The position numbers and the translations under genes are program-made. Under the pieces are notes generated by a model. It worked only from the letters and a program-made list of their open reading frames with translations. It had not been told where the DNA came from and did no database searches. A stretch of DNA of 47,975 nt, from NCBI GenBank assembly GCA_029862925.1, contig JAOTWJ010000008.1, positions 1 through 47,975 of the forward strand, read 5' to 3'. Within the stretch, counting starts at the first letter, position 1. Each line of letters begins with the position of its first letter. Shown in pieces: positions 1-47,975 of this stretch. This DNA is from Gemmatimonadota bacterium. Lineage in GTDB: Bacteria; Gemmatimonadota; Gemmatimonadetes; Gemmatimonadales; GWC2-71-9.

Positions 1-80
1 GAGGGGGTCGTCAGCTGCGCGTCGAGCGGTGACGACAGCGCGACGACGGCAAGGGAAACCGCGGCGAACCGACACAACAT
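1..80 (-). CDS. N-terminus of a secreted protein, truncated by window edge
   Basis: Reverse-strand ATG at 80 gives MLCRFAAVSLAVVALSSPLDAQLTTP, a typical signal peptide with AQ cleavage region; runs off the left edge. Confidence 0.55.
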   Translation of the reverse strand, partial: MLCRFAAVSLAVVALSSPLDAQLTTP

Positions 81-196
81 GCTGGGGAACCTCCACGCTC
101 GGGTTGATCACCGGCTGGGCGATGCTGGAAAGATGTGTCCGCTGCCCGGCATCCGCACGGTGATCGGCCGGAGGGCGTGGCGGCTCGTCGTTCCCA

Positions 197-820
197 TCAC
201 GCCGTCACGAATACGGCCCGACCGGAGAACCGTGGGGTGAGTGCCTCGTCCAGGAGGAACCGCGCCAGCGCGGCGCGGCTCACGTGTGACCGCATCCCGA
301 CACGGAGGTCGATGGCCGCACGCAGTGGGTCCCTCGCCCGCGCATTCGTGAGCCGCGGCGGCTTGACCAGCGTCCATCCCAGGCCTGAGGCGCGAACTAC
401 CCGTTCCTGCTCGTCGCGGTCCCGGGCGGCGTCCGGTGCGCGGCGCCGGAACAGGCGCGCCATCAGCTCGAACGGCGTGGTGCGGTTCGCGCGATAGTCG
501 CCCACCATGGCGCCCGTCACACAAACCAATCGCGGCACGTGCTCCAGGCGCATCGCCTGGAGCAGGCGGATAGTGGCCTCCGCGCAGAACAGATCGGTGA
601 AGGGCGGGCGCGGGCCGAACACACAGCAAACCGCCGTGGTGCCGGCGACGGTGCGCCGGAGGTCGTCCACACTCGTGAGGGAACCGATCACCACGCGATC
701 GGCCGGGACCGCCACGGCGCCAGGTCGCGCCAACGCCGTGATGCCCACGTCGCGGCGCTGGGCTTCAGCGATCAGCGCCATGCCGGTGCGGCCGGTCGCG
801 CCGAGGACGGCAACGAGCAT
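197..820 (-). CDS. NAD(P)-binding NmrA/SDR-like protein
   Basis: N-terminal MLVAVLGATGRTGMALIAEA Rossmann motif; start could also be GTG 859. Confidence 0.75.
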   Translation of the reverse strand: MLVAVLGATGRTGMALIAEAQRRDVGITALARPGAVAVPADRVVIGSLTSVDDLRRTVAGTTAVCCVFGPRPPFTDLFCAEATIRLLQAMRLEHVPRLVCVTGAMVGDYRANRTTPFELMARLFRRRAPDAARDRDEQERVVRASGLGWTLVKPPRLTNARARDPLRAAIDLRVGMRSHVSRAALARFLLDEALTPRFSGRAVFVTA

Positions 821-863
821 CGGGGTGGGGTCGGGGCGCCACTCGGCAGGTGTGGTCACGCGC

Positions 864-1427
864 TCACACCCTTCCGCGGCTCTGTCCGGTACCCAGTGCA
901 CCGGCGATGAGATGGGCGGTCCGCAGCGGCTCCGGGACGTGGCCGTGCCGCGCGAGCCGACGGATCACGCGCTCGGCGTCCGGCGCCGACAGTCCGACCC
1001 GCTGTACGAAGACACCGGCCAGTGGTTCCGGCGGCCCCACCCGTGCGATCATCGCCCATTTCCGCCGGCCGCCGGGAACGCGCGCGAGCAGCGCGCGCCG
1101 AACCCGGTCGAGTCGTGGGGCCCGGCGCACGACGACGAGCAGCGGGAGTCGCAGCGTGGCGTGCAGAAGCTCGAGATCCACCACGTTGAATCCCGCGAGC
1201 GCGATGCCTTGCAGAAGCACGAGTTGCAACTGGCGTGCGAACTTGGACGTCACGACGAGGCGCGCGAGCTCCCGTGTGGCATTGGCGCCGTCCCGCCGGA
1301 CCCGGCCCACGAGCACGCCTTCCAGCCGGACGTCGGCAAACACCGCCCCCACGATCGGCACGTCCCCGCGGTGCGCGCGCGGAAACGGCGCGTCGTCGAA
1401 CCCCACGACGTGGGAGTGCGAGCTCAC
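864..1427 (-). CDS. DUF99 (UPF0215) family protein
   Basis: SHSHVVGFDDAPF...GDVPIVGAVFADVRLEGVLVGRVRRDG...SKFARQLQLVLLQGIALAGFNVVDL matches the DUF99 pattern; GTG start overlaps the upstream stop (GTGA). Confidence 0.75.
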   Translation of the reverse strand: MSSHSHVVGFDDAPFPRAHRGDVPIVGAVFADVRLEGVLVGRVRRDGANATRELARLVVTSKFARQLQLVLLQGIALAGFNVVDLELLHATLRLPLLVVVRRAPRLDRVRRALLARVPGGRRKWAMIARVGPPEPLAGVFVQRVGLSAPDAERVIRRLARHGHVPEPLRTAHLIAGALGTGQSRGRV

Positions 1428-1750
1428 CCGTGTGATGCGCGCGGGCGCCGGAGCAGGTACACCACCAGCACGGCGTTCCCGAACACGAACAGAGGGCCAA
1501 TCCAGGCCGCGATGCGTCCCGCCGAGGCCCCGTGCCGACGCAGATCCACGACGAGCCAGGCGATGGCGAAGATCGTGAAGACCAGCAAATCGGTCACGAT
1601 AAGCAGGAGCATCCAGTCGACGTGCAGGGTCTCCCACAGGTGGGTCAGGGCGGGCATCCATCCGTCCGACTCTCGAACCCACCGCACGGTGGCATAGGCG
1701 ATCCACGCGACGAAGCCCGTTGCCCAGAGATAGCCGAGTAGCTTCTTCAT
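1424..1750 (-). CDS. Small integral membrane protein (DUF2834-like)
   Basis: 108 aa with three hydrophobic segments; 4-bp overlap with the DUF99 gene. Confidence 0.6.
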   Translation of the reverse strand: MKKLLGYLWATGFVAWIAYATVRWVRESDGWMPALTHLWETLHVDWMLLLIVTDLLVFTIFAIAWLVVDLRRHGASAGRIAAWIGPLFVFGNAVLVVYLLRRPRASHG

Positions 1751-1923
1751 GTTTTCCTCACTGCGGGTGCTCCCGGAGAGGTACGTGCGGGCGGCCGTCG
1801 CCGCCAGGCGTCTTCAGGCCCGCTTCATCTCCGCTTCAGGCCCCTCGCTCTTCCTTGGACGCACGCACCTGATGCCGGCTGGCTGGGCGGCCAGCTCGCC
1901 TTCCCGAACCACCGAGGTGTCCC

Positions 1924-2970
1924 ATGGCCGGGATAGTGGGGTACGGGGCATTCATCCCGCGCAATCGCATCAAGTCGGAAGTCATCGCGCACCAGTGGGG
2001 GAAAGACCCGGCGGTGATCCGCCGCGGTCTCCTGCTCGAGGAGAAGTCGGTGCCGGGGCTCGACGAGGATACGATCACGATCTCGGTTGAAGCCGGACGG
2101 GCGGCGATCGAGCGGGCGGGGATCGATCCCCGGTTGGTGGGGGCGCTCTACATCGGCTCGGAATCGCACCCCTACGCAGTCAAGCCCAGCGGGACGGTCG
2201 TCGCGGAAGCGCTCGGCGTCGGCCCGGACGTGCACGTGGCCGATTTCGAGTTCGCGTGCAAGGCGGGCACGGAGGCGATGTTCGTGGCACTGAGCGTGGT
2301 GGAGTCGGGACGCGCGTCCTACGCGATGGGAATCGGTGCCGATACCTCCCAGGGTGCGCCCAACGACGCGCTGGAGTTCTCGGCCTCGGCCGGCGGGGCC
2401 GCGTATCTATTCGGCACGAAGCATCTCCTGGCCGAGGTGCTCGACACCTACAGCTACACGAGCGACACCCCGGACTTCTGGCGGCGGGAGGGCGAGTTCT
2501 ACCCCCGTCACGGTGGGCGGTTCACGGGCGAGCCCGCCTATTTCCGGCACGTGAGCGCGGCCACCCGCGCGATCCTCGAACGCACCGGACTTTCGGCGAA
2601 GGACTTCCGCTACGCGGTGTTCCACATGCCGAACGGCAAGTTCCCGCTGTCGGTGGGCAAGGACCTGGGGTTCACGAAGGCCCAGCTGGAGACCGGCTGG
2701 GTCGTCTCGACCATGGGGAACACGTATTCCGGTTCGTCCCCCACTGGGCTGGCGGCGATCCTCGACGTTGCCGCCCCCGATGATCTGATCCTCATCACGT
2801 CGTTCGGATCCGGTGCTGGCAGCGATTCGTTCGTGCTCAAGGCTACCGAGCTGTTGCCCGAGCGACGGGGCCGCGCCCCGACGGTGCGGTCCATGCTGGA
2901 CGGTCGGCACCGTTACCTGACGTACGGCGAGTATGCGAAGTATCGGGAAAAGATCCTGCTCAACGAGTAA
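1924..2970 (+). CDS. Hydroxymethylglutaryl-CoA synthase, archaeal-type
   Basis: [27 protein letters not shown]; ...[14 protein letters not shown] (active-site Cys); [31 protein letters not shown]. Confidence 0.88.
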
Positions 2971-2990
2971 TCCTCACAACGGGAGGCCCC

Positions 2991-4139
2991 ATGCGCGATG
3001 TCGCCATCGTCGCGGCGGGGATGACGCCGTTCGGTGAGCTGTGGCAGTGGAGTCTGCGCGACCTCTTCGGCGCCGCGGCGCTCGAGGCGCTGCGCCACGC
3101 CCGCACCGACCACCTGGACGCGATCTACGTCGGCAACATGTCCGGCGGGCAGTTCGTGGGGCAGGAGCATCTCGGTCCGCTCATGGCCGACCAGCTCGGC
3201 ATGGCCGGCGTGCCGGCGACGCGGGTCGAGTCCGCCTGCGCCTCGGGCGGGGCGGCGCTGCGCGCGGCGTTTCTGGAGGTCGCGAGCGGCATGAGCGACC
3301 TCGTCCTCGCCGCCGGCGTGGAGAAGATGAACGACGGCGCCGACGTGACGAGCGTGCTGGCCAGCGCCGCGGACCAGGAGAGCGAGGTGTATCACGGCGT
3401 CACGTTCCCCGGTCTCTACGCGCTGATTGCGCGGGCCCATATGGAGACCCACGGTACGACGCTCGAAGACCTGGCCGTGGTGTCGGTCAAGAACCACCGG
3501 CACGGTGCCCACAATCCCAAGGCGCAATTCCGCCAGGAGGTGACCGTCGACCAGGTGATGTCGTCGGCGCTCGTGGCGGACCCGCTGCGTCTGCTGCACT
3601 GCTCGCCGGTGAGCGACGGCGCCGCGGCCGTGCTGCTCTGTCCGCTTGGTCGCGCGAAGGAGTTCACGGATCGGCCCGTGAAGATCCGGGCGAGTGGCAT
3701 GGCGACGTCGGCGATGGCGCTCGCCGACCGTCGCGATCCGGCGTTTCTGGACGCCGTCAGCGTCGCGGGAGGACGTGCGTACACGATGGCCGGGCTCGGG
3801 CCGGCGGACATCGACGTCGCCGAGGTCCACGACTGCTTCACGATCGCGGAGCTGTGCGTGCTCGAGGCGCTGTGCTTCACCGAGCGCGGCCGGGCCGGCG
3901 AGGCGACGCGTGCCGGCGAAACCACACTGGGGGGTCGCATTCCCGTGAACACCAGCGGCGGCCTCAAGGCCAAGGGCCATCCGGTCGGTGCCACGGGCAT
4001 CGCGCAGGTGATCGAGATCTTCGAGCAGCTGCGGGGCGAGGCCGGTGAGCGCCAGGTGCCGGATGCCGCCGTCGGCCTGGCGCAGAACATGGGTGGCTCC
4101 GGGGCCAGCGCCGTCGTCCACATCTTCGAAAGGGTGTGA
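2991..4139 (+). CDS. Thiolase family protein (archaeal acetoacetyl-CoA thiolase / SCPx type)
   Basis: [15 protein letters not shown] nucleophile motif, [29 protein letters not shown]. Confidence 0.88.
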
Positions 4140-4142
4140 GCC

Positions 4143-4535
4143 ATGCCGAGTCCCAGATACTGGCGTGAGATCCCGGCCCGGTACCGACTGGAAGCTGGCC
4201 GCTGCACGGGATGCGGCAGGGTCGTGTTCCCGTCGCGGCGCATCTGTCCAGGATGCCGGCGGGAGGGTATGGAGCCGGTGACGCTCTCGCGCCGCGGGCG
4301 GGTCGTGACGTCGACCGTGATCCACGTGTCCCCCACCGAGTTTCAGATGGAAGCGCCGTACCCCATGGCACTGGTCGAGACTCCCGAAGGCGCGCGGCTC
4401 ATGGTTCAGGTGGCCGACTGCGAGCCCGATGCGGTGCGCCCGGGCATGGAGGTGGCGCTGGAATTCCGGCGGATCCGCAAGGAAGGCAGGAGCGGCATCC
4501 TCTGCTACGGGCACAAAGCCGTGCCCGTGGGCTAG
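4143..4535 (+). CDS. DUF35 (OB-fold, zinc ribbon) acyl-CoA-associated protein
   Basis: RCTGCGRVVFPSRRICPGCRREG zinc ribbon followed by OB-fold region; immediately follows thiolase. Confidence 0.85.
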   Translation: MPSPRYWREIPARYRLEAGRCTGCGRVVFPSRRICPGCRREGMEPVTLSRRGRVVTSTVIHVSPTEFQMEAPYPMALVETPEGARLMVQVADCEPDAVRPGMEVALEFRRIRKEGRSGILCYGHKAVPVG

Positions 4536-4553
4536 CGGGAGCGAGGGGGACCC

Positions 4554-4730
4554 ATGCACAAGGTGCACGTCTGGGCCGAGCTGAGCGACGAGATGTTCCA
4601 CGCATACGAGGGCGAGGCGCGGCGCCAGGGTGTCGAGCTCGCATCGCTCGTCCAGCAGACCGTGAACTGTCTGATCCGCGAGCTCGAAGAGGAAGAGCGG
4701 GCGGGGATGGGAGACGTCGGCACCTCCTGA
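4554..4730 (+). CDS. Small 58-aa protein, possibly ribbon-helix-helix-like
   Basis: ATG at 4554 after GAGGGGG; MHKVHVWAELSDEMFHAYEGEARRQGVELASLVQQTVNCLIRELEEEERAGMGDVGTS; same strand, 18 bp after DUF35; absent from supplied ORF track because of length. Confidence 0.5.
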   Translation: MHKVHVWAELSDEMFHAYEGEARRQGVELASLVQQTVNCLIRELEEEERAGMGDVGTS

Positions 4731-4749
4731 CGACCGGACGGCCCCGTAG

Positions 4750-6399
4750 TCACCGGCTGATCGGCTGTCCCTCCTGAGACCGATGGGCCGTCCACCAGGC
4801 CACGGCGCGTTCCTGCGTCCAGGGATGCTCGACCGGTACCGCATCCAGTCGAGCGGCGAGGCGTGCGGCCGTCTGTGGCCGGTCGCTCGGGTCCTTGGCC
4901 AGGCAGTCCAGCACGATCTGGTCGAGCTCCGGCGGGACAGCGAGTTCCGTATATGTGCTGGGACGAGGCGGCTGCTCGCGCGCGTGGGCGACGATCAGCG
5001 CCGGGGCCGTGGGCGCCTCGAACACCGGCCGTCCGGTGAGCAACCAGAACCCGACGCAACCCAGCGCGTAGAGGTCGGCCCGCCCGTCAACGTCATCGAC
5101 ACCCAGCGCGAGCTCGGGAGCCAGGTACGCCGGTGTCCCGGCGACGACCTCGGCGCGCGTCAGTCGACCCTCGGCGCCATCGGGCCGTGCCAGGTGTCGC
5201 ACGAGCCCAAAATCGAGCACCTTCACGACATCGTGCTCGAGCGCGCGCCGACAGAGGTAGATGTTCGCCGGCTTGATGTCGCGGTGGATCACACCCCGTG
5301 CGTGCGCTTCTTCCAGTGACTCGCATGCCTGGCGCAACACGTGCACGACCCGCTCCGGCGGCATCGGGCCGAACCGACGGACGAGCTCCTCGAGGTCGAT
5401 GCCGTCGAGCAGTTCCATGACGTAGTACAGGGTGCCGTCGGCCGTAGTGCCGAAATCATACAGCTCGATGGTGTGCGGGGACTGCAGGCTCGCGATCGCC
5501 TGGGCTTCGCGCTCGAACCGTGCCGCCGCGAGGTCCGCCGCCGCCGGATCCGCTCCAAGCGCGTCGCGGCGCACCAGCTTGATCGCAGCGGGCCGCGCGA
5601 GGGTGTGGTGCGACGCGCGCCAGACCTCGCCCATCCCACCGCGTCCCAGCAGTCCGTCCAACCGGTAGCTCCCCAGCTCGTGCGCGCGCCGGACCTCCAC
5701 GCCCAGGCGGTGCACGATGCGCGCCGCCAGATACGACAGCACCAGTGAGACGAGGTACGGCAGTACGAGCACGATGGTGAACGTCCCGGGGTCGAGCGAT
5801 GGCGCCGCCCCGGCGCGCACGAGCGTGAGATAGGTGAGAGGGACGGCCGCGGCGGATGCCGTGAGGGCGACGAACGCTTCGCGCGGCCTGGTGGGGACGA
5901 GCACCGTGAAGAACACCATCCACGGCGCGACGTAGGTCATCCCGATGCGGTCGACCGTGAAGTCGCTCGCCGTCATGCCCTCGAAGGCACCGATGTAGGC
6001 GCTGAGCGCAATCGCGAAGCTCACGACCACCTGGTAGGCCAGCCCCACCCGCACCACGACGCTGGGCCGGAACCGTCCGCTGCGCGCGATGGCGAAGAGG
6101 GCGAGCGAGGCCGCCACGGCCCCGACCGGCGGTCCCCATTGATCCGGTGAACGGAGTTCCGCAACGAGGGTGCCCTGAACCAGCAAGACGGGAAGCCACG
6201 TGCCCAGAACGGCTGCCACCAGCGCGACGCTGACGACTTGCAGTCGGCGGATGGCCTGCCGGAGCAGGTGGCTCGCGACGTGCTCGCCGGTCCGCACGCC
6301 ATCGGGGCGAGTCGCCAGCTTGGCGAACGTCTTGCCCCTGTCGGAATCGCCCCCGGCGATCGCGCCGTCACTCATCTCGGAAAAGATGGGGACCGCCAA
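4750..6399 (-). CDS. Serine/threonine protein kinase with N-terminal multi-TM domain
   Basis: LDGLLGRGGMGEVWRASHHTLARPAAIKLV, GVIHRDIKPANIYL, VLDFGLVRHL, GTPAYLAPE; about five hydrophobic segments before the kinase domain. Confidence 0.9.
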   Translation of the reverse strand: MAVPIFSEMSDGAIAGGDSDRGKTFAKLATRPDGVRTGEHVASHLLRQAIRRLQVVSVALVAAVLGTWLPVLLVQGTLVAELRSPDQWGPPVGAVAASLALFAIARSGRFRPSVVVRVGLAYQVVVSFAIALSAYIGAFEGMTASDFTVDRIGMTYVAPWMVFFTVLVPTRPREAFVALTASAAAVPLTYLTLVRAGAAPSLDPGTFTIVLVLPYLVSLVLSYLAARIVHRLGVEVRRAHELGSYRLDGLLGRGGMGEVWRASHHTLARPAAIKLVRRDALGADPAAADLAAARFEREAQAIASLQSPHTIELYDFGTTADGTLYYVMELLDGIDLEELVRRFGPMPPERVVHVLRQACESLEEAHARGVIHRDIKPANIYLCRRALEHDVVKVLDFGLVRHLARPDGAEGRLTRAEVVAGTPAYLAPELALGVDDVDGRADLYALGCVGFWLLTGRPVFEAPTAPALIVAHAREQPPRPSTYTELAVPPELDQIVLDCLAKDPSDRPQTAARLAARLDAVPVEHPWTQERAVAWWTAHRSQEGQPISR

Positions 6400-6417
6400 C
6401 GGGTCCGGAAAGGCGAC

Positions 6418-6615
6418 TCAGCGCGTGCTGGGCGGGCGCTGCTCGCGCCAGAGCCAGACGGCGAGCCCGGCGGGCACGATGATGGCGACGACGCTCGGCC
6501 ACATCGGGATGGGAATGTCAGCGACGATCACGTCGACCCGCATCAGCAGTCGCAGGACGTGACCGGCGGAGACCAGCAGCAGGAAGAGCCCGGTGACCAG
6601 CACGGCGGGTTTCAT
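6418..6615 (-). CDS. Small membrane protein (65 aa)
   Basis: MKPAVLVTGLFLLLVSAGHVLRLLMRVDVIVADIPIPMWPSVVAIIVPAGLAVWLWREQRPPSTR; ATG overlaps the radical SAM stop codon (ATGA). Confidence 0.6.
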   Translation of the reverse strand: MKPAVLVTGLFLLLVSAGHVLRLLMRVDVIVADIPIPMWPSVVAIIVPAGLAVWLWREQRPPSTR

Positions 6616-7847
6616 GACGAGACCTCCGTGGCCAGAGGCAGTGTCCGCTCCCTCGGCACCGTCCGCACGAACTGGCCGAAGTGGAGACACTCCTCGAGCC
6701 GGCAGGACCACGCCAGGCGACCGTTCCAGACCGTCATGTCCGGGCAGCCGTCGCACATGTTCTGGCGACCGTCCGGCAGGACGTCGATTGGCTGGATGAC
6801 CATGATGGACTGCAAGTGAAGGCGGCGGACGGCGATGCGCGGGTCCCGCAACGCCCGGCCGGCGGCGCGGCGCACCCCCCGATCCAACGGCCACAGCCAC
6901 AGGAGTGACCGGCCGCTGCGCAGCACACGCGGGGCCGCATACGCCAGGTAGCGCCCCGTCGTCAGGTGGTGGGCCGTCTGCGCCAGTTCGATCAATTTCG
7001 GACCAACGTAGCCGTAGATCCGATTTCGTGTTCCCAGTCTGGCCGTCAGGAGCCATTTGAAAGAGTCCGGCTTCTCCGTGCCGTTCAGATACGCGCACGG
7101 CTCGAAGTCGGGAAACCGCTCGCGGATCTTCGCCACGACCTCCGGCGCCGAGATATCGGTGCGCTGCTCGGGAATCGGCTCGCCGTAGGCCAGCGGGCCC
7201 ATGTCCACCCGCTGCCCGCCGGCGTAGTAGTCGAACCCGCCTTCGAGCACCGCGGCTCGGAAGCAGATGAACACCATCACGTGGACGATGTCGATGTGCG
7301 CATGGGCCCACGCGACCAGGTCGGGCACCGCCTCGAGCGTGTCTTCGAACACCGTAGAGTTGAAAGCGCACGCGATCCCGCCCACCCGTGCCACCCGCTC
7401 GGCGTACTCCAGCCGCAGGGCGTTTAGCTCCTGCTCGGTCTTCCCCTTCCACTTGGGGCGGCCCTGCTTGCTGTCGATGTGAAACGTGAGGCCCGCGAGG
7501 CCGACCCGCTTGAGCTCCCGCAGCAACTCGTCCGTGAGGGCCAACCCGTTGGTGTTGAGAATGGGTTTCCACCCACGGCGGGTCACCAGGCGCACGATAT
7601 CGAGGATCTGCGGGTGCGTCAGCGGATCGCCACCGGCAATCGAGATGCCGTCCGCGCGGCGGTCACGCGCGAAGACATCGAGATCGGCTGCCACCTCCGC
7701 CAACGACTTGTGGACGTCCACGTTGGCCCGGTAGCAACCCTCGCACGCGAGGTTGCACTTCATGGTGGGCTCGAGCCACGCGATCGCGTTGTCGGGGAGG
7801 CTCCAGGGAAGCCGGTAGAGGGTGCGGTGATCGAGGGCGGCCTGCAT
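6612..7847 (-). CDS. Radical SAM protein with C-terminal Cys cluster
   Basis: EPTMKCNLACEGCYRANVD (CxxxCxxC), GISIAGGDPLTHP; C-terminal NMCDGCPDMTVWNGRLAWSCRLEECLHFG; ATG 7847 preceded by AGGAGG. Confidence 0.85.
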   Translation of the reverse strand: MQAALDHRTLYRLPWSLPDNAIAWLEPTMKCNLACEGCYRANVDVHKSLAEVAADLDVFARDRRADGISIAGGDPLTHPQILDIVRLVTRRGWKPILNTNGLALTDELLRELKRVGLAGLTFHIDSKQGRPKWKGKTEQELNALRLEYAERVARVGGIACAFNSTVFEDTLEAVPDLVAWAHAHIDIVHVMVFICFRAAVLEGGFDYYAGGQRVDMGPLAYGEPIPEQRTDISAPEVVAKIRERFPDFEPCAYLNGTEKPDSFKWLLTARLGTRNRIYGYVGPKLIELAQTAHHLTTGRYLAYAAPRVLRSGRSLLWLWPLDRGVRRAAGRALRDPRIAVRRLHLQSIMVIQPIDVLPDGRQNMCDGCPDMTVWNGRLAWSCRLEECLHFGQFVRTVPRERTLPLATEVSS

Positions 7848-7990
7848 GCGGGCCTCCTGGGTGCGCGGCGCGCATACCATGCGGAGACGAGTCGGGGATA
7901 GCGCCTTACGAGGACCCAAAGAGGACCGACGGGACGCCACCGGTCAAGCAGATTCGGGAGCGTCGCCGTCGGGGTTACCTGCCGCAGCCG

Positions 7991-9634
7991 TCAGAACCGC
8001 GACGCGCTCAAGTCGACATCGGCGCGGCTCCACGCGGCAGCCCGGCGCTGCGCGACGCGTCGTGCCTCGGCCGTGCGTCCCTGGGCTTTGAGTGCCCGCA
8101 CGAGCCCGAACAGCGACCACCCGTTCTCGGGGAACCGTTCGAGATCCTCCCGGTAGACCCGCTCGGCGTCCGCCGGCTGACCGGCCGCCAGCAGCGCCTT
8201 CCCGAGCGAATGACGCATCGGGTAGTACCACGTCGGCGGCTCGTTGTAGGTGAGCCCGTCCTCGAGCGCGACCGCCGTCTGGAACTCGCGGACGGCAGCG
8301 GCAGGCAGGCTGCCGCGCAGCGCGAGCTCTCCCGCGAGCGCGTGGGCGGCGATGCGCAGGGCGGTCCGGTTGTCGTTTTCCGGGAAGCGCTCCGCGATCC
8401 CGCGCACCGAGTCGAGCGCCGTTTGCGCGTCGTCGCGGCGGCCAAGGGCGGCGAGGGCCACGCCGCGGGCGTAATACGCCATGCCGGTGGCGAACTGCAG
8501 GTCTGCGGGAGGCATCGGCTCGCGGAGCACGTCGTCCCAGTGCCCGAAGGTGACCAGCGTCCAGGGCACGATGGGCGTGACCGCCTCGAGCCACGGGATC
8601 TGGCGGATCACGTCGGGACCGAGGCGTTCGGCGGTCCGTCGCGCCGCGTCGATGGCGGTCTGGCTCGCGCCCGCCATGGACGCCGCGAAGCTCATGAAAT
8701 GGTAGTTGTGCGGGTAGTAGCCCTGCGGATAGAGTCCCTGGCGGCTCACCATCGGCCCCTCGAGGTACGACTCGTCCGCATGGACGGCGTGCTTGTTGGC
8801 GTCGATCGCATCCGCGTAGCGCCCCACGCGGATGTAGATGTGTCCCGGCATGTGTACGAGATGTCCCGCGCCGGGCATGAGCGTCGCCAGCCGCTCGGCA
8901 CACGCCACCGCACGCGAGGGGTCGCGCGCCTCGACGGCGTGAATGTAGAGGTGACACGCACCGGGATGGTCGGCGTTCAATGCGCGCGCGCGTTCGAGCC
9001 GTTCGAGCAGCACGGTGGTGCCCGGGGCGGGCGCGCCGTCGGGCTGCCAGTAGGCCCACGGACGCAAGTTCATCAGCGCGTCTGCATGGAGCACCTGGGC
9101 CTCGACGTCGTCGGGGTAGCGACCGGCCGCCTGCGCCATGGCGGCGGCATAGGCGGAATCGCGGCTGGCGCGGGTCGCGAGGGGATCCGGGCCGTACCGT
9201 TCGGCCAGCGCGGTGATGAGGGCGCGCTCGCTCGGCGTCACCCGCGCCGCCCGCGCCAGAGCGCGCCGGACAGCCTCGTAGGCCCGCACACCGCTCGCCG
9301 AGTCCATCGGCGCGTTGATGTTCGGGCCCGCGGCAAACGCACTGCCCCAGGCGCACATCGCGCACGTCGAGTCGAGCCGCTCACCCTCGGCGAACGCGCG
9401 GATGGCCTCCGCGTGATTGAAGGCCCACGTCAGACGGATGCCTTGGTCGAAGTACCGTTGGGCAAGCGGAACCGCCGTCGTGACGGGGTAGTGGTAGCTC
9501 CCGAGGTTGTCGTAGAGCGGGACCGCCGTGCCCGGGGCGGGCGCGTTCTGCGGTCGATGATCGTGGACCTGCGCCCCAAGGGGGCACGCCGCCACGGCGG
9601 CCAGCAGGGCCGTGAGAAAGGGGGTGCGGATCAT
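7991..9634 (-). CDS. Secreted TPR-repeat-like protein
   Basis: Signal peptide MIRTPFLTALLAAVAACPLGAQ; FDQGIRLTWAFNHAEAIRAFAEGERLDSTCAMCAWGSAFA and repeated helical hairpins. Confidence 0.75.
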   Translation of the reverse strand: MIRTPFLTALLAAVAACPLGAQVHDHRPQNAPAPGTAVPLYDNLGSYHYPVTTAVPLAQRYFDQGIRLTWAFNHAEAIRAFAEGERLDSTCAMCAWGSAFAAGPNINAPMDSASGVRAYEAVRRALARAARVTPSERALITALAERYGPDPLATRASRDSAYAAAMAQAAGRYPDDVEAQVLHADALMNLRPWAYWQPDGAPAPGTTVLLERLERARALNADHPGACHLYIHAVEARDPSRAVACAERLATLMPGAGHLVHMPGHIYIRVGRYADAIDANKHAVHADESYLEGPMVSRQGLYPQGYYPHNYHFMSFAASMAGASQTAIDAARRTAERLGPDVIRQIPWLEAVTPIVPWTLVTFGHWDDVLREPMPPADLQFATGMAYYARGVALAALGRRDDAQTALDSVRGIAERFPENDNRTALRIAAHALAGELALRGSLPAAAVREFQTAVALEDGLTYNEPPTWYYPMRHSLGKALLAAGQPADAERVYREDLERFPENGWSLFGLVRALKAQGRTAEARRVAQRRAAAWSRADVDLSASRF

Positions 9635-9671
9635 GGACTCCTCCCGAAAGTCCGGCCGCCACGTCGCCGTT

Positions 9672-11657
9672 CTACTGCCGGGGGCGGGCCCGGTCGGCGG
9701 TCGGCGGCGCCGTCCAGACGTTATTGCCCCGATCGGCATCCGGGAAGACCTGCTCGGCGTCGATTTCCACCTTCACCACGGGTGACGGCGTGCGAACGGT
9801 GATCTCGCCGCGACGGGCACCCGTGAGCCACCGGTCGACGGGAATCTCCGCGCGTGCGGTGGCGCCATCGGCGAGCGTGAGCGTGAGCCGAGCCGGCATC
9901 GGCACCCGCCCGCGGTCTTCCACGACGACCGTCGTACCATTCCGCCCGCTCCGCACCGACTGCACAGCCTGGTCCAGCGTCCAGGTCTCGTAGTACCACG
10001 ACCGCCAGAACCACTCGAGGTTCTGACCGCTCACATCGCTGAAGGTGTTGAACAGGTCCCACGGCTGCGGGTGTTTGAACGCCCAGCGCCGGATATACGT
10101 GTGGTATGCCTTGGCGAACGTCTCCGGGCCCAGCAGCCCGCGCAGCGTCCAGAGCAGCGTGGCCGGCTTGGCGTACGAGGCCGTCCCGTACGCCCAGCCG
10201 TTCGTGTGATAGTCCGACCACGTCATGATTGGGCCTTCCATGTCGGCGCGCGTGATCTGGAGATACCCCTGGTAATTGCCCAGCTCGGAGCGCCCGCCAT
10301 AGAAGTCGTTGCTCGCCGCCCCGCCGTTGAACGACGTCGTGCCCTCGTCCATCCAGGCGTGGCGCCGCTCGTCGTTCCCCACGATCATCGGCACCCACAT
10401 GTGGGCCAGCTCGTGCGCCGTGACGCCGTAAAGCCCGCGGTCGTTCGATGCCCCGCCGATCAGCGTCATCATCGGATACTCCATCCCGCCGCCGATGATG
10501 TCCTCGCCCTCCACCGCGGTCATGTGCGGCCACGGATAGGGATACCCCGTCCAGCGCGACAGGAAAGCGATCGAGTGCTGGGCGTAGCGCCACGCGCTCG
10601 CCCAGACAGGCGCCGTCTCGCGGTAGACGGCGCTGACCAGCGTGTAATCGACTCCACCGTCGCCATCGCGGTCTCCCACCGGGGTCCGCGCCGCGTCCCA
10701 CAGCGACTGGCGCGTGATGCTGTACGCCACGTCCCGCACCGAGTCGGCCGCGAACCGCCACGCGAGCGCACCCGACTCGGCACGCCGGGTGGCCGTGCCC
10801 GGCCCGAAGTCCGCCGCGGTCAGCACGTGCACGACGGTGTCGCTCGTCTGGGCGGCCGCGAGCCGGGCCATGATCGGTACCGGTAGAACGGCTTGCGCAT
10901 TCGTGAGCCGGCCCGTGCCCAGTACGAGCCACCCCTCGGGCACCTCGAGGGTCACGTCGTAGTCGCCGTAGCCCATGTAGAACTCGGCATTGCCGAGGAA
11001 CGCGTCGGTCTGCCAGCCGCCGACGTCGTCGAACACGGCCATCTGCGGATACCAGTACGCGAGGTAAAAGAGGTTGTCACGGCTCCAACCCATCCGCCCG
11101 CCGGCCCCTTCCTGAGGAATCCGGTAGCCGAAGTCGAGCTCCAGCACCGTCGAGTCCCCGGCGGCGAGCGGGCGCGGCAACCGCAGCTGCAGTGCGGTTC
11201 CCAGCACCACATAGTCCCCACCCCGACCGGCGCGCAGCTCCCGGTCCTGCGCCACGACGCGCGTGATCTCCATGCCGCCCGTGACCTCCGCAGGACGGTT
11301 CCGGACGACGCCCTCGGCGTGGACGTTCTGTATGATCTGAAGGGCCAGCACGGGCAGCGGCTTCGGCGAGCGATTCAGGTAGACGATGCGCGCGGTGCCG
11401 TCGATTCGCTTGTTCGCGACATCGAGCCGCGCGCGGATCGTGTAGCGACTCCAGTTCTGCCAGTACGTGGGTCCCGGAACGCCGGTCGTGCTCCGCGTGC
11501 CGTTGGCGATCGCCTGCTGGAATCCGCGGGGCAGATCGATCGGATAGGGGAGAGGACGGGCGCGCTCGGCCGACACGGGGCTTTGCGCCGCAGCGACCGA
11601 AGTCGTGCCGCACGCGAGGAGCAGAACGACCGGGAGGGCGAACTGGATGTTTCGCAT
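9672..11657 (-). CDS. M1-family (gluzincin) metallopeptidase, secreted
   Basis: GVTAHELAHMWVPMIVGNDERRHAWMDEGTTSF (HExxH...E), GGGMEYPMM; signal peptide MRNIQFALPVVLLLACGTTSVAAAQ. Confidence 0.88.
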   Translation of the reverse strand: MRNIQFALPVVLLLACGTTSVAAAQSPVSAERARPLPYPIDLPRGFQQAIANGTRSTTGVPGPTYWQNWSRYTIRARLDVANKRIDGTARIVYLNRSPKPLPVLALQIIQNVHAEGVVRNRPAEVTGGMEITRVVAQDRELRAGRGGDYVVLGTALQLRLPRPLAAGDSTVLELDFGYRIPQEGAGGRMGWSRDNLFYLAYWYPQMAVFDDVGGWQTDAFLGNAEFYMGYGDYDVTLEVPEGWLVLGTGRLTNAQAVLPVPIMARLAAAQTSDTVVHVLTAADFGPGTATRRAESGALAWRFAADSVRDVAYSITRQSLWDAARTPVGDRDGDGGVDYTLVSAVYRETAPVWASAWRYAQHSIAFLSRWTGYPYPWPHMTAVEGEDIIGGGMEYPMMTLIGGASNDRGLYGVTAHELAHMWVPMIVGNDERRHAWMDEGTTSFNGGAASNDFYGGRSELGNYQGYLQITRADMEGPIMTWSDYHTNGWAYGTASYAKPATLLWTLRGLLGPETFAKAYHTYIRRWAFKHPQPWDLFNTFSDVSGQNLEWFWRSWYYETWTLDQAVQSVRSGRNGTTVVVEDRGRVPMPARLTLTLADGATARAEIPVDRWLTGARRGEITVRTPSPVVKVEIDAEQVFPDADRGNNVWTAPPTADRARPRQ

Positions 11658-11734
11658 TGAATCGAGGCCTCGATGAACGGGATGATGGGTGGGTAATCGT
11701 ACCGCGGCCGAGCCGAATTGTGCCGGATGCGCGC

Positions 11735-11899
11735 TCAGGGCATGACGCGCGCGGCGATCCGCCGTCCAGCATAGACGCCCACGCCGGTGCCGACGACGCT
11801 CAGTAGGAATGCGGTCATGACGCCGACGTGCGCGCCGGCCCACCAGCCGAGCGCTCCGCCGAGCGCGGCACCGATCCAGGCGAAGAGCTTGAAGGTCAT
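11735..11899 (-). CDS. Small glycine-rich membrane protein
   Basis: MTFKLFAWIGAALGGALGWWAGAHVGVMTAFLLSVVGTGVGVYAGRRIAARVMP. Confidence 0.5.
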   Translation of the reverse strand: MTFKLFAWIGAALGGALGWWAGAHVGVMTAFLLSVVGTGVGVYAGRRIAARVMP

Positions 11900-11906
11900 C
11901 TGGTGG

Positions 11907-12221
11907 CTAGGGAGACGGTGGAAGGCCCCGCCCGCGCCAGACGCGGATTCGCCCGCCACAGAACTGTCCGGTGAAGAACGCGGCGACCAGGATCGGGACG
12001 GTAGTCAACCGCCACGCCACGCCCGTGGCCAACCGTATCCCGACAACGAGGGGGACGGGTGCGTGCACGGCCAGGAACCACGGAAGCGTGAACCGCCGCG
12101 TCCCCGCCCGCCAGAACCCGAAGGGGAGATTGACACAGGCGACACCGATCGCCGCCAGCCAGAGGGCACGCGTAGTCACCTCCTGCAGGACCCCCCCGAG
12201 GAGAACGACCGCCCCGGTCAC
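11907..12221 (-). CDS. Hypothetical membrane protein
   Basis: 104 aa with several hydrophobic segments; start overlaps preceding stop (12218). Confidence 0.55.
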   Translation of the reverse strand: MTGAVVLLGGVLQEVTTRALWLAAIGVACVNLPFGFWRAGTRRFTLPWFLAVHAPVPLVVGIRLATGVAWRLTTVPILVAAFFTGQFCGGRIRVWRGRGLPPSP

Positions 12222-12760
12222 TGGCGCAGCTCCGCCGGGACCGGGTGCTCGGGGCTGGGCAGGTCGTTGACGATCGCCGCAATCTGCCAGCGGCCATCAC
12301 GTCGCACCAGCGAGAAGCTGTCCACGCCCTGCTGCGGCGGCCTCGATGACCCGGGGATGTGTGCTTCGTACAGGACGAGCACCTGCGCCACGTCCCGGAA
12401 GACGAGCGGGCGCAGCCGGACAATGCGTTCGACGAAGCCGGCTCCACGAACGTCCTCGCGTTGTGCGAACGTCACGAAGTCCGCGACGAAGCTCTCAACC
12501 GTGAACACCGTGCTCGTGGTCCGCCCCGTGCGCAAGACGATCACGGCCTCGGGGAGAAACAGCGCACGGACGGCATCCCAATCCGGAGTGGCGGCAGTGG
12601 TGAACGTCACCAACTCGTACAGCCGGTGTACGGCGTCCTCCGCGGTCGCTGGGGCCGGTGTCGTGCTGGTCGGCGGGGCCTGCGCGCGGAGCGTGCCGGC
12701 GAGCGTGACAGCCAACAGGCTGCACAAACGGAGGGCGCGGCTTCTACTTGCGGTAGACAT
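12218..12760 (-). CDS. Secreted NTF2/SnoaL-like protein
   Basis: Signal peptide MSTASRSRALRLCSLLAVTLAGTLRAQ; DAVHRLYELVTFTTAATPDWDAVRALFLPEAVIV...VRRDGRWQIAAIVND. Confidence 0.6.
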   Translation of the reverse strand: MSTASRSRALRLCSLLAVTLAGTLRAQAPPTSTTPAPATAEDAVHRLYELVTFTTAATPDWDAVRALFLPEAVIVLRTGRTTSTVFTVESFVADFVTFAQREDVRGAGFVERIVRLRPLVFRDVAQVLVLYEAHIPGSSRPPQQGVDSFSLVRRDGRWQIAAIVNDLPSPEHPVPAELRQ

Positions 12761-13205
12761 AGACGGCGGTCTGTCCTTCCTCCGACAGGTCCTGCTCGAT
12801 GACCAGGGTTCCGTTGGCCGCCACGGCGGTAAATGACATGTTCTGGATGAGATTCGAAACGAACCGGAGGCCTCCGTCGGTCGTCGCAAACGCTCCGCCA
12901 TCCACCCACGCGGTGATCGGCTCCGGGGTGTCAAACACGAGGAGCTGGCGCTCGACGCGGTGCTCGTACGTTCCGTCCGGCTTCACGTCGAGCGATCCGG
13001 CGGTCACCACGACCTTGACCTGCAGGTCACGAGCCGGGTCGGGGATGATCGTGTCGAGCACCACGGCCGGCAGGGGCTGCCCGGCCGCGGTTTCGAGCGC
13101 GTACACGCCGAGCAGGGCGTTCAACTGCAGCGCGCCGTCAGCGCACGCGGCGCCGGCAAGCGTCACCGCCCCGACCAGCAGGCGAGACAATCGCGCTGGT
13201 GTCAC
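12744..13205 (-). CDS. Hypothetical exported (lipo)protein
   Basis: GTG 13205 overlaps upstream stop (GTGA); VTPARLSRLLVGAVTLAGAACADGALQLNALLGVYALETAAGQPLPAVV. Confidence 0.55.
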   Translation of the reverse strand: MTPARLSRLLVGAVTLAGAACADGALQLNALLGVYALETAAGQPLPAVVLDTIIPDPARDLQVKVVVTAGSLDVKPDGTYEHRVERQLLVFDTPEPITAWVDGGAFATTDGGLRFVSNLIQNMSFTAVAANGTLVIEQDLSEEGQTAVYVYRK

Positions 13206-13666
13206 GGCCCGAACGAATCGGTGTTCCACATGTCCGTCAGAATCAACCAGCGACCGTCCGGCTGCCGTTTCAGGACGCTCAGCTGTTTGCCGGCGTACGT
13301 GAACGGCTGGGGCGAGCCCCTCAGGAAGATCGTCATTGTGAACTGGAAGCGGGCGTACGCCAGAACCGGACCCGTCTCGACCTCGATCGAGCGGATCGTC
13401 CAGTCCGGCACGCTGTCCACGGCGCCAAGGCTCTGACGAATTGCGGCGTGGCCCCGCACCGCCGGCGCGTTCATCGGGAGGCGAACGGCGTCGGCGGCAA
13501 AATGCGCGACGGCGGCATCCCAGTCGCCGTCCACCACCGCCTGCACGTATCCCCGCACGACCGCGGTCGCATCGGCGCTGCTCGTTTGTCCAACTGCCGG
13601 GGTGGCCAGGCTGGCAAGCGTGAGCGCGCCGGCGAGAAAAGCGATCTGCGTCATCGAGAATGGCAT
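13202..13666 (-). CDS. Secreted NTF2/SnoaL-like (DUF4440-type) protein
   Basis: MPFSMTQIAFLAGALTLASLATPAVGQ; VVRGYVQAVVDGDWDAAVAHFAADAVRLPMNAPAVRGHAAI. Confidence 0.7.
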   Translation of the reverse strand: MPFSMTQIAFLAGALTLASLATPAVGQTSSADATAVVRGYVQAVVDGDWDAAVAHFAADAVRLPMNAPAVRGHAAIRQSLGAVDSVPDWTIRSIEVETGPVLAYARFQFTMTIFLRGSPQPFTYAGKQLSVLKRQPDGRWLILTDMWNTDSFGP

Positions 13667-13722
13667 GGCAATCCCTCCTCACTGAGGCACGCCGCAACCT
13701 ACCGTCGCGGAGCGCCGTCCGG

Positions 13723-14943
13723 CTACCGCCCGGTCGAGAGCGCCGTCAGCACCGCGTCGAGCACGGCGTCGAGCACGGACGGGTACCGCCCGCCGAAGAC
13801 GTTCCAGCTGTTCAGCACGGCCACGACCTGATCTTCGGGAAGGATGAGGAGGTACTGGCCGCCGAATCCGAGGCCGGCCCACACCTCCTCACCGTCGCGA
13901 TCGAGACGCCACCACTGGTAGCCGTAGCCCCAGTTGCGGATTCCCACGCGATCCACACGTCGGGCGGTAGACGCCTGCACCCAGCCCTCCGGCAGAATCC
14001 GTCGGCCATTCCAGACCCCGTCTCGAAGGTACAGATAGCCGATCTTGGCCAGCTGTTCCGCCTCGAGATACAAGCCGCCTTCCGTATCCGGCAGCCCCGT
14101 CGGTGTGCGCTTCCAGTGGTAGTCGCGAATCCCCAGCGGTCCGAAGAGATGTGTCTCGGCGTATCGGTCGACCGTCTGACCGGTTGCCCGGTGGATGATC
14201 CCCGACATCAGGTGGCTGCCGCCGCTGTTATAGGCCCACTTCGTGCCGGGGTCGGCGTCCATTGGCTGCGTGAGCGTGAACTGGATCCAGTCCGGACTCA
14301 ATTCGAGCTGCAACGTGGTGTTCGTGGAATCGAGCGGCCGGTCGGTCTCGTGCCACTCGAGACCGGTGCGCATCGTGAGGAGATCGTCCAGGGTCGCGCG
14401 GCGCAACCGCGGATCCACGTGCGACAGATCGTAGTCACCGAAAAACGACAGAAGGGAGGCGCTGGTGCCGGTGATCTCGCCACGCCGGATCGCGATGCCG
14501 ATCAACGCCGAGGTGACCGATTTCGTCACGGACTGGAGGGTGTGGACGTCACGGCCGCGGTAGTACGGGTGGAAGTCGGGATGATAGTAGTTGAACTCGT
14601 GCACCTCTGCGGCGGCCATGCACGCGTCGCTCCCGCAGCCGAGGGGGTCCCGCGCGCCGCGACTCACGGTGCCGTAGTCCCGGGCGTACCGCTCGCTCAC
14701 GACGCGGTAGCCGTTGCGGACGATCACGAGCCGGTCGATGTGCCCATAGGTGCCGGCGCGGATCTCCCGATCCAGCGCGCTCAGCGGAGACCGGTTGAGA
14801 CCTTGCGATTCGGGGGAGGCCACCGCCCACCCGTCCGTGGGCCAGGGAACCTGCGCCCGGAGACCCTGTGGGCCGGCGGCTGCGACGCAGACGACCAGCA
14901 GCGCGAGGGCTGAACGCGAGGCGCACGCGAATCGGAGGTTCAT
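13723..14943 (-). CDS. Serine hydrolase (class C beta-lactamase/PBP-like)
   Basis: LQSVTKSVTSALIGIAIRRGEI (SxxK), KWAYNSGGSHLMSGII (YxN), signal peptide. Confidence 0.85.
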   Translation of the reverse strand: MNLRFACASRSALALLVVCVAAAGPQGLRAQVPWPTDGWAVASPESQGLNRSPLSALDREIRAGTYGHIDRLVIVRNGYRVVSERYARDYGTVSRGARDPLGCGSDACMAAAEVHEFNYYHPDFHPYYRGRDVHTLQSVTKSVTSALIGIAIRRGEITGTSASLLSFFGDYDLSHVDPRLRRATLDDLLTMRTGLEWHETDRPLDSTNTTLQLELSPDWIQFTLTQPMDADPGTKWAYNSGGSHLMSGIIHRATGQTVDRYAETHLFGPLGIRDYHWKRTPTGLPDTEGGLYLEAEQLAKIGYLYLRDGVWNGRRILPEGWVQASTARRVDRVGIRNWGYGYQWWRLDRDGEEVWAGLGFGGQYLLILPEDQVVAVLNSWNVFGGRYPSVLDAVLDAVLTALSTGR

Positions 14944-15111
14944 CGGCGGGCCTCCACAGGCCGGGCGAACGACGAGTAAAGCTGACGGACCGATGGGGCG
15001 CCGGCAAGCGACTGGTGCCGTGGGCGTTGAAGCTTCGGCGATTGCCGGGGAACGGACGGACGCGGCGCCGACCGCCGTCGTCACCGCCTCTGACCCTCGA
15101 GTCCGGCAGGC

Positions 15112-17190
15112 TCAGCGCGTCGTGGCTGCCAGCTCCCGCACGGCTCCCGCCAGCATCCGCACCTTGGCCGCGTCGGACGATCGGCTCGCGTCGCCGTCGA
15201 GCTGTGTCGCCAGCTGCAGCAGCCCCTCGCGCCGCGCCGTGCCCGCCGCCCGCTCGGCCCGGGTCAGCTCCTGCCGCACAGCCACGATCCGACCGGGGAG
15301 CCCGTTCGACCGCTCGAGCTGATCCGCGTACGCGCGCGCGAGCGCGAAGCTCGGCGGCCAGACGAACCTGGGCTGGCCCTGCGCGTTGAGGTAGTCGAGG
15401 CGCACCGTCTTCGCCGCATCGATCTCGTTCTGCGACAGGAAGACGCTCGGGATCAACTCGAAGATGTCGAGCCCACGCGCGATCTCGGAGCTTACGAGCA
15501 CCCCGTTGTACCAGTACACCGACCAGCTCCCGGCCATTTCCATTCGCGAGGCGTCCACGGGGCCGCGGTCGTGAAACGCGATTTCGATGGGATTCGCGGG
15601 GTCGGTCCAGTCGAATATCGAAATCCCGCCCTGATACCACCCCTGCACCATCACGTCCCGGCCCGGAATGGGAATCAGCGACCCGTTGTGCGCCACGCAG
15701 TTCTCCTCGGGCGTCTGCGGCACGGGCAGCTTATAGTAGCTCTTGAAATGCATCTGCCGGCCTGCGACGGTGAAGATTGCGTTTGCACCCCATTCTTTCG
15801 GGTCAGTGGCGCGGCATTTCGGCTGGCCGCCGCCGCCCCATTCGTCGGTGAACAGGATCTTGCTGCCGTCGTTGTTGAAGGTCGCCGAGTGCCAGTAGGA
15901 GAAGTTCGAGTCACTCACCGCCGCGAGGCGCGTCGGGTTCACGGGATCGCTGATGTCGAGCAGAAGCCCGTAGCCCCCACAGGCGCCGCCCGCCAGGCCG
16001 ATCGCCGGATAGAGCGTGATGTCATGGCACTGCGTAGGACCGGGGCGCGGGCCCTCGGCCGGGCCGGGACGACTGCCGACCATCCGCGCGACCATGTCGG
16101 GCAACGCCTGCCGCAACGACGCGCTGTCCGCGGCCGTCGGCGCGCCGGTCCCGCCGCGGGCCTTCACGACCCCGTCGAGCATCTCCTCCGTCATGCGTTC
16201 CGGCAGCACGAACTCCTGGCCTTCCACCTCCACGACAAAGGCGCCCCGGGCCTTCGCCCGCTCGATCGCGGCGCGGTCTTCTGGCGCTGCGCCGTGCGTG
16301 GGGGGGGCGACGAGGTCGTGGAAGATCCGCGGCGAACTCACGATCGCCGCTTGCTCTGGATGGGCGAGCGGCACCTTGATGACCTCGATCCGGAACAGCG
16401 CGGAGTTCGGGTCCTCGTCCGGCGGCGCGCCGGAGCAGCCGGGCAGCTCCTCCTCGGGGCGCACCGGGGCCGAGCCGGAGATGTAGACGTACACGTGGTC
16501 CGCGTCCTTCGGATCCACGAGCACGGAATGCGTATGGGAGCCGCGGCACGTCTGCACGTTGCCGATGTACTTGGGATTCCGGATGTCGCCGATGTCGAAG
16601 ATGCGGATCCCGCGCAGCCGATGATGGCTCACGGCTTCCTGCACGCCCTCCGTGCCGCAGTCGAGGCGGCCTTCGAGTCCCTCACCCGAGACGAACAACA
16701 AGTGCTTGTAGACTGACACGTCGCTCTGTGACGCGGGGCAGACATGACCGACGACGAGGCCGGGCTGGCTGGGGTCCGAGATGTCCCACACCTGAATGCC
16801 GTTGAAGTTGCCCTGGATGGCGTAGGTGCCGGTGAAGGCGAGATCGGAATTCATGGCGCCGAGGAACTCCCTCGGGGGTGGGGTCGTCGAAAGGACGCGG
16901 AGATTCCAGACGGCCTCCTCGGCGTCCAGTAATCCCGCCCGGAGTCCGACCCGCGGATCGGCGGCCGCCACCGTCGCGCTCGCCGCGGGCACCGGGGCGC
17001 CCATCCCGGACGTGGAGGTCGACGGCGCGCACGCGGCTGCGCCAAGCAGTCCCGACATCAGCGCAAGCGTCCCGAGCTGCGCGGTCACGCGTCCGGCCGG
17101 CCGGATCGAAGACGGGGATACCAGAGCCATAACGGGTTCCTGTGTAAGGGCGAAGAGGGAATGATCGACGGGCGTGGCCCGGTTGATCAT
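15112..17190 (-). CDS. LVIVD-repeat / beta-propeller secreted protein
   Basis: GIQVWDISDPSQPGLVVGH, GIRIFDIGDIRNPKYIGNVQT, GISIFDWTDPANPIEIAFHD repeats; ATGA overlap with DUF305 gene. Confidence 0.7.
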   Translation of the reverse strand: MINRATPVDHSLFALTQEPVMALVSPSSIRPAGRVTAQLGTLALMSGLLGAAACAPSTSTSGMGAPVPAASATVAAADPRVGLRAGLLDAEEAVWNLRVLSTTPPPREFLGAMNSDLAFTGTYAIQGNFNGIQVWDISDPSQPGLVVGHVCPASQSDVSVYKHLLFVSGEGLEGRLDCGTEGVQEAVSHHRLRGIRIFDIGDIRNPKYIGNVQTCRGSHTHSVLVDPKDADHVYVYISGSAPVRPEEELPGCSGAPPDEDPNSALFRIEVIKVPLAHPEQAAIVSSPRIFHDLVAPPTHGAAPEDRAAIERAKARGAFVVEVEGQEFVLPERMTEEMLDGVVKARGGTGAPTAADSASLRQALPDMVARMVGSRPGPAEGPRPGPTQCHDITLYPAIGLAGGACGGYGLLLDISDPVNPTRLAAVSDSNFSYWHSATFNNDGSKILFTDEWGGGGQPKCRATDPKEWGANAIFTVAGRQMHFKSYYKLPVPQTPEENCVAHNGSLIPIPGRDVMVQGWYQGGISIFDWTDPANPIEIAFHDRGPVDASRMEMAGSWSVYWYNGVLVSSEIARGLDIFELIPSVFLSQNEIDAAKTVRLDYLNAQGQPRFVWPPSFALARAYADQLERSNGLPGRIVAVRQELTRAERAAGTARREGLLQLATQLDGDASRSSDAAKVRMLAGAVRELAATTR

Positions 17191-17873
17191 GGGGCCCGGC
17201 CCTCGGCCAAAGCGGCAAGCATGCGCTCCATCCGGTCGATTTCCGTGATTTGATCCACCTGGATGTCGGAGGCCAGCTTGAAGACCGCCGCGTCCTGCGC
17301 GGCGCCGTCGGTGGCGAACAGGCCATACACCATAACCACGGCGCCGCGGTGGTGCTGGATCATGAACGTGAGAAAGAGCCGGTCGAACGCCGGCCCCCGC
17401 GCCTCGTCGAGCTGCCGCATCTGCTCGTCGGAGAGCATCCCGGGCATGTGCGGGGCGTGCTCGGCGCCCTGCACCATCACGGCCGTGCCCTGGATACGCA
17501 CCTCGGGGACGGGCTCCCTGCGGTCCCCGAGCCAGTGCTGCATGGTGGCGATCTCGTCCTGCTGGGCGTTGATGATCCGCGCTGCCAGGGTCTGTACCGA
17601 CGCGCTGGCCCCATGGGTGGGAGCGAGCCCCGCCATGACGAGGGCCTGCGCGTGATGGCCGATCATGCCCGTCATGAAGCGGACGTCGGCCTCGGTGTAG
17701 CGCAAACGGGCGCTGTCCCGCCGGGCCTTGGCGATCGTCTCCAGCTCGGCGACCGATCCGACCGCTGGCGGCGGGGCAGTCGCTACGCCGGTTCGGGAGC
17801 CGCCGGCGCAGGCGGTCGCACCGAGCGTTGCGAGCAAGGCGGCGGCAAGCCAGGACGGGTCAGGGACTCTCAT
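17187..17873 (-). CDS. DUF305 domain protein
   Basis: YTEADVRFMTGMIGHHAQALVMAGLA...QQDEIATMQHWL...HMPGMLSDEQMRQLDEARGPAFDRLFLTFMIQHHRGAVVM. Confidence 0.85.
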   Translation of the reverse strand: MRVPDPSWLAAALLATLGATACAGGSRTGVATAPPPAVGSVAELETIAKARRDSARLRYTEADVRFMTGMIGHHAQALVMAGLAPTHGASASVQTLAARIINAQQDEIATMQHWLGDRREPVPEVRIQGTAVMVQGAEHAPHMPGMLSDEQMRQLDEARGPAFDRLFLTFMIQHHRGAVVMVYGLFATDGAAQDAAVFKLASDIQVDQITEIDRMERMLAALAEGRAP

Positions 17874-17995
17874 GCCTCAACTGGGGTCGCGGGACGTCGG
17901 CGTCGGGGAGCGGCCGGCTGCGCTCCCCGCTGGAGATAAGCTATACGCGGGGGCGGACGCTAGGGTTTCAGGGATCTGGGCGAGGCCGGGATCCG

Positions 17996-18598
17996 CTATC
18001 GCGGCGCGATGGCGAGGATCCTCACGAGCCGGCCGACCATGCAGATCGTCCCGACGTCCGTCGCGGACTCGATCACGGCCTGCACTGCGCTCCCATCCAC
18101 GCGGAACTCCGCGGGCAGGCCGAGCGGTTCGTAGCGCACGGAGTCGGTGTCGAGTGCCCAGCACCCGCCCTCGACGTCGACGAAGCGGACGGTCGCCGTG
18201 ACGGCCGACGCCCCGGCGGCCAGCGGGACCAATGCCGATCGGGGCTCGACCACCTGCTTCCCGCCCGCGCCGTCGGGGACCACCGTCCACCACAGCACGA
18301 CCGCCGCCGCGGCGCCAGGGACGTACCCTCCGATTTCCGCTTCGGGTACCACCGCACTTTCCTGCGGCTGCAGCGTGCAGTCGTCGAGGTTGGGGCATGG
18401 GCCCCAGCTGGCCAGCGTGCGCGAGAAGTAATCGTACTCCAGCACCGTGTAGGCGATCGGCCCGTCCGTCGTGTTGACGATCCGGACCCCGCCGGCGACG
18501 CGCTGCAACGGGAGCTGATCGTCGGAGGGGGCGGTGGCGTCCGTGGCACAGGCCGCCAACAGGGCGGTGGCGAGGAGGGTGCGGTAGGCGCGGTGCAT
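17996..18598 (-). CDS. Hypothetical lipoprotein
   Basis: Lipobox MHRAYRTLLATALLAACATDATAPSDD. Confidence 0.6.
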   Translation of the reverse strand: MHRAYRTLLATALLAACATDATAPSDDQLPLQRVAGGVRIVNTTDGPIAYTVLEYDYFSRTLASWGPCPNLDDCTLQPQESAVVPEAEIGGYVPGAAAAVVLWWTVVPDGAGGKQVVEPRSALVPLAAGASAVTATVRFVDVEGGCWALDTDSVRYEPLGLPAEFRVDGSAVQAVIESATDVGTICMVGRLVRILAIAPR

Positions 18599-18734
18599 CG
18601 GGAGCCTCGGTCGCGGTTACTCCGGATACCCTGTTCCCCCTCGCCGCGTCACGTGCCGGTCGAAGTGGCGGGCGAGGAGGGGCGGCGGACAGGTGTCCCC
18701 GCCCCCCCCATTGGTCTTGGGCTCGATGGTCCCC

Positions 18735-19727
18735 TCACTGGCCCACGTACCGCACGATGTCGTTACGCTGGGCGGTAAAGCTCGCCAGCGGCTCAGCGAT
18801 CAGGAACTTCTCCTGCACCGACGCGATCCGCATCTTCCCGAGCCGAGTTTCGGTTGCTCCCAGTGATAGTCCCGTCTCGGGATCCACCAGCTTCTCGCCT
18901 GGGCGGAACACTTCGAGCACGTCGCCCACGCGGAGGCCCATGTCTTCCCCGGCGTTGACGTAGACCTGACCGCTGCGCACCGTGACCACCCGCCCCTGCC
19001 ACGGGGTGTCGCCCAATTCCTTGACGATCTGCGCGACGGCGTCGCTCACGGCCTCGCGGGTTGCCGCGCCCAGCGGCGTCTTCTCGAAGTCGGCCGCGTT
19101 GTAGTCGAAGACCGCGGTGCCGAGATCGAAGTTGTTCATGCTCTGTTCGGCTTCGGCCTCACTCTTCACCGAAGTCGTGATCTGGCCGGTCTCCACTTCG
19201 ATGATGCGGCTGTCGAGCACGAGCAGCGCCGTGATCTTGGCCTTGCCTCCGCCCACCCGCACGCGCCCGGCCAGAGGGACCTTCACGGGCACCTTGACCG
19301 CGCCACCCTTGGTGCTGCCGGCCTGGCCGTACGAGAACTCGGTGATCTCGGGGCGGACGAGAAACTGCGCGCCCACGAGCCGACCGGCCTGGGAGGCCGT
19401 CTCCTGGTTTACCGCCCCGCTCCGCTGCAGGTCCTGCTCGGCGAAGACGTCGTCGAGGGCCTTGCGCTCCACGACGATGAACCGTCCGGTCTTGAGGAGC
19501 TCGGCCACCATCATCTCCGTGAGGCCGCGCGCAAAGGTCTGCCGTTCGCGCATGAACACGTCCGGCGAGTTGCCGCCGCTCATCCAGGCGCTTTGGACCA
19601 CGCCGGGATCCCATTCGGTTTCCATGACCGCAATGCGGACCTTGGGCCCTCCCTGCGGGGCTTGGGCCGCGAGCCACGGGGGGGTGACGGCCATGAGCGT
19701 GAGCGGTACCACGAGCAGCGGACGCAT
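18735..19727 (-). CDS. CsgG/HfaB-family secreted protein
   Basis: Signal peptide; FARGLTEMMVAELLKTGRFIVVERKALDDVFAEQDLQRSG...AGRLVGAQFLVRPEITEF. Confidence 0.78.
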   Translation of the reverse strand: MRPLLVVPLTLMAVTPPWLAAQAPQGGPKVRIAVMETEWDPGVVQSAWMSGGNSPDVFMRERQTFARGLTEMMVAELLKTGRFIVVERKALDDVFAEQDLQRSGAVNQETASQAGRLVGAQFLVRPEITEFSYGQAGSTKGGAVKVPVKVPLAGRVRVGGGKAKITALLVLDSRIIEVETGQITTSVKSEAEAEQSMNNFDLGTAVFDYNAADFEKTPLGAATREAVSDAVAQIVKELGDTPWQGRVVTVRSGQVYVNAGEDMGLRVGDVLEVFRPGEKLVDPETGLSLGATETRLGKMRIASVQEKFLIAEPLASFTAQRNDIVRYVGQ

Positions 19728-20002
19728 GCGGACCCTCCTTCACCGGTGGTATCCGAGGCCGGCCCCCAATCTCCGTACCTGGGGAGCGCGGTGTCGGGCG
19801 GACTAGTATCAAGCCATAGCGGGGTTCCCCGCGTCATCTCAGAGTGCGGTCGCCGGGCTGTGGGGCTGCCGACGCGCTAATGTGACGCCACGCCGACCGC
19901 ATGTCCACCAGCGCCCTGCCATTTCGGGGCCGCGCGTGCTACTCTGGGGTCCCCGGCGCTCGTCGCGTCTGCGTCAGTGGCGAAACACCAGAACCGGTTC
20001 TC

Positions 20003-20650
20003 ATGCGCCTCGTGTCCGTGAATGTGGGTCAGCCGCGGCTCGTTGAGTGGAAGGGCGAAGCGGTGCAAACCGGCATCTTCAAGGCGCCGGTCGCCGGCCC
20101 GGTGGCCGTCGCCCGCACCAACCTGGAGGGCGACCGCCAGGCCGATCTCGCTGTGCACGGCGGGATCGACAAGGCGGTCTATGCCTATGCATCCGAGCAC
20201 TACCCGTCTTGGAGTGGCGAGTTGGGGCGGTTGGACCTGTCATGGGGGATGTTCGGGGAGAATCTCACCACCGAAGGCCTGGATGAGGCGACCGTCCGGG
20301 TGGGAGACCGCTTTGCCATCGGCACCGCCGAGTTCGAGGTTTCCCAGCCACGCCTCCCGTGTCACAAACTGGGGATCAAGTTCAGCCGCGCCGACATGGT
20401 GAAGCGGTTTCTGCGGAGCCGCCGGCTGGGGTTCTACCTGCGCGTGCGTCACGAGGGGGTGATTCGGGCGGGCGACGAAATCCGCCGCGCGGGGAGCGAC
20501 CCCACGGCGCCGACCATCGCGGACCTGGCCCTTCTGGAGACGACGAAGCGGCACGACGTGGCGTTGCTCCAGCGGGCGGTGGTGGCGACGGCGCTCACCG
20601 AGGGGTGGCGCACGAAGTACCAGGAACGGCTCGATCGGTTGCGGGCCTAG
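20003..20650 (+). CDS. MOSC domain protein (YiiM-like)
   Basis: GDRQADLAVHGGIDKAVYAYASEHYPSW, MFGENLTTEGLDE, VSQPRLPCHKLGIKF. Confidence 0.88.
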   Translation: MRLVSVNVGQPRLVEWKGEAVQTGIFKAPVAGPVAVARTNLEGDRQADLAVHGGIDKAVYAYASEHYPSWSGELGRLDLSWGMFGENLTTEGLDEATVRVGDRFAIGTAEFEVSQPRLPCHKLGIKFSRADMVKRFLRSRRLGFYLRVRHEGVIRAGDEIRRAGSDPTAPTIADLALLETTKRHDVALLQRAVVATALTEGWRTKYQERLDRLRA

Positions 20651-20680
20651 CGTCGGGGGGACCCCTCGCGTGGAGCGCGC

Positions 20681-20959
20681 ATGCACGGAACGAACGACAA
20701 CGAGATGCGACGAATTCCGGGGATCGGCCCCAGCCTGGCTCGTGACCTCCACGCGCTCGGCGTGCACTCACTGCGCATGCTGGCACGCCGAACCCCCGAG
20801 CGGCTCTATGACCGCTTGAACCGGCTGCGCGGCGTCCGGCAGGATCCGTGCGTCCTGTACGCGTTCCGGTGCGCGGTGTACTTCGCCCGCACCCCGCGTC
20901 CCCAACCAAAGCTCCTCAAGTGGTGGGCATGGAAAGACCGGACGTTGGGGCGAGGCTGA
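20681..20959 (+). CDS. Helix-hairpin-helix, pathogenicity-locus Cdd1-like protein
   Basis: MRRIPGIGPSLARDLHALGVHSLRMLARRTPERLYDRLNRLRGVRQDPCVLYAFRCAVYFA. Confidence 0.75.
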   Translation: MHGTNDNEMRRIPGIGPSLARDLHALGVHSLRMLARRTPERLYDRLNRLRGVRQDPCVLYAFRCAVYFARTPRPQPKLLKWWAWKDRTLGRG

Positions 20960-20966
20960 CGGTCGC

Positions 20967-21521
20967 TCACCGAAGAAACGTCAACGCGTCGTCGATCACA
21001 TTCTGGGCGATTCGTCGCAGGACCCGGTCGTCGGCGTACGCGTTCGTGTAGAGGTGCCGGAGGTCGCTCACCCGGCGGCGGAGCTGCGCGTGCGCCGTGC
21101 GGGTCTTCGCCGCCGCCGCGGCGGCCGCCGAGCGCTCGCCGAGCTCCCGGGGCAGCGTGTGGCGGTAGAGCATGTCGGTTTCCCGGATGTGCAGGAGGCT
21201 GTTGTAGGCCCGGTGCTCAACTCGGTGGATCAGCACGCAGGGCAGCTCGTCGACGTAAGCCCGCTCCAGACGCCCGCCGAAATCGATGTCGGCGAAGTGC
21301 TGACCCTCGACGATGTGGTGCAGTTCCCATTCGCGCGGGTTCTCCCGCTGACCGTGCTGCGCCAACAGCTGGAAGATGCGCGCCTTGCCTCGTTGGCCGT
21401 CGCGGTACGAGCTGAGGTAGCGGTAGTGTCCGGTGTGCTTGTGATGCGGGCCCGCGAAGACGCCGGGCAGGCCCTCGAACGGGTCCACCGAGACTCCGAG
21501 CAGGTACTTCTTCACCGACAT
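20967..21521 (-). CDS. Hypothetical protein with HNH-like ELHHIVEGQH segment
   Basis: MSVKKYLLGVSVDPFEGLPGVFAGPHHKHTGHYRYLSSYRD...WELHHIVEGQHFADIDF; convergent with Cdd1-like gene. Confidence 0.55.
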   Translation of the reverse strand: MSVKKYLLGVSVDPFEGLPGVFAGPHHKHTGHYRYLSSYRDGQRGKARIFQLLAQHGQRENPREWELHHIVEGQHFADIDFGGRLERAYVDELPCVLIHRVEHRAYNSLLHIRETDMLYRHTLPRELGERSAAAAAAAKTRTAHAQLRRRVSDLRHLYTNAYADDRVLRRIAQNVIDDALTFLR

Positions 21522-21669
21522 GCGGCAACTCCTGAGGCGTGGATTGGCTCTAACATGCGGGATCCCGCCCTTGCATACCACCCGCCCGGGGATGCATGGA
21601 TCCCGCGTCCCCTTCCCTCAGCCCCCGCCTCCCCCATATTTCCTATCCCAGCACGAAAGGCCGTACCAG

Positions 21670-23532
21670 ATGGGTTCCCCCCCCGCCACCCGCCCCGAGC
21701 GCGAGGTGCGCGACAGCGTCGTCATCCGCTTCGCGGGCGATTCGGGCGACGGCATGCAGCTCACGGGGCTCCAGTTCACGCAGGAAACGGCGTTGGCGGG
21801 CAGCGACCTGGCCACGTTCCCGGACTACCCCGCCGAGATCCGCGCTCCCGCCGGCACGACGTACGGGGTTTCGGCGTTCCAGATCCACTTCGGCACCCAG
21901 GACATCACGTCCGTCGGCGACGAGCTCGACGTGCTCGTGGCCATGAACCCGGCGGCGCTCAAGGTCAGTCTGCCCGATCTGCGCATGGGCGGCTCGGTCC
22001 TGGTGGATACGAGCGCGTTCAGCGACCGTAACCTCCAGAAAGCCGGGTACGCCGCGAATCCGCTCGACGACGACACCCTCGCGCCGTTCCAGGTGCTCAA
22101 GCTCGACGTGACCCGCCACACCCTCGACGCGGTGGACGGGCTCGGCCTCTCGCAGAAAGAGGCGCTTCGGTGCCGCAACATGTGGGCACTCGGCCTCATG
22201 CTCTGGATGTACGGGCGGTCGCGCAAGGCGACGGTCGAGTGGATCGGGAAGAAGTTCGCCAAGGAAGAGGCGATCCGGGACGCCAACCTCCGGGCGCTGA
22301 ATGCGGGCCATGCGTTCGGCGAGACCGCCGAGATGCCGTCGCACGTCTCGGGGTACTCCGTGGCCGCCGCCGAGCTCGCATCGGGCATGTATCGCACGGT
22401 GAGCGGCACCGAAGCGCTGGCATGGGGTCTTCTCGTAGGCATCAAGAAGGCCGGACTGACGCGGCTGGTGCTCGGATCGTATCCCATCACACCGGCTTCG
22501 CCGCTGCTCCACACGATGGCGGGCTTCAAGGACTACGGTGTCGTGACCTTCCAGGCGGAAGACGAGATCGCGGCCGTCTGTGCCGCGATCGGGGCCAGCT
22601 ACGCCGGCGCGCTAGGCGTGACGTCCAGTTCCGGTCCGGGCATCGCCCTCAAGGGCGAAGCCATCGGGCTCGCGATCGCCACCGAGCTGCCGCTCATCAT
22701 CGTGAACGCCCAGCGGGCCGGCCCCTCGACCGGGCTTCCCACCAAGACCGAGCAGTCGGACCTGTACCAGGCGATCTACGGCCGGAATGCCGATGCGGAA
22801 CTGATAGTAGTTGCAGCCGCTACTCCATCAGACTCCTTCGAGGTCGGTATCGAAGCCGTCCGGCTCGCCACGAAGTACATGACGCCGGTTATCGTGTTGA
22901 CGGACGGCTTCTTAGCAAATGCCGCCGAGCCGTGGCTCATTCCCGACGTGGACCTCGTCGCCGAGTTCCCGGTCGCCTATCGAACCGACCCTGACGGATT
23001 CATGCCGTTTGCCCGGGATGACGCCACGCTCGCGCGGCCGTGGGCCGTGCCCGGCACGCCGGAGCTGGAGCATCGGATCGGCGGGCTGGAGCGCAGCGCG
23101 CAGACGGGCAACATTTCCTATGACCCCGACAACCACCAGGCCATGACCAACACCCGGGCGGCGAAGATCGCGCGCGTGGCGGCGGACATCCCGCCCCAGG
23201 CCGTCTCCCTAGGCCCGGATCACGGCGCCGTCGCGGTGGTCGGCTGGGGGTCTACCTACGGCCCCATTCACCAGGCCGTCCGGCTGCTCCGGGCCGAGGG
23301 CCACGACGTGGCGCACCTCCATCTGCGCTATCTCTGGCCGTTCCCCAGCAATCTGGCTGACCTGCTGCGGCGCTACGACCGCGTGCTCGTGCCGGAGATG
23401 AACACGGGCCAGCTCGTGAACGTGCTGCGCGCGCAGTACCTGATTCCCGCCGAGGGGATCAACCAGGTCACCGGCAAGCCGTTCAAGGTGAGCGACATCG
23501 AGCGGGCAGTGCGAACCCGCCTGGAGGCGTGA
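21670..23532 (+). CDS. korA: 2-oxoacid:acceptor oxidoreductase, fused gamma-alpha subunit (set 1)
   Basis: VVIRFAGDSGDGMQLTG...TFPDYPAEIRAPAGTTYGVSAFQI; GSYPITPASPLLHTMA...FQAEDEIAAVCAAIGASYAGALGVTSSSGPGIALKGEAIGLA. Confidence 0.92.
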   Translation: MGSPPATRPEREVRDSVVIRFAGDSGDGMQLTGLQFTQETALAGSDLATFPDYPAEIRAPAGTTYGVSAFQIHFGTQDITSVGDELDVLVAMNPAALKVSLPDLRMGGSVLVDTSAFSDRNLQKAGYAANPLDDDTLAPFQVLKLDVTRHTLDAVDGLGLSQKEALRCRNMWALGLMLWMYGRSRKATVEWIGKKFAKEEAIRDANLRALNAGHAFGETAEMPSHVSGYSVAAAELASGMYRTVSGTEALAWGLLVGIKKAGLTRLVLGSYPITPASPLLHTMAGFKDYGVVTFQAEDEIAAVCAAIGASYAGALGVTSSSGPGIALKGEAIGLAIATELPLIIVNAQRAGPSTGLPTKTEQSDLYQAIYGRNADAELIVVAAATPSDSFEVGIEAVRLATKYMTPVIVLTDGFLANAAEPWLIPDVDLVAEFPVAYRTDPDGFMPFARDDATLARPWAVPGTPELEHRIGGLERSAQTGNISYDPDNHQAMTNTRAAKIARVAADIPPQAVSLGPDHGAVAVVGWGSTYGPIHQAVRLLRAEGHDVAHLHLRYLWPFPSNLADLLRRYDRVLVPEMNTGQLVNVLRAQYLIPAEGINQVTGKPFKVSDIERAVRTRLEA

Positions 23533-23536
23533 GACG

Positions 23537-24552
23537 ATGACGGCCACACTGCCCCAACGGAGTCCCAAGGATTTCGCGTCCGACCAGGAGGTGCGCTGGT
23601 GTCCGGGCTGTGGCGACTACGCGATTCTCAAAGCGGTGCAGAAGGCGCTCGCCGACCTCGGGGCCCGCCGCGAAAACACGGTGTTCGTCTCTGGCATCGG
23701 CTGCGCCGCGCGGTTCCCGTACTACGTCTCGAGCTATGGCTTTCACACCATTCACGGGCGCGCGCCCGCCATCGCCACGGGCGTGAAGCTCGCCAATCCG
23801 GACCTGGATGTCTGGGTCATCACGGGCGACGGGGACGGACTCTCGATTGGTGGCAACCACATGCTCCACGTCCTGCGACGTAACGTGGATCTCCAGGTGA
23901 TCCTGTTCAACAACGAGGTCTACGGTCTCACCAAGGGTCAGTACTCGCCCACGTCACGCCGGGGCTTCCGCTCGCCCTCCACCCCCATGGGCTCGGTGGA
24001 TAACCCGATCGCGCCGGGGGCGTTCGCGCTTGGCGTCGGCGCCCGCTTCGTGGCCCGCTCGGTGGATACGCTCCTGCCGCACCTGGTCGAAACGCTCAAG
24101 CGGGCGCACCAGCACCGCGGCACTTCGTTCGTCGAAGTGTTCCAGAACTGCGTCGTGTTCAACGACGGCGCGTTCGCGAGCTTCACCGACAAGAGTCTCG
24201 CGTCCGACCAGCAGCTCCACCTCGAGCACGGCAAGCCGATGGTGTTCGGAAGGCGAAAGACAAGGGGATTCGCATCAAGCCCGGCACGCTCAAGCTCGAG
24301 GTCGTGACGGTGGGCGCAAACGGGGTCTCGCCGGAGGAGCTGCTCGTCCACGACGAGACCGACCACGCCCTCGCCCAGATGCTGGTCGCGATGCAACCAC
24401 CCGAGCTTCCCCAGGCCCTCGGTGTGATCTACTGCGCTCCGGCCCCTACCTACGAGCGCGAAGCCCTGGCGCAGGTTCGCACCGAGGGACTTGCCACGGC
24501 CGACCTCAATGCCGTGCTGCGCAAAGGCCGGGTTTGGGCAATTGGGGGGTGA
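23537..24552 (+). CDS. korB: 2-oxoacid:acceptor oxidoreductase, beta subunit (set 1), reading frame interrupted near 24250
   Basis: RWCPGCGDYAILKAVQ, FVSGIGCAARFPYYVSSYGFHTIHGRAPAIATG, GDGDGLSIGGNH; C-terminal part in another frame: AKDKGIRIKPGTLKLEVVTVGANGVSPEELLVHDETDHALAQML...APTYEREALAQV. Confidence 0.85.
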
Positions 24553-24798
24553 GGGAGCCGTTCCCGGCCTTCATGTCTTAAAGGTGTCTTCATAAAAAAC
24601 TGGCACACCGCTTCGGGCCCCTCTTCTACCATATTCACGGTAGTTTTCCCGCGACCGCGAGTCGCGTCCACGCCGCATGGGGAGCCGGCGGTTGCCAGCG
24701 TGCGCCGCCGCGGAGGGCGACCTCCCCGGTCGCGATTTGCGTGACGCGACCGGGCGTGCGACGCGACGTGCACAACGGACCTTTGCGCAGGACCGCTC

Positions 24799-26709
24799 AT
24801 GTCCAGTTCCTCCCCGGTAGTGACGAAGAAGGCCAGGGCCTCGAAGGACGCCGCCGGCCCGGTCGTCATCCGGGTTCCTGAACACACCGTCGAGATCGTC
24901 TCCGATTCCGGCGAGGGCGCCCAGAAGTGCGGGCAGATCTTCGGTCAGGTCTCCGCCAAGATGGGCAACGGCGCGTGGACCGTGGAGATCATCCCGGCCG
25001 AGATTCAGCCCCCGGCCCGCTCGGGGCCGGGGGCCTCCGGCAACCGGATCCGCATCGGTACCCAGCCGGTCACCAACTGGGGCGATGCGGCCAACCTGGT
25101 TGTGGCCTTCAACGAGCAGGCGCTGCTGGCGCGCCACGAGCTGGAAGCGCTGCACGAGGACGCCATCGTGCTCGTCGAGAACAGGTGGGCTACGCACGAT
25201 GACGACGACATCCGCCGCGAATGGACCACCGCCATGGAGGTGCTGGGGAAGCAGGACTATCGCATCATCCCCGTGCCGATGGAGGAGCAGTGCCTCACGG
25301 TGACCGACAACCCGCGGCGCGGGAAGAACATGTTCGTGCTCGGGATGCTGGCCTGGATCTACGATCGGGACATCGAGTTGATTCGGGACGCCATCCGGCA
25401 GTCGTTCCGCAAGAAGGCTGAGGCGGTGGCACGCGCGAACATCGAGTTGATGGAGCTCGGTTACCGGTGGGCGGAGGCCAATCTCGACTTTCGGGTCGAG
25501 GTCCCCATCGAGAAGCCGCCCACGCCGATGATCGTGCTGAACGGGAACCAGGCCCTGGCGATGGGCGCGGTCGCGGCCGGCATGGACCTGTGCGCGATGT
25601 ATCCCATCACGCCGGCCACCTCGGTCTCGCACTACCTCGGCGAGATCTTCGAGGATTTCGGCGGCATCGTGCACCAGGCGGAAGACGAGATCGCGGCCGC
25701 CGGGGTTGCGATCGGGGCGTCGTACGCCGGCAAGGTGGCATTCACGGTGACCTCCGGCCCGGGGTTGGCGCTCAAGACGGAGTTCATCGGGCTCGCGACG
25801 ATGACCGAAGTGCCGCTCGTGGTGCTGGACGTGCAACGCGGCGGTCCGAGCACGGGTCTGCCCACCAAGGTGGAGCAGTCGGACCTGCTCGCGGCCCTCT
25901 ACGGGCAACCCGGCGACGCGCCCAAGGTCGTGATGGCGCCCGCCACGATCGAAGAGTGCTTTCACATGGTGGTCACGGCGCGCCGCATCGCCGAGCTGTT
26001 CCGGTGCGTCGTGATGGTGCTCACCGACGCGAACCTGGCGACCGGCGTGCAGCCGTTCCCGCGGCCGCAGCTCGACCCGCGCTGGCAGGCGGCGCCGCCG
26101 GACCTGCGCCCGGTCCCCGAGGGCGTGAAGCCGTACGACTGGGATCCGGCGTCGGGGCTGTCCCGCCGGTTCATTCCCGGCCAGCCCGGCGGCATGCACA
26201 CGCTCACGGGCCTGTCGCACGACGAGTACTCGCACGTGGGGTACAGCCCCGACGTGCACGAGCGCGGCTGCGCCATGCGGAGCCGGAAGCTCGCGGTGTT
26301 CCAGACCACGCTGAAGCCGCCGGGCGTGTACGGGGACACGAAAGGAGATCTCCTGGTCGTGGGATGGGGATCCACCAAGGGGGCGATCGAGGAAGCGGTG
26401 GACCGCGCCCGGGCGCGGGGCCTGCGCGTGTCCTCGCTGCACCTGCGCATCCTGTCGCCCCTCGAGCCGGGGCTGAAGGAGATCTTCAGCCGGTTCCGCA
26501 AGGTGGCCACCGTCGAGATCAACTACTCCGATCGCCTGGGTGACCCGTATATCACCCGGGAGAATCGGCGCCTGGGACAGTTGGCCTGGTTGCTCCGGGC
26601 CCACACGCTGGTGGACGTGGACTGCTGGACCCGGGTGCCGGGTCAGCCGCTCCGTCCCAAGGGGATTCTGGAGGGCATCGAGAGCATGATGCCCGGGGGG
26701 CACGCGTGA
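24799..26709 (+). CDS. korA: 2-oxoacid:acceptor oxidoreductase, fused gamma-alpha subunit (set 2)
   Basis: VEIVSDSGEGAQKCGQIFGQVSAKMG; MYPITPATSVSHYLGEIFEDFGGIVHQAEDEIAAAGVAIGASYAGKVAFTVTSGPGLALKTEFIGLA. Confidence 0.9.
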   Translation: MSSSSPVVTKKARASKDAAGPVVIRVPEHTVEIVSDSGEGAQKCGQIFGQVSAKMGNGAWTVEIIPAEIQPPARSGPGASGNRIRIGTQPVTNWGDAANLVVAFNEQALLARHELEALHEDAIVLVENRWATHDDDDIRREWTTAMEVLGKQDYRIIPVPMEEQCLTVTDNPRRGKNMFVLGMLAWIYDRDIELIRDAIRQSFRKKAEAVARANIELMELGYRWAEANLDFRVEVPIEKPPTPMIVLNGNQALAMGAVAAGMDLCAMYPITPATSVSHYLGEIFEDFGGIVHQAEDEIAAAGVAIGASYAGKVAFTVTSGPGLALKTEFIGLATMTEVPLVVLDVQRGGPSTGLPTKVEQSDLLAALYGQPGDAPKVVMAPATIEECFHMVVTARRIAELFRCVVMVLTDANLATGVQPFPRPQLDPRWQAAPPDLRPVPEGVKPYDWDPASGLSRRFIPGQPGGMHTLTGLSHDEYSHVGYSPDVHERGCAMRSRKLAVFQTTLKPPGVYGDTKGDLLVVGWGSTKGAIEEAVDRARARGLRVSSLHLRILSPLEPGLKEIFSRFRKVATVEINYSDRLGDPYITRENRRLGQLAWLLRAHTLVDVDCWTRVPGQPLRPKGILEGIESMMPGGHA

Positions 26710-27662
26710 TGGAGACCTCGTGTTCGTTCCTGAGCTGCGATCACGACGACGACGAGCGCAGCTGGACCATGGAAGACTACGCGGGTGCCATTCCGCGCTG
26801 GTGTCCCGGCTGCGGGGATCACGCCATCCTCGCCGCGGTTGAGCGGCTGCTCGAGACCGAGCAGCTGCCCCCTGAGCGCACGGTGTTCGTCTCGGGCATC
26901 GGGTGCTCCAGCCGCTTTCCGCACTATCTGACGACGTACGGGTTTCACGGCATTCACGGTCGGGCGCTTCCCATTGCGACCGGGGTGAAGCTGCGGCGGC
27001 CGGACCTCCACGTGTTCGCGGTGATGGGCGATGGGGACTGCTGCTCCATCGGCGCGGGACACTGGATCCACGCCGTGCGCTACAACGTGGACATGGTGGC
27101 CTTGATGCTCGACAACGGCATCTACGGGCTCACCAAGAACCAGACGTCGCCCACGACCCCGCAGGGCCATCCGAGCAACACGCAGCCCAAGGGGAGTCAT
27201 CTGATGCCCCTCAACCCCCTCTCGGCCACGCTGGGCGTCTCCAACGCCTCGTTCGTGGCGCAGACGGCTGACTGGATGCCCGCGCACGTGTACGCGACCA
27301 TCGCTGCGGCCTTCCGGCATCGCGGCTTCTCGTTCGTGCGGATTCTGCAGCGCTGCCCGCAGTACACCGACGATCTGTTCCAGGAAGCGGTGCGCAATCC
27401 GAACCTGGTGGAGATGCTCGTGCATCCCGATGGTGTGGACGCGCCGGAGCTGGAGAAGATCTTCAAGAACCGACGGGTGCACGACCCCAAGGACCTGGAC
27501 ATGGGGCGCCACCTGGCGGAGCCCTTCGATCGCATCCGGCTCGGGATCTTCTTCCGCGACGAGTCGCGCCAGCGCTATGAGGAGCTCCGGCACCAGCGGA
27601 TCCACACCGCGCAGGAGCGCATCGACCGGCTGAACGAGGAGTTCGAGAAGTATGCCGTCTGA
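26706..27662 (+). CDS. korB: 2-oxoacid:acceptor oxidoreductase, beta subunit (set 2)
   Basis: PRWCPGCGDHAILAAVERL, FVSGIGCSSRFPHYLTTYGFHGIHGRALPIATGVKLRRPDLHVFAVMGDGDCCSIGAGH; ATGA overlap. Confidence 0.9.
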   Translation: MMETSCSFLSCDHDDDERSWTMEDYAGAIPRWCPGCGDHAILAAVERLLETEQLPPERTVFVSGIGCSSRFPHYLTTYGFHGIHGRALPIATGVKLRRPDLHVFAVMGDGDCCSIGAGHWIHAVRYNVDMVALMLDNGIYGLTKNQTSPTTPQGHPSNTQPKGSHLMPLNPLSATLGVSNASFVAQTADWMPAHVYATIAAAFRHRGFSFVRILQRCPQYTDDLFQEAVRNPNLVEMLVHPDGVDAPELEKIFKNRRVHDPKDLDMGRHLAEPFDRIRLGIFFRDESRQRYEELRHQRIHTAQERIDRLNEEFEKYAV

Positions 27663-28653
27663 CGAACGCACCGCGGCCATTCTCGCGGCCCTGGCCGCTC
27701 CGCGGGACGCGTATCGCTCTGCCCTGGCGGCGACACTGGACGAGGTCCGCGTCTACCGGGATGCGCGCCGCGAGGGCGCTGCCGACCGCCACATGCAACT
27801 TGGGGCGAGCCTCGGGCTCGTCGGGGTGGCGCACGTCGATGTCGATCGACTGGCCGCCGTGCTCTCGGTGGAGGCCGCCCTCGAGCCGGCGGCGCAGGCG
27901 GTCATGCCACGGGCCCTCGCGGTCTTGGAGTCGCTCGCCGCGCGCGGTGATGACGCCTGCGCCCTGACGCTCGTCCCCGGCGAGAACCTCTACGAGGCGG
28001 TCAGCCGCCTGTTCGCGGACCTGGGCCGCGCCATAGGGGCGGGGCGCGTCGTGGATCTGGCGCGCAGCGGCCGCTACCGGCCCGCGGATCATGACCGCTG
28101 GCTCGAGGCGTTCCCGTTCGGACAGTGGAGCCAAGCGGAGCGCCGGATGGCCCCACCCGTGGTGATCGAGCTCGAGGGCAGCGATCTCCGGCCCGCGGGC
28201 CTGGCCGAGTTCCTCGACGGCGGCGCCAAGATCGTCCTGGTGGTCCACGGCGAGACGTCGCCCGCGCCGCTGGTGCGTCTCATCACGCCGCGCACGTTCG
28301 TGGCGCAAACCGCCGACGTCGCCGTAGTCCAGCGGCTGGCCGCGTGGGATGGCCCCGGCATCGCCGGGATCTTCCCGGCTGGCGGGGCGCGGTTCGTCCA
28401 CGATCCCGGGGTCGCCGGCGGGATCGGTGCGCGGCTCACGATCACGGAGGTCCCCACGCTCGACGGGCGGCGGCGCGCCGGCCCGTTCTCCGCGACGCAA
28501 CAGCAAGACGAGCTCGACCAACTCAAGGCGCTGCAGGGCGCCGCCGCCGCCGACCTCGCGGTGCCGGTCGCGCCCCAGCCGGCCACGCCCGCGGACCCGG
28601 TGGACAAGCTGGCGGCCTGGCTGCTGCAGCAGGCGGACCTTTCGGGCGCGTGA
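27652..28653 (+). CDS. Uncharacterised 333-aa protein between korB2 and rnfB
   Basis: 11-bp overlap with korB2, stop one base before rnfB GTG; no recognised catalytic or Fe-S motif. Confidence 0.75.
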   Translation: MPSDERTAAILAALAAPRDAYRSALAATLDEVRVYRDARREGAADRHMQLGASLGLVGVAHVDVDRLAAVLSVEAALEPAAQAVMPRALAVLESLAARGDDACALTLVPGENLYEAVSRLFADLGRAIGAGRVVDLARSGRYRPADHDRWLEAFPFGQWSQAERRMAPPVVIELEGSDLRPAGLAEFLDGGAKIVLVVHGETSPAPLVRLITPRTFVAQTADVAVVQRLAAWDGPGIAGIFPAGGARFVHDPGVAGGIGARLTITEVPTLDGRRRAGPFSATQQQDELDQLKALQGAAAADLAVPVAPQPATPADPVDKLAAWLLQQADLSGA

Positions 28654-28654
28654 C

Positions 28655-29518
28655 GTGCTGAGCGCGTCGAGCTTCCTCGTGTCCGCCGCCGTGCTCGGCG
28701 GGGTCGGGACGTTCTTTGCGTCGGTGATCGCCCTCGCGCGGAAGAAGCTCTACGTGTGGGAGGATCCGCGCATCGATGCGGTGGCCAACCTGCTCCCGGG
28801 AAACAACTGCGGCGCCTGCGGGCTGGCGGGCTGCCGGGCGTTCGCCGAGCGGCTCGTGGAAGGAGCCATCCAGCCGGCCAACTGCACGGTGGCGTCGCCG
28901 GACATGCGGGAGGACATCGCCGGGTATCTGGGAGTGGACGTGGGCGCGGCGACCACACGAGTCGCCCGCCTGCTGTGCGCCGGCGGGTGCGACGTGGCGC
29001 CCAACAACGCCGACTACCTGGGGCTCCAGACGTGTCGCGCCGCCGCGGCCGTCGCCGGCGGCGGCAAGGCCTGCGCCTGGGGCTGCCTGGGGCTCGCCGA
29101 CTGCCGGGATGTGTGCGACTTCGACGCGATCTACATGAACGAAGTCGACCTCCCGGTGGTGATTCCGGAGAAGTGCACGGCCTGCGGCGACTGCGTCGAG
29201 GCCTGTCCCAAGGACCTGTTCACGTTGATGCCGGTCGAGCAGAAGCTGATCGTGCAGTGCAAGAACCTGCTCGAGGGCGACGAGGCCACGACGGCCTGCG
29301 CGGTGGCCTGCAACGCGTGCGGCCGCTGCGTAGCCGACGGCGCCCCGGGACTCATCGAGATCGTGCACGGGCTGGCCGTGATCGACTACGACAAGAACGC
29401 GACGGCCTCGCCGGACGCCATCACCCGGTGCCCGACGGGCGCCATCGTCTGGGTGGATGGCGCTCAGCAGCTCGGTCCCGAGCGTCTGGAGAAGGTGTTG
29501 GAGGGAGCCGGACGATGA
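28655..29518 (+). CDS. rnfB: RnfB-like electron-transport protein with Fe-S clusters
   Basis: GTG start; N-terminal TM (SFLVSAAVLGGVGTFFASVIALA); LLPGNNCGACGLAGCRAFAERLVEGAIQPANCTVA; EKCTACGDCVEACPKDLF; CNACGRCVADGAPGLIEI. Confidence 0.87.
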   Translation: MLSASSFLVSAAVLGGVGTFFASVIALARKKLYVWEDPRIDAVANLLPGNNCGACGLAGCRAFAERLVEGAIQPANCTVASPDMREDIAGYLGVDVGAATTRVARLLCAGGCDVAPNNADYLGLQTCRAAAAVAGGGKACAWGCLGLADCRDVCDFDAIYMNEVDLPVVIPEKCTACGDCVEACPKDLFTLMPVEQKLIVQCKNLLEGDEATTACAVACNACGRCVADGAPGLIEIVHGLAVIDYDKNATASPDAITRCPTGAIVWVDGAQQLGPERLEKVLEGAGR

Positions 29519-32500
29519 TCAAGATCAGGAACGCGAAGCCCAGTGTGACAGAGCAGGCGAAGCCCAAGTACCCCGGCCTGCGCACGGCCACGGACGGCAG
29601 CGGTGCCATCGTCGAGATGGAAACCGCGGGGAGCGAAGGCGCCGGCGCGTACCCCATCACCCCGTCCACGCAGATGGGCGAGGGCTGGGCCGTGGCGGTG
29701 GCGGCCGGGAAGCTCAACGTGAACGGGCGGTCGCTCCTGTTCTTCGAGCCCGAGGGCGAGCACGCCGCCGCCGCGGTCACGGCCGGCATGAGCATGACCG
29801 GCCTCCGCGCCACCAACTTCTCGAGCGGCCAGGGCATCGTGTACATGCACGAGTCGCTCTACGCCGCCGTCGGCAAGCGACTCACGTACGTCCTGAACAT
29901 CGCCGCTCGCGCCATCACCAAGCACGCGCTCAACGTGCACGCCGGCCACGACGACTACCACGCCGTGGACGACACCGGGTTCTTCCAGGTCTTCGCCAAG
30001 AACGTGCAGGAAGCGGCCGACCTGAACCTCATCGCGCACCGCATCGCGGAGCTGTCGCTCAATCCGGGGATCGTGGCGCAGGATGGGTTCCTCACGAGCC
30101 ACGTGATCGAGTCCATGGTCATGCCGGAGCCCGAGCTTGTCCGGGAGTATCTCGGTGATCCCGCGGACGTGATCGAGTCGCCCACGGCGGCACAGCGCTG
30201 GGTGTTCGGCGCGCACCGCCGACGGATCCCCGAGGTGTTCAACCTCGATTACCCGGCCATGCTGGGGACGGTGCAGAACCAGGACAGCTACGCGCAGGGC
30301 GTGGCGGCGCAGCGGCCGTTCTACTTCGACCACCTGCCCGAGCTGGCCGACCGGGCCATGGCGGAGTACGGCGCCCTGACCGGGCGCTGGTACAGCCGCG
30401 CCATGGGATACCGCCTCGACGACGCCGAGTGGGTGCTCGTGGGCCAGGGGAGCGTGATCCCCAACTGCGAGGCCGTGGTGGACCACCTGCGCGCCACGCG
30501 GAAGCTCAAGGTTGGCGTGCTCAACGTGACCATGTTCCGGCCGTTCCCGGCGGACCTGATCACGCAGCTCCTGGTGGGGAAGCGCGGCGTGACGGTGCTC
30601 GAGCGTACCGACCAGCCGCTGGCCGTGGACCTGCCGCTGCTGCGGGAGATCCGCGCCGCGATATACAAGGCGCTAGAGAACGGACGGAGTCCGGCCGCGC
30701 CGCCGTATCCGTCACTCACGCCGTGCAGCATCGAGCAGATGCCCGACTTCTACTCGGGCTGCTTCGGACTCGGCAGCCGCGATCTCCAGCCTGCCGACCT
30801 GATCGCGGCGGTCGACAACATGCTGGACGGGGGCGGGAAGCGTCGCCAGTTCTACCTGGGCATCGACTTCATCCGGAGCGATACGCGGTTCCCGAAGCTC
30901 CAGATCTGGCAGGAGGAGTTGCTGGAGGCGTATCCGGCCGTGGCCGATCTGTCGCTCAAGCCGGCGGCCCCGGTGAACCTGATGCCCAAGGGAGCCGTCT
31001 CCATCCGGATCCACTCGGTGGGCGGCTGGGGCGCCATCACCACGGGCAAGAACGTGGCGCAGACGGCCGCCGATCTCTGCGGGCTCCACATCCAGGCCAA
31101 CCCCAAGTACGGATCGGAAAAGAAGGGTCAGCCCACGACGTTCTACGCCACGCTGGCGCACGAACCCATCAAGGTGAACGCCGAGCTGAAGTTTGTCTCG
31201 GTGGTGCTCTCGCCCGACCCCAACGTCTTCAAGCACTCGGACCCACTGGCCGGTCTCCAGGACGGCGGCGTGTTCATCATGCAGGGTGACCGTCCGCCGG
31301 TGGACGTGTGGCGCAGCCTCCCGCCGTCGGCCCGGAAGCAGATCACCGACCGGCACTACAAGTTCCACCTGCTCGACGGGTTCAAGATCGCCAGCGACGA
31401 AGCGAGCGATCCCGAACTGCGCTACCGGATGCAGGGTGCGGCGTTCATGGGGGCGTTCTTCCGCGCCGCGCCGCTCGCGCAGGCCGAGAACCTCACCGAG
31501 CAGGCCGTCTTCGAGGGCATCCGCAAGCAGCTCGAGAAGAAGTTCGGCCATCTAGGTCAGAAAGTGGTCGAGGACAACGTCCGCGTGATTCAGCGTGGCT
31601 ACGATGAGCTGATCGAGGTGGATCCGGCCAAGCTCACGCTCGAGGGCGACGAGCAGGTGGGTGGGGTGCCGCAGATGCCGGCGATCCTCGGCGGGACCAA
31701 TGTGGAGCCGGGCATCGGGCACGGCGGCCGGTTCTGGGAACAGGTCTGCCTGCTCAACAAGATGGGCGAGGACGGCATCGCCGATCCGTTCGCCGCGCTC
31801 TCGGCCATTCCCGCCGCGACCAGCACCATCCGCGACATGACCCATGTCCGGTTCGAGGTGCCGGAGTTCGTCGCAGACAAGTGCACCGGCTGCAGTCAGT
31901 GCTGGGTGCAGTGTCCGGACTCGGCCATTCCGGGCGTGGTGAACGATGTCCAGGAGGTGCTGGAGGCCGCGGTGCGGTCGCTCGAGAACGGCCGGCGCCT
32001 CGACAAGGTCCGGCAGATCCTGAAACCGCTCGCGACCGAGGCGCGGAAGACGCTGAAGGCCGTGCCGTTCACCACCTTCGGCGCGACGCTCGCGACGGCG
32101 TACCAGACGGTGGTCGAGCGGCTGGGCATCGACCCGGAGCGGCGTCAGGCGCTGGATGCCGAGTTCGCAGCCGTGCACTCGACCCTGGCGGAGTTCCCGC
32201 TCGCCAAGACCACGCCCTTCTTCGATCTGCCCGAATCCAAGCAGAAGGGGACGGGCGGCCTGCTCTCCATCACGATCAACCCCGACGCGTGCAAGGGCTG
32301 CAACATCTGCGTCGCCGCGTGCCCCGACGGCGCGCTCATCACGGTCAAGCAGACCGACGAGATCGTCGAGAAGCTGCGGCGAAACTGGCACACCTGGCAG
32401 TTCCTCGCCGAGACCGACGATCGGTACGTGAACATCGCGAGTCTCGAGGAAGGGATCGGCGTGCTGTCGTCGCTCCTGCTCAAGCAGAGCCACTATCGCT

Positions 32501-34581
32501 CGATGGTGGGCGGTGACGGCTCCTGCATGGGCTGCGGCGAGAAGACGGTCCTGCACCTCGTGGTGGCGGCGATCCAGGCCACCATGCTGCCGCGCGTGAA
32601 GCAGTACGTGGCCCGGCTCGATGAGTTGACCGCGGAGCTCGACACGAAGGCCCGTGCCCTGCTCGCCTCCGACGTGACGCTCGGCACGGTCGCGAAGGGA
32701 GCGGCAAGCACGGTAGACATCCCGCTCGCGCCGGAGAAGCAGGCGCGCGTGGACCGCATCGCCGCCATGATTGACGAGCTCAAGGACCTCAAGTGGCGGT
32801 ACACCGAGGGCCCGAGCGGGAAGGGCCGGGCCATGACGGGCATCGCGAATGCGACGGGGTGCTCGTCCGTCTGGGGCAGCACCTACCCGTACAACCCGTA
32901 CCCGTTCCCCTGGGTGAACCACCTGTTCCAGGACGCGCCGTCCATTGCCATCGGCCTGTTCGAGGGCCACATGCGGAAGATGGCCCTCGGCTTCGCGACG
33001 GTGCGGCGCGCCGAGCTGGAGCTGAAGGACGAGTACGACCCGAAGCTCCACACGGACTTCTTCGGCCGGTTCGACTGGCACCAGTTCACGGATGACGAGT
33101 TCGCCATGTGTCCGCCGATCCTGGCAGTTGGCGGTGACGGCGCCATGCTGGATATCGGGTTCCAGAACCTCTCGCGCCTGTTGGCGTCCGGGAAGCCGAT
33201 CCGCGTGGTCGTCCTCGACACGCAGGTCTACTCGAACACGGGCGGCCAGGCCTGCACCAGCGGGTTCACCGGCCAGGTCAGCGACATGGCCGCGTGGGGC
33301 AAGGCGCAGCACGGCAAGACGGAGACGCGCAAGGAGCTCTCGCTCCTCTCGATGGCGCACCGCAACGTGTTCGTGGTGCAGTCGTCGCAGGCGGCGCCGT
33401 CGCACCTGCTGGGCGGCGTGCTCCGCGGGCTGCAGTCCCGCTACCCCGCGGTGTTCTCCCTGAACTGTCCGTGCCCGCCGGAGCACGGGCTGGGCGACGA
33501 CGCGGCGCTGGCCGCCGCCAAGCTGGCGCTCGAGTCTCGGGCATTCCCGCTCATCATCTACGACCCGTCGGCGGGTCCGGCGTTGGCCGACCAGCTGAGC
33601 CTCGACGGCAATCCGATGCTCGACGAGGTCTGGCCGACGTACGACCTGCGGTACAAGGACGAGGGGGGGAACGAGCAGACCCTGACGCTCCCCATGACCG
33701 TCGCGGACTGGGCGGCCACCGAGGCGCGGTTCAAGAAGCACTTCAAGGTGCTGCGGGACGATGTGGATGCCGACGTCCTGCTGCGGTTCGACGAGTTCCT
33801 GGCGGCGTCACCCGAGGACCGGGTCGGCAAGACGCCGTACATTCACGCGCTCAGCAGAGATGGCCACCTGTACCGGCTCTCGGTGTCGCGTGAGATCGTG
33901 GAGTTGGCCGAGGACCGGTTGGCGCTGTGGCACCAGCTGCGGCAGATGGCGGGCCTCGAGCTGGCCGACTCCGCGCGCGACAGCCTGGCCGGCGAGATCG
34001 AGACCGCGTTCGAGCAAAAGGCCGAGCAGTTGAAGGCCGAGCATGCCCAGACCGTGGCGGAGTTGCGGGCCAAGTACCCTGCGGCCATCGCGCGACGCAT
34101 GGCGGAAGGCCTGGTCCGGGCCACCGACAACGGTCAAGAGCGCGTCGCCGATCTGCTCAAGCGCGTGCAGGAGATGCGGAGCCTGGAGCCGCTGGGGAAG
34201 GTGGATCTGGGCGGTGGCAACGGTGGCGGTGCCGCGGTCGCCACGGCCCCTGCCGCCCCTGCCACGACTGCCGCTCCTGCCGCTGCCGCACCAGCGGCGG
34301 CAGCAGTGGCAGAAGAGGCGGAGGAAGGCATCGGCCTCGAACCCTACATCCAGTCCGAGCTGTGCACGGCGTGCAACGAGTGCACCAACCTCAACAAGCG
34401 GATGTTCGCCTACAACGAGAAGAAACAGGCGTACATCAAGGACGCGAAGGCCGGTACGTTCCGCGAGCTCGTCATGGCAGCCGAGAAATGCCCGGTGGCC
34501 ATCATCCACCCGGGCACACCGCTCAATCCGAAGGAGAAGGACCTGGGTAAGTGGGTCAAGCGGGCGGAGCGGTTTAGCTGA
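29515..34581 (+). CDS. Long pyruvate:ferredoxin oxidoreductase-like protein (1688 aa) with C-terminal ferredoxin-like domain
   Basis: GAYPITPSTQMGEGW; EGEHAAAAVTAGMSMTGLRATNFSSGQGI; CTGCSQCWVQCPDSAIPG; CKGCNICVAACPDGAL; GDGSCMGCGEKTVLHLV; NATGCSSVWGSTYPYNPYPFPWVNHLFQD; VLDTQVYSNTGGQACTSG; Ala/Pro linker then ELCTACNECTNLNKRMF...AEKCPVAIIHPG. ATGA overlap with rnfB. Confidence 0.9.
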   Translation: MIKIRNAKPSVTEQAKPKYPGLRTATDGSGAIVEMETAGSEGAGAYPITPSTQMGEGWAVAVAAGKLNVNGRSLLFFEPEGEHAAAAVTAGMSMTGLRATNFSSGQGIVYMHESLYAAVGKRLTYVLNIAARAITKHALNVHAGHDDYHAVDDTGFFQVFAKNVQEAADLNLIAHRIAELSLNPGIVAQDGFLTSHVIESMVMPEPELVREYLGDPADVIESPTAAQRWVFGAHRRRIPEVFNLDYPAMLGTVQNQDSYAQGVAAQRPFYFDHLPELADRAMAEYGALTGRWYSRAMGYRLDDAEWVLVGQGSVIPNCEAVVDHLRATRKLKVGVLNVTMFRPFPADLITQLLVGKRGVTVLERTDQPLAVDLPLLREIRAAIYKALENGRSPAAPPYPSLTPCSIEQMPDFYSGCFGLGSRDLQPADLIAAVDNMLDGGGKRRQFYLGIDFIRSDTRFPKLQIWQEELLEAYPAVADLSLKPAAPVNLMPKGAVSIRIHSVGGWGAITTGKNVAQTAADLCGLHIQANPKYGSEKKGQPTTFYATLAHEPIKVNAELKFVSVVLSPDPNVFKHSDPLAGLQDGGVFIMQGDRPPVDVWRSLPPSARKQITDRHYKFHLLDGFKIASDEASDPELRYRMQGAAFMGAFFRAAPLAQAENLTEQAVFEGIRKQLEKKFGHLGQKVVEDNVRVIQRGYDELIEVDPAKLTLEGDEQVGGVPQMPAILGGTNVEPGIGHGGRFWEQVCLLNKMGEDGIADPFAALSAIPAATSTIRDMTHVRFEVPEFVADKCTGCSQCWVQCPDSAIPGVVNDVQEVLEAAVRSLENGRRLDKVRQILKPLATEARKTLKAVPFTTFGATLATAYQTVVERLGIDPERRQALDAEFAAVHSTLAEFPLAKTTPFFDLPESKQKGTGGLLSITINPDACKGCNICVAACPDGALITVKQTDEIVEKLRRNWHTWQFLAETDDRYVNIASLEEGIGVLSSLLLKQSHYRSMVGGDGSCMGCGEKTVLHLVVAAIQATMLPRVKQYVARLDELTAELDTKARALLASDVTLGTVAKGAASTVDIPLAPEKQARVDRIAAMIDELKDLKWRYTEGPSGKGRAMTGIANATGCSSVWGSTYPYNPYPFPWVNHLFQDAPSIAIGLFEGHMRKMALGFATVRRAELELKDEYDPKLHTDFFGRFDWHQFTDDEFAMCPPILAVGGDGAMLDIGFQNLSRLLASGKPIRVVVLDTQVYSNTGGQACTSGFTGQVSDMAAWGKAQHGKTETRKELSLLSMAHRNVFVVQSSQAAPSHLLGGVLRGLQSRYPAVFSLNCPCPPEHGLGDDAALAAAKLALESRAFPLIIYDPSAGPALADQLSLDGNPMLDEVWPTYDLRYKDEGGNEQTLTLPMTVADWAATEARFKKHFKVLRDDVDADVLLRFDEFLAASPEDRVGKTPYIHALSRDGHLYRLSVSREIVELAEDRLALWHQLRQMAGLELADSARDSLAGEIETAFEQKAEQLKAEHAQTVAELRAKYPAAIARRMAEGLVRATDNGQERVADLLKRVQEMRSLEPLGKVDLGGGNGGGAAVATAPAAPATTAAPAAAAPAAAAVAEEAEEGIGLEPYIQSELCTACNECTNLNKRMFAYNEKKQAYIKDAKAGTFRELVMAAEKCPVAIIHPGTPLNPKEKDLGKWVKRAERFS

Positions 34582-34641
34582 TCGACGGCAGCGACGGGAA
34601 CGACGGGAGGATGGGATTGGGCAAGGCGGAAGGGCCCAGCG

Positions 34642-35970
34642 GTGTTCGATAGGTTGACGTTCCGGCATGGAGTGCATCCGCCGGAACTGAAGCAGCTCAC
34701 GGCCCACCTCAAGATCCGGCGGCTGCCGTATCCCAAGGAAGTCGTGCTACCGCTGAGCCAGCACACTGGCAAGCCGGCCAAACCCATCGTGCGAGTCAGC
34801 GACCGCGTCGAGCGCGGCGACCTGATTGCCGAGGCCGACGGGTGGGTCTCCTCGCCCATTCACGCGTCCGCCAGTGGCACCATCACCGAACTGGGCCTGA
34901 GCCCGCACCCGGACGGCACGTTCAAGCCAGCGCTGTATATCGCGGTGGAGCCCTACTCGGCACAGCTGCCGCGGCCGCGTTTGGTGCCGGACTGGCGCGG
35001 GCTGGACCGGGACGGGTTGCTGCACGCCGTGCAGCACGCGGGTGTGGTTGGGTTGGGCGGCGCGGCGTTCCCCACACACGTCAAGCTGAAGCCACCGCCG
35101 GACAAGCCCATCGAGATGATCCTCGTGAACGGCTGCGAGTGCGAGCCCTATCTCACGACGGACCACCGCACGATGGTCGAGTACCCCAACCGGATCCATC
35201 TCGGTGTCCGGATCATGATGAAGATCCTGGGTGTCTCGAAGGTGGTGATCGGCGTCGAGCGCAACAAGCCGGATGCCGTCGAGGCGCTCGAACGCACCCG
35301 GCCAGCCGACCTGGACGTCACGGTCCTGCCGCTCACGGTCAAGTATCCGCAGGGCGCCGAGAAGATGCTGATCGAGGCGGTCACGGGCCGCGAAGTGCCG
35401 TCCGGTAAACTGCCGCTGGACGTGGGCTTGGTCGTGCAGAACGCGGCCTCGGTCGGGACCATCGCTGAGGTGTTCGAGACCGGACTCCCGCTGGTGGAGC
35501 GCATCGTGACGGTGACGGGGCTGGGCATCCGGAAGCCCGCCAACCTGATCGTGCCGGTGGGTACCAAGCTCCGCGACCTGCTCGATGCGTGTGGCGGCAT
35601 GACGGACGATGCCCGCGAGATCGTGTTCGGCGGCCCCATGATGGGGGCCGCCCAGGCCAACCTGGATACGCCGCTCACCAAGGGCACCACGGGCGTCATC
35701 GTGCTGGCGGAGCGGGAGTGCAAGACGCAGGACTCGTATCCGTGCATCCGGTGCGGCCACTGCCTGGACGCCTGTCCGGTCTTCCTCAATCCGCAGCAGC
35801 TGGGCAAGCTCGCGGCTGCGGGCCGGTACGACGAGATGGCGGCGGCGTACCACCTCAACGACTGCATGCTCTGCGGCTGCTGCTCCTACGTCTGCCCGTC
35901 GAACATCCCCCTGTCGCAGCAGTTCGCGGCCGCCCGGGTCGCGCTGCGCCAGCGAAAGCCGGCGGCATGA
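34642..35970 (+). CDS. rnfC: RnfC, NADH/FMN-binding subunit of Rnf complex
   Basis: HPPELKQLTAHLKIRRLPYPKEVVLPLSQHTGKPAKPIV; GLGGAAFPTHVKLKPP; NGCECEPYLTTDHR; CIRCGHCLDACPVFLNP; CMLCGCCSYVCPSNIPL. Confidence 0.95.
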   Translation: MFDRLTFRHGVHPPELKQLTAHLKIRRLPYPKEVVLPLSQHTGKPAKPIVRVSDRVERGDLIAEADGWVSSPIHASASGTITELGLSPHPDGTFKPALYIAVEPYSAQLPRPRLVPDWRGLDRDGLLHAVQHAGVVGLGGAAFPTHVKLKPPPDKPIEMILVNGCECEPYLTTDHRTMVEYPNRIHLGVRIMMKILGVSKVVIGVERNKPDAVEALERTRPADLDVTVLPLTVKYPQGAEKMLIEAVTGREVPSGKLPLDVGLVVQNAASVGTIAEVFETGLPLVERIVTVTGLGIRKPANLIVPVGTKLRDLLDACGGMTDDAREIVFGGPMMGAAQANLDTPLTKGTTGVIVLAERECKTQDSYPCIRCGHCLDACPVFLNPQQLGKLAAAGRYDEMAAAYHLNDCMLCGCCSYVCPSNIPLSQQFAAARVALRQRKPAA

Positions 35971-36971
35971 GCGACGCCCGGTACCTCGTCACCGCCTCAC
36001 CGCACCTCCGCAGCCGCGACTCCACGCCCACCATCATGTGGTCGGTGGTGGGGAGCCTGATGCCGGTGGCGGCGTTCGCGGTCTACTACTTCGGGCCGAG
36101 CGCCCTGCTGGTGATCCTCGCGTCGGTCGTGGGGGCCGTAGGAACCGAAGCGGCGTGGGGCAAGAAGGGGGCGGTGCGCGACGGCTCCGCCGCCATCACG
36201 GGCATCCTGCTGGGCCTGTGCCTCCCGGCGGGGCTCCCGCTCTGGATGGCCGTGCTCGGCGGCGCGTTCAGCATCGGCTTCGGCAAGATCGTCTTCGGGG
36301 GGCTGGGGCAGAACATCTTCAACCCGGCGCTGCTGGGACGCGCGTTCCTCCAGGCGGCGTTCCCCGTGGCGCTCACCACGTGGCCCGCGGTCGAGAACGT
36401 GCCGTGGTGGTCGCTGCGCGGCGACAACTTCGCGCTGCCGCTGATGGGCAGCCGCGTGGACGCGGTGACCACCGCCACGCCGCTGGGCCTGATGAAGTTC
36501 GAGCAGGTGACGACGCCCATCCGTGACCTGGCGTTCGGCACCACGGCGGGATCGCTGGGGGAGACGGGCGCCGTCCTGATCCTGCTCTGCGGCGGGTACC
36601 TGGCGCTCAACAACTACCTCAACTGGCGGATCCCGGCGAGCATCTTCCTGTCCGTGGCCGCGTTCACCACCGTGCTGCACCTGATCGACGGCGCGCGGTA
36701 TCCCACGCCCCAGTTCATGCTGCTCTCGGGCGGCCTCATGCTCGGCGCCATGTACATGGCCACCGACATGGTGACCTCGCCCACCACCAACCGCGGGAGC
36801 TGGATCTTCGGGGTGGGCATCGGCTTCCTGGTGGTGCTGATCCGGCTGTGGGGCGGCCTGGCCGAGGGTGTGATGTACGCCATTCTCATCATGAACGCGC
36901 TGGTGCCGTTCATCAATCGCGCCACGCAGCCGCGCGTCTTCGGCACCACACGCGCCAAGGCGGCCGCATGA
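35967..36971 (+). CDS. rnfD: RnfD
   Basis: VTASPHLRSRDSTPTIMWSVVGSLMPVAAFAVYYFG; GGLGQNIFNPALLGRAFL; DAVTTATPLGLMKF; ATGA overlap. Confidence 0.94.
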   Translation: MSDARYLVTASPHLRSRDSTPTIMWSVVGSLMPVAAFAVYYFGPSALLVILASVVGAVGTEAAWGKKGAVRDGSAAITGILLGLCLPAGLPLWMAVLGGAFSIGFGKIVFGGLGQNIFNPALLGRAFLQAAFPVALTTWPAVENVPWWSLRGDNFALPLMGSRVDAVTTATPLGLMKFEQVTTPIRDLAFGTTAGSLGETGAVLILLCGGYLALNNYLNWRIPASIFLSVAAFTTVLHLIDGARYPTPQFMLLSGGLMLGAMYMATDMVTSPTTNRGSWIFGVGIGFLVVLIRLWGGLAEGVMYAILIMNALVPFINRATQPRVFGTTRAKAAA

Positions 36972-37624
36972 CTGCGCCCGCCACCCAACCACCTCGCCCG
37001 TCGGCCTCCGCGCAGCGCCTCATCGGCACGCTGGGCGGGTTCGGCGTGCTGGCGGGCCTGCTGATCGTGTCGGTGTTCGCGGCCACGCAGCCGCGGATCC
37101 GCGCCAACAAGGCCGCGGCGCTGGCCGCCGCCATCAACGAGGTGCTCGCGGCGCCGGAGCACTACGACACGCTGTACGTGACCGCGGACTCGCTGTCGCA
37201 CACGCTCCCGGCGGGCGGCAACGCCGAGACCGCGGAGGCGGTGTACCTGGGATGGCGGGAAGGGCGGCCCGCGGGGTTTGCCATCGTCGCCAATGGGCCC
37301 GGCTTCCAGGACAACATCCGGCTCATCTTCGGGTTCGACGCCGCGTCGTCGCAGCTGCTCGGCATGAAGGTGCTGGAGTCCAAGGAAACGCCGGGCCTGG
37401 GCGACAAGATCTACAAGGACGCGGAGTTCGTGGCGCAGTTCACCCGCGTGCGCGCGCCCCTGGTGGGGGTGAAGGAAGGCCAGGGCGAGGGACTGCCCAC
37501 CGAGCTGGTGATGATCACGGGTGCCACCATCTCGTCCCGGGCGCTCATCAAGGCCATCAACACGACGCTCGAGCGGGTAGGGCCGTTGCTCGCGGCGTAC
37601 GTGCCGCAGGAGTCGCAGCCGTGA
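36968..37624 (+). CDS. rnfG: RnfG (FMN-binding)
   Basis: LESKETPGLGDKIYKDAEFVAQF; VMITGATISSRALIKAIN flavinylation-type motif; ATGA overlap. Confidence 0.93.
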   Translation: MTAPATQPPRPSASAQRLIGTLGGFGVLAGLLIVSVFAATQPRIRANKAAALAAAINEVLAAPEHYDTLYVTADSLSHTLPAGGNAETAEAVYLGWREGRPAGFAIVANGPGFQDNIRLIFGFDAASSQLLGMKVLESKETPGLGDKIYKDAEFVAQFTRVRAPLVGVKEGQGEGLPTELVMITGATISSRALIKAINTTLERVGPLLAAYVPQESQP

Positions 37625-38286
37625 GCCCGCGAAAGCCAACGCCGCCGTCGCAGGAGCTGATCAAGGGGGTCTGGCGCGAGAACCCGGTGCTCGTGCAGCT
37701 GCTCGGGCTCTGTCCCGCGCTGGCGGTCACGAACTCGGTGGCCAACAGCCTGGCCATGAGCGCCGCCGTGCTGTTCGTGCTCGTGGGATCGAGCCTGCTG
37801 GTCTCCACGATCAAGCGGATCGTGCCGTCGGACGTGCGAATCTCCACGTACATCCTGATCATCGCCACGTTCGTCACGATTGCCGACATGATCCTCGAAG
37901 CCTCGGTGCCGGCGGTGCACAAGGAGCTGGGCGCATTCGTGGCGCTGATCGTGGTGAATTGCATCATCCTGGGCCGGCAGGAAGCGTTCGCGTCGCGCAA
38001 CTCCGTGGGCCGCTCGCTGCTGGACGCGGTGGGCATGTCCATCGGGTTCACGCTCACCATGGTGCTGATGGGCACGGTCCGGGAGGTGCTCGGCAACGGC
38101 ACGTTCCTCGGCATCAGCGTGATGGGGCCGCATTACGAGCCGTGGGTCATCATGATCCTGCCGCCGGGCGGGTTCCTCACGCTCGGCACGATCCTCCTGG
38201 TGTTCAGCTGGATCAAGCGGCGTGGCGAGGAGCGGGCCAAGCCGGCCACGGCGGCCGCGGGACCGGCCGTGGGGAAGGCGGCCTAG
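37621..38286 (+). CDS. rnfE: RnfE
   Basis: GVWRENPVLVQLLGLCPALAVTNSVANSLAMSAAV; IVVNCIILGRQEAFASRNSVGRSLLDAVGMSIGFT; GTG start with GTGA overlap. Confidence 0.94.
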   Translation: MSPRKPTPPSQELIKGVWRENPVLVQLLGLCPALAVTNSVANSLAMSAAVLFVLVGSSLLVSTIKRIVPSDVRISTYILIIATFVTIADMILEASVPAVHKELGAFVALIVVNCIILGRQEAFASRNSVGRSLLDAVGMSIGFTLTMVLMGTVREVLGNGTFLGISVMGPHYEPWVIMILPPGGFLTLGTILLVFSWIKRRGEERAKPATAAAGPAVGKAA

Positions 38287-38287
38287 C

Positions 38288-38866
38288 ATGGGCGACCTGA
38301 TCTGGATCCTGGTCTCGGCCGCCGTGGTGAACAACTTCACCCTGGCGCTGTTCCTGGGGCTGTGCCCGTTCCTGGGCGTCTCGGGGAAAGTGGAGACGGC
38401 CGTGCGGATGGGGGCCGCCAACATCTTCGTCATGGTGCTCACGGCCCTGGCGGTATGGGTGCTGAACACGTTCCTGCTCGTGTCGGCGCCGTATCTCCGC
38501 ATCATCGCGTTCATCATCGTCATTGCGTCCCTGGTGCAGATCGTCGAGATGGCCATCAAGAAGCTGAGTCCCGCGCTGTTCCAGGCACTCGGCATCTATC
38601 TGCCGCTGATCACGACCAACTGCGCCATCCTGGGCCTCGCCATCTTCTCGACCAACCGTGGCTACGGCCTGCTGGAAGGCCTCTTCTTTGCCGTGGGCGG
38701 TGGGCTGGGCCTCACGCTGGCGCTCGTGCTGATGGCGTCCATCCGGGAGAACCTCGAGCTGGCGGACGTCCCGGATTTCGCGAAGAACATGGGTCTGGTC
38801 CTCATCCTGGCCGGCGCGCTCTCCTTGGCGTTCATGGGCTTTGCCGGCATGTTCAGCGCCGCATGA
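38288..38866 (+). CDS. rnfA: RnfA
   Basis: SAAVVNNFTLALFLGLCPFLGVSGKVETAVRMGAANIFVMVL; LPLITTNCAILGLAIF. Confidence 0.94.
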   Translation: MGDLIWILVSAAVVNNFTLALFLGLCPFLGVSGKVETAVRMGAANIFVMVLTALAVWVLNTFLLVSAPYLRIIAFIIVIASLVQIVEMAIKKLSPALFQALGIYLPLITTNCAILGLAIFSTNRGYGLLEGLFFAVGGGLGLTLALVLMASIRENLELADVPDFAKNMGLVLILAGALSLAFMGFAGMFSAA

Positions 38867-39039
38867 CCACCGTCATCGCGGTCGGCGCCCTGGCGGTGCT
38901 GTTCGCCGTGTTCGGCCTGATGCAGCGGGGCCGGGAGCGAACGTCGTGTCACAACTGCTCGTGTCACGGCAGCACGTGCGAGCGCACGGGCGAGCCGCGG
39001 CACCTCGAGCTGGTGGAGTCCAACGATGTCGGATCGTGA
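38863..39039 (+). CDS. 58-aa membrane-anchored Cys-rich protein
   Basis: MTTVIAVGALAVLFAVFGLMQRGRERTSCHNCSCHGSTCERTGEPRHLELVESNDVGS; ATGA overlap with rnfA and 14-bp overlap with apbE. Confidence 0.75.
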   Translation: MTTVIAVGALAVLFAVFGLMQRGRERTSCHNCSCHGSTCERTGEPRHLELVESNDVGS

Positions 39040-40015
39040 GCCGGTAGTCCGGTCGGCGCGCACGCGGCGCGAGTTCGTGGCCCTCGGGGTAGGGGCGTTG
39101 GTGGTGGCGTCGGTGCCGTGGCGCGTGCGCCGACGTGTGCTGGCCCAGCGCACCGTGCCGAGCATGGGGACGATTGCGGACTTTGCGGTGGTACACCGGG
39201 ACGAGCCCTACGCACAGGCCGCCATCGGCGCCGCCCTCGCGCGGCTCCGGATGGTGGAGGCGCTGATGACGCGCTACCGGCCGTCGTCGGATGTAGGCCG
39301 CGCCAACCGCGGCGCGGCGCGCGACGGGGTGCTGGTCACACCCGAGACGGCCACCGTGCTCCGCGCGTCGCTCGACTGGGCCACGCGGACCGACGGCGCG
39401 TTCGATCCCGCCTTGGATGGCGTCGTGCAGCTCTGGGACGTGGGCCACCGGACGACCCCGCCGGCACGGGACGCGGTACGTCGCTACGCGGGGCGTGGGC
39501 TCTACCGGGGCCTGGATGTGAGCACGTGGTCCGGCAAGCCGGCCGTGCGGTTCACGCAGCCGGACCTGGGCATCGACTTGGGCGGCATCGCCAAGGGCTA
39601 CGGCGTGGATCAGGCCGTGGCGGTGCTGCGGGACTGGGGCATCGAACACGCGCTCGTGAACGTGGGGGGCGACCTCTACGCCATGGGCCGGTCCGCCGAT
39701 GGCGGGCCGTGGCGCGTGGGCGTGCGGTCGCCCGACCGCGCGGATCAGCTGGTGGCCGAGTTCGATCTCGAGGATGCGGCGGTGGCCACGTCCGGGGATT
39801 ACCTCCAGTACTTCGAGTACGGCGGGCGCCGGTACCACCATCTGCTCGATCCCGTCACTGGAGAGCCGCGCGTGAGCGTCATGCGGAGCATCACGGCGCA
39901 GGCGGGCGACTGCATGACGGCGGACGCCGCGGCGACTGCGTGCTTTGGGCAGGATCCGGTCGCGGCGCGCACGTGGCTCACGCCCGCCGGGGCTCACATC
40001 GCGCACTCCGTGTAG
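39026..40015 (+). CDS. apbE: FAD:protein FMN transferase (ApbE)
   Basis: SMGTIADFAVV; MTRYRPSSDVGRANR; DLGGIAKGYGVDQAVAVL; ALVNVGGDLYAMG; RYHHLLDPVTGEP; Tat-like RREFVALGVGALVVASVP. Confidence 0.93.
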   Translation: MSDREPVVRSARTRREFVALGVGALVVASVPWRVRRRVLAQRTVPSMGTIADFAVVHRDEPYAQAAIGAALARLRMVEALMTRYRPSSDVGRANRGAARDGVLVTPETATVLRASLDWATRTDGAFDPALDGVVQLWDVGHRTTPPARDAVRRYAGRGLYRGLDVSTWSGKPAVRFTQPDLGIDLGGIAKGYGVDQAVAVLRDWGIEHALVNVGGDLYAMGRSADGGPWRVGVRSPDRADQLVAEFDLEDAAVATSGDYLQYFEYGGRRYHHLLDPVTGEPRVSVMRSITAQAGDCMTADAAATACFGQDPVAARTWLTPAGAHIAHSV

Positions 40016-40110
40016 CCTCTCAGCGTGTCCGCAGGGCACGCGGCCGAGCCCTGGCGGCCCGACGTCCCCAAGGAGAAGTTGGGACCTTCGCGACAACCGA
40101 GGAGGGTCCC

Positions 40111-40605
40111 ATGCTGCGCACGTCGACACTGCTTCGTCTTGCCGTGGTTCTGGCCCTCGCGGCCTGCACCCGGACCCCGGCGCCACCACCCGACACATCG
40201 GAAGCCGATGCCGCGGCCATCCGTCAGTTGAGTGACGACTGGCTGGCTGCGTACAACGCCGCCGATGCCGATGCGGCGGGCCTGACCTATGCCGAGGACG
40301 CCCTCTCCCTGCCGCCCGACGGACCGCCGGTGATGGGGCGCGAGGCGCTCGTCCAGAGGTTGCGTGACTTCTTTAACGAGTTTTCAGCCTCGCAGACGGC
40401 AACGGTGGACGAAGTGGCCGTGACCGGCGACTGGGGGATGGCTCGCGGCACGTGGAGTGTCCGCCAGACCCCGAAAACGGGTGGCGCCGAGCAGGTCAGG
40501 AGCGGCAAGTGGATGGAGCTGTACAGGCGTCAGGCTGACGGGTCCTGGAAGACCTGGCGGTGGATGTGGAACCAGGCGTCGGCGGGAGCAGAGGTCGGTG
40601 GGTAG
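40111..40605 (+). CDS. DUF4440/SnoaL-like lipoprotein
   Basis: LAVVLALAACTRTPAPPP lipobox; IRQLSDDWLAAYNAADADAAGLTYAEDALSLPPDGPPVMGREAL. Confidence 0.75.
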   Translation: MLRTSTLLRLAVVLALAACTRTPAPPPDTSEADAAAIRQLSDDWLAAYNAADADAAGLTYAEDALSLPPDGPPVMGREALVQRLRDFFNEFSASQTATVDEVAVTGDWGMARGTWSVRQTPKTGGAEQVRSGKWMELYRRQADGSWKTWRWMWNQASAGAEVGG

Positions 40606-40638
40606 CGTCGGACGACGGAGATTCCGATTCTTGGACGG

Positions 40639-40680
40639 CGAGGCCGGCATCTGACGAGGCATGCCGGCCTCGGTTTGTTT
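40639..40680 (+). terminator. Intrinsic terminator
   Basis: CGAGGCCGGCAT (40639-40650) / ATGCCGGCCTCG (40661-40672), perfect 12-bp stem with 10-nt loop, followed by GTTTGTTT. Confidence 0.85.
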
Positions 40681-40705
40681 GGATTTGGACACCTGCGAGG
40701 TAACG

Positions 40706-41422
40706 ATGGACCAAGTTGCTACGGGAAGGAACGTGCTAGTGACCGGCGGCACGGGCGCACTCGGCGGCGCTGTCGTGCGGGCGTTCGCGGAGGCCGGGGC
40801 TCATGTCACCGTCTCGTGGGTATCCGAGCGCGAGCGCGACGCACTGCGCGACGAACTCGGCACCGCTGCCCGGGCAGTGCGGCTCGTAGAGGCGGACGTG
40901 ACGGATGCCGATGCCGTGGCCTCGCTCTGCGCGGCGGCCGCCGAGCCCGACGGGAGGCTGGAAATATTGGTGCAGCTCGTGGGTGGCTTTGCGTTCGGCC
41001 CGATAGACGAGACCGACCCCAAGACGTGGCACAAGATGCTCGCGCTCAACGCCACGAGCACCTTCCTGTGTGCGCGGGAAGCCGTGAAGCTGATGAAGTC
41101 CCACGGTCACGGGCGGATCGTGACCGTGGCGGCGGTGCCCGCGGTGAACCGCGGGGCTCCGAGCATGAGCGCCTACGCGGCGTCCAAGGCCGCGGTGCTC
41201 AACCTCACGCAGTCGCTCTCCAAGGAACTGGTGGGGCACGGCATCACGGTGAACGCCATCGTGCCCACCACCATCGACACGCCTGCCAACCGCGCTGCCA
41301 TGCCGGACGCGGACCGGTCCACGTGGCTCGCGCCCGCAGCCATGGCCGAGGTGATTCTGTGGCTCGCGGGTGACGCCGCCGGGATCGTGACCGGGACGGC
41401 CGTGATGCTGTCGAAGGGCTGA
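40706..41422 (+). CDS. Short-chain dehydrogenase/reductase
   Basis: RNVLVTGGTGALGGAVVRAFAEAG; SAYAASKAAVLNLTQSLSKEL; start at 40706 preferred because 40661 lies within the terminator stem. Confidence 0.85.
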   Translation: MDQVATGRNVLVTGGTGALGGAVVRAFAEAGAHVTVSWVSERERDALRDELGTAARAVRLVEADVTDADAVASLCAAAAEPDGRLEILVQLVGGFAFGPIDETDPKTWHKMLALNATSTFLCAREAVKLMKSHGHGRIVTVAAVPAVNRGAPSMSAYAASKAAVLNLTQSLSKELVGHGITVNAIVPTTIDTPANRAAMPDADRSTWLAPAAMAEVILWLAGDAAGIVTGTAVMLSKG

Positions 41423-41485
41423 TGGCGCTGGAGACGAAGGGCCGCCCCCAAGCCCGGGAGACGGCCCCTCAGGAAGAACCGCGCG

Positions 41486-42343
41486 TCAGTAGATCAGCTC
41501 AGCCCAACGCCCTTGGTCGATCATCATCTTCTTCTGCTGCTCGTACGTCTCGGCGGAGCCCACGATCTTCACCAGTGCCTCGTCCAGTTGCTTGCTGATC
41601 TGCTTGAGACCGGCCACGTACACGTAGGTCTTGGGATCCTGCAGCAGGGTCCAGACTTCATCGGCGTTCTGGGCCAGGGCCCCCGCCAGGTCGACGGGCA
41701 CGTTGAAATGGGCTCGCGGACTGAGTGCCTCGAACGCCTTGAAGGTCTCTTCGTCGTAGTAGTACTTCAGGTCGGCGTTCTGGTCGTTCATGTAGGCCAG
41801 TTCGATGCCCGTCATGGCGCCGTGGTAGAGACGCACGGAACCCTTCCAGCCGCCGAGCTCGCTGTAGATATGTTTGATGAAGGCCCGGAAGGGAGCGATC
41901 CCTGTTCCCAGCCCGATCATCAGCAGATTGGCGCCGTTGTCCTTGGGCAGGGCGAACGCGATGTTGTAGGGGCCCACCAACGTGACGGCGTCGCCCTTCT
42001 TCAGGTCGCAGAGATAGTTGGACGCCTTCCCGTCATAGCGTTCGCCATTGAACCCGTCGATGTAGAAGCAACGCTTCACACATAGCGAGATCACCGGCCT
42101 GAGGTCATCGGCCCTGGTGCCGCCGGCAATGGAATAGAGGCGCAGGTATTCCCTCTGACCGTATTCATGCGGACCCGGTACCAGGACACCAACGCTCTGC
42201 CCCACTTGATAGCTGAAGTCCACGCGGTCGACGACGAGGTCGATGTGCCGTATGTCCGTATCGCTGTCCTCGGGCGTAATCCGCGTTGAGCTCACTACAG
42301 TGGCACCCATCTGCTGGGTCGTATCGTAGTCTAGCAACCGCAT
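41486..42343 (-). CDS. Ferredoxin--NADP+ reductase, plant-type
   Basis: YLRLYSIAGG; GERYDGKASNYLCDLKKGDAVTLVGPYN; LLMIGLGTGIAPFRAFIKH; YVYVAGLKQISKQLDEAL; C-terminal RWAELIY. Confidence 0.9.
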   Translation of the reverse strand: MRLLDYDTTQQMGATVVSSTRITPEDSDTDIRHIDLVVDRVDFSYQVGQSVGVLVPGPHEYGQREYLRLYSIAGGTRADDLRPVISLCVKRCFYIDGFNGERYDGKASNYLCDLKKGDAVTLVGPYNIAFALPKDNGANLLMIGLGTGIAPFRAFIKHIYSELGGWKGSVRLYHGAMTGIELAYMNDQNADLKYYYDEETFKAFEALSPRAHFNVPVDLAGALAQNADEVWTLLQDPKTYVYVAGLKQISKQLDEALVKIVGSAETYEQQKKMMIDQGRWAELIY

Positions 42344-42658
42344 GCCGTTCTACACTCCATTGCTCTAGGGTACCGAATCAGATCACGACGCCCCTCAGCT
42401 GCCGCACACCTGGCCGAGCCTCGTAGGCCACGTTCCAGCGCAGGCGTCGTTTCCATACCACCACACCGACATAAAGTAATCTCGTGGTAGTGGTCGGCCC
42501 ACGTCTGCTTCCTCGCAGCAACGCAAAGGCAATCGCCGGGGCGATGAGGAGAACCTGCGCGGGCCCCCTAGGTGGTGGCCCTCACAGGGTCAGGGTGGGC
42601 GGATGAAGAGCGGCTGAAGGGGGGGTGAAAATGTACGGAACCTGGAGCGACCTGCCGG

Positions 42659-42742
42659 GTCCCTCTCGACTGCCACCTCGTGCGACTGCCCCGGGAGATC
42701 CCGGGAGCGCACGGTGATCTGGTAGGCCCGCACCACGTGGCA
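42659..42742 (-). pseudogene. Decayed fragment of a peptide deformylase-like gene
   Basis: CHVVRAYQITVRSRDLPGQSHEVAVERD resembles VRVMRAWRITVRYQDLKGRSQELTAEQD of the adjacent deformylase on the same strand. Confidence 0.55.
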
Positions 42743-42796
42743 TCGGAAGGGCATGCGCGGCGCGCCACCCCCCATGGCGGGCGGCCTCCGCGCCCC

Positions 42797-43360
42797 CTAC
42801 CCCACCGGTGCCGCCGCAGGTGACCAGCGCGGCTCCGGCTCGCCGTACCGCGCTTCGTTCGCGTGGTGTTGGTTCCACTCCTCGCGGTAACAGAACGGAT
42901 CCAGCCCGATCGCGCGGTCGACCATGAGAACCCCGTCGAGGTGGTCGATCTCATGCTGCAGCAACTCCGCGAGATCCTGTTCGGCCGTGAGCTCCTGGCT
43001 CCTGCCTTTCAGATCCTGGTACCGAACCGTAATGCGCCAGGCGCGCATGACGCGCACCAGCAGGTTGGGCGCGGAGAAACAGTCGTCCCAGACCCCAAAG
43101 TCCGACCCGCCAATGTCCACGATCTCGGGGTTCACGAGGAACAGCGGCTCGTCGATCTCGATGTAGATCAAGCGGATCGGGGCCCCGATCTGGGGGGCGG
43201 ACAGGCCGCGGCCAAGCCCGGAGCTCGCCCGGAGATCGCGCAGCGTCTCCTGCAGGCTGTCGGCCACGATCCGCACGGCCGGCGAGCGTGGGTTCTTGAT
43301 CGGCTCGCACTTGGTGCGCAGAATTGGATCGCCCAACAGGCGAATGCGATGAATCGTCAT
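42797..43360 (-). CDS. def: Peptide deformylase-like protein with divergent motif II
   Basis: GRGLSAPQIG (motif I), DDCFS in place of EGCLS (motif II), LQHEIDHLDG (motif III). Confidence 0.85.
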   Translation of the reverse strand: MTIHRIRLLGDPILRTKCEPIKNPRSPAVRIVADSLQETLRDLRASSGLGRGLSAPQIGAPIRLIYIEIDEPLFLVNPEIVDIGGSDFGVWDDCFSAPNLLVRVMRAWRITVRYQDLKGRSQELTAEQDLAELLQHEIDHLDGVLMVDRAIGLDPFCYREEWNQHHANEARYGEPEPRWSPAAAPVG

Positions 43361-43385
43361 AGCGGCCCTAATCTAAGGACCACGC

Positions 43386-43991
43386 ATGTTTGCAGCCATC
43401 ATTTTGGCAGCCGGCGCGTCGGAGCGGATGGGCTACCCTAAGGCGCTCCTGACCTATCGTGGGGAGCCGTTTCTCGCCGGGATTCTGCACGCGTGTTACG
43501 CGGCTGGGATAGAAAGGCGCGTAGTAGTTGTTGGCTACTACGCAGATAAAATACTGAGAGAAATGGATTTGTCTGACGTCACGGTCGCCGAGAACACCCA
43601 GCTGGACGCGGGCCCGATCGGGTCGGTCCGGGCTGGACTCCGCGCGCTGGAGGGCCAGCCGGTGGATGCCGCGCTCGTCTGGCCGGTCGACCGCCCTCAC
43701 GTCGCCGTCGCGACGCTGGCCGCGTTGCTCGATGGGTTCCGGGCCTCGCACCGACCGATCGTCGTGCCCGTGCATGCGGGCCACCGCGGGCATCCGGTCC
43801 TGTTCGGACGGACCGTCTTCGAGGAACTGCTCGATGCCCCGGATGAACAGGGCGCGCGCGCCGTCGTGCGCCACGATCCCTCCCGGGTCCACGCCGTGCC
43901 GGTGGACGATCCGGCGGTCTTGGAAGACTTCAATACGCCGGAAGACTACAAGAAGCTCCTGCGGCGGGAGGACAGCGTCGGTGGAGACTGA
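43386..43991 (+). CDS. MobA-like NTP transferase (molybdenum cofactor cytidylyl/guanylyltransferase family)
   Basis: MFAAIILAAGASERMGYPKALLTYRGEPFLAGIL; LVWPVDRPHV; VPVHAGHRGHPVLFGRTVFEEL. Confidence 0.87.
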   Translation: MFAAIILAAGASERMGYPKALLTYRGEPFLAGILHACYAAGIERRVVVVGYYADKILREMDLSDVTVAENTQLDAGPIGSVRAGLRALEGQPVDAALVWPVDRPHVAVATLAALLDGFRASHRPIVVPVHAGHRGHPVLFGRTVFEELLDAPDEQGARAVVRHDPSRVHAVPVDDPAVLEDFNTPEDYKKLLRREDSVGGD

Positions 43992-44004
43992 GTGATCAAC
44001 GTCG

Positions 44005-44093
44005 AATGACGAATGACCAATGTCCAATGGTCAGTTGTTCCCGTAGTTCTTGGTCATTGCCCAATGGTCATTGGACATTGGTCATTCGTCATT
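44005..44093. repeat. 25-bp perfect inverted repeat
   Basis: AATGACGAATGACCAATGTCCAATG (44005-44029) and its exact reverse complement CATTGGACATTGGTCATTCGTCATT (44069-44093). Confidence 0.9.
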
Positions 44094-44111
44094 GCACCTT
44101 GATCGTCCGAG

Positions 44112-45734
<1,623 letters not shown>

Positions 45735-45749
45735 AGCATTGAGCACTGC

Positions 45750-47975
45750 TCAGCCCACGGCTGGCCCGATCCGCATCGCGTAGAACGAGCGCCACACGAA
45801 CATGACGCCAACGATGAAGAACACGATGGCGAGGGCGTACCCCAGTGTGGCGCTGCGCTGCGCGGCGAGGTACACGCCGAGCTCGACGGCCAGCAGGCCG
45901 AAGAGGGTCGTGAACTTGATGACCGGGTTCATCGCCACCGACGACGTGTCCTTGAACGGGTCCCCGACGGTATCGCCCACGATTGAGGCCGCGTGCAGGT
46001 CGGTGCCCTTCAGCTTCAGTTCGGTCTCCACGATCTTCTTCGCGTTGTCCCACGCACCGCCCGCGTTGGCCATGAAGATGGCCTGGAACAACCCGAACAG
46101 TGCGATCGAAATCAGGTAGCCGATAAAGAAGAACGGCTCAATGAACGCGAAGGCGAGCGTGGAGAAGAACACGGCGAGGAAGATGTTGAACATCCCTTTC
46201 TGCGCATACTGGGTGCAGATGCGCACGACCTGCTTGGAGTCTTCCACGGACGCGCGGGTAACCCCGTCGAGCTTGATGTTCTGCTTGATGAACTTCACCG
46301 CGCGGTAGGCGCCGGTGGTGACCGCCTGCGTGGACGCGCCCGTGAACCAGTAGATCATGGCCCCGCCCGTGATCAGGCCGAGGAAAAACGGCGGGTGCAG
46401 GATCGAGAGCTTGTCCAGATTCTCGGTGAGGCCCTGGGTGAGGGCCACGATGATCGAGAAGATCATCGTCGTGGCTCCCACGACCGCCGTGCCGATGAGC
46501 ACGGGCTTGGCCGTCGCCTTGAAGGTGTTCCCCGCCCCGTCGTTCTCCTCGAGCAGCTCCTTGCCGATCGCGAAGTCCGGCGTGAACCCGAAGTCGCGGC
46601 GGATCTCCTCCTGCACGTTCGGGAGCGACTCGATCAGCGAGAGCTCGTAGATCGATTGCGCGTTGTCGGTGACGGGACCGTAGGAATCGACGGCGATCGT
46701 CACGGGGCCCATGCCGAGGAACCCGAACGCCACGAGCCCGAAGGCGAACACCGCAGGCGCCTGCATGAGCACCGCAAGACCCTGGGTGCTCACGAGGAAG
46801 GCGATGGCCATGAGGCCCATGATCGTGAGCCCCAACCAGTACGCGCTGAAATTCCCCGCGACGAACCCGGACAGAATGTTGAGCGACGCCCCGCCCTCGC
46901 GGGAGGACGTCACGATCTCGCGCACGTGCATCGACCGGGTGGAGGTGAAGATCTTCACCAGCTCTGGGATGATCGCGCCGGCGAGCGTGCCGCACGTGAT
47001 GACCGTCGAGAGCTTCCACCACAGCGTGCCATCCCCGAGGTCCGGCACGATCAGCCATGACACGAGATAGGTGAGCGCGACCGACAGCAGTGAGGTGAGC
47101 CAGACCAGCTGGGTGAGCGGTGCCTCGAAGTGCATCCGGGTGGCGGTGCCGTAGCGCCGCTTGGCCACCACGTTGTTGAGCAGATACGCGCTGCCGGACG
47201 CGAGGACCATCATGATGCGCATCACGAAGATCCACACCAGCAGCTTCACCTGGGTCAGTGGCTCCGGCACGGCCAGCAGGATGAACACGATCAGCGCCAC
47301 GCCGGTCACGCCGTAGGTCTCGAAGCCGTCCGCCGTGGGGCCCACGGAGTCACCGGCGTTGTCGCCGGTGCAGTCGGCGATCACCCCGGGGTTCCGGGCG
47401 TCGTCTTCCTTGATGTTGAAGATGATCTTCATCAGGTCGGACCCGATGTCCGCGATCTTCGTGAAGATCCCGCCCGCGATCCGCAGCGCCGCCGCCCCCA
47501 AGGACTCGCCGATGGCGAAGCCGAGGAAACACGCGCCGGCGTAGTCGCCCGGGATGAACAGCAGGATGGCCAGCATGAACAGCAGCTCCACGCTGATGAG
47601 CATCATCCCCACGCTCATCCCTGCGTGGATCGGGATCTCGTAGACCGGGTACGCGCGCCCCCGGAGACTCGCAAAGGCGGTGCGCGAGTTCGCGAGCGTG
47701 TTGATCCGGATACCATACCAGGCGACGCTATAGCTCCCCGCCATGCCGATCAGGCTGAACAGGACGATGATCCCGATCTTGTGCACGGCGAATCCGATCA
47801 TCAGGAAGTAGGCGACGATGATCGTGCCGATGAACAGCTCGAGCACCAGCAGCAGTTTCCCTTGCTGGATCAGGTACGCCTTGCACGTCGTGTAGATCAG
47901 CTCCGAGACTTCGAGCATGGAGCGATGCACCGGCAGCTTCTTCACCTGCCGGTACGTCAGCAGGCCGAACAGCAG
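45750..47975 (-). CDS. hppA: Membrane-bound ion-translocating pyrophosphatase, 5' end beyond window
   Basis: EDDARNPGVIADCTGDNAGDSVGPTADGFETYGVTGVAL; GAGNTFKATAKPVLIGTAVVG; GGAWDNAKKIVE; VGDTVGDPFKDTSSVAMNPVIKF; frame stays open to the right edge (LLFGLLTYRQVKKLP). Confidence 0.93.
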   Translation of the reverse strand: MLFGLLTYRQVKKLPVHRSMLEVSELIYTTCKAYLIQQGKLLLVLELFIGTIIVAYFLMIGFAVHKIGIIVLFSLIGMAGSYSVAWYGIRINTLANSRTAFASLRGRAYPVYEIPIHAGMSVGMMLISVELLFMLAILLFIPGDYAGACFLGFAIGESLGAAALRIAGGIFTKIADIGSDLMKIIFNIKEDDARNPGVIADCTGDNAGDSVGPTADGFETYGVTGVALIVFILLAVPEPLTQVKLLVWIFVMRIMMVLASGSAYLLNNVVAKRRYGTATRMHFEAPLTQLVWLTSLLSVALTYLVSWLIVPDLGDGTLWWKLSTVITCGTLAGAIIPELVKIFTSTRSMHVREIVTSSREGGASLNILSGFVAGNFSAYWLGLTIMGLMAIAFLVSTQGLAVLMQAPAVFAFGLVAFGFLGMGPVTIAVDSYGPVTDNAQSIYELSLIESLPNVQEEIRRDFGFTPDFAIGKELLEENDGAGNTFKATAKPVLIGTAVVGATTMIFSIIVALTQGLTENLDKLSILHPPFFLGLITGGAMIYWFTGASTQAVTTGAYRAVKFIKQNIKLDGVTRASVEDSKQVVRICTQYAQKGMFNIFLAVFFSTLAFAFIEPFFFIGYLISIALFGLFQAIFMANAGGAWDNAKKIVETELKLKGTDLHAASIVGDTVGDPFKDTSSVAMNPVIKFTTLFGLLAVELGVYLAAQRSATLGYALAIVFFIVGVMFVWRSFYAMRIGPAVG

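Follow-up and report, generated by a model that had tools for sequence, protein, structure and literature searches.

A PFOR-superfamily protein with a predicted tethered ferredoxin, encoded between rnfB and rnfC in a Gemmatimonadota bacterium

Between PFOR and Rnf, electrons are normally carried by soluble ferredoxin from a shared pool. In the window (the whole 47,975-nucleotide stretch analysed), a PFOR-like gene lies between rnfB and rnfC, and this position, together with the predicted ferredoxin on its flexible linker, suggests that electrons are handed directly to the pump and not released into the cell. The long PFOR-like ORF of the original prediction is indeed present, with 1688 aa, and homology confirmed the gene order rnfB-PFOR-rnfC, which lies within an operon arranged OFORα-OFORβ-pseudoPFOR-rnfB-PFOR-rnfC-D-G-E-A-apbE. 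The genes of the operon are as follows.

24799..26709, + strand: OFOR alpha subunit (2-oxoacid:ferredoxin oxidoreductase, domains III-I-II type; TIGR03710, 545 bits, above cut-off), kept in the operon
26706..27662, + strand: OFOR beta subunit (TPP and one [4Fe-4S]; TIGR02177, 236 bits, cut-off 262), kept in the operon
27652..28653, + strand: ORF27652, putative truncated, tailless pseudo-PFOR remnant (assigned by profile-profile comparison, see below)
28655..29518, + strand: RnfB, ferredoxin-accepting Rnf subunit (FeS (PF04060) and Fer4 domains, RnfB models)
29515..34581, + strand: PFOR with predicted tethered ferredoxin, 1688 aa (ORF call, Pfam, conservation)
34642..35970, + strand: RnfC (TIGR01945, 517 bits against a cut-off of 246)
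35967..36971, + strand: RnfD (this and the next three by sequence, position and co-occurrence with rnfC in homologous operons)
36968..37624, + strand: RnfG
37621..38286, + strand: RnfE
38288..38866, + strand: RnfA
39026..40015, + strand: ApbE, flavin transferase (by sequence and position; conserved here in most operons)

RnfB, C, D, G, E and A are encoded together, as in an Rnf operon, and ApbE presumably serves RnfD and RnfG. The RnfB score was 60.5 bits with TIGR01944 (cut-off 68.7) and was also below the cut-offs of the long-RnfB models. The stop codon of rnfB is overlapped by the PFOR start (ATGA at 29515), and promoter and terminator signals at the locus were no more frequent than in shuffled sequence. 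The OFOR beta subunit has no ferredoxin domain of its own. ORF27652 gave no Pfam or NCBIfam match, nor any direct BLAST match to the 750-aa pseudo-PFOR of genome G186 described below; judged by profile-profile comparison (E=1e-15 over 281 columns), it belongs to the same family as the tail-bearing proteins of type II operons.

The PFOR protein is divided as follows.

29635..30300, + strand: domain I (POR_N, aa 41-262), with substrate/TPP residues T49, E82 and R132 (Pfam, 1b0p alignment, conservation)
31021..31605, + strand: domain III (gamma, aa 503-697; Pfam)
31882..31917, + strand: internal ferredoxin domain, [4Fe-4S] motif 1 (C790/793/796/800; 47/47 conserved)
31930..32259, + strand: helical insert separating the internal cluster motifs (aa 806-915; conservation alignment, structure model)
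32290..32325, + strand: internal ferredoxin domain, [4Fe-4S] motif 2 (C926/929/932/936; 47/47 conserved)
32524..33474, + strand: proximal-cluster Cys (C1004, C1007, C1116, C1320) and TPP motifs (conservation)
33130-33144, + strand: TPP motif GGDGA (conservation)
33229-33249, + strand: TPP motif YSNTGGQ (conservation)
33622..33954, + strand: accessory folded domain of ~110 aa (aa ~1370-1480; pLDDT 95-98, Foldseek)
33967..34125, + strand: predicted 53-residue helix (aa 1485-1537; structure model)
~34195..34338, + strand: Gly/Ala/Pro-rich linker, predicted disordered (aa ~1561-1608; pLDDT mostly <60)
34339..34578, + strand: predicted single-[4Fe-4S] ferredoxin tail, 80 aa (Fer4_13, 1dax/1fxr, pLDDT 95-97)

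Pfam recognised POR_N, PFOR_II (aa 304-386), POR (aa 503-697), two [4Fe-4S] motifs and TPP_enzyme_C (aa 1201-1252), so that domains I, II, III and VI stand in PFOR order, with domain V represented by the two motifs and the proximal-cluster Cys. The two CxxCxxCxxxCP motifs begin at 31882 and 32290, where they had been placed (31.88 and 32.29 kb), with the insert between them. The proximal-cluster Cys are kept in 46 of the 47 full-length relatives. T49, E82, R132, G1207-D1208-G1209 and N1241 are present and mostly conserved; the first three we take to be the counterparts of T31, E64 and R114 of DaPFOR, whose roles are established knowledge. With three cluster ligand sets, a TPP motif and substrate residues, the PFOR motifs are complete, as had been predicted, and these residues, which include the ligands of three internal [4Fe-4S] clusters, place the protein among the enzymes of the PFOR superfamily. 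The estimate of a ~500 aa excess was also right, solved PFORs having 1171-1232 aa and the present protein ~460-520 aa more. The tail accounts for only part of this; the remainder consists of the insert at ~806-915, another at ~1021-1100, the accessory domain and the 53-residue helix, and much of it is shared with a tailless sister family of 1593-1634 aa. Domains I, II, III, V and VI, three-cluster ligands, TPP motif and catalytic residues are common to the NifJ-family PFORs of Desulfovibrio africanus and Moorella (1b0p, 7plm, 6cin), to which the present protein adds the inserts, accessory domain, helix, linker and ferredoxin tail; in contrast to them, it is encoded inside rnf and scores well under the NifJ family cut-off.

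Most of the claims about the C-terminal region were likewise confirmed. The predicted 53-residue helix, possibly a spacer arm, matches the helical region expected there, and follows the accessory domain, for which Foldseek found no convincing PDB match. The segment aa 1560-1617, which includes the linker, varies from 41 to 89 aa among homologues. The single-cluster ferredoxin signature was recovered by HMM search as Fer4_13, the single-cluster ferredoxin I model, at aa 1615-1665 of the full protein (E=3.3e-6; 28.1 bits, rising to 35.1 with the tail alone; cut-off 24.5). The sole PDB profile match of the tail was D. africanus ferredoxin I (1dax/1fxr; E=4.6e-8), and its predicted model superimposed on 1fxr with an rmsd of 0.9 Å over 58 columns (Foldseek, TMt 0.84), with 33% identity within the structural match. 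The tail thus shares with ferredoxin I the fold, the CxxCxxC...CP ligands and sequence, and differs in being covalently joined to a PFOR or pseudo-PFOR and in continuing past the ferredoxin core with a conserved C-terminal segment, IHPGTPLNPKEKDLxKWxKRAxxF. The tail model has a pLDDT of 95-97, and a 1200-aa model of the PFOR is of moderate quality (pLDDT 73.8). These models support a single-cluster ferredoxin, folded with high confidence and joined through a disordered linker. All four tail Cys (C1617/C1620/C1623/C1659, 34363-34491) are kept in 47 of 47 full-length relatives, in which the tail aligns gap-free with 72% mean and 64% minimum identity, against 36% for the length-variable linker. 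Few parts of the protein are as well conserved as the tail, which is not a chance feature and would bind one [4Fe-4S] cluster.

Is the tail tied to Rnf? In the 80 best tail loci, from Gemmatimonadota, Rokubacteria, Planctomycetota and 'Deltaproteobacteria', the tail directly precedes rnfC wherever the contig continues, and rnfB lies just upstream of PFOR wherever visible; the order of PFOR tail, then rnfC, likewise holds for the Gemmatimonadota loci. When rnfC was searched first, the PFOR family was found in 59 of 59 Gemmatimonadota genomes having this RnfC (>60% identity). Genome G039 has no such RnfC, and its PFOR, 62% identical, is tailless. As this PFOR is nested inside the tailed clade of the tree, the absence of its tail represents a secondary loss, along with that of Rnf. 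Sister PFORs away from rnf are tailless. Of 62 rnfB-rnfC operons, counted without regard to shared ancestry, 55 carry the tail between the two rnf genes and 7 carry it upstream of rnfB; none has it at both places. The loci were picked by tail or PFOR, which biases any count of operons without a tail; only the absence of double tails and the rnfC-first scan are unbiased. The sequence comparisons support that the tail follows the rnf operon, and it adjoins rnfB or rnfC in every sufficiently sequenced operon except those of G186 and G295. In G186, a tail-bearing 750-aa pseudo-PFOR stands within an OFORαβ operon. The 590 bp downstream contain no RnfB, and the genome has no strong RnfC match; the tail is therefore not strictly tied to Rnf. 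Locus L117 has rnfB-PFOR-tail-rnfC without OFORαβ upstream. A further candidate tailless case, G211, was dropped and not counted, its contig ending inside the linker. Neither the protein nor the tail was found in viral contigs.

The operons with the tail upstream of rnfB, named type II, have the order OFORα-OFORβ-pseudo-PFOR with tail-rnfB-tailless PFOR-rnfC. The tail-bearing pseudo-PFOR, which matches PFOR in profile-profile comparison (E=4e-104), adjoins OFORαβ and RnfB, and those type II tails that were examined have all four cluster Cys. The PFOR between rnfB and rnfC keeps all 8 ferredoxin-domain Cys and has lost the proximal-cluster Cys and TPP motifs, by which it is judged catalytically dead. 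Given a dead PFOR and a tail on its neighbour, electrons from within a type II operon should therefore come only from OFORαβ. Since the tail never occurs on both subunits, this layout indicates that it most likely serves OFORαβ as well as PFOR. Differing in the subunit that bears the tail, and showing a PFOR decaying into a conduit, the two operon types offer natural controls for deciding which components the electron path requires.

We therefore consider it probable that this Rnf ion pump is encoded together with dedicated 2-oxoacid oxidoreductases and a covalently tethered ferredoxin that channels electrons to RnfB, the tail most likely carrying them from both OFORαβ and PFOR. Electrons from pyruvate oxidation by PFOR would run along the three clusters of the enzyme to the tail, a ferredoxin I-like domain on a long arm made of the accessory domain, the helix and the disordered linker. 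OFORαβ would oxidise a second 2-oxoacid and, as it carries no built-in ferredoxin domain, receive the same tail in its open pocket; domain V is absent from two-subunit OFORs, which offer a pocket where an external ferredoxin can bind (PMC5020499). The tail would then swing to RnfB, and Rnf would reduce NAD+ with ion pumping; a reversal of these steps could power reductive carboxylation. We infer cluster binding, docking on OFORαβ and RnfB, electron transfer, physical assembly, substrates and direction; the operon and the co-occurrence suggest an association of PFOR/OFOR with Rnf. The original prediction had the tail swing between its own PFOR and RnfB/RnfC, making a diffusible carrier unnecessary. 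Its ferredoxin fold, linker and rnf linkage stood, whereas PFOR is probably not the sole donor and docking to RnfC was dropped, because in the Acetobacterium Rnf structure RnfB is the ferredoxin-binding subunit and direct RnfB-RnfC transfer is unlikely (PMC11889175); the acceptor should thus be RnfB. That a diffusible carrier is dispensable is plausible, but the genome encodes another small single-cluster ferredoxin, and with further ferredoxins present a free one could still serve Rnf. It is also possible, if somewhat doubtful, that all parts form one assembly, a 2-oxoacid:NAD+ oxidoreductase ion pump never releasing free reduced ferredoxin, with the dead type II PFOR paralogues as electron-conducting scaffolds. 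If true, such a machine could make low-potential reactions that are sensitive to oxygen accessible to aerotolerant bacteria.

Other readings have to be weighed against a tethered channel to RnfB. The same machine might work in the opposite direction, with PFOR acting as a pyruvate synthase in reductive carboxylation and Rnf reducing the tail at the expense of NADH and the ion gradient. Rnf is able to run in reverse (PMC11889175, PMC12174285), and for the oxidative route 2-oxoacid dehydrogenase E1 genes are present in the genome as well; the sequence, however, sets no direction, and this reading, which we find rather unlikely, overlaps with the favoured one, which allows either. We regard it as improbable that the tail is a dedicated ferredoxin of OFORαβ and PFOR that passes electrons to diffusible ferredoxin or several acceptors, its adjacency to rnf reflecting co-regulation only. 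Such a role would fit G186, which keeps OFORαβ and the tail-bearing protein with no detectable Rnf, and the other single-cluster ferredoxins of the genome, but not the adjacency to rnfB or rnfC in all other operons except G295, the joint loss of tail and Rnf in G039, the tailless sister PFORs or the absence of upstream OFORαβ in L117.

It is very doubtful that the tail serves chiefly for docking, as a structural arm tethering PFOR/OFOR to RnfB with its cluster off the electron path: the conserved extension past the ferredoxin core and the retention of a dead PFOR in type II operons would agree with this, whereas a mere anchor would need none of the four Cys, invariant in 47/47 relatives and the inspected type II tails. 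That the protein is a plain PFOR of the NifJ type, its C-terminal extension being without meaning, is scarcely credible despite the full PFOR domain set. The high conservation and confident, ferredoxin I-like fold of the tail already contradict it, and the score with the NifJ equivalog TIGR02176 is 406 bits, against a cut-off of 911.

The pyruvate:NADP+ oxidoreductase of Euglena and Cryptosporidium is a natural PFOR with an electron acceptor fused C-terminally, a flavodoxin/P450-reductase module that reduces NADP+. No flavodoxin or P450-reductase Pfam domain was found in the 1688-aa protein, which instead carries a ferredoxin module beside a membrane pump. The RnfB, C, D, G, E and A subunits, RnfB being a polyferredoxin, are common to the Rnf of Acetobacterium, Clostridium, Thermotoga and Azotobacter, but those take electrons from soluble ferredoxin, whereas here the operon itself holds OFORαβ, the pseudoPFOR and PFOR. 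Similarly, the Sulfolobus StOFOR has the same αβ organisation without domain V and an open pocket needing external ferredoxin, but here OFORαβ shares its operon with a tethered ferredoxin and Rnf. In synthetic hydrogenase-ferredoxin fusions used with D. africanus PFOR, a ferredoxin on a flexible linker also insulates low-potential electrons, and tuned linkers gave an up to four-fold higher electron flux (PMC2847965); in those engineered proteins the ferredoxin is on the acceptor enzyme, whereas here it is on PFOR, and the tail would be their natural counterpart. No account of this PFOR-ferredoxin-Rnf arrangement was found in the open-licence literature, mostly judged by title and abstract. If true, a widespread natural fusion channelling electrons covalently into an ion pump would represent a new mode of energy conservation. 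The carriers of the tail operon are large uncultured lineages of soil, groundwater and sediment, whose energy metabolism is poorly known.

The reading frame between rnfB and rnfC is real and has the domain order of a pyruvate:ferredoxin oxidoreductase (PFOR), in agreement with the original prediction:

29515-34581, + strand, PFOR-like protein of 1688 aa

Desulfovibrio africanus PFOR (DaPFOR) could be aligned with aa 25-818 and 1109-1356 of this protein, and T49, E82 and R132 are the equivalents of DaPFOR T31, E64 and R114, whose roles in that enzyme are established. TPP motifs (GDG and YSNTGGQ) are present, as are both cluster motifs of the ferredoxin domain and the four cysteines of the proximal cluster, in line with the complete set of PFOR motifs seen originally. 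PFOR was also recovered by Foldseek with a 1200-aa model of moderate confidence (pLDDT 73.8). The NifJ equivalog score is far under the cut-off (406 vs. 911 bits), so that the protein belongs to a divergent part of the superfamily. The extra length has several sources: one insert separates the two cluster motifs and another precedes the TPP domain, and further residues make up an accessory domain, a 53-residue helix, the linker and the tail. The accessory domain (window 33622-33954, aa ~1370-1480) is confidently predicted and common to tailed, tailless and pseudo-PFORs (degenerate PFOR homologues); no convincing match to it was found in the PDB.

The expected C-terminal ferredoxin was recovered both by HMM search, in which the Fer4_13 match exceeds the curated cut-off, and by structure prediction. 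With a profile from 14 tails, ferredoxin I of D. africanus was the only sequence matched in the PDB (E=4.6e-8). In an AlphaFold2 model of the C-terminal 329 aa, pLDDT was 95-97 for the tail, 95-98 for the accessory domain and largely below 50 for the linker; the top Foldseek match of the predicted tail fold was 1fxr (0.9 Å over 58 columns, TMt 0.84). Among 47 full-length relatives, tail identity averages 72% (minimum 64%) without gaps and all four cysteines are invariant, mean linker identity is 36%, and the segment at aa 1560-1617 varies from 41 to 89 residues. The pattern is that expected of a functional domain held by a flexible tether.

Searching genome contigs with the tail gave 451 coding relatives. 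The best 80 of these are assigned to Gemmatimonadota, Rokubacteria, Planctomycetota and Deltaproteobacteria, with a few from elsewhere; nearly all, if not all, are metagenome-assembled genomes, whose labels may contain binning errors. In all 80 the tail is on a PFOR, followed directly by rnfC where the contig goes on and preceded by rnfB wherever visible; loci from the window's phylum share this arrangement. The fuller order is OFORα-OFORβ-ORF-rnfB-PFOR-rnfC-D-G-E-A-apbE, OFORα and OFORβ being the subunits of a 2-oxoacid:ferredoxin oxidoreductase. A second OFOR alpha/beta pair lies directly upstream of the window's operon (~22400-24307). RnfC with over 60% identity to that of the window occurs in 59 of 298 genomes from the phylum; all 59 have the PFOR family and 58 have the tail, the remaining one (G175) being split over contigs. 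Six genomes of another class, with RnfC 44% identical, carry ordinary ~1220-aa PFORs or partial matches. In two single-contig genomes (G125, L047/L048; G158, L045/L046) the PFOR gene is broken, its halves lying ~0.4-0.8 Mb apart, each with half of the rnf operon; the cause is either an assembly error or a rearrangement inside the gene.

Sister PFORs located away from rnf (34-37% identical) have no tail, and one Planctomycetota genome (G299) holds both such a PFOR and the tailed rnf version. A 62% identical PFOR in G039, in which RnfC of the window's kind was not found, ends before the linker and tail; it branches from within the tailed clade when the tail is left out of the tree, so that its lack of a tail is a loss. 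The tail can also occur without Rnf. A tail-bearing pseudo-PFOR lies in an OFORαβ operon of G186 (L141, 591-2840), a genome with no detectable Rnf and no strong RnfC, so that OFORαβ may be the tail's only partner in some lineages. In G295 (L142, 8002-8532) the tail is encoded as an orphan protein of 177 aa.

In another arrangement (type II), the order is OFORα-OFORβ-[750-1302 aa protein with ferredoxin tail]-rnfB-[tailless PFOR-like protein]-rnfC-D-G-E-A. The genomes that contain L117 (G300) and L085 (G301) have this arrangement, as do relatives of G300:

L145, L146, L161-L168, type II loci in relatives of G300

The tail-bearing protein is a pseudo-PFOR (profile E=4e-104). The tailless protein between rnfB and rnfC has lost the proximal-cluster cysteines and both TPP motifs in five of five cases and keeps all eight ferredoxin-domain cysteines; it is predicted to be catalytically dead. 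L170 is intermediate: the pseudo-PFOR that precedes rnfB has no tail, and the PFOR that follows rnfB is tailed and has its catalytic residues intact. The window itself contains a related protein, without Pfam or NCBIfam match, whose homologues are conserved in most of these operons:

27652-28653, truncated tailless pseudo-PFOR of 333 aa (match to the pseudo-PFOR family profile, E=1e-15 over 281 columns)

In 62 operons whose sequence covers both rnfB and rnfC, the tail follows rnfB 55 times and precedes it 7 times, and no operon has a tail in both places; none is tailless, which is partly an effect of locus selection. Two tailed PFORs between rnfB and rnfC (L086, L072) look decayed in the TPP motif or substrate residues and may be on the way to the dead PFOR of type II; L086, for example, reads GGDAALLD and has lost SNTGGQ.

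The type II operons, with no live PFOR beside rnfC, argue that the conserved feature is one tethered ferredoxin serving the whole operon and not a PFOR feeding its own tail. Two-subunit OFORs have no internal ferredoxin domain and offer an open pocket to a separate ferredoxin (PMC5020499); the operon's OFORαβ is of this type and likewise lacks that domain. The ferredoxin-accepting Rnf subunit is RnfB, and direct RnfB-RnfC transfer is considered unlikely (PMC11889175). Taken together, these points make a route in which electrons would pass from OFORαβ and PFOR to the tail, RnfB and the membrane core, or in the reverse direction, the best-supported model. Of the originally predicted swing from the PFOR chain to RnfB/RnfC, the flexible tether and RnfB as acceptor are retained; direct delivery to RnfC is disfavoured (PMC11889175), as is the tail's own PFOR as sole donor, the PFOR of type II being dead. 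By analogy, insulation of low-potential electrons would be a reasonable benefit of tethering, because hydrogen production rose up to four-fold in an engineered system in which ferredoxin was joined to its partner through a flexible linker of optimised design (PMC2847965). E1 dehydrogenase genes are also present in the window's genome, as is another unusual ferredoxin fusion, in which a single-cluster ferredoxin domain forms the C-terminus of a patatin-like protein (L138, G000:C223:8880-9041).
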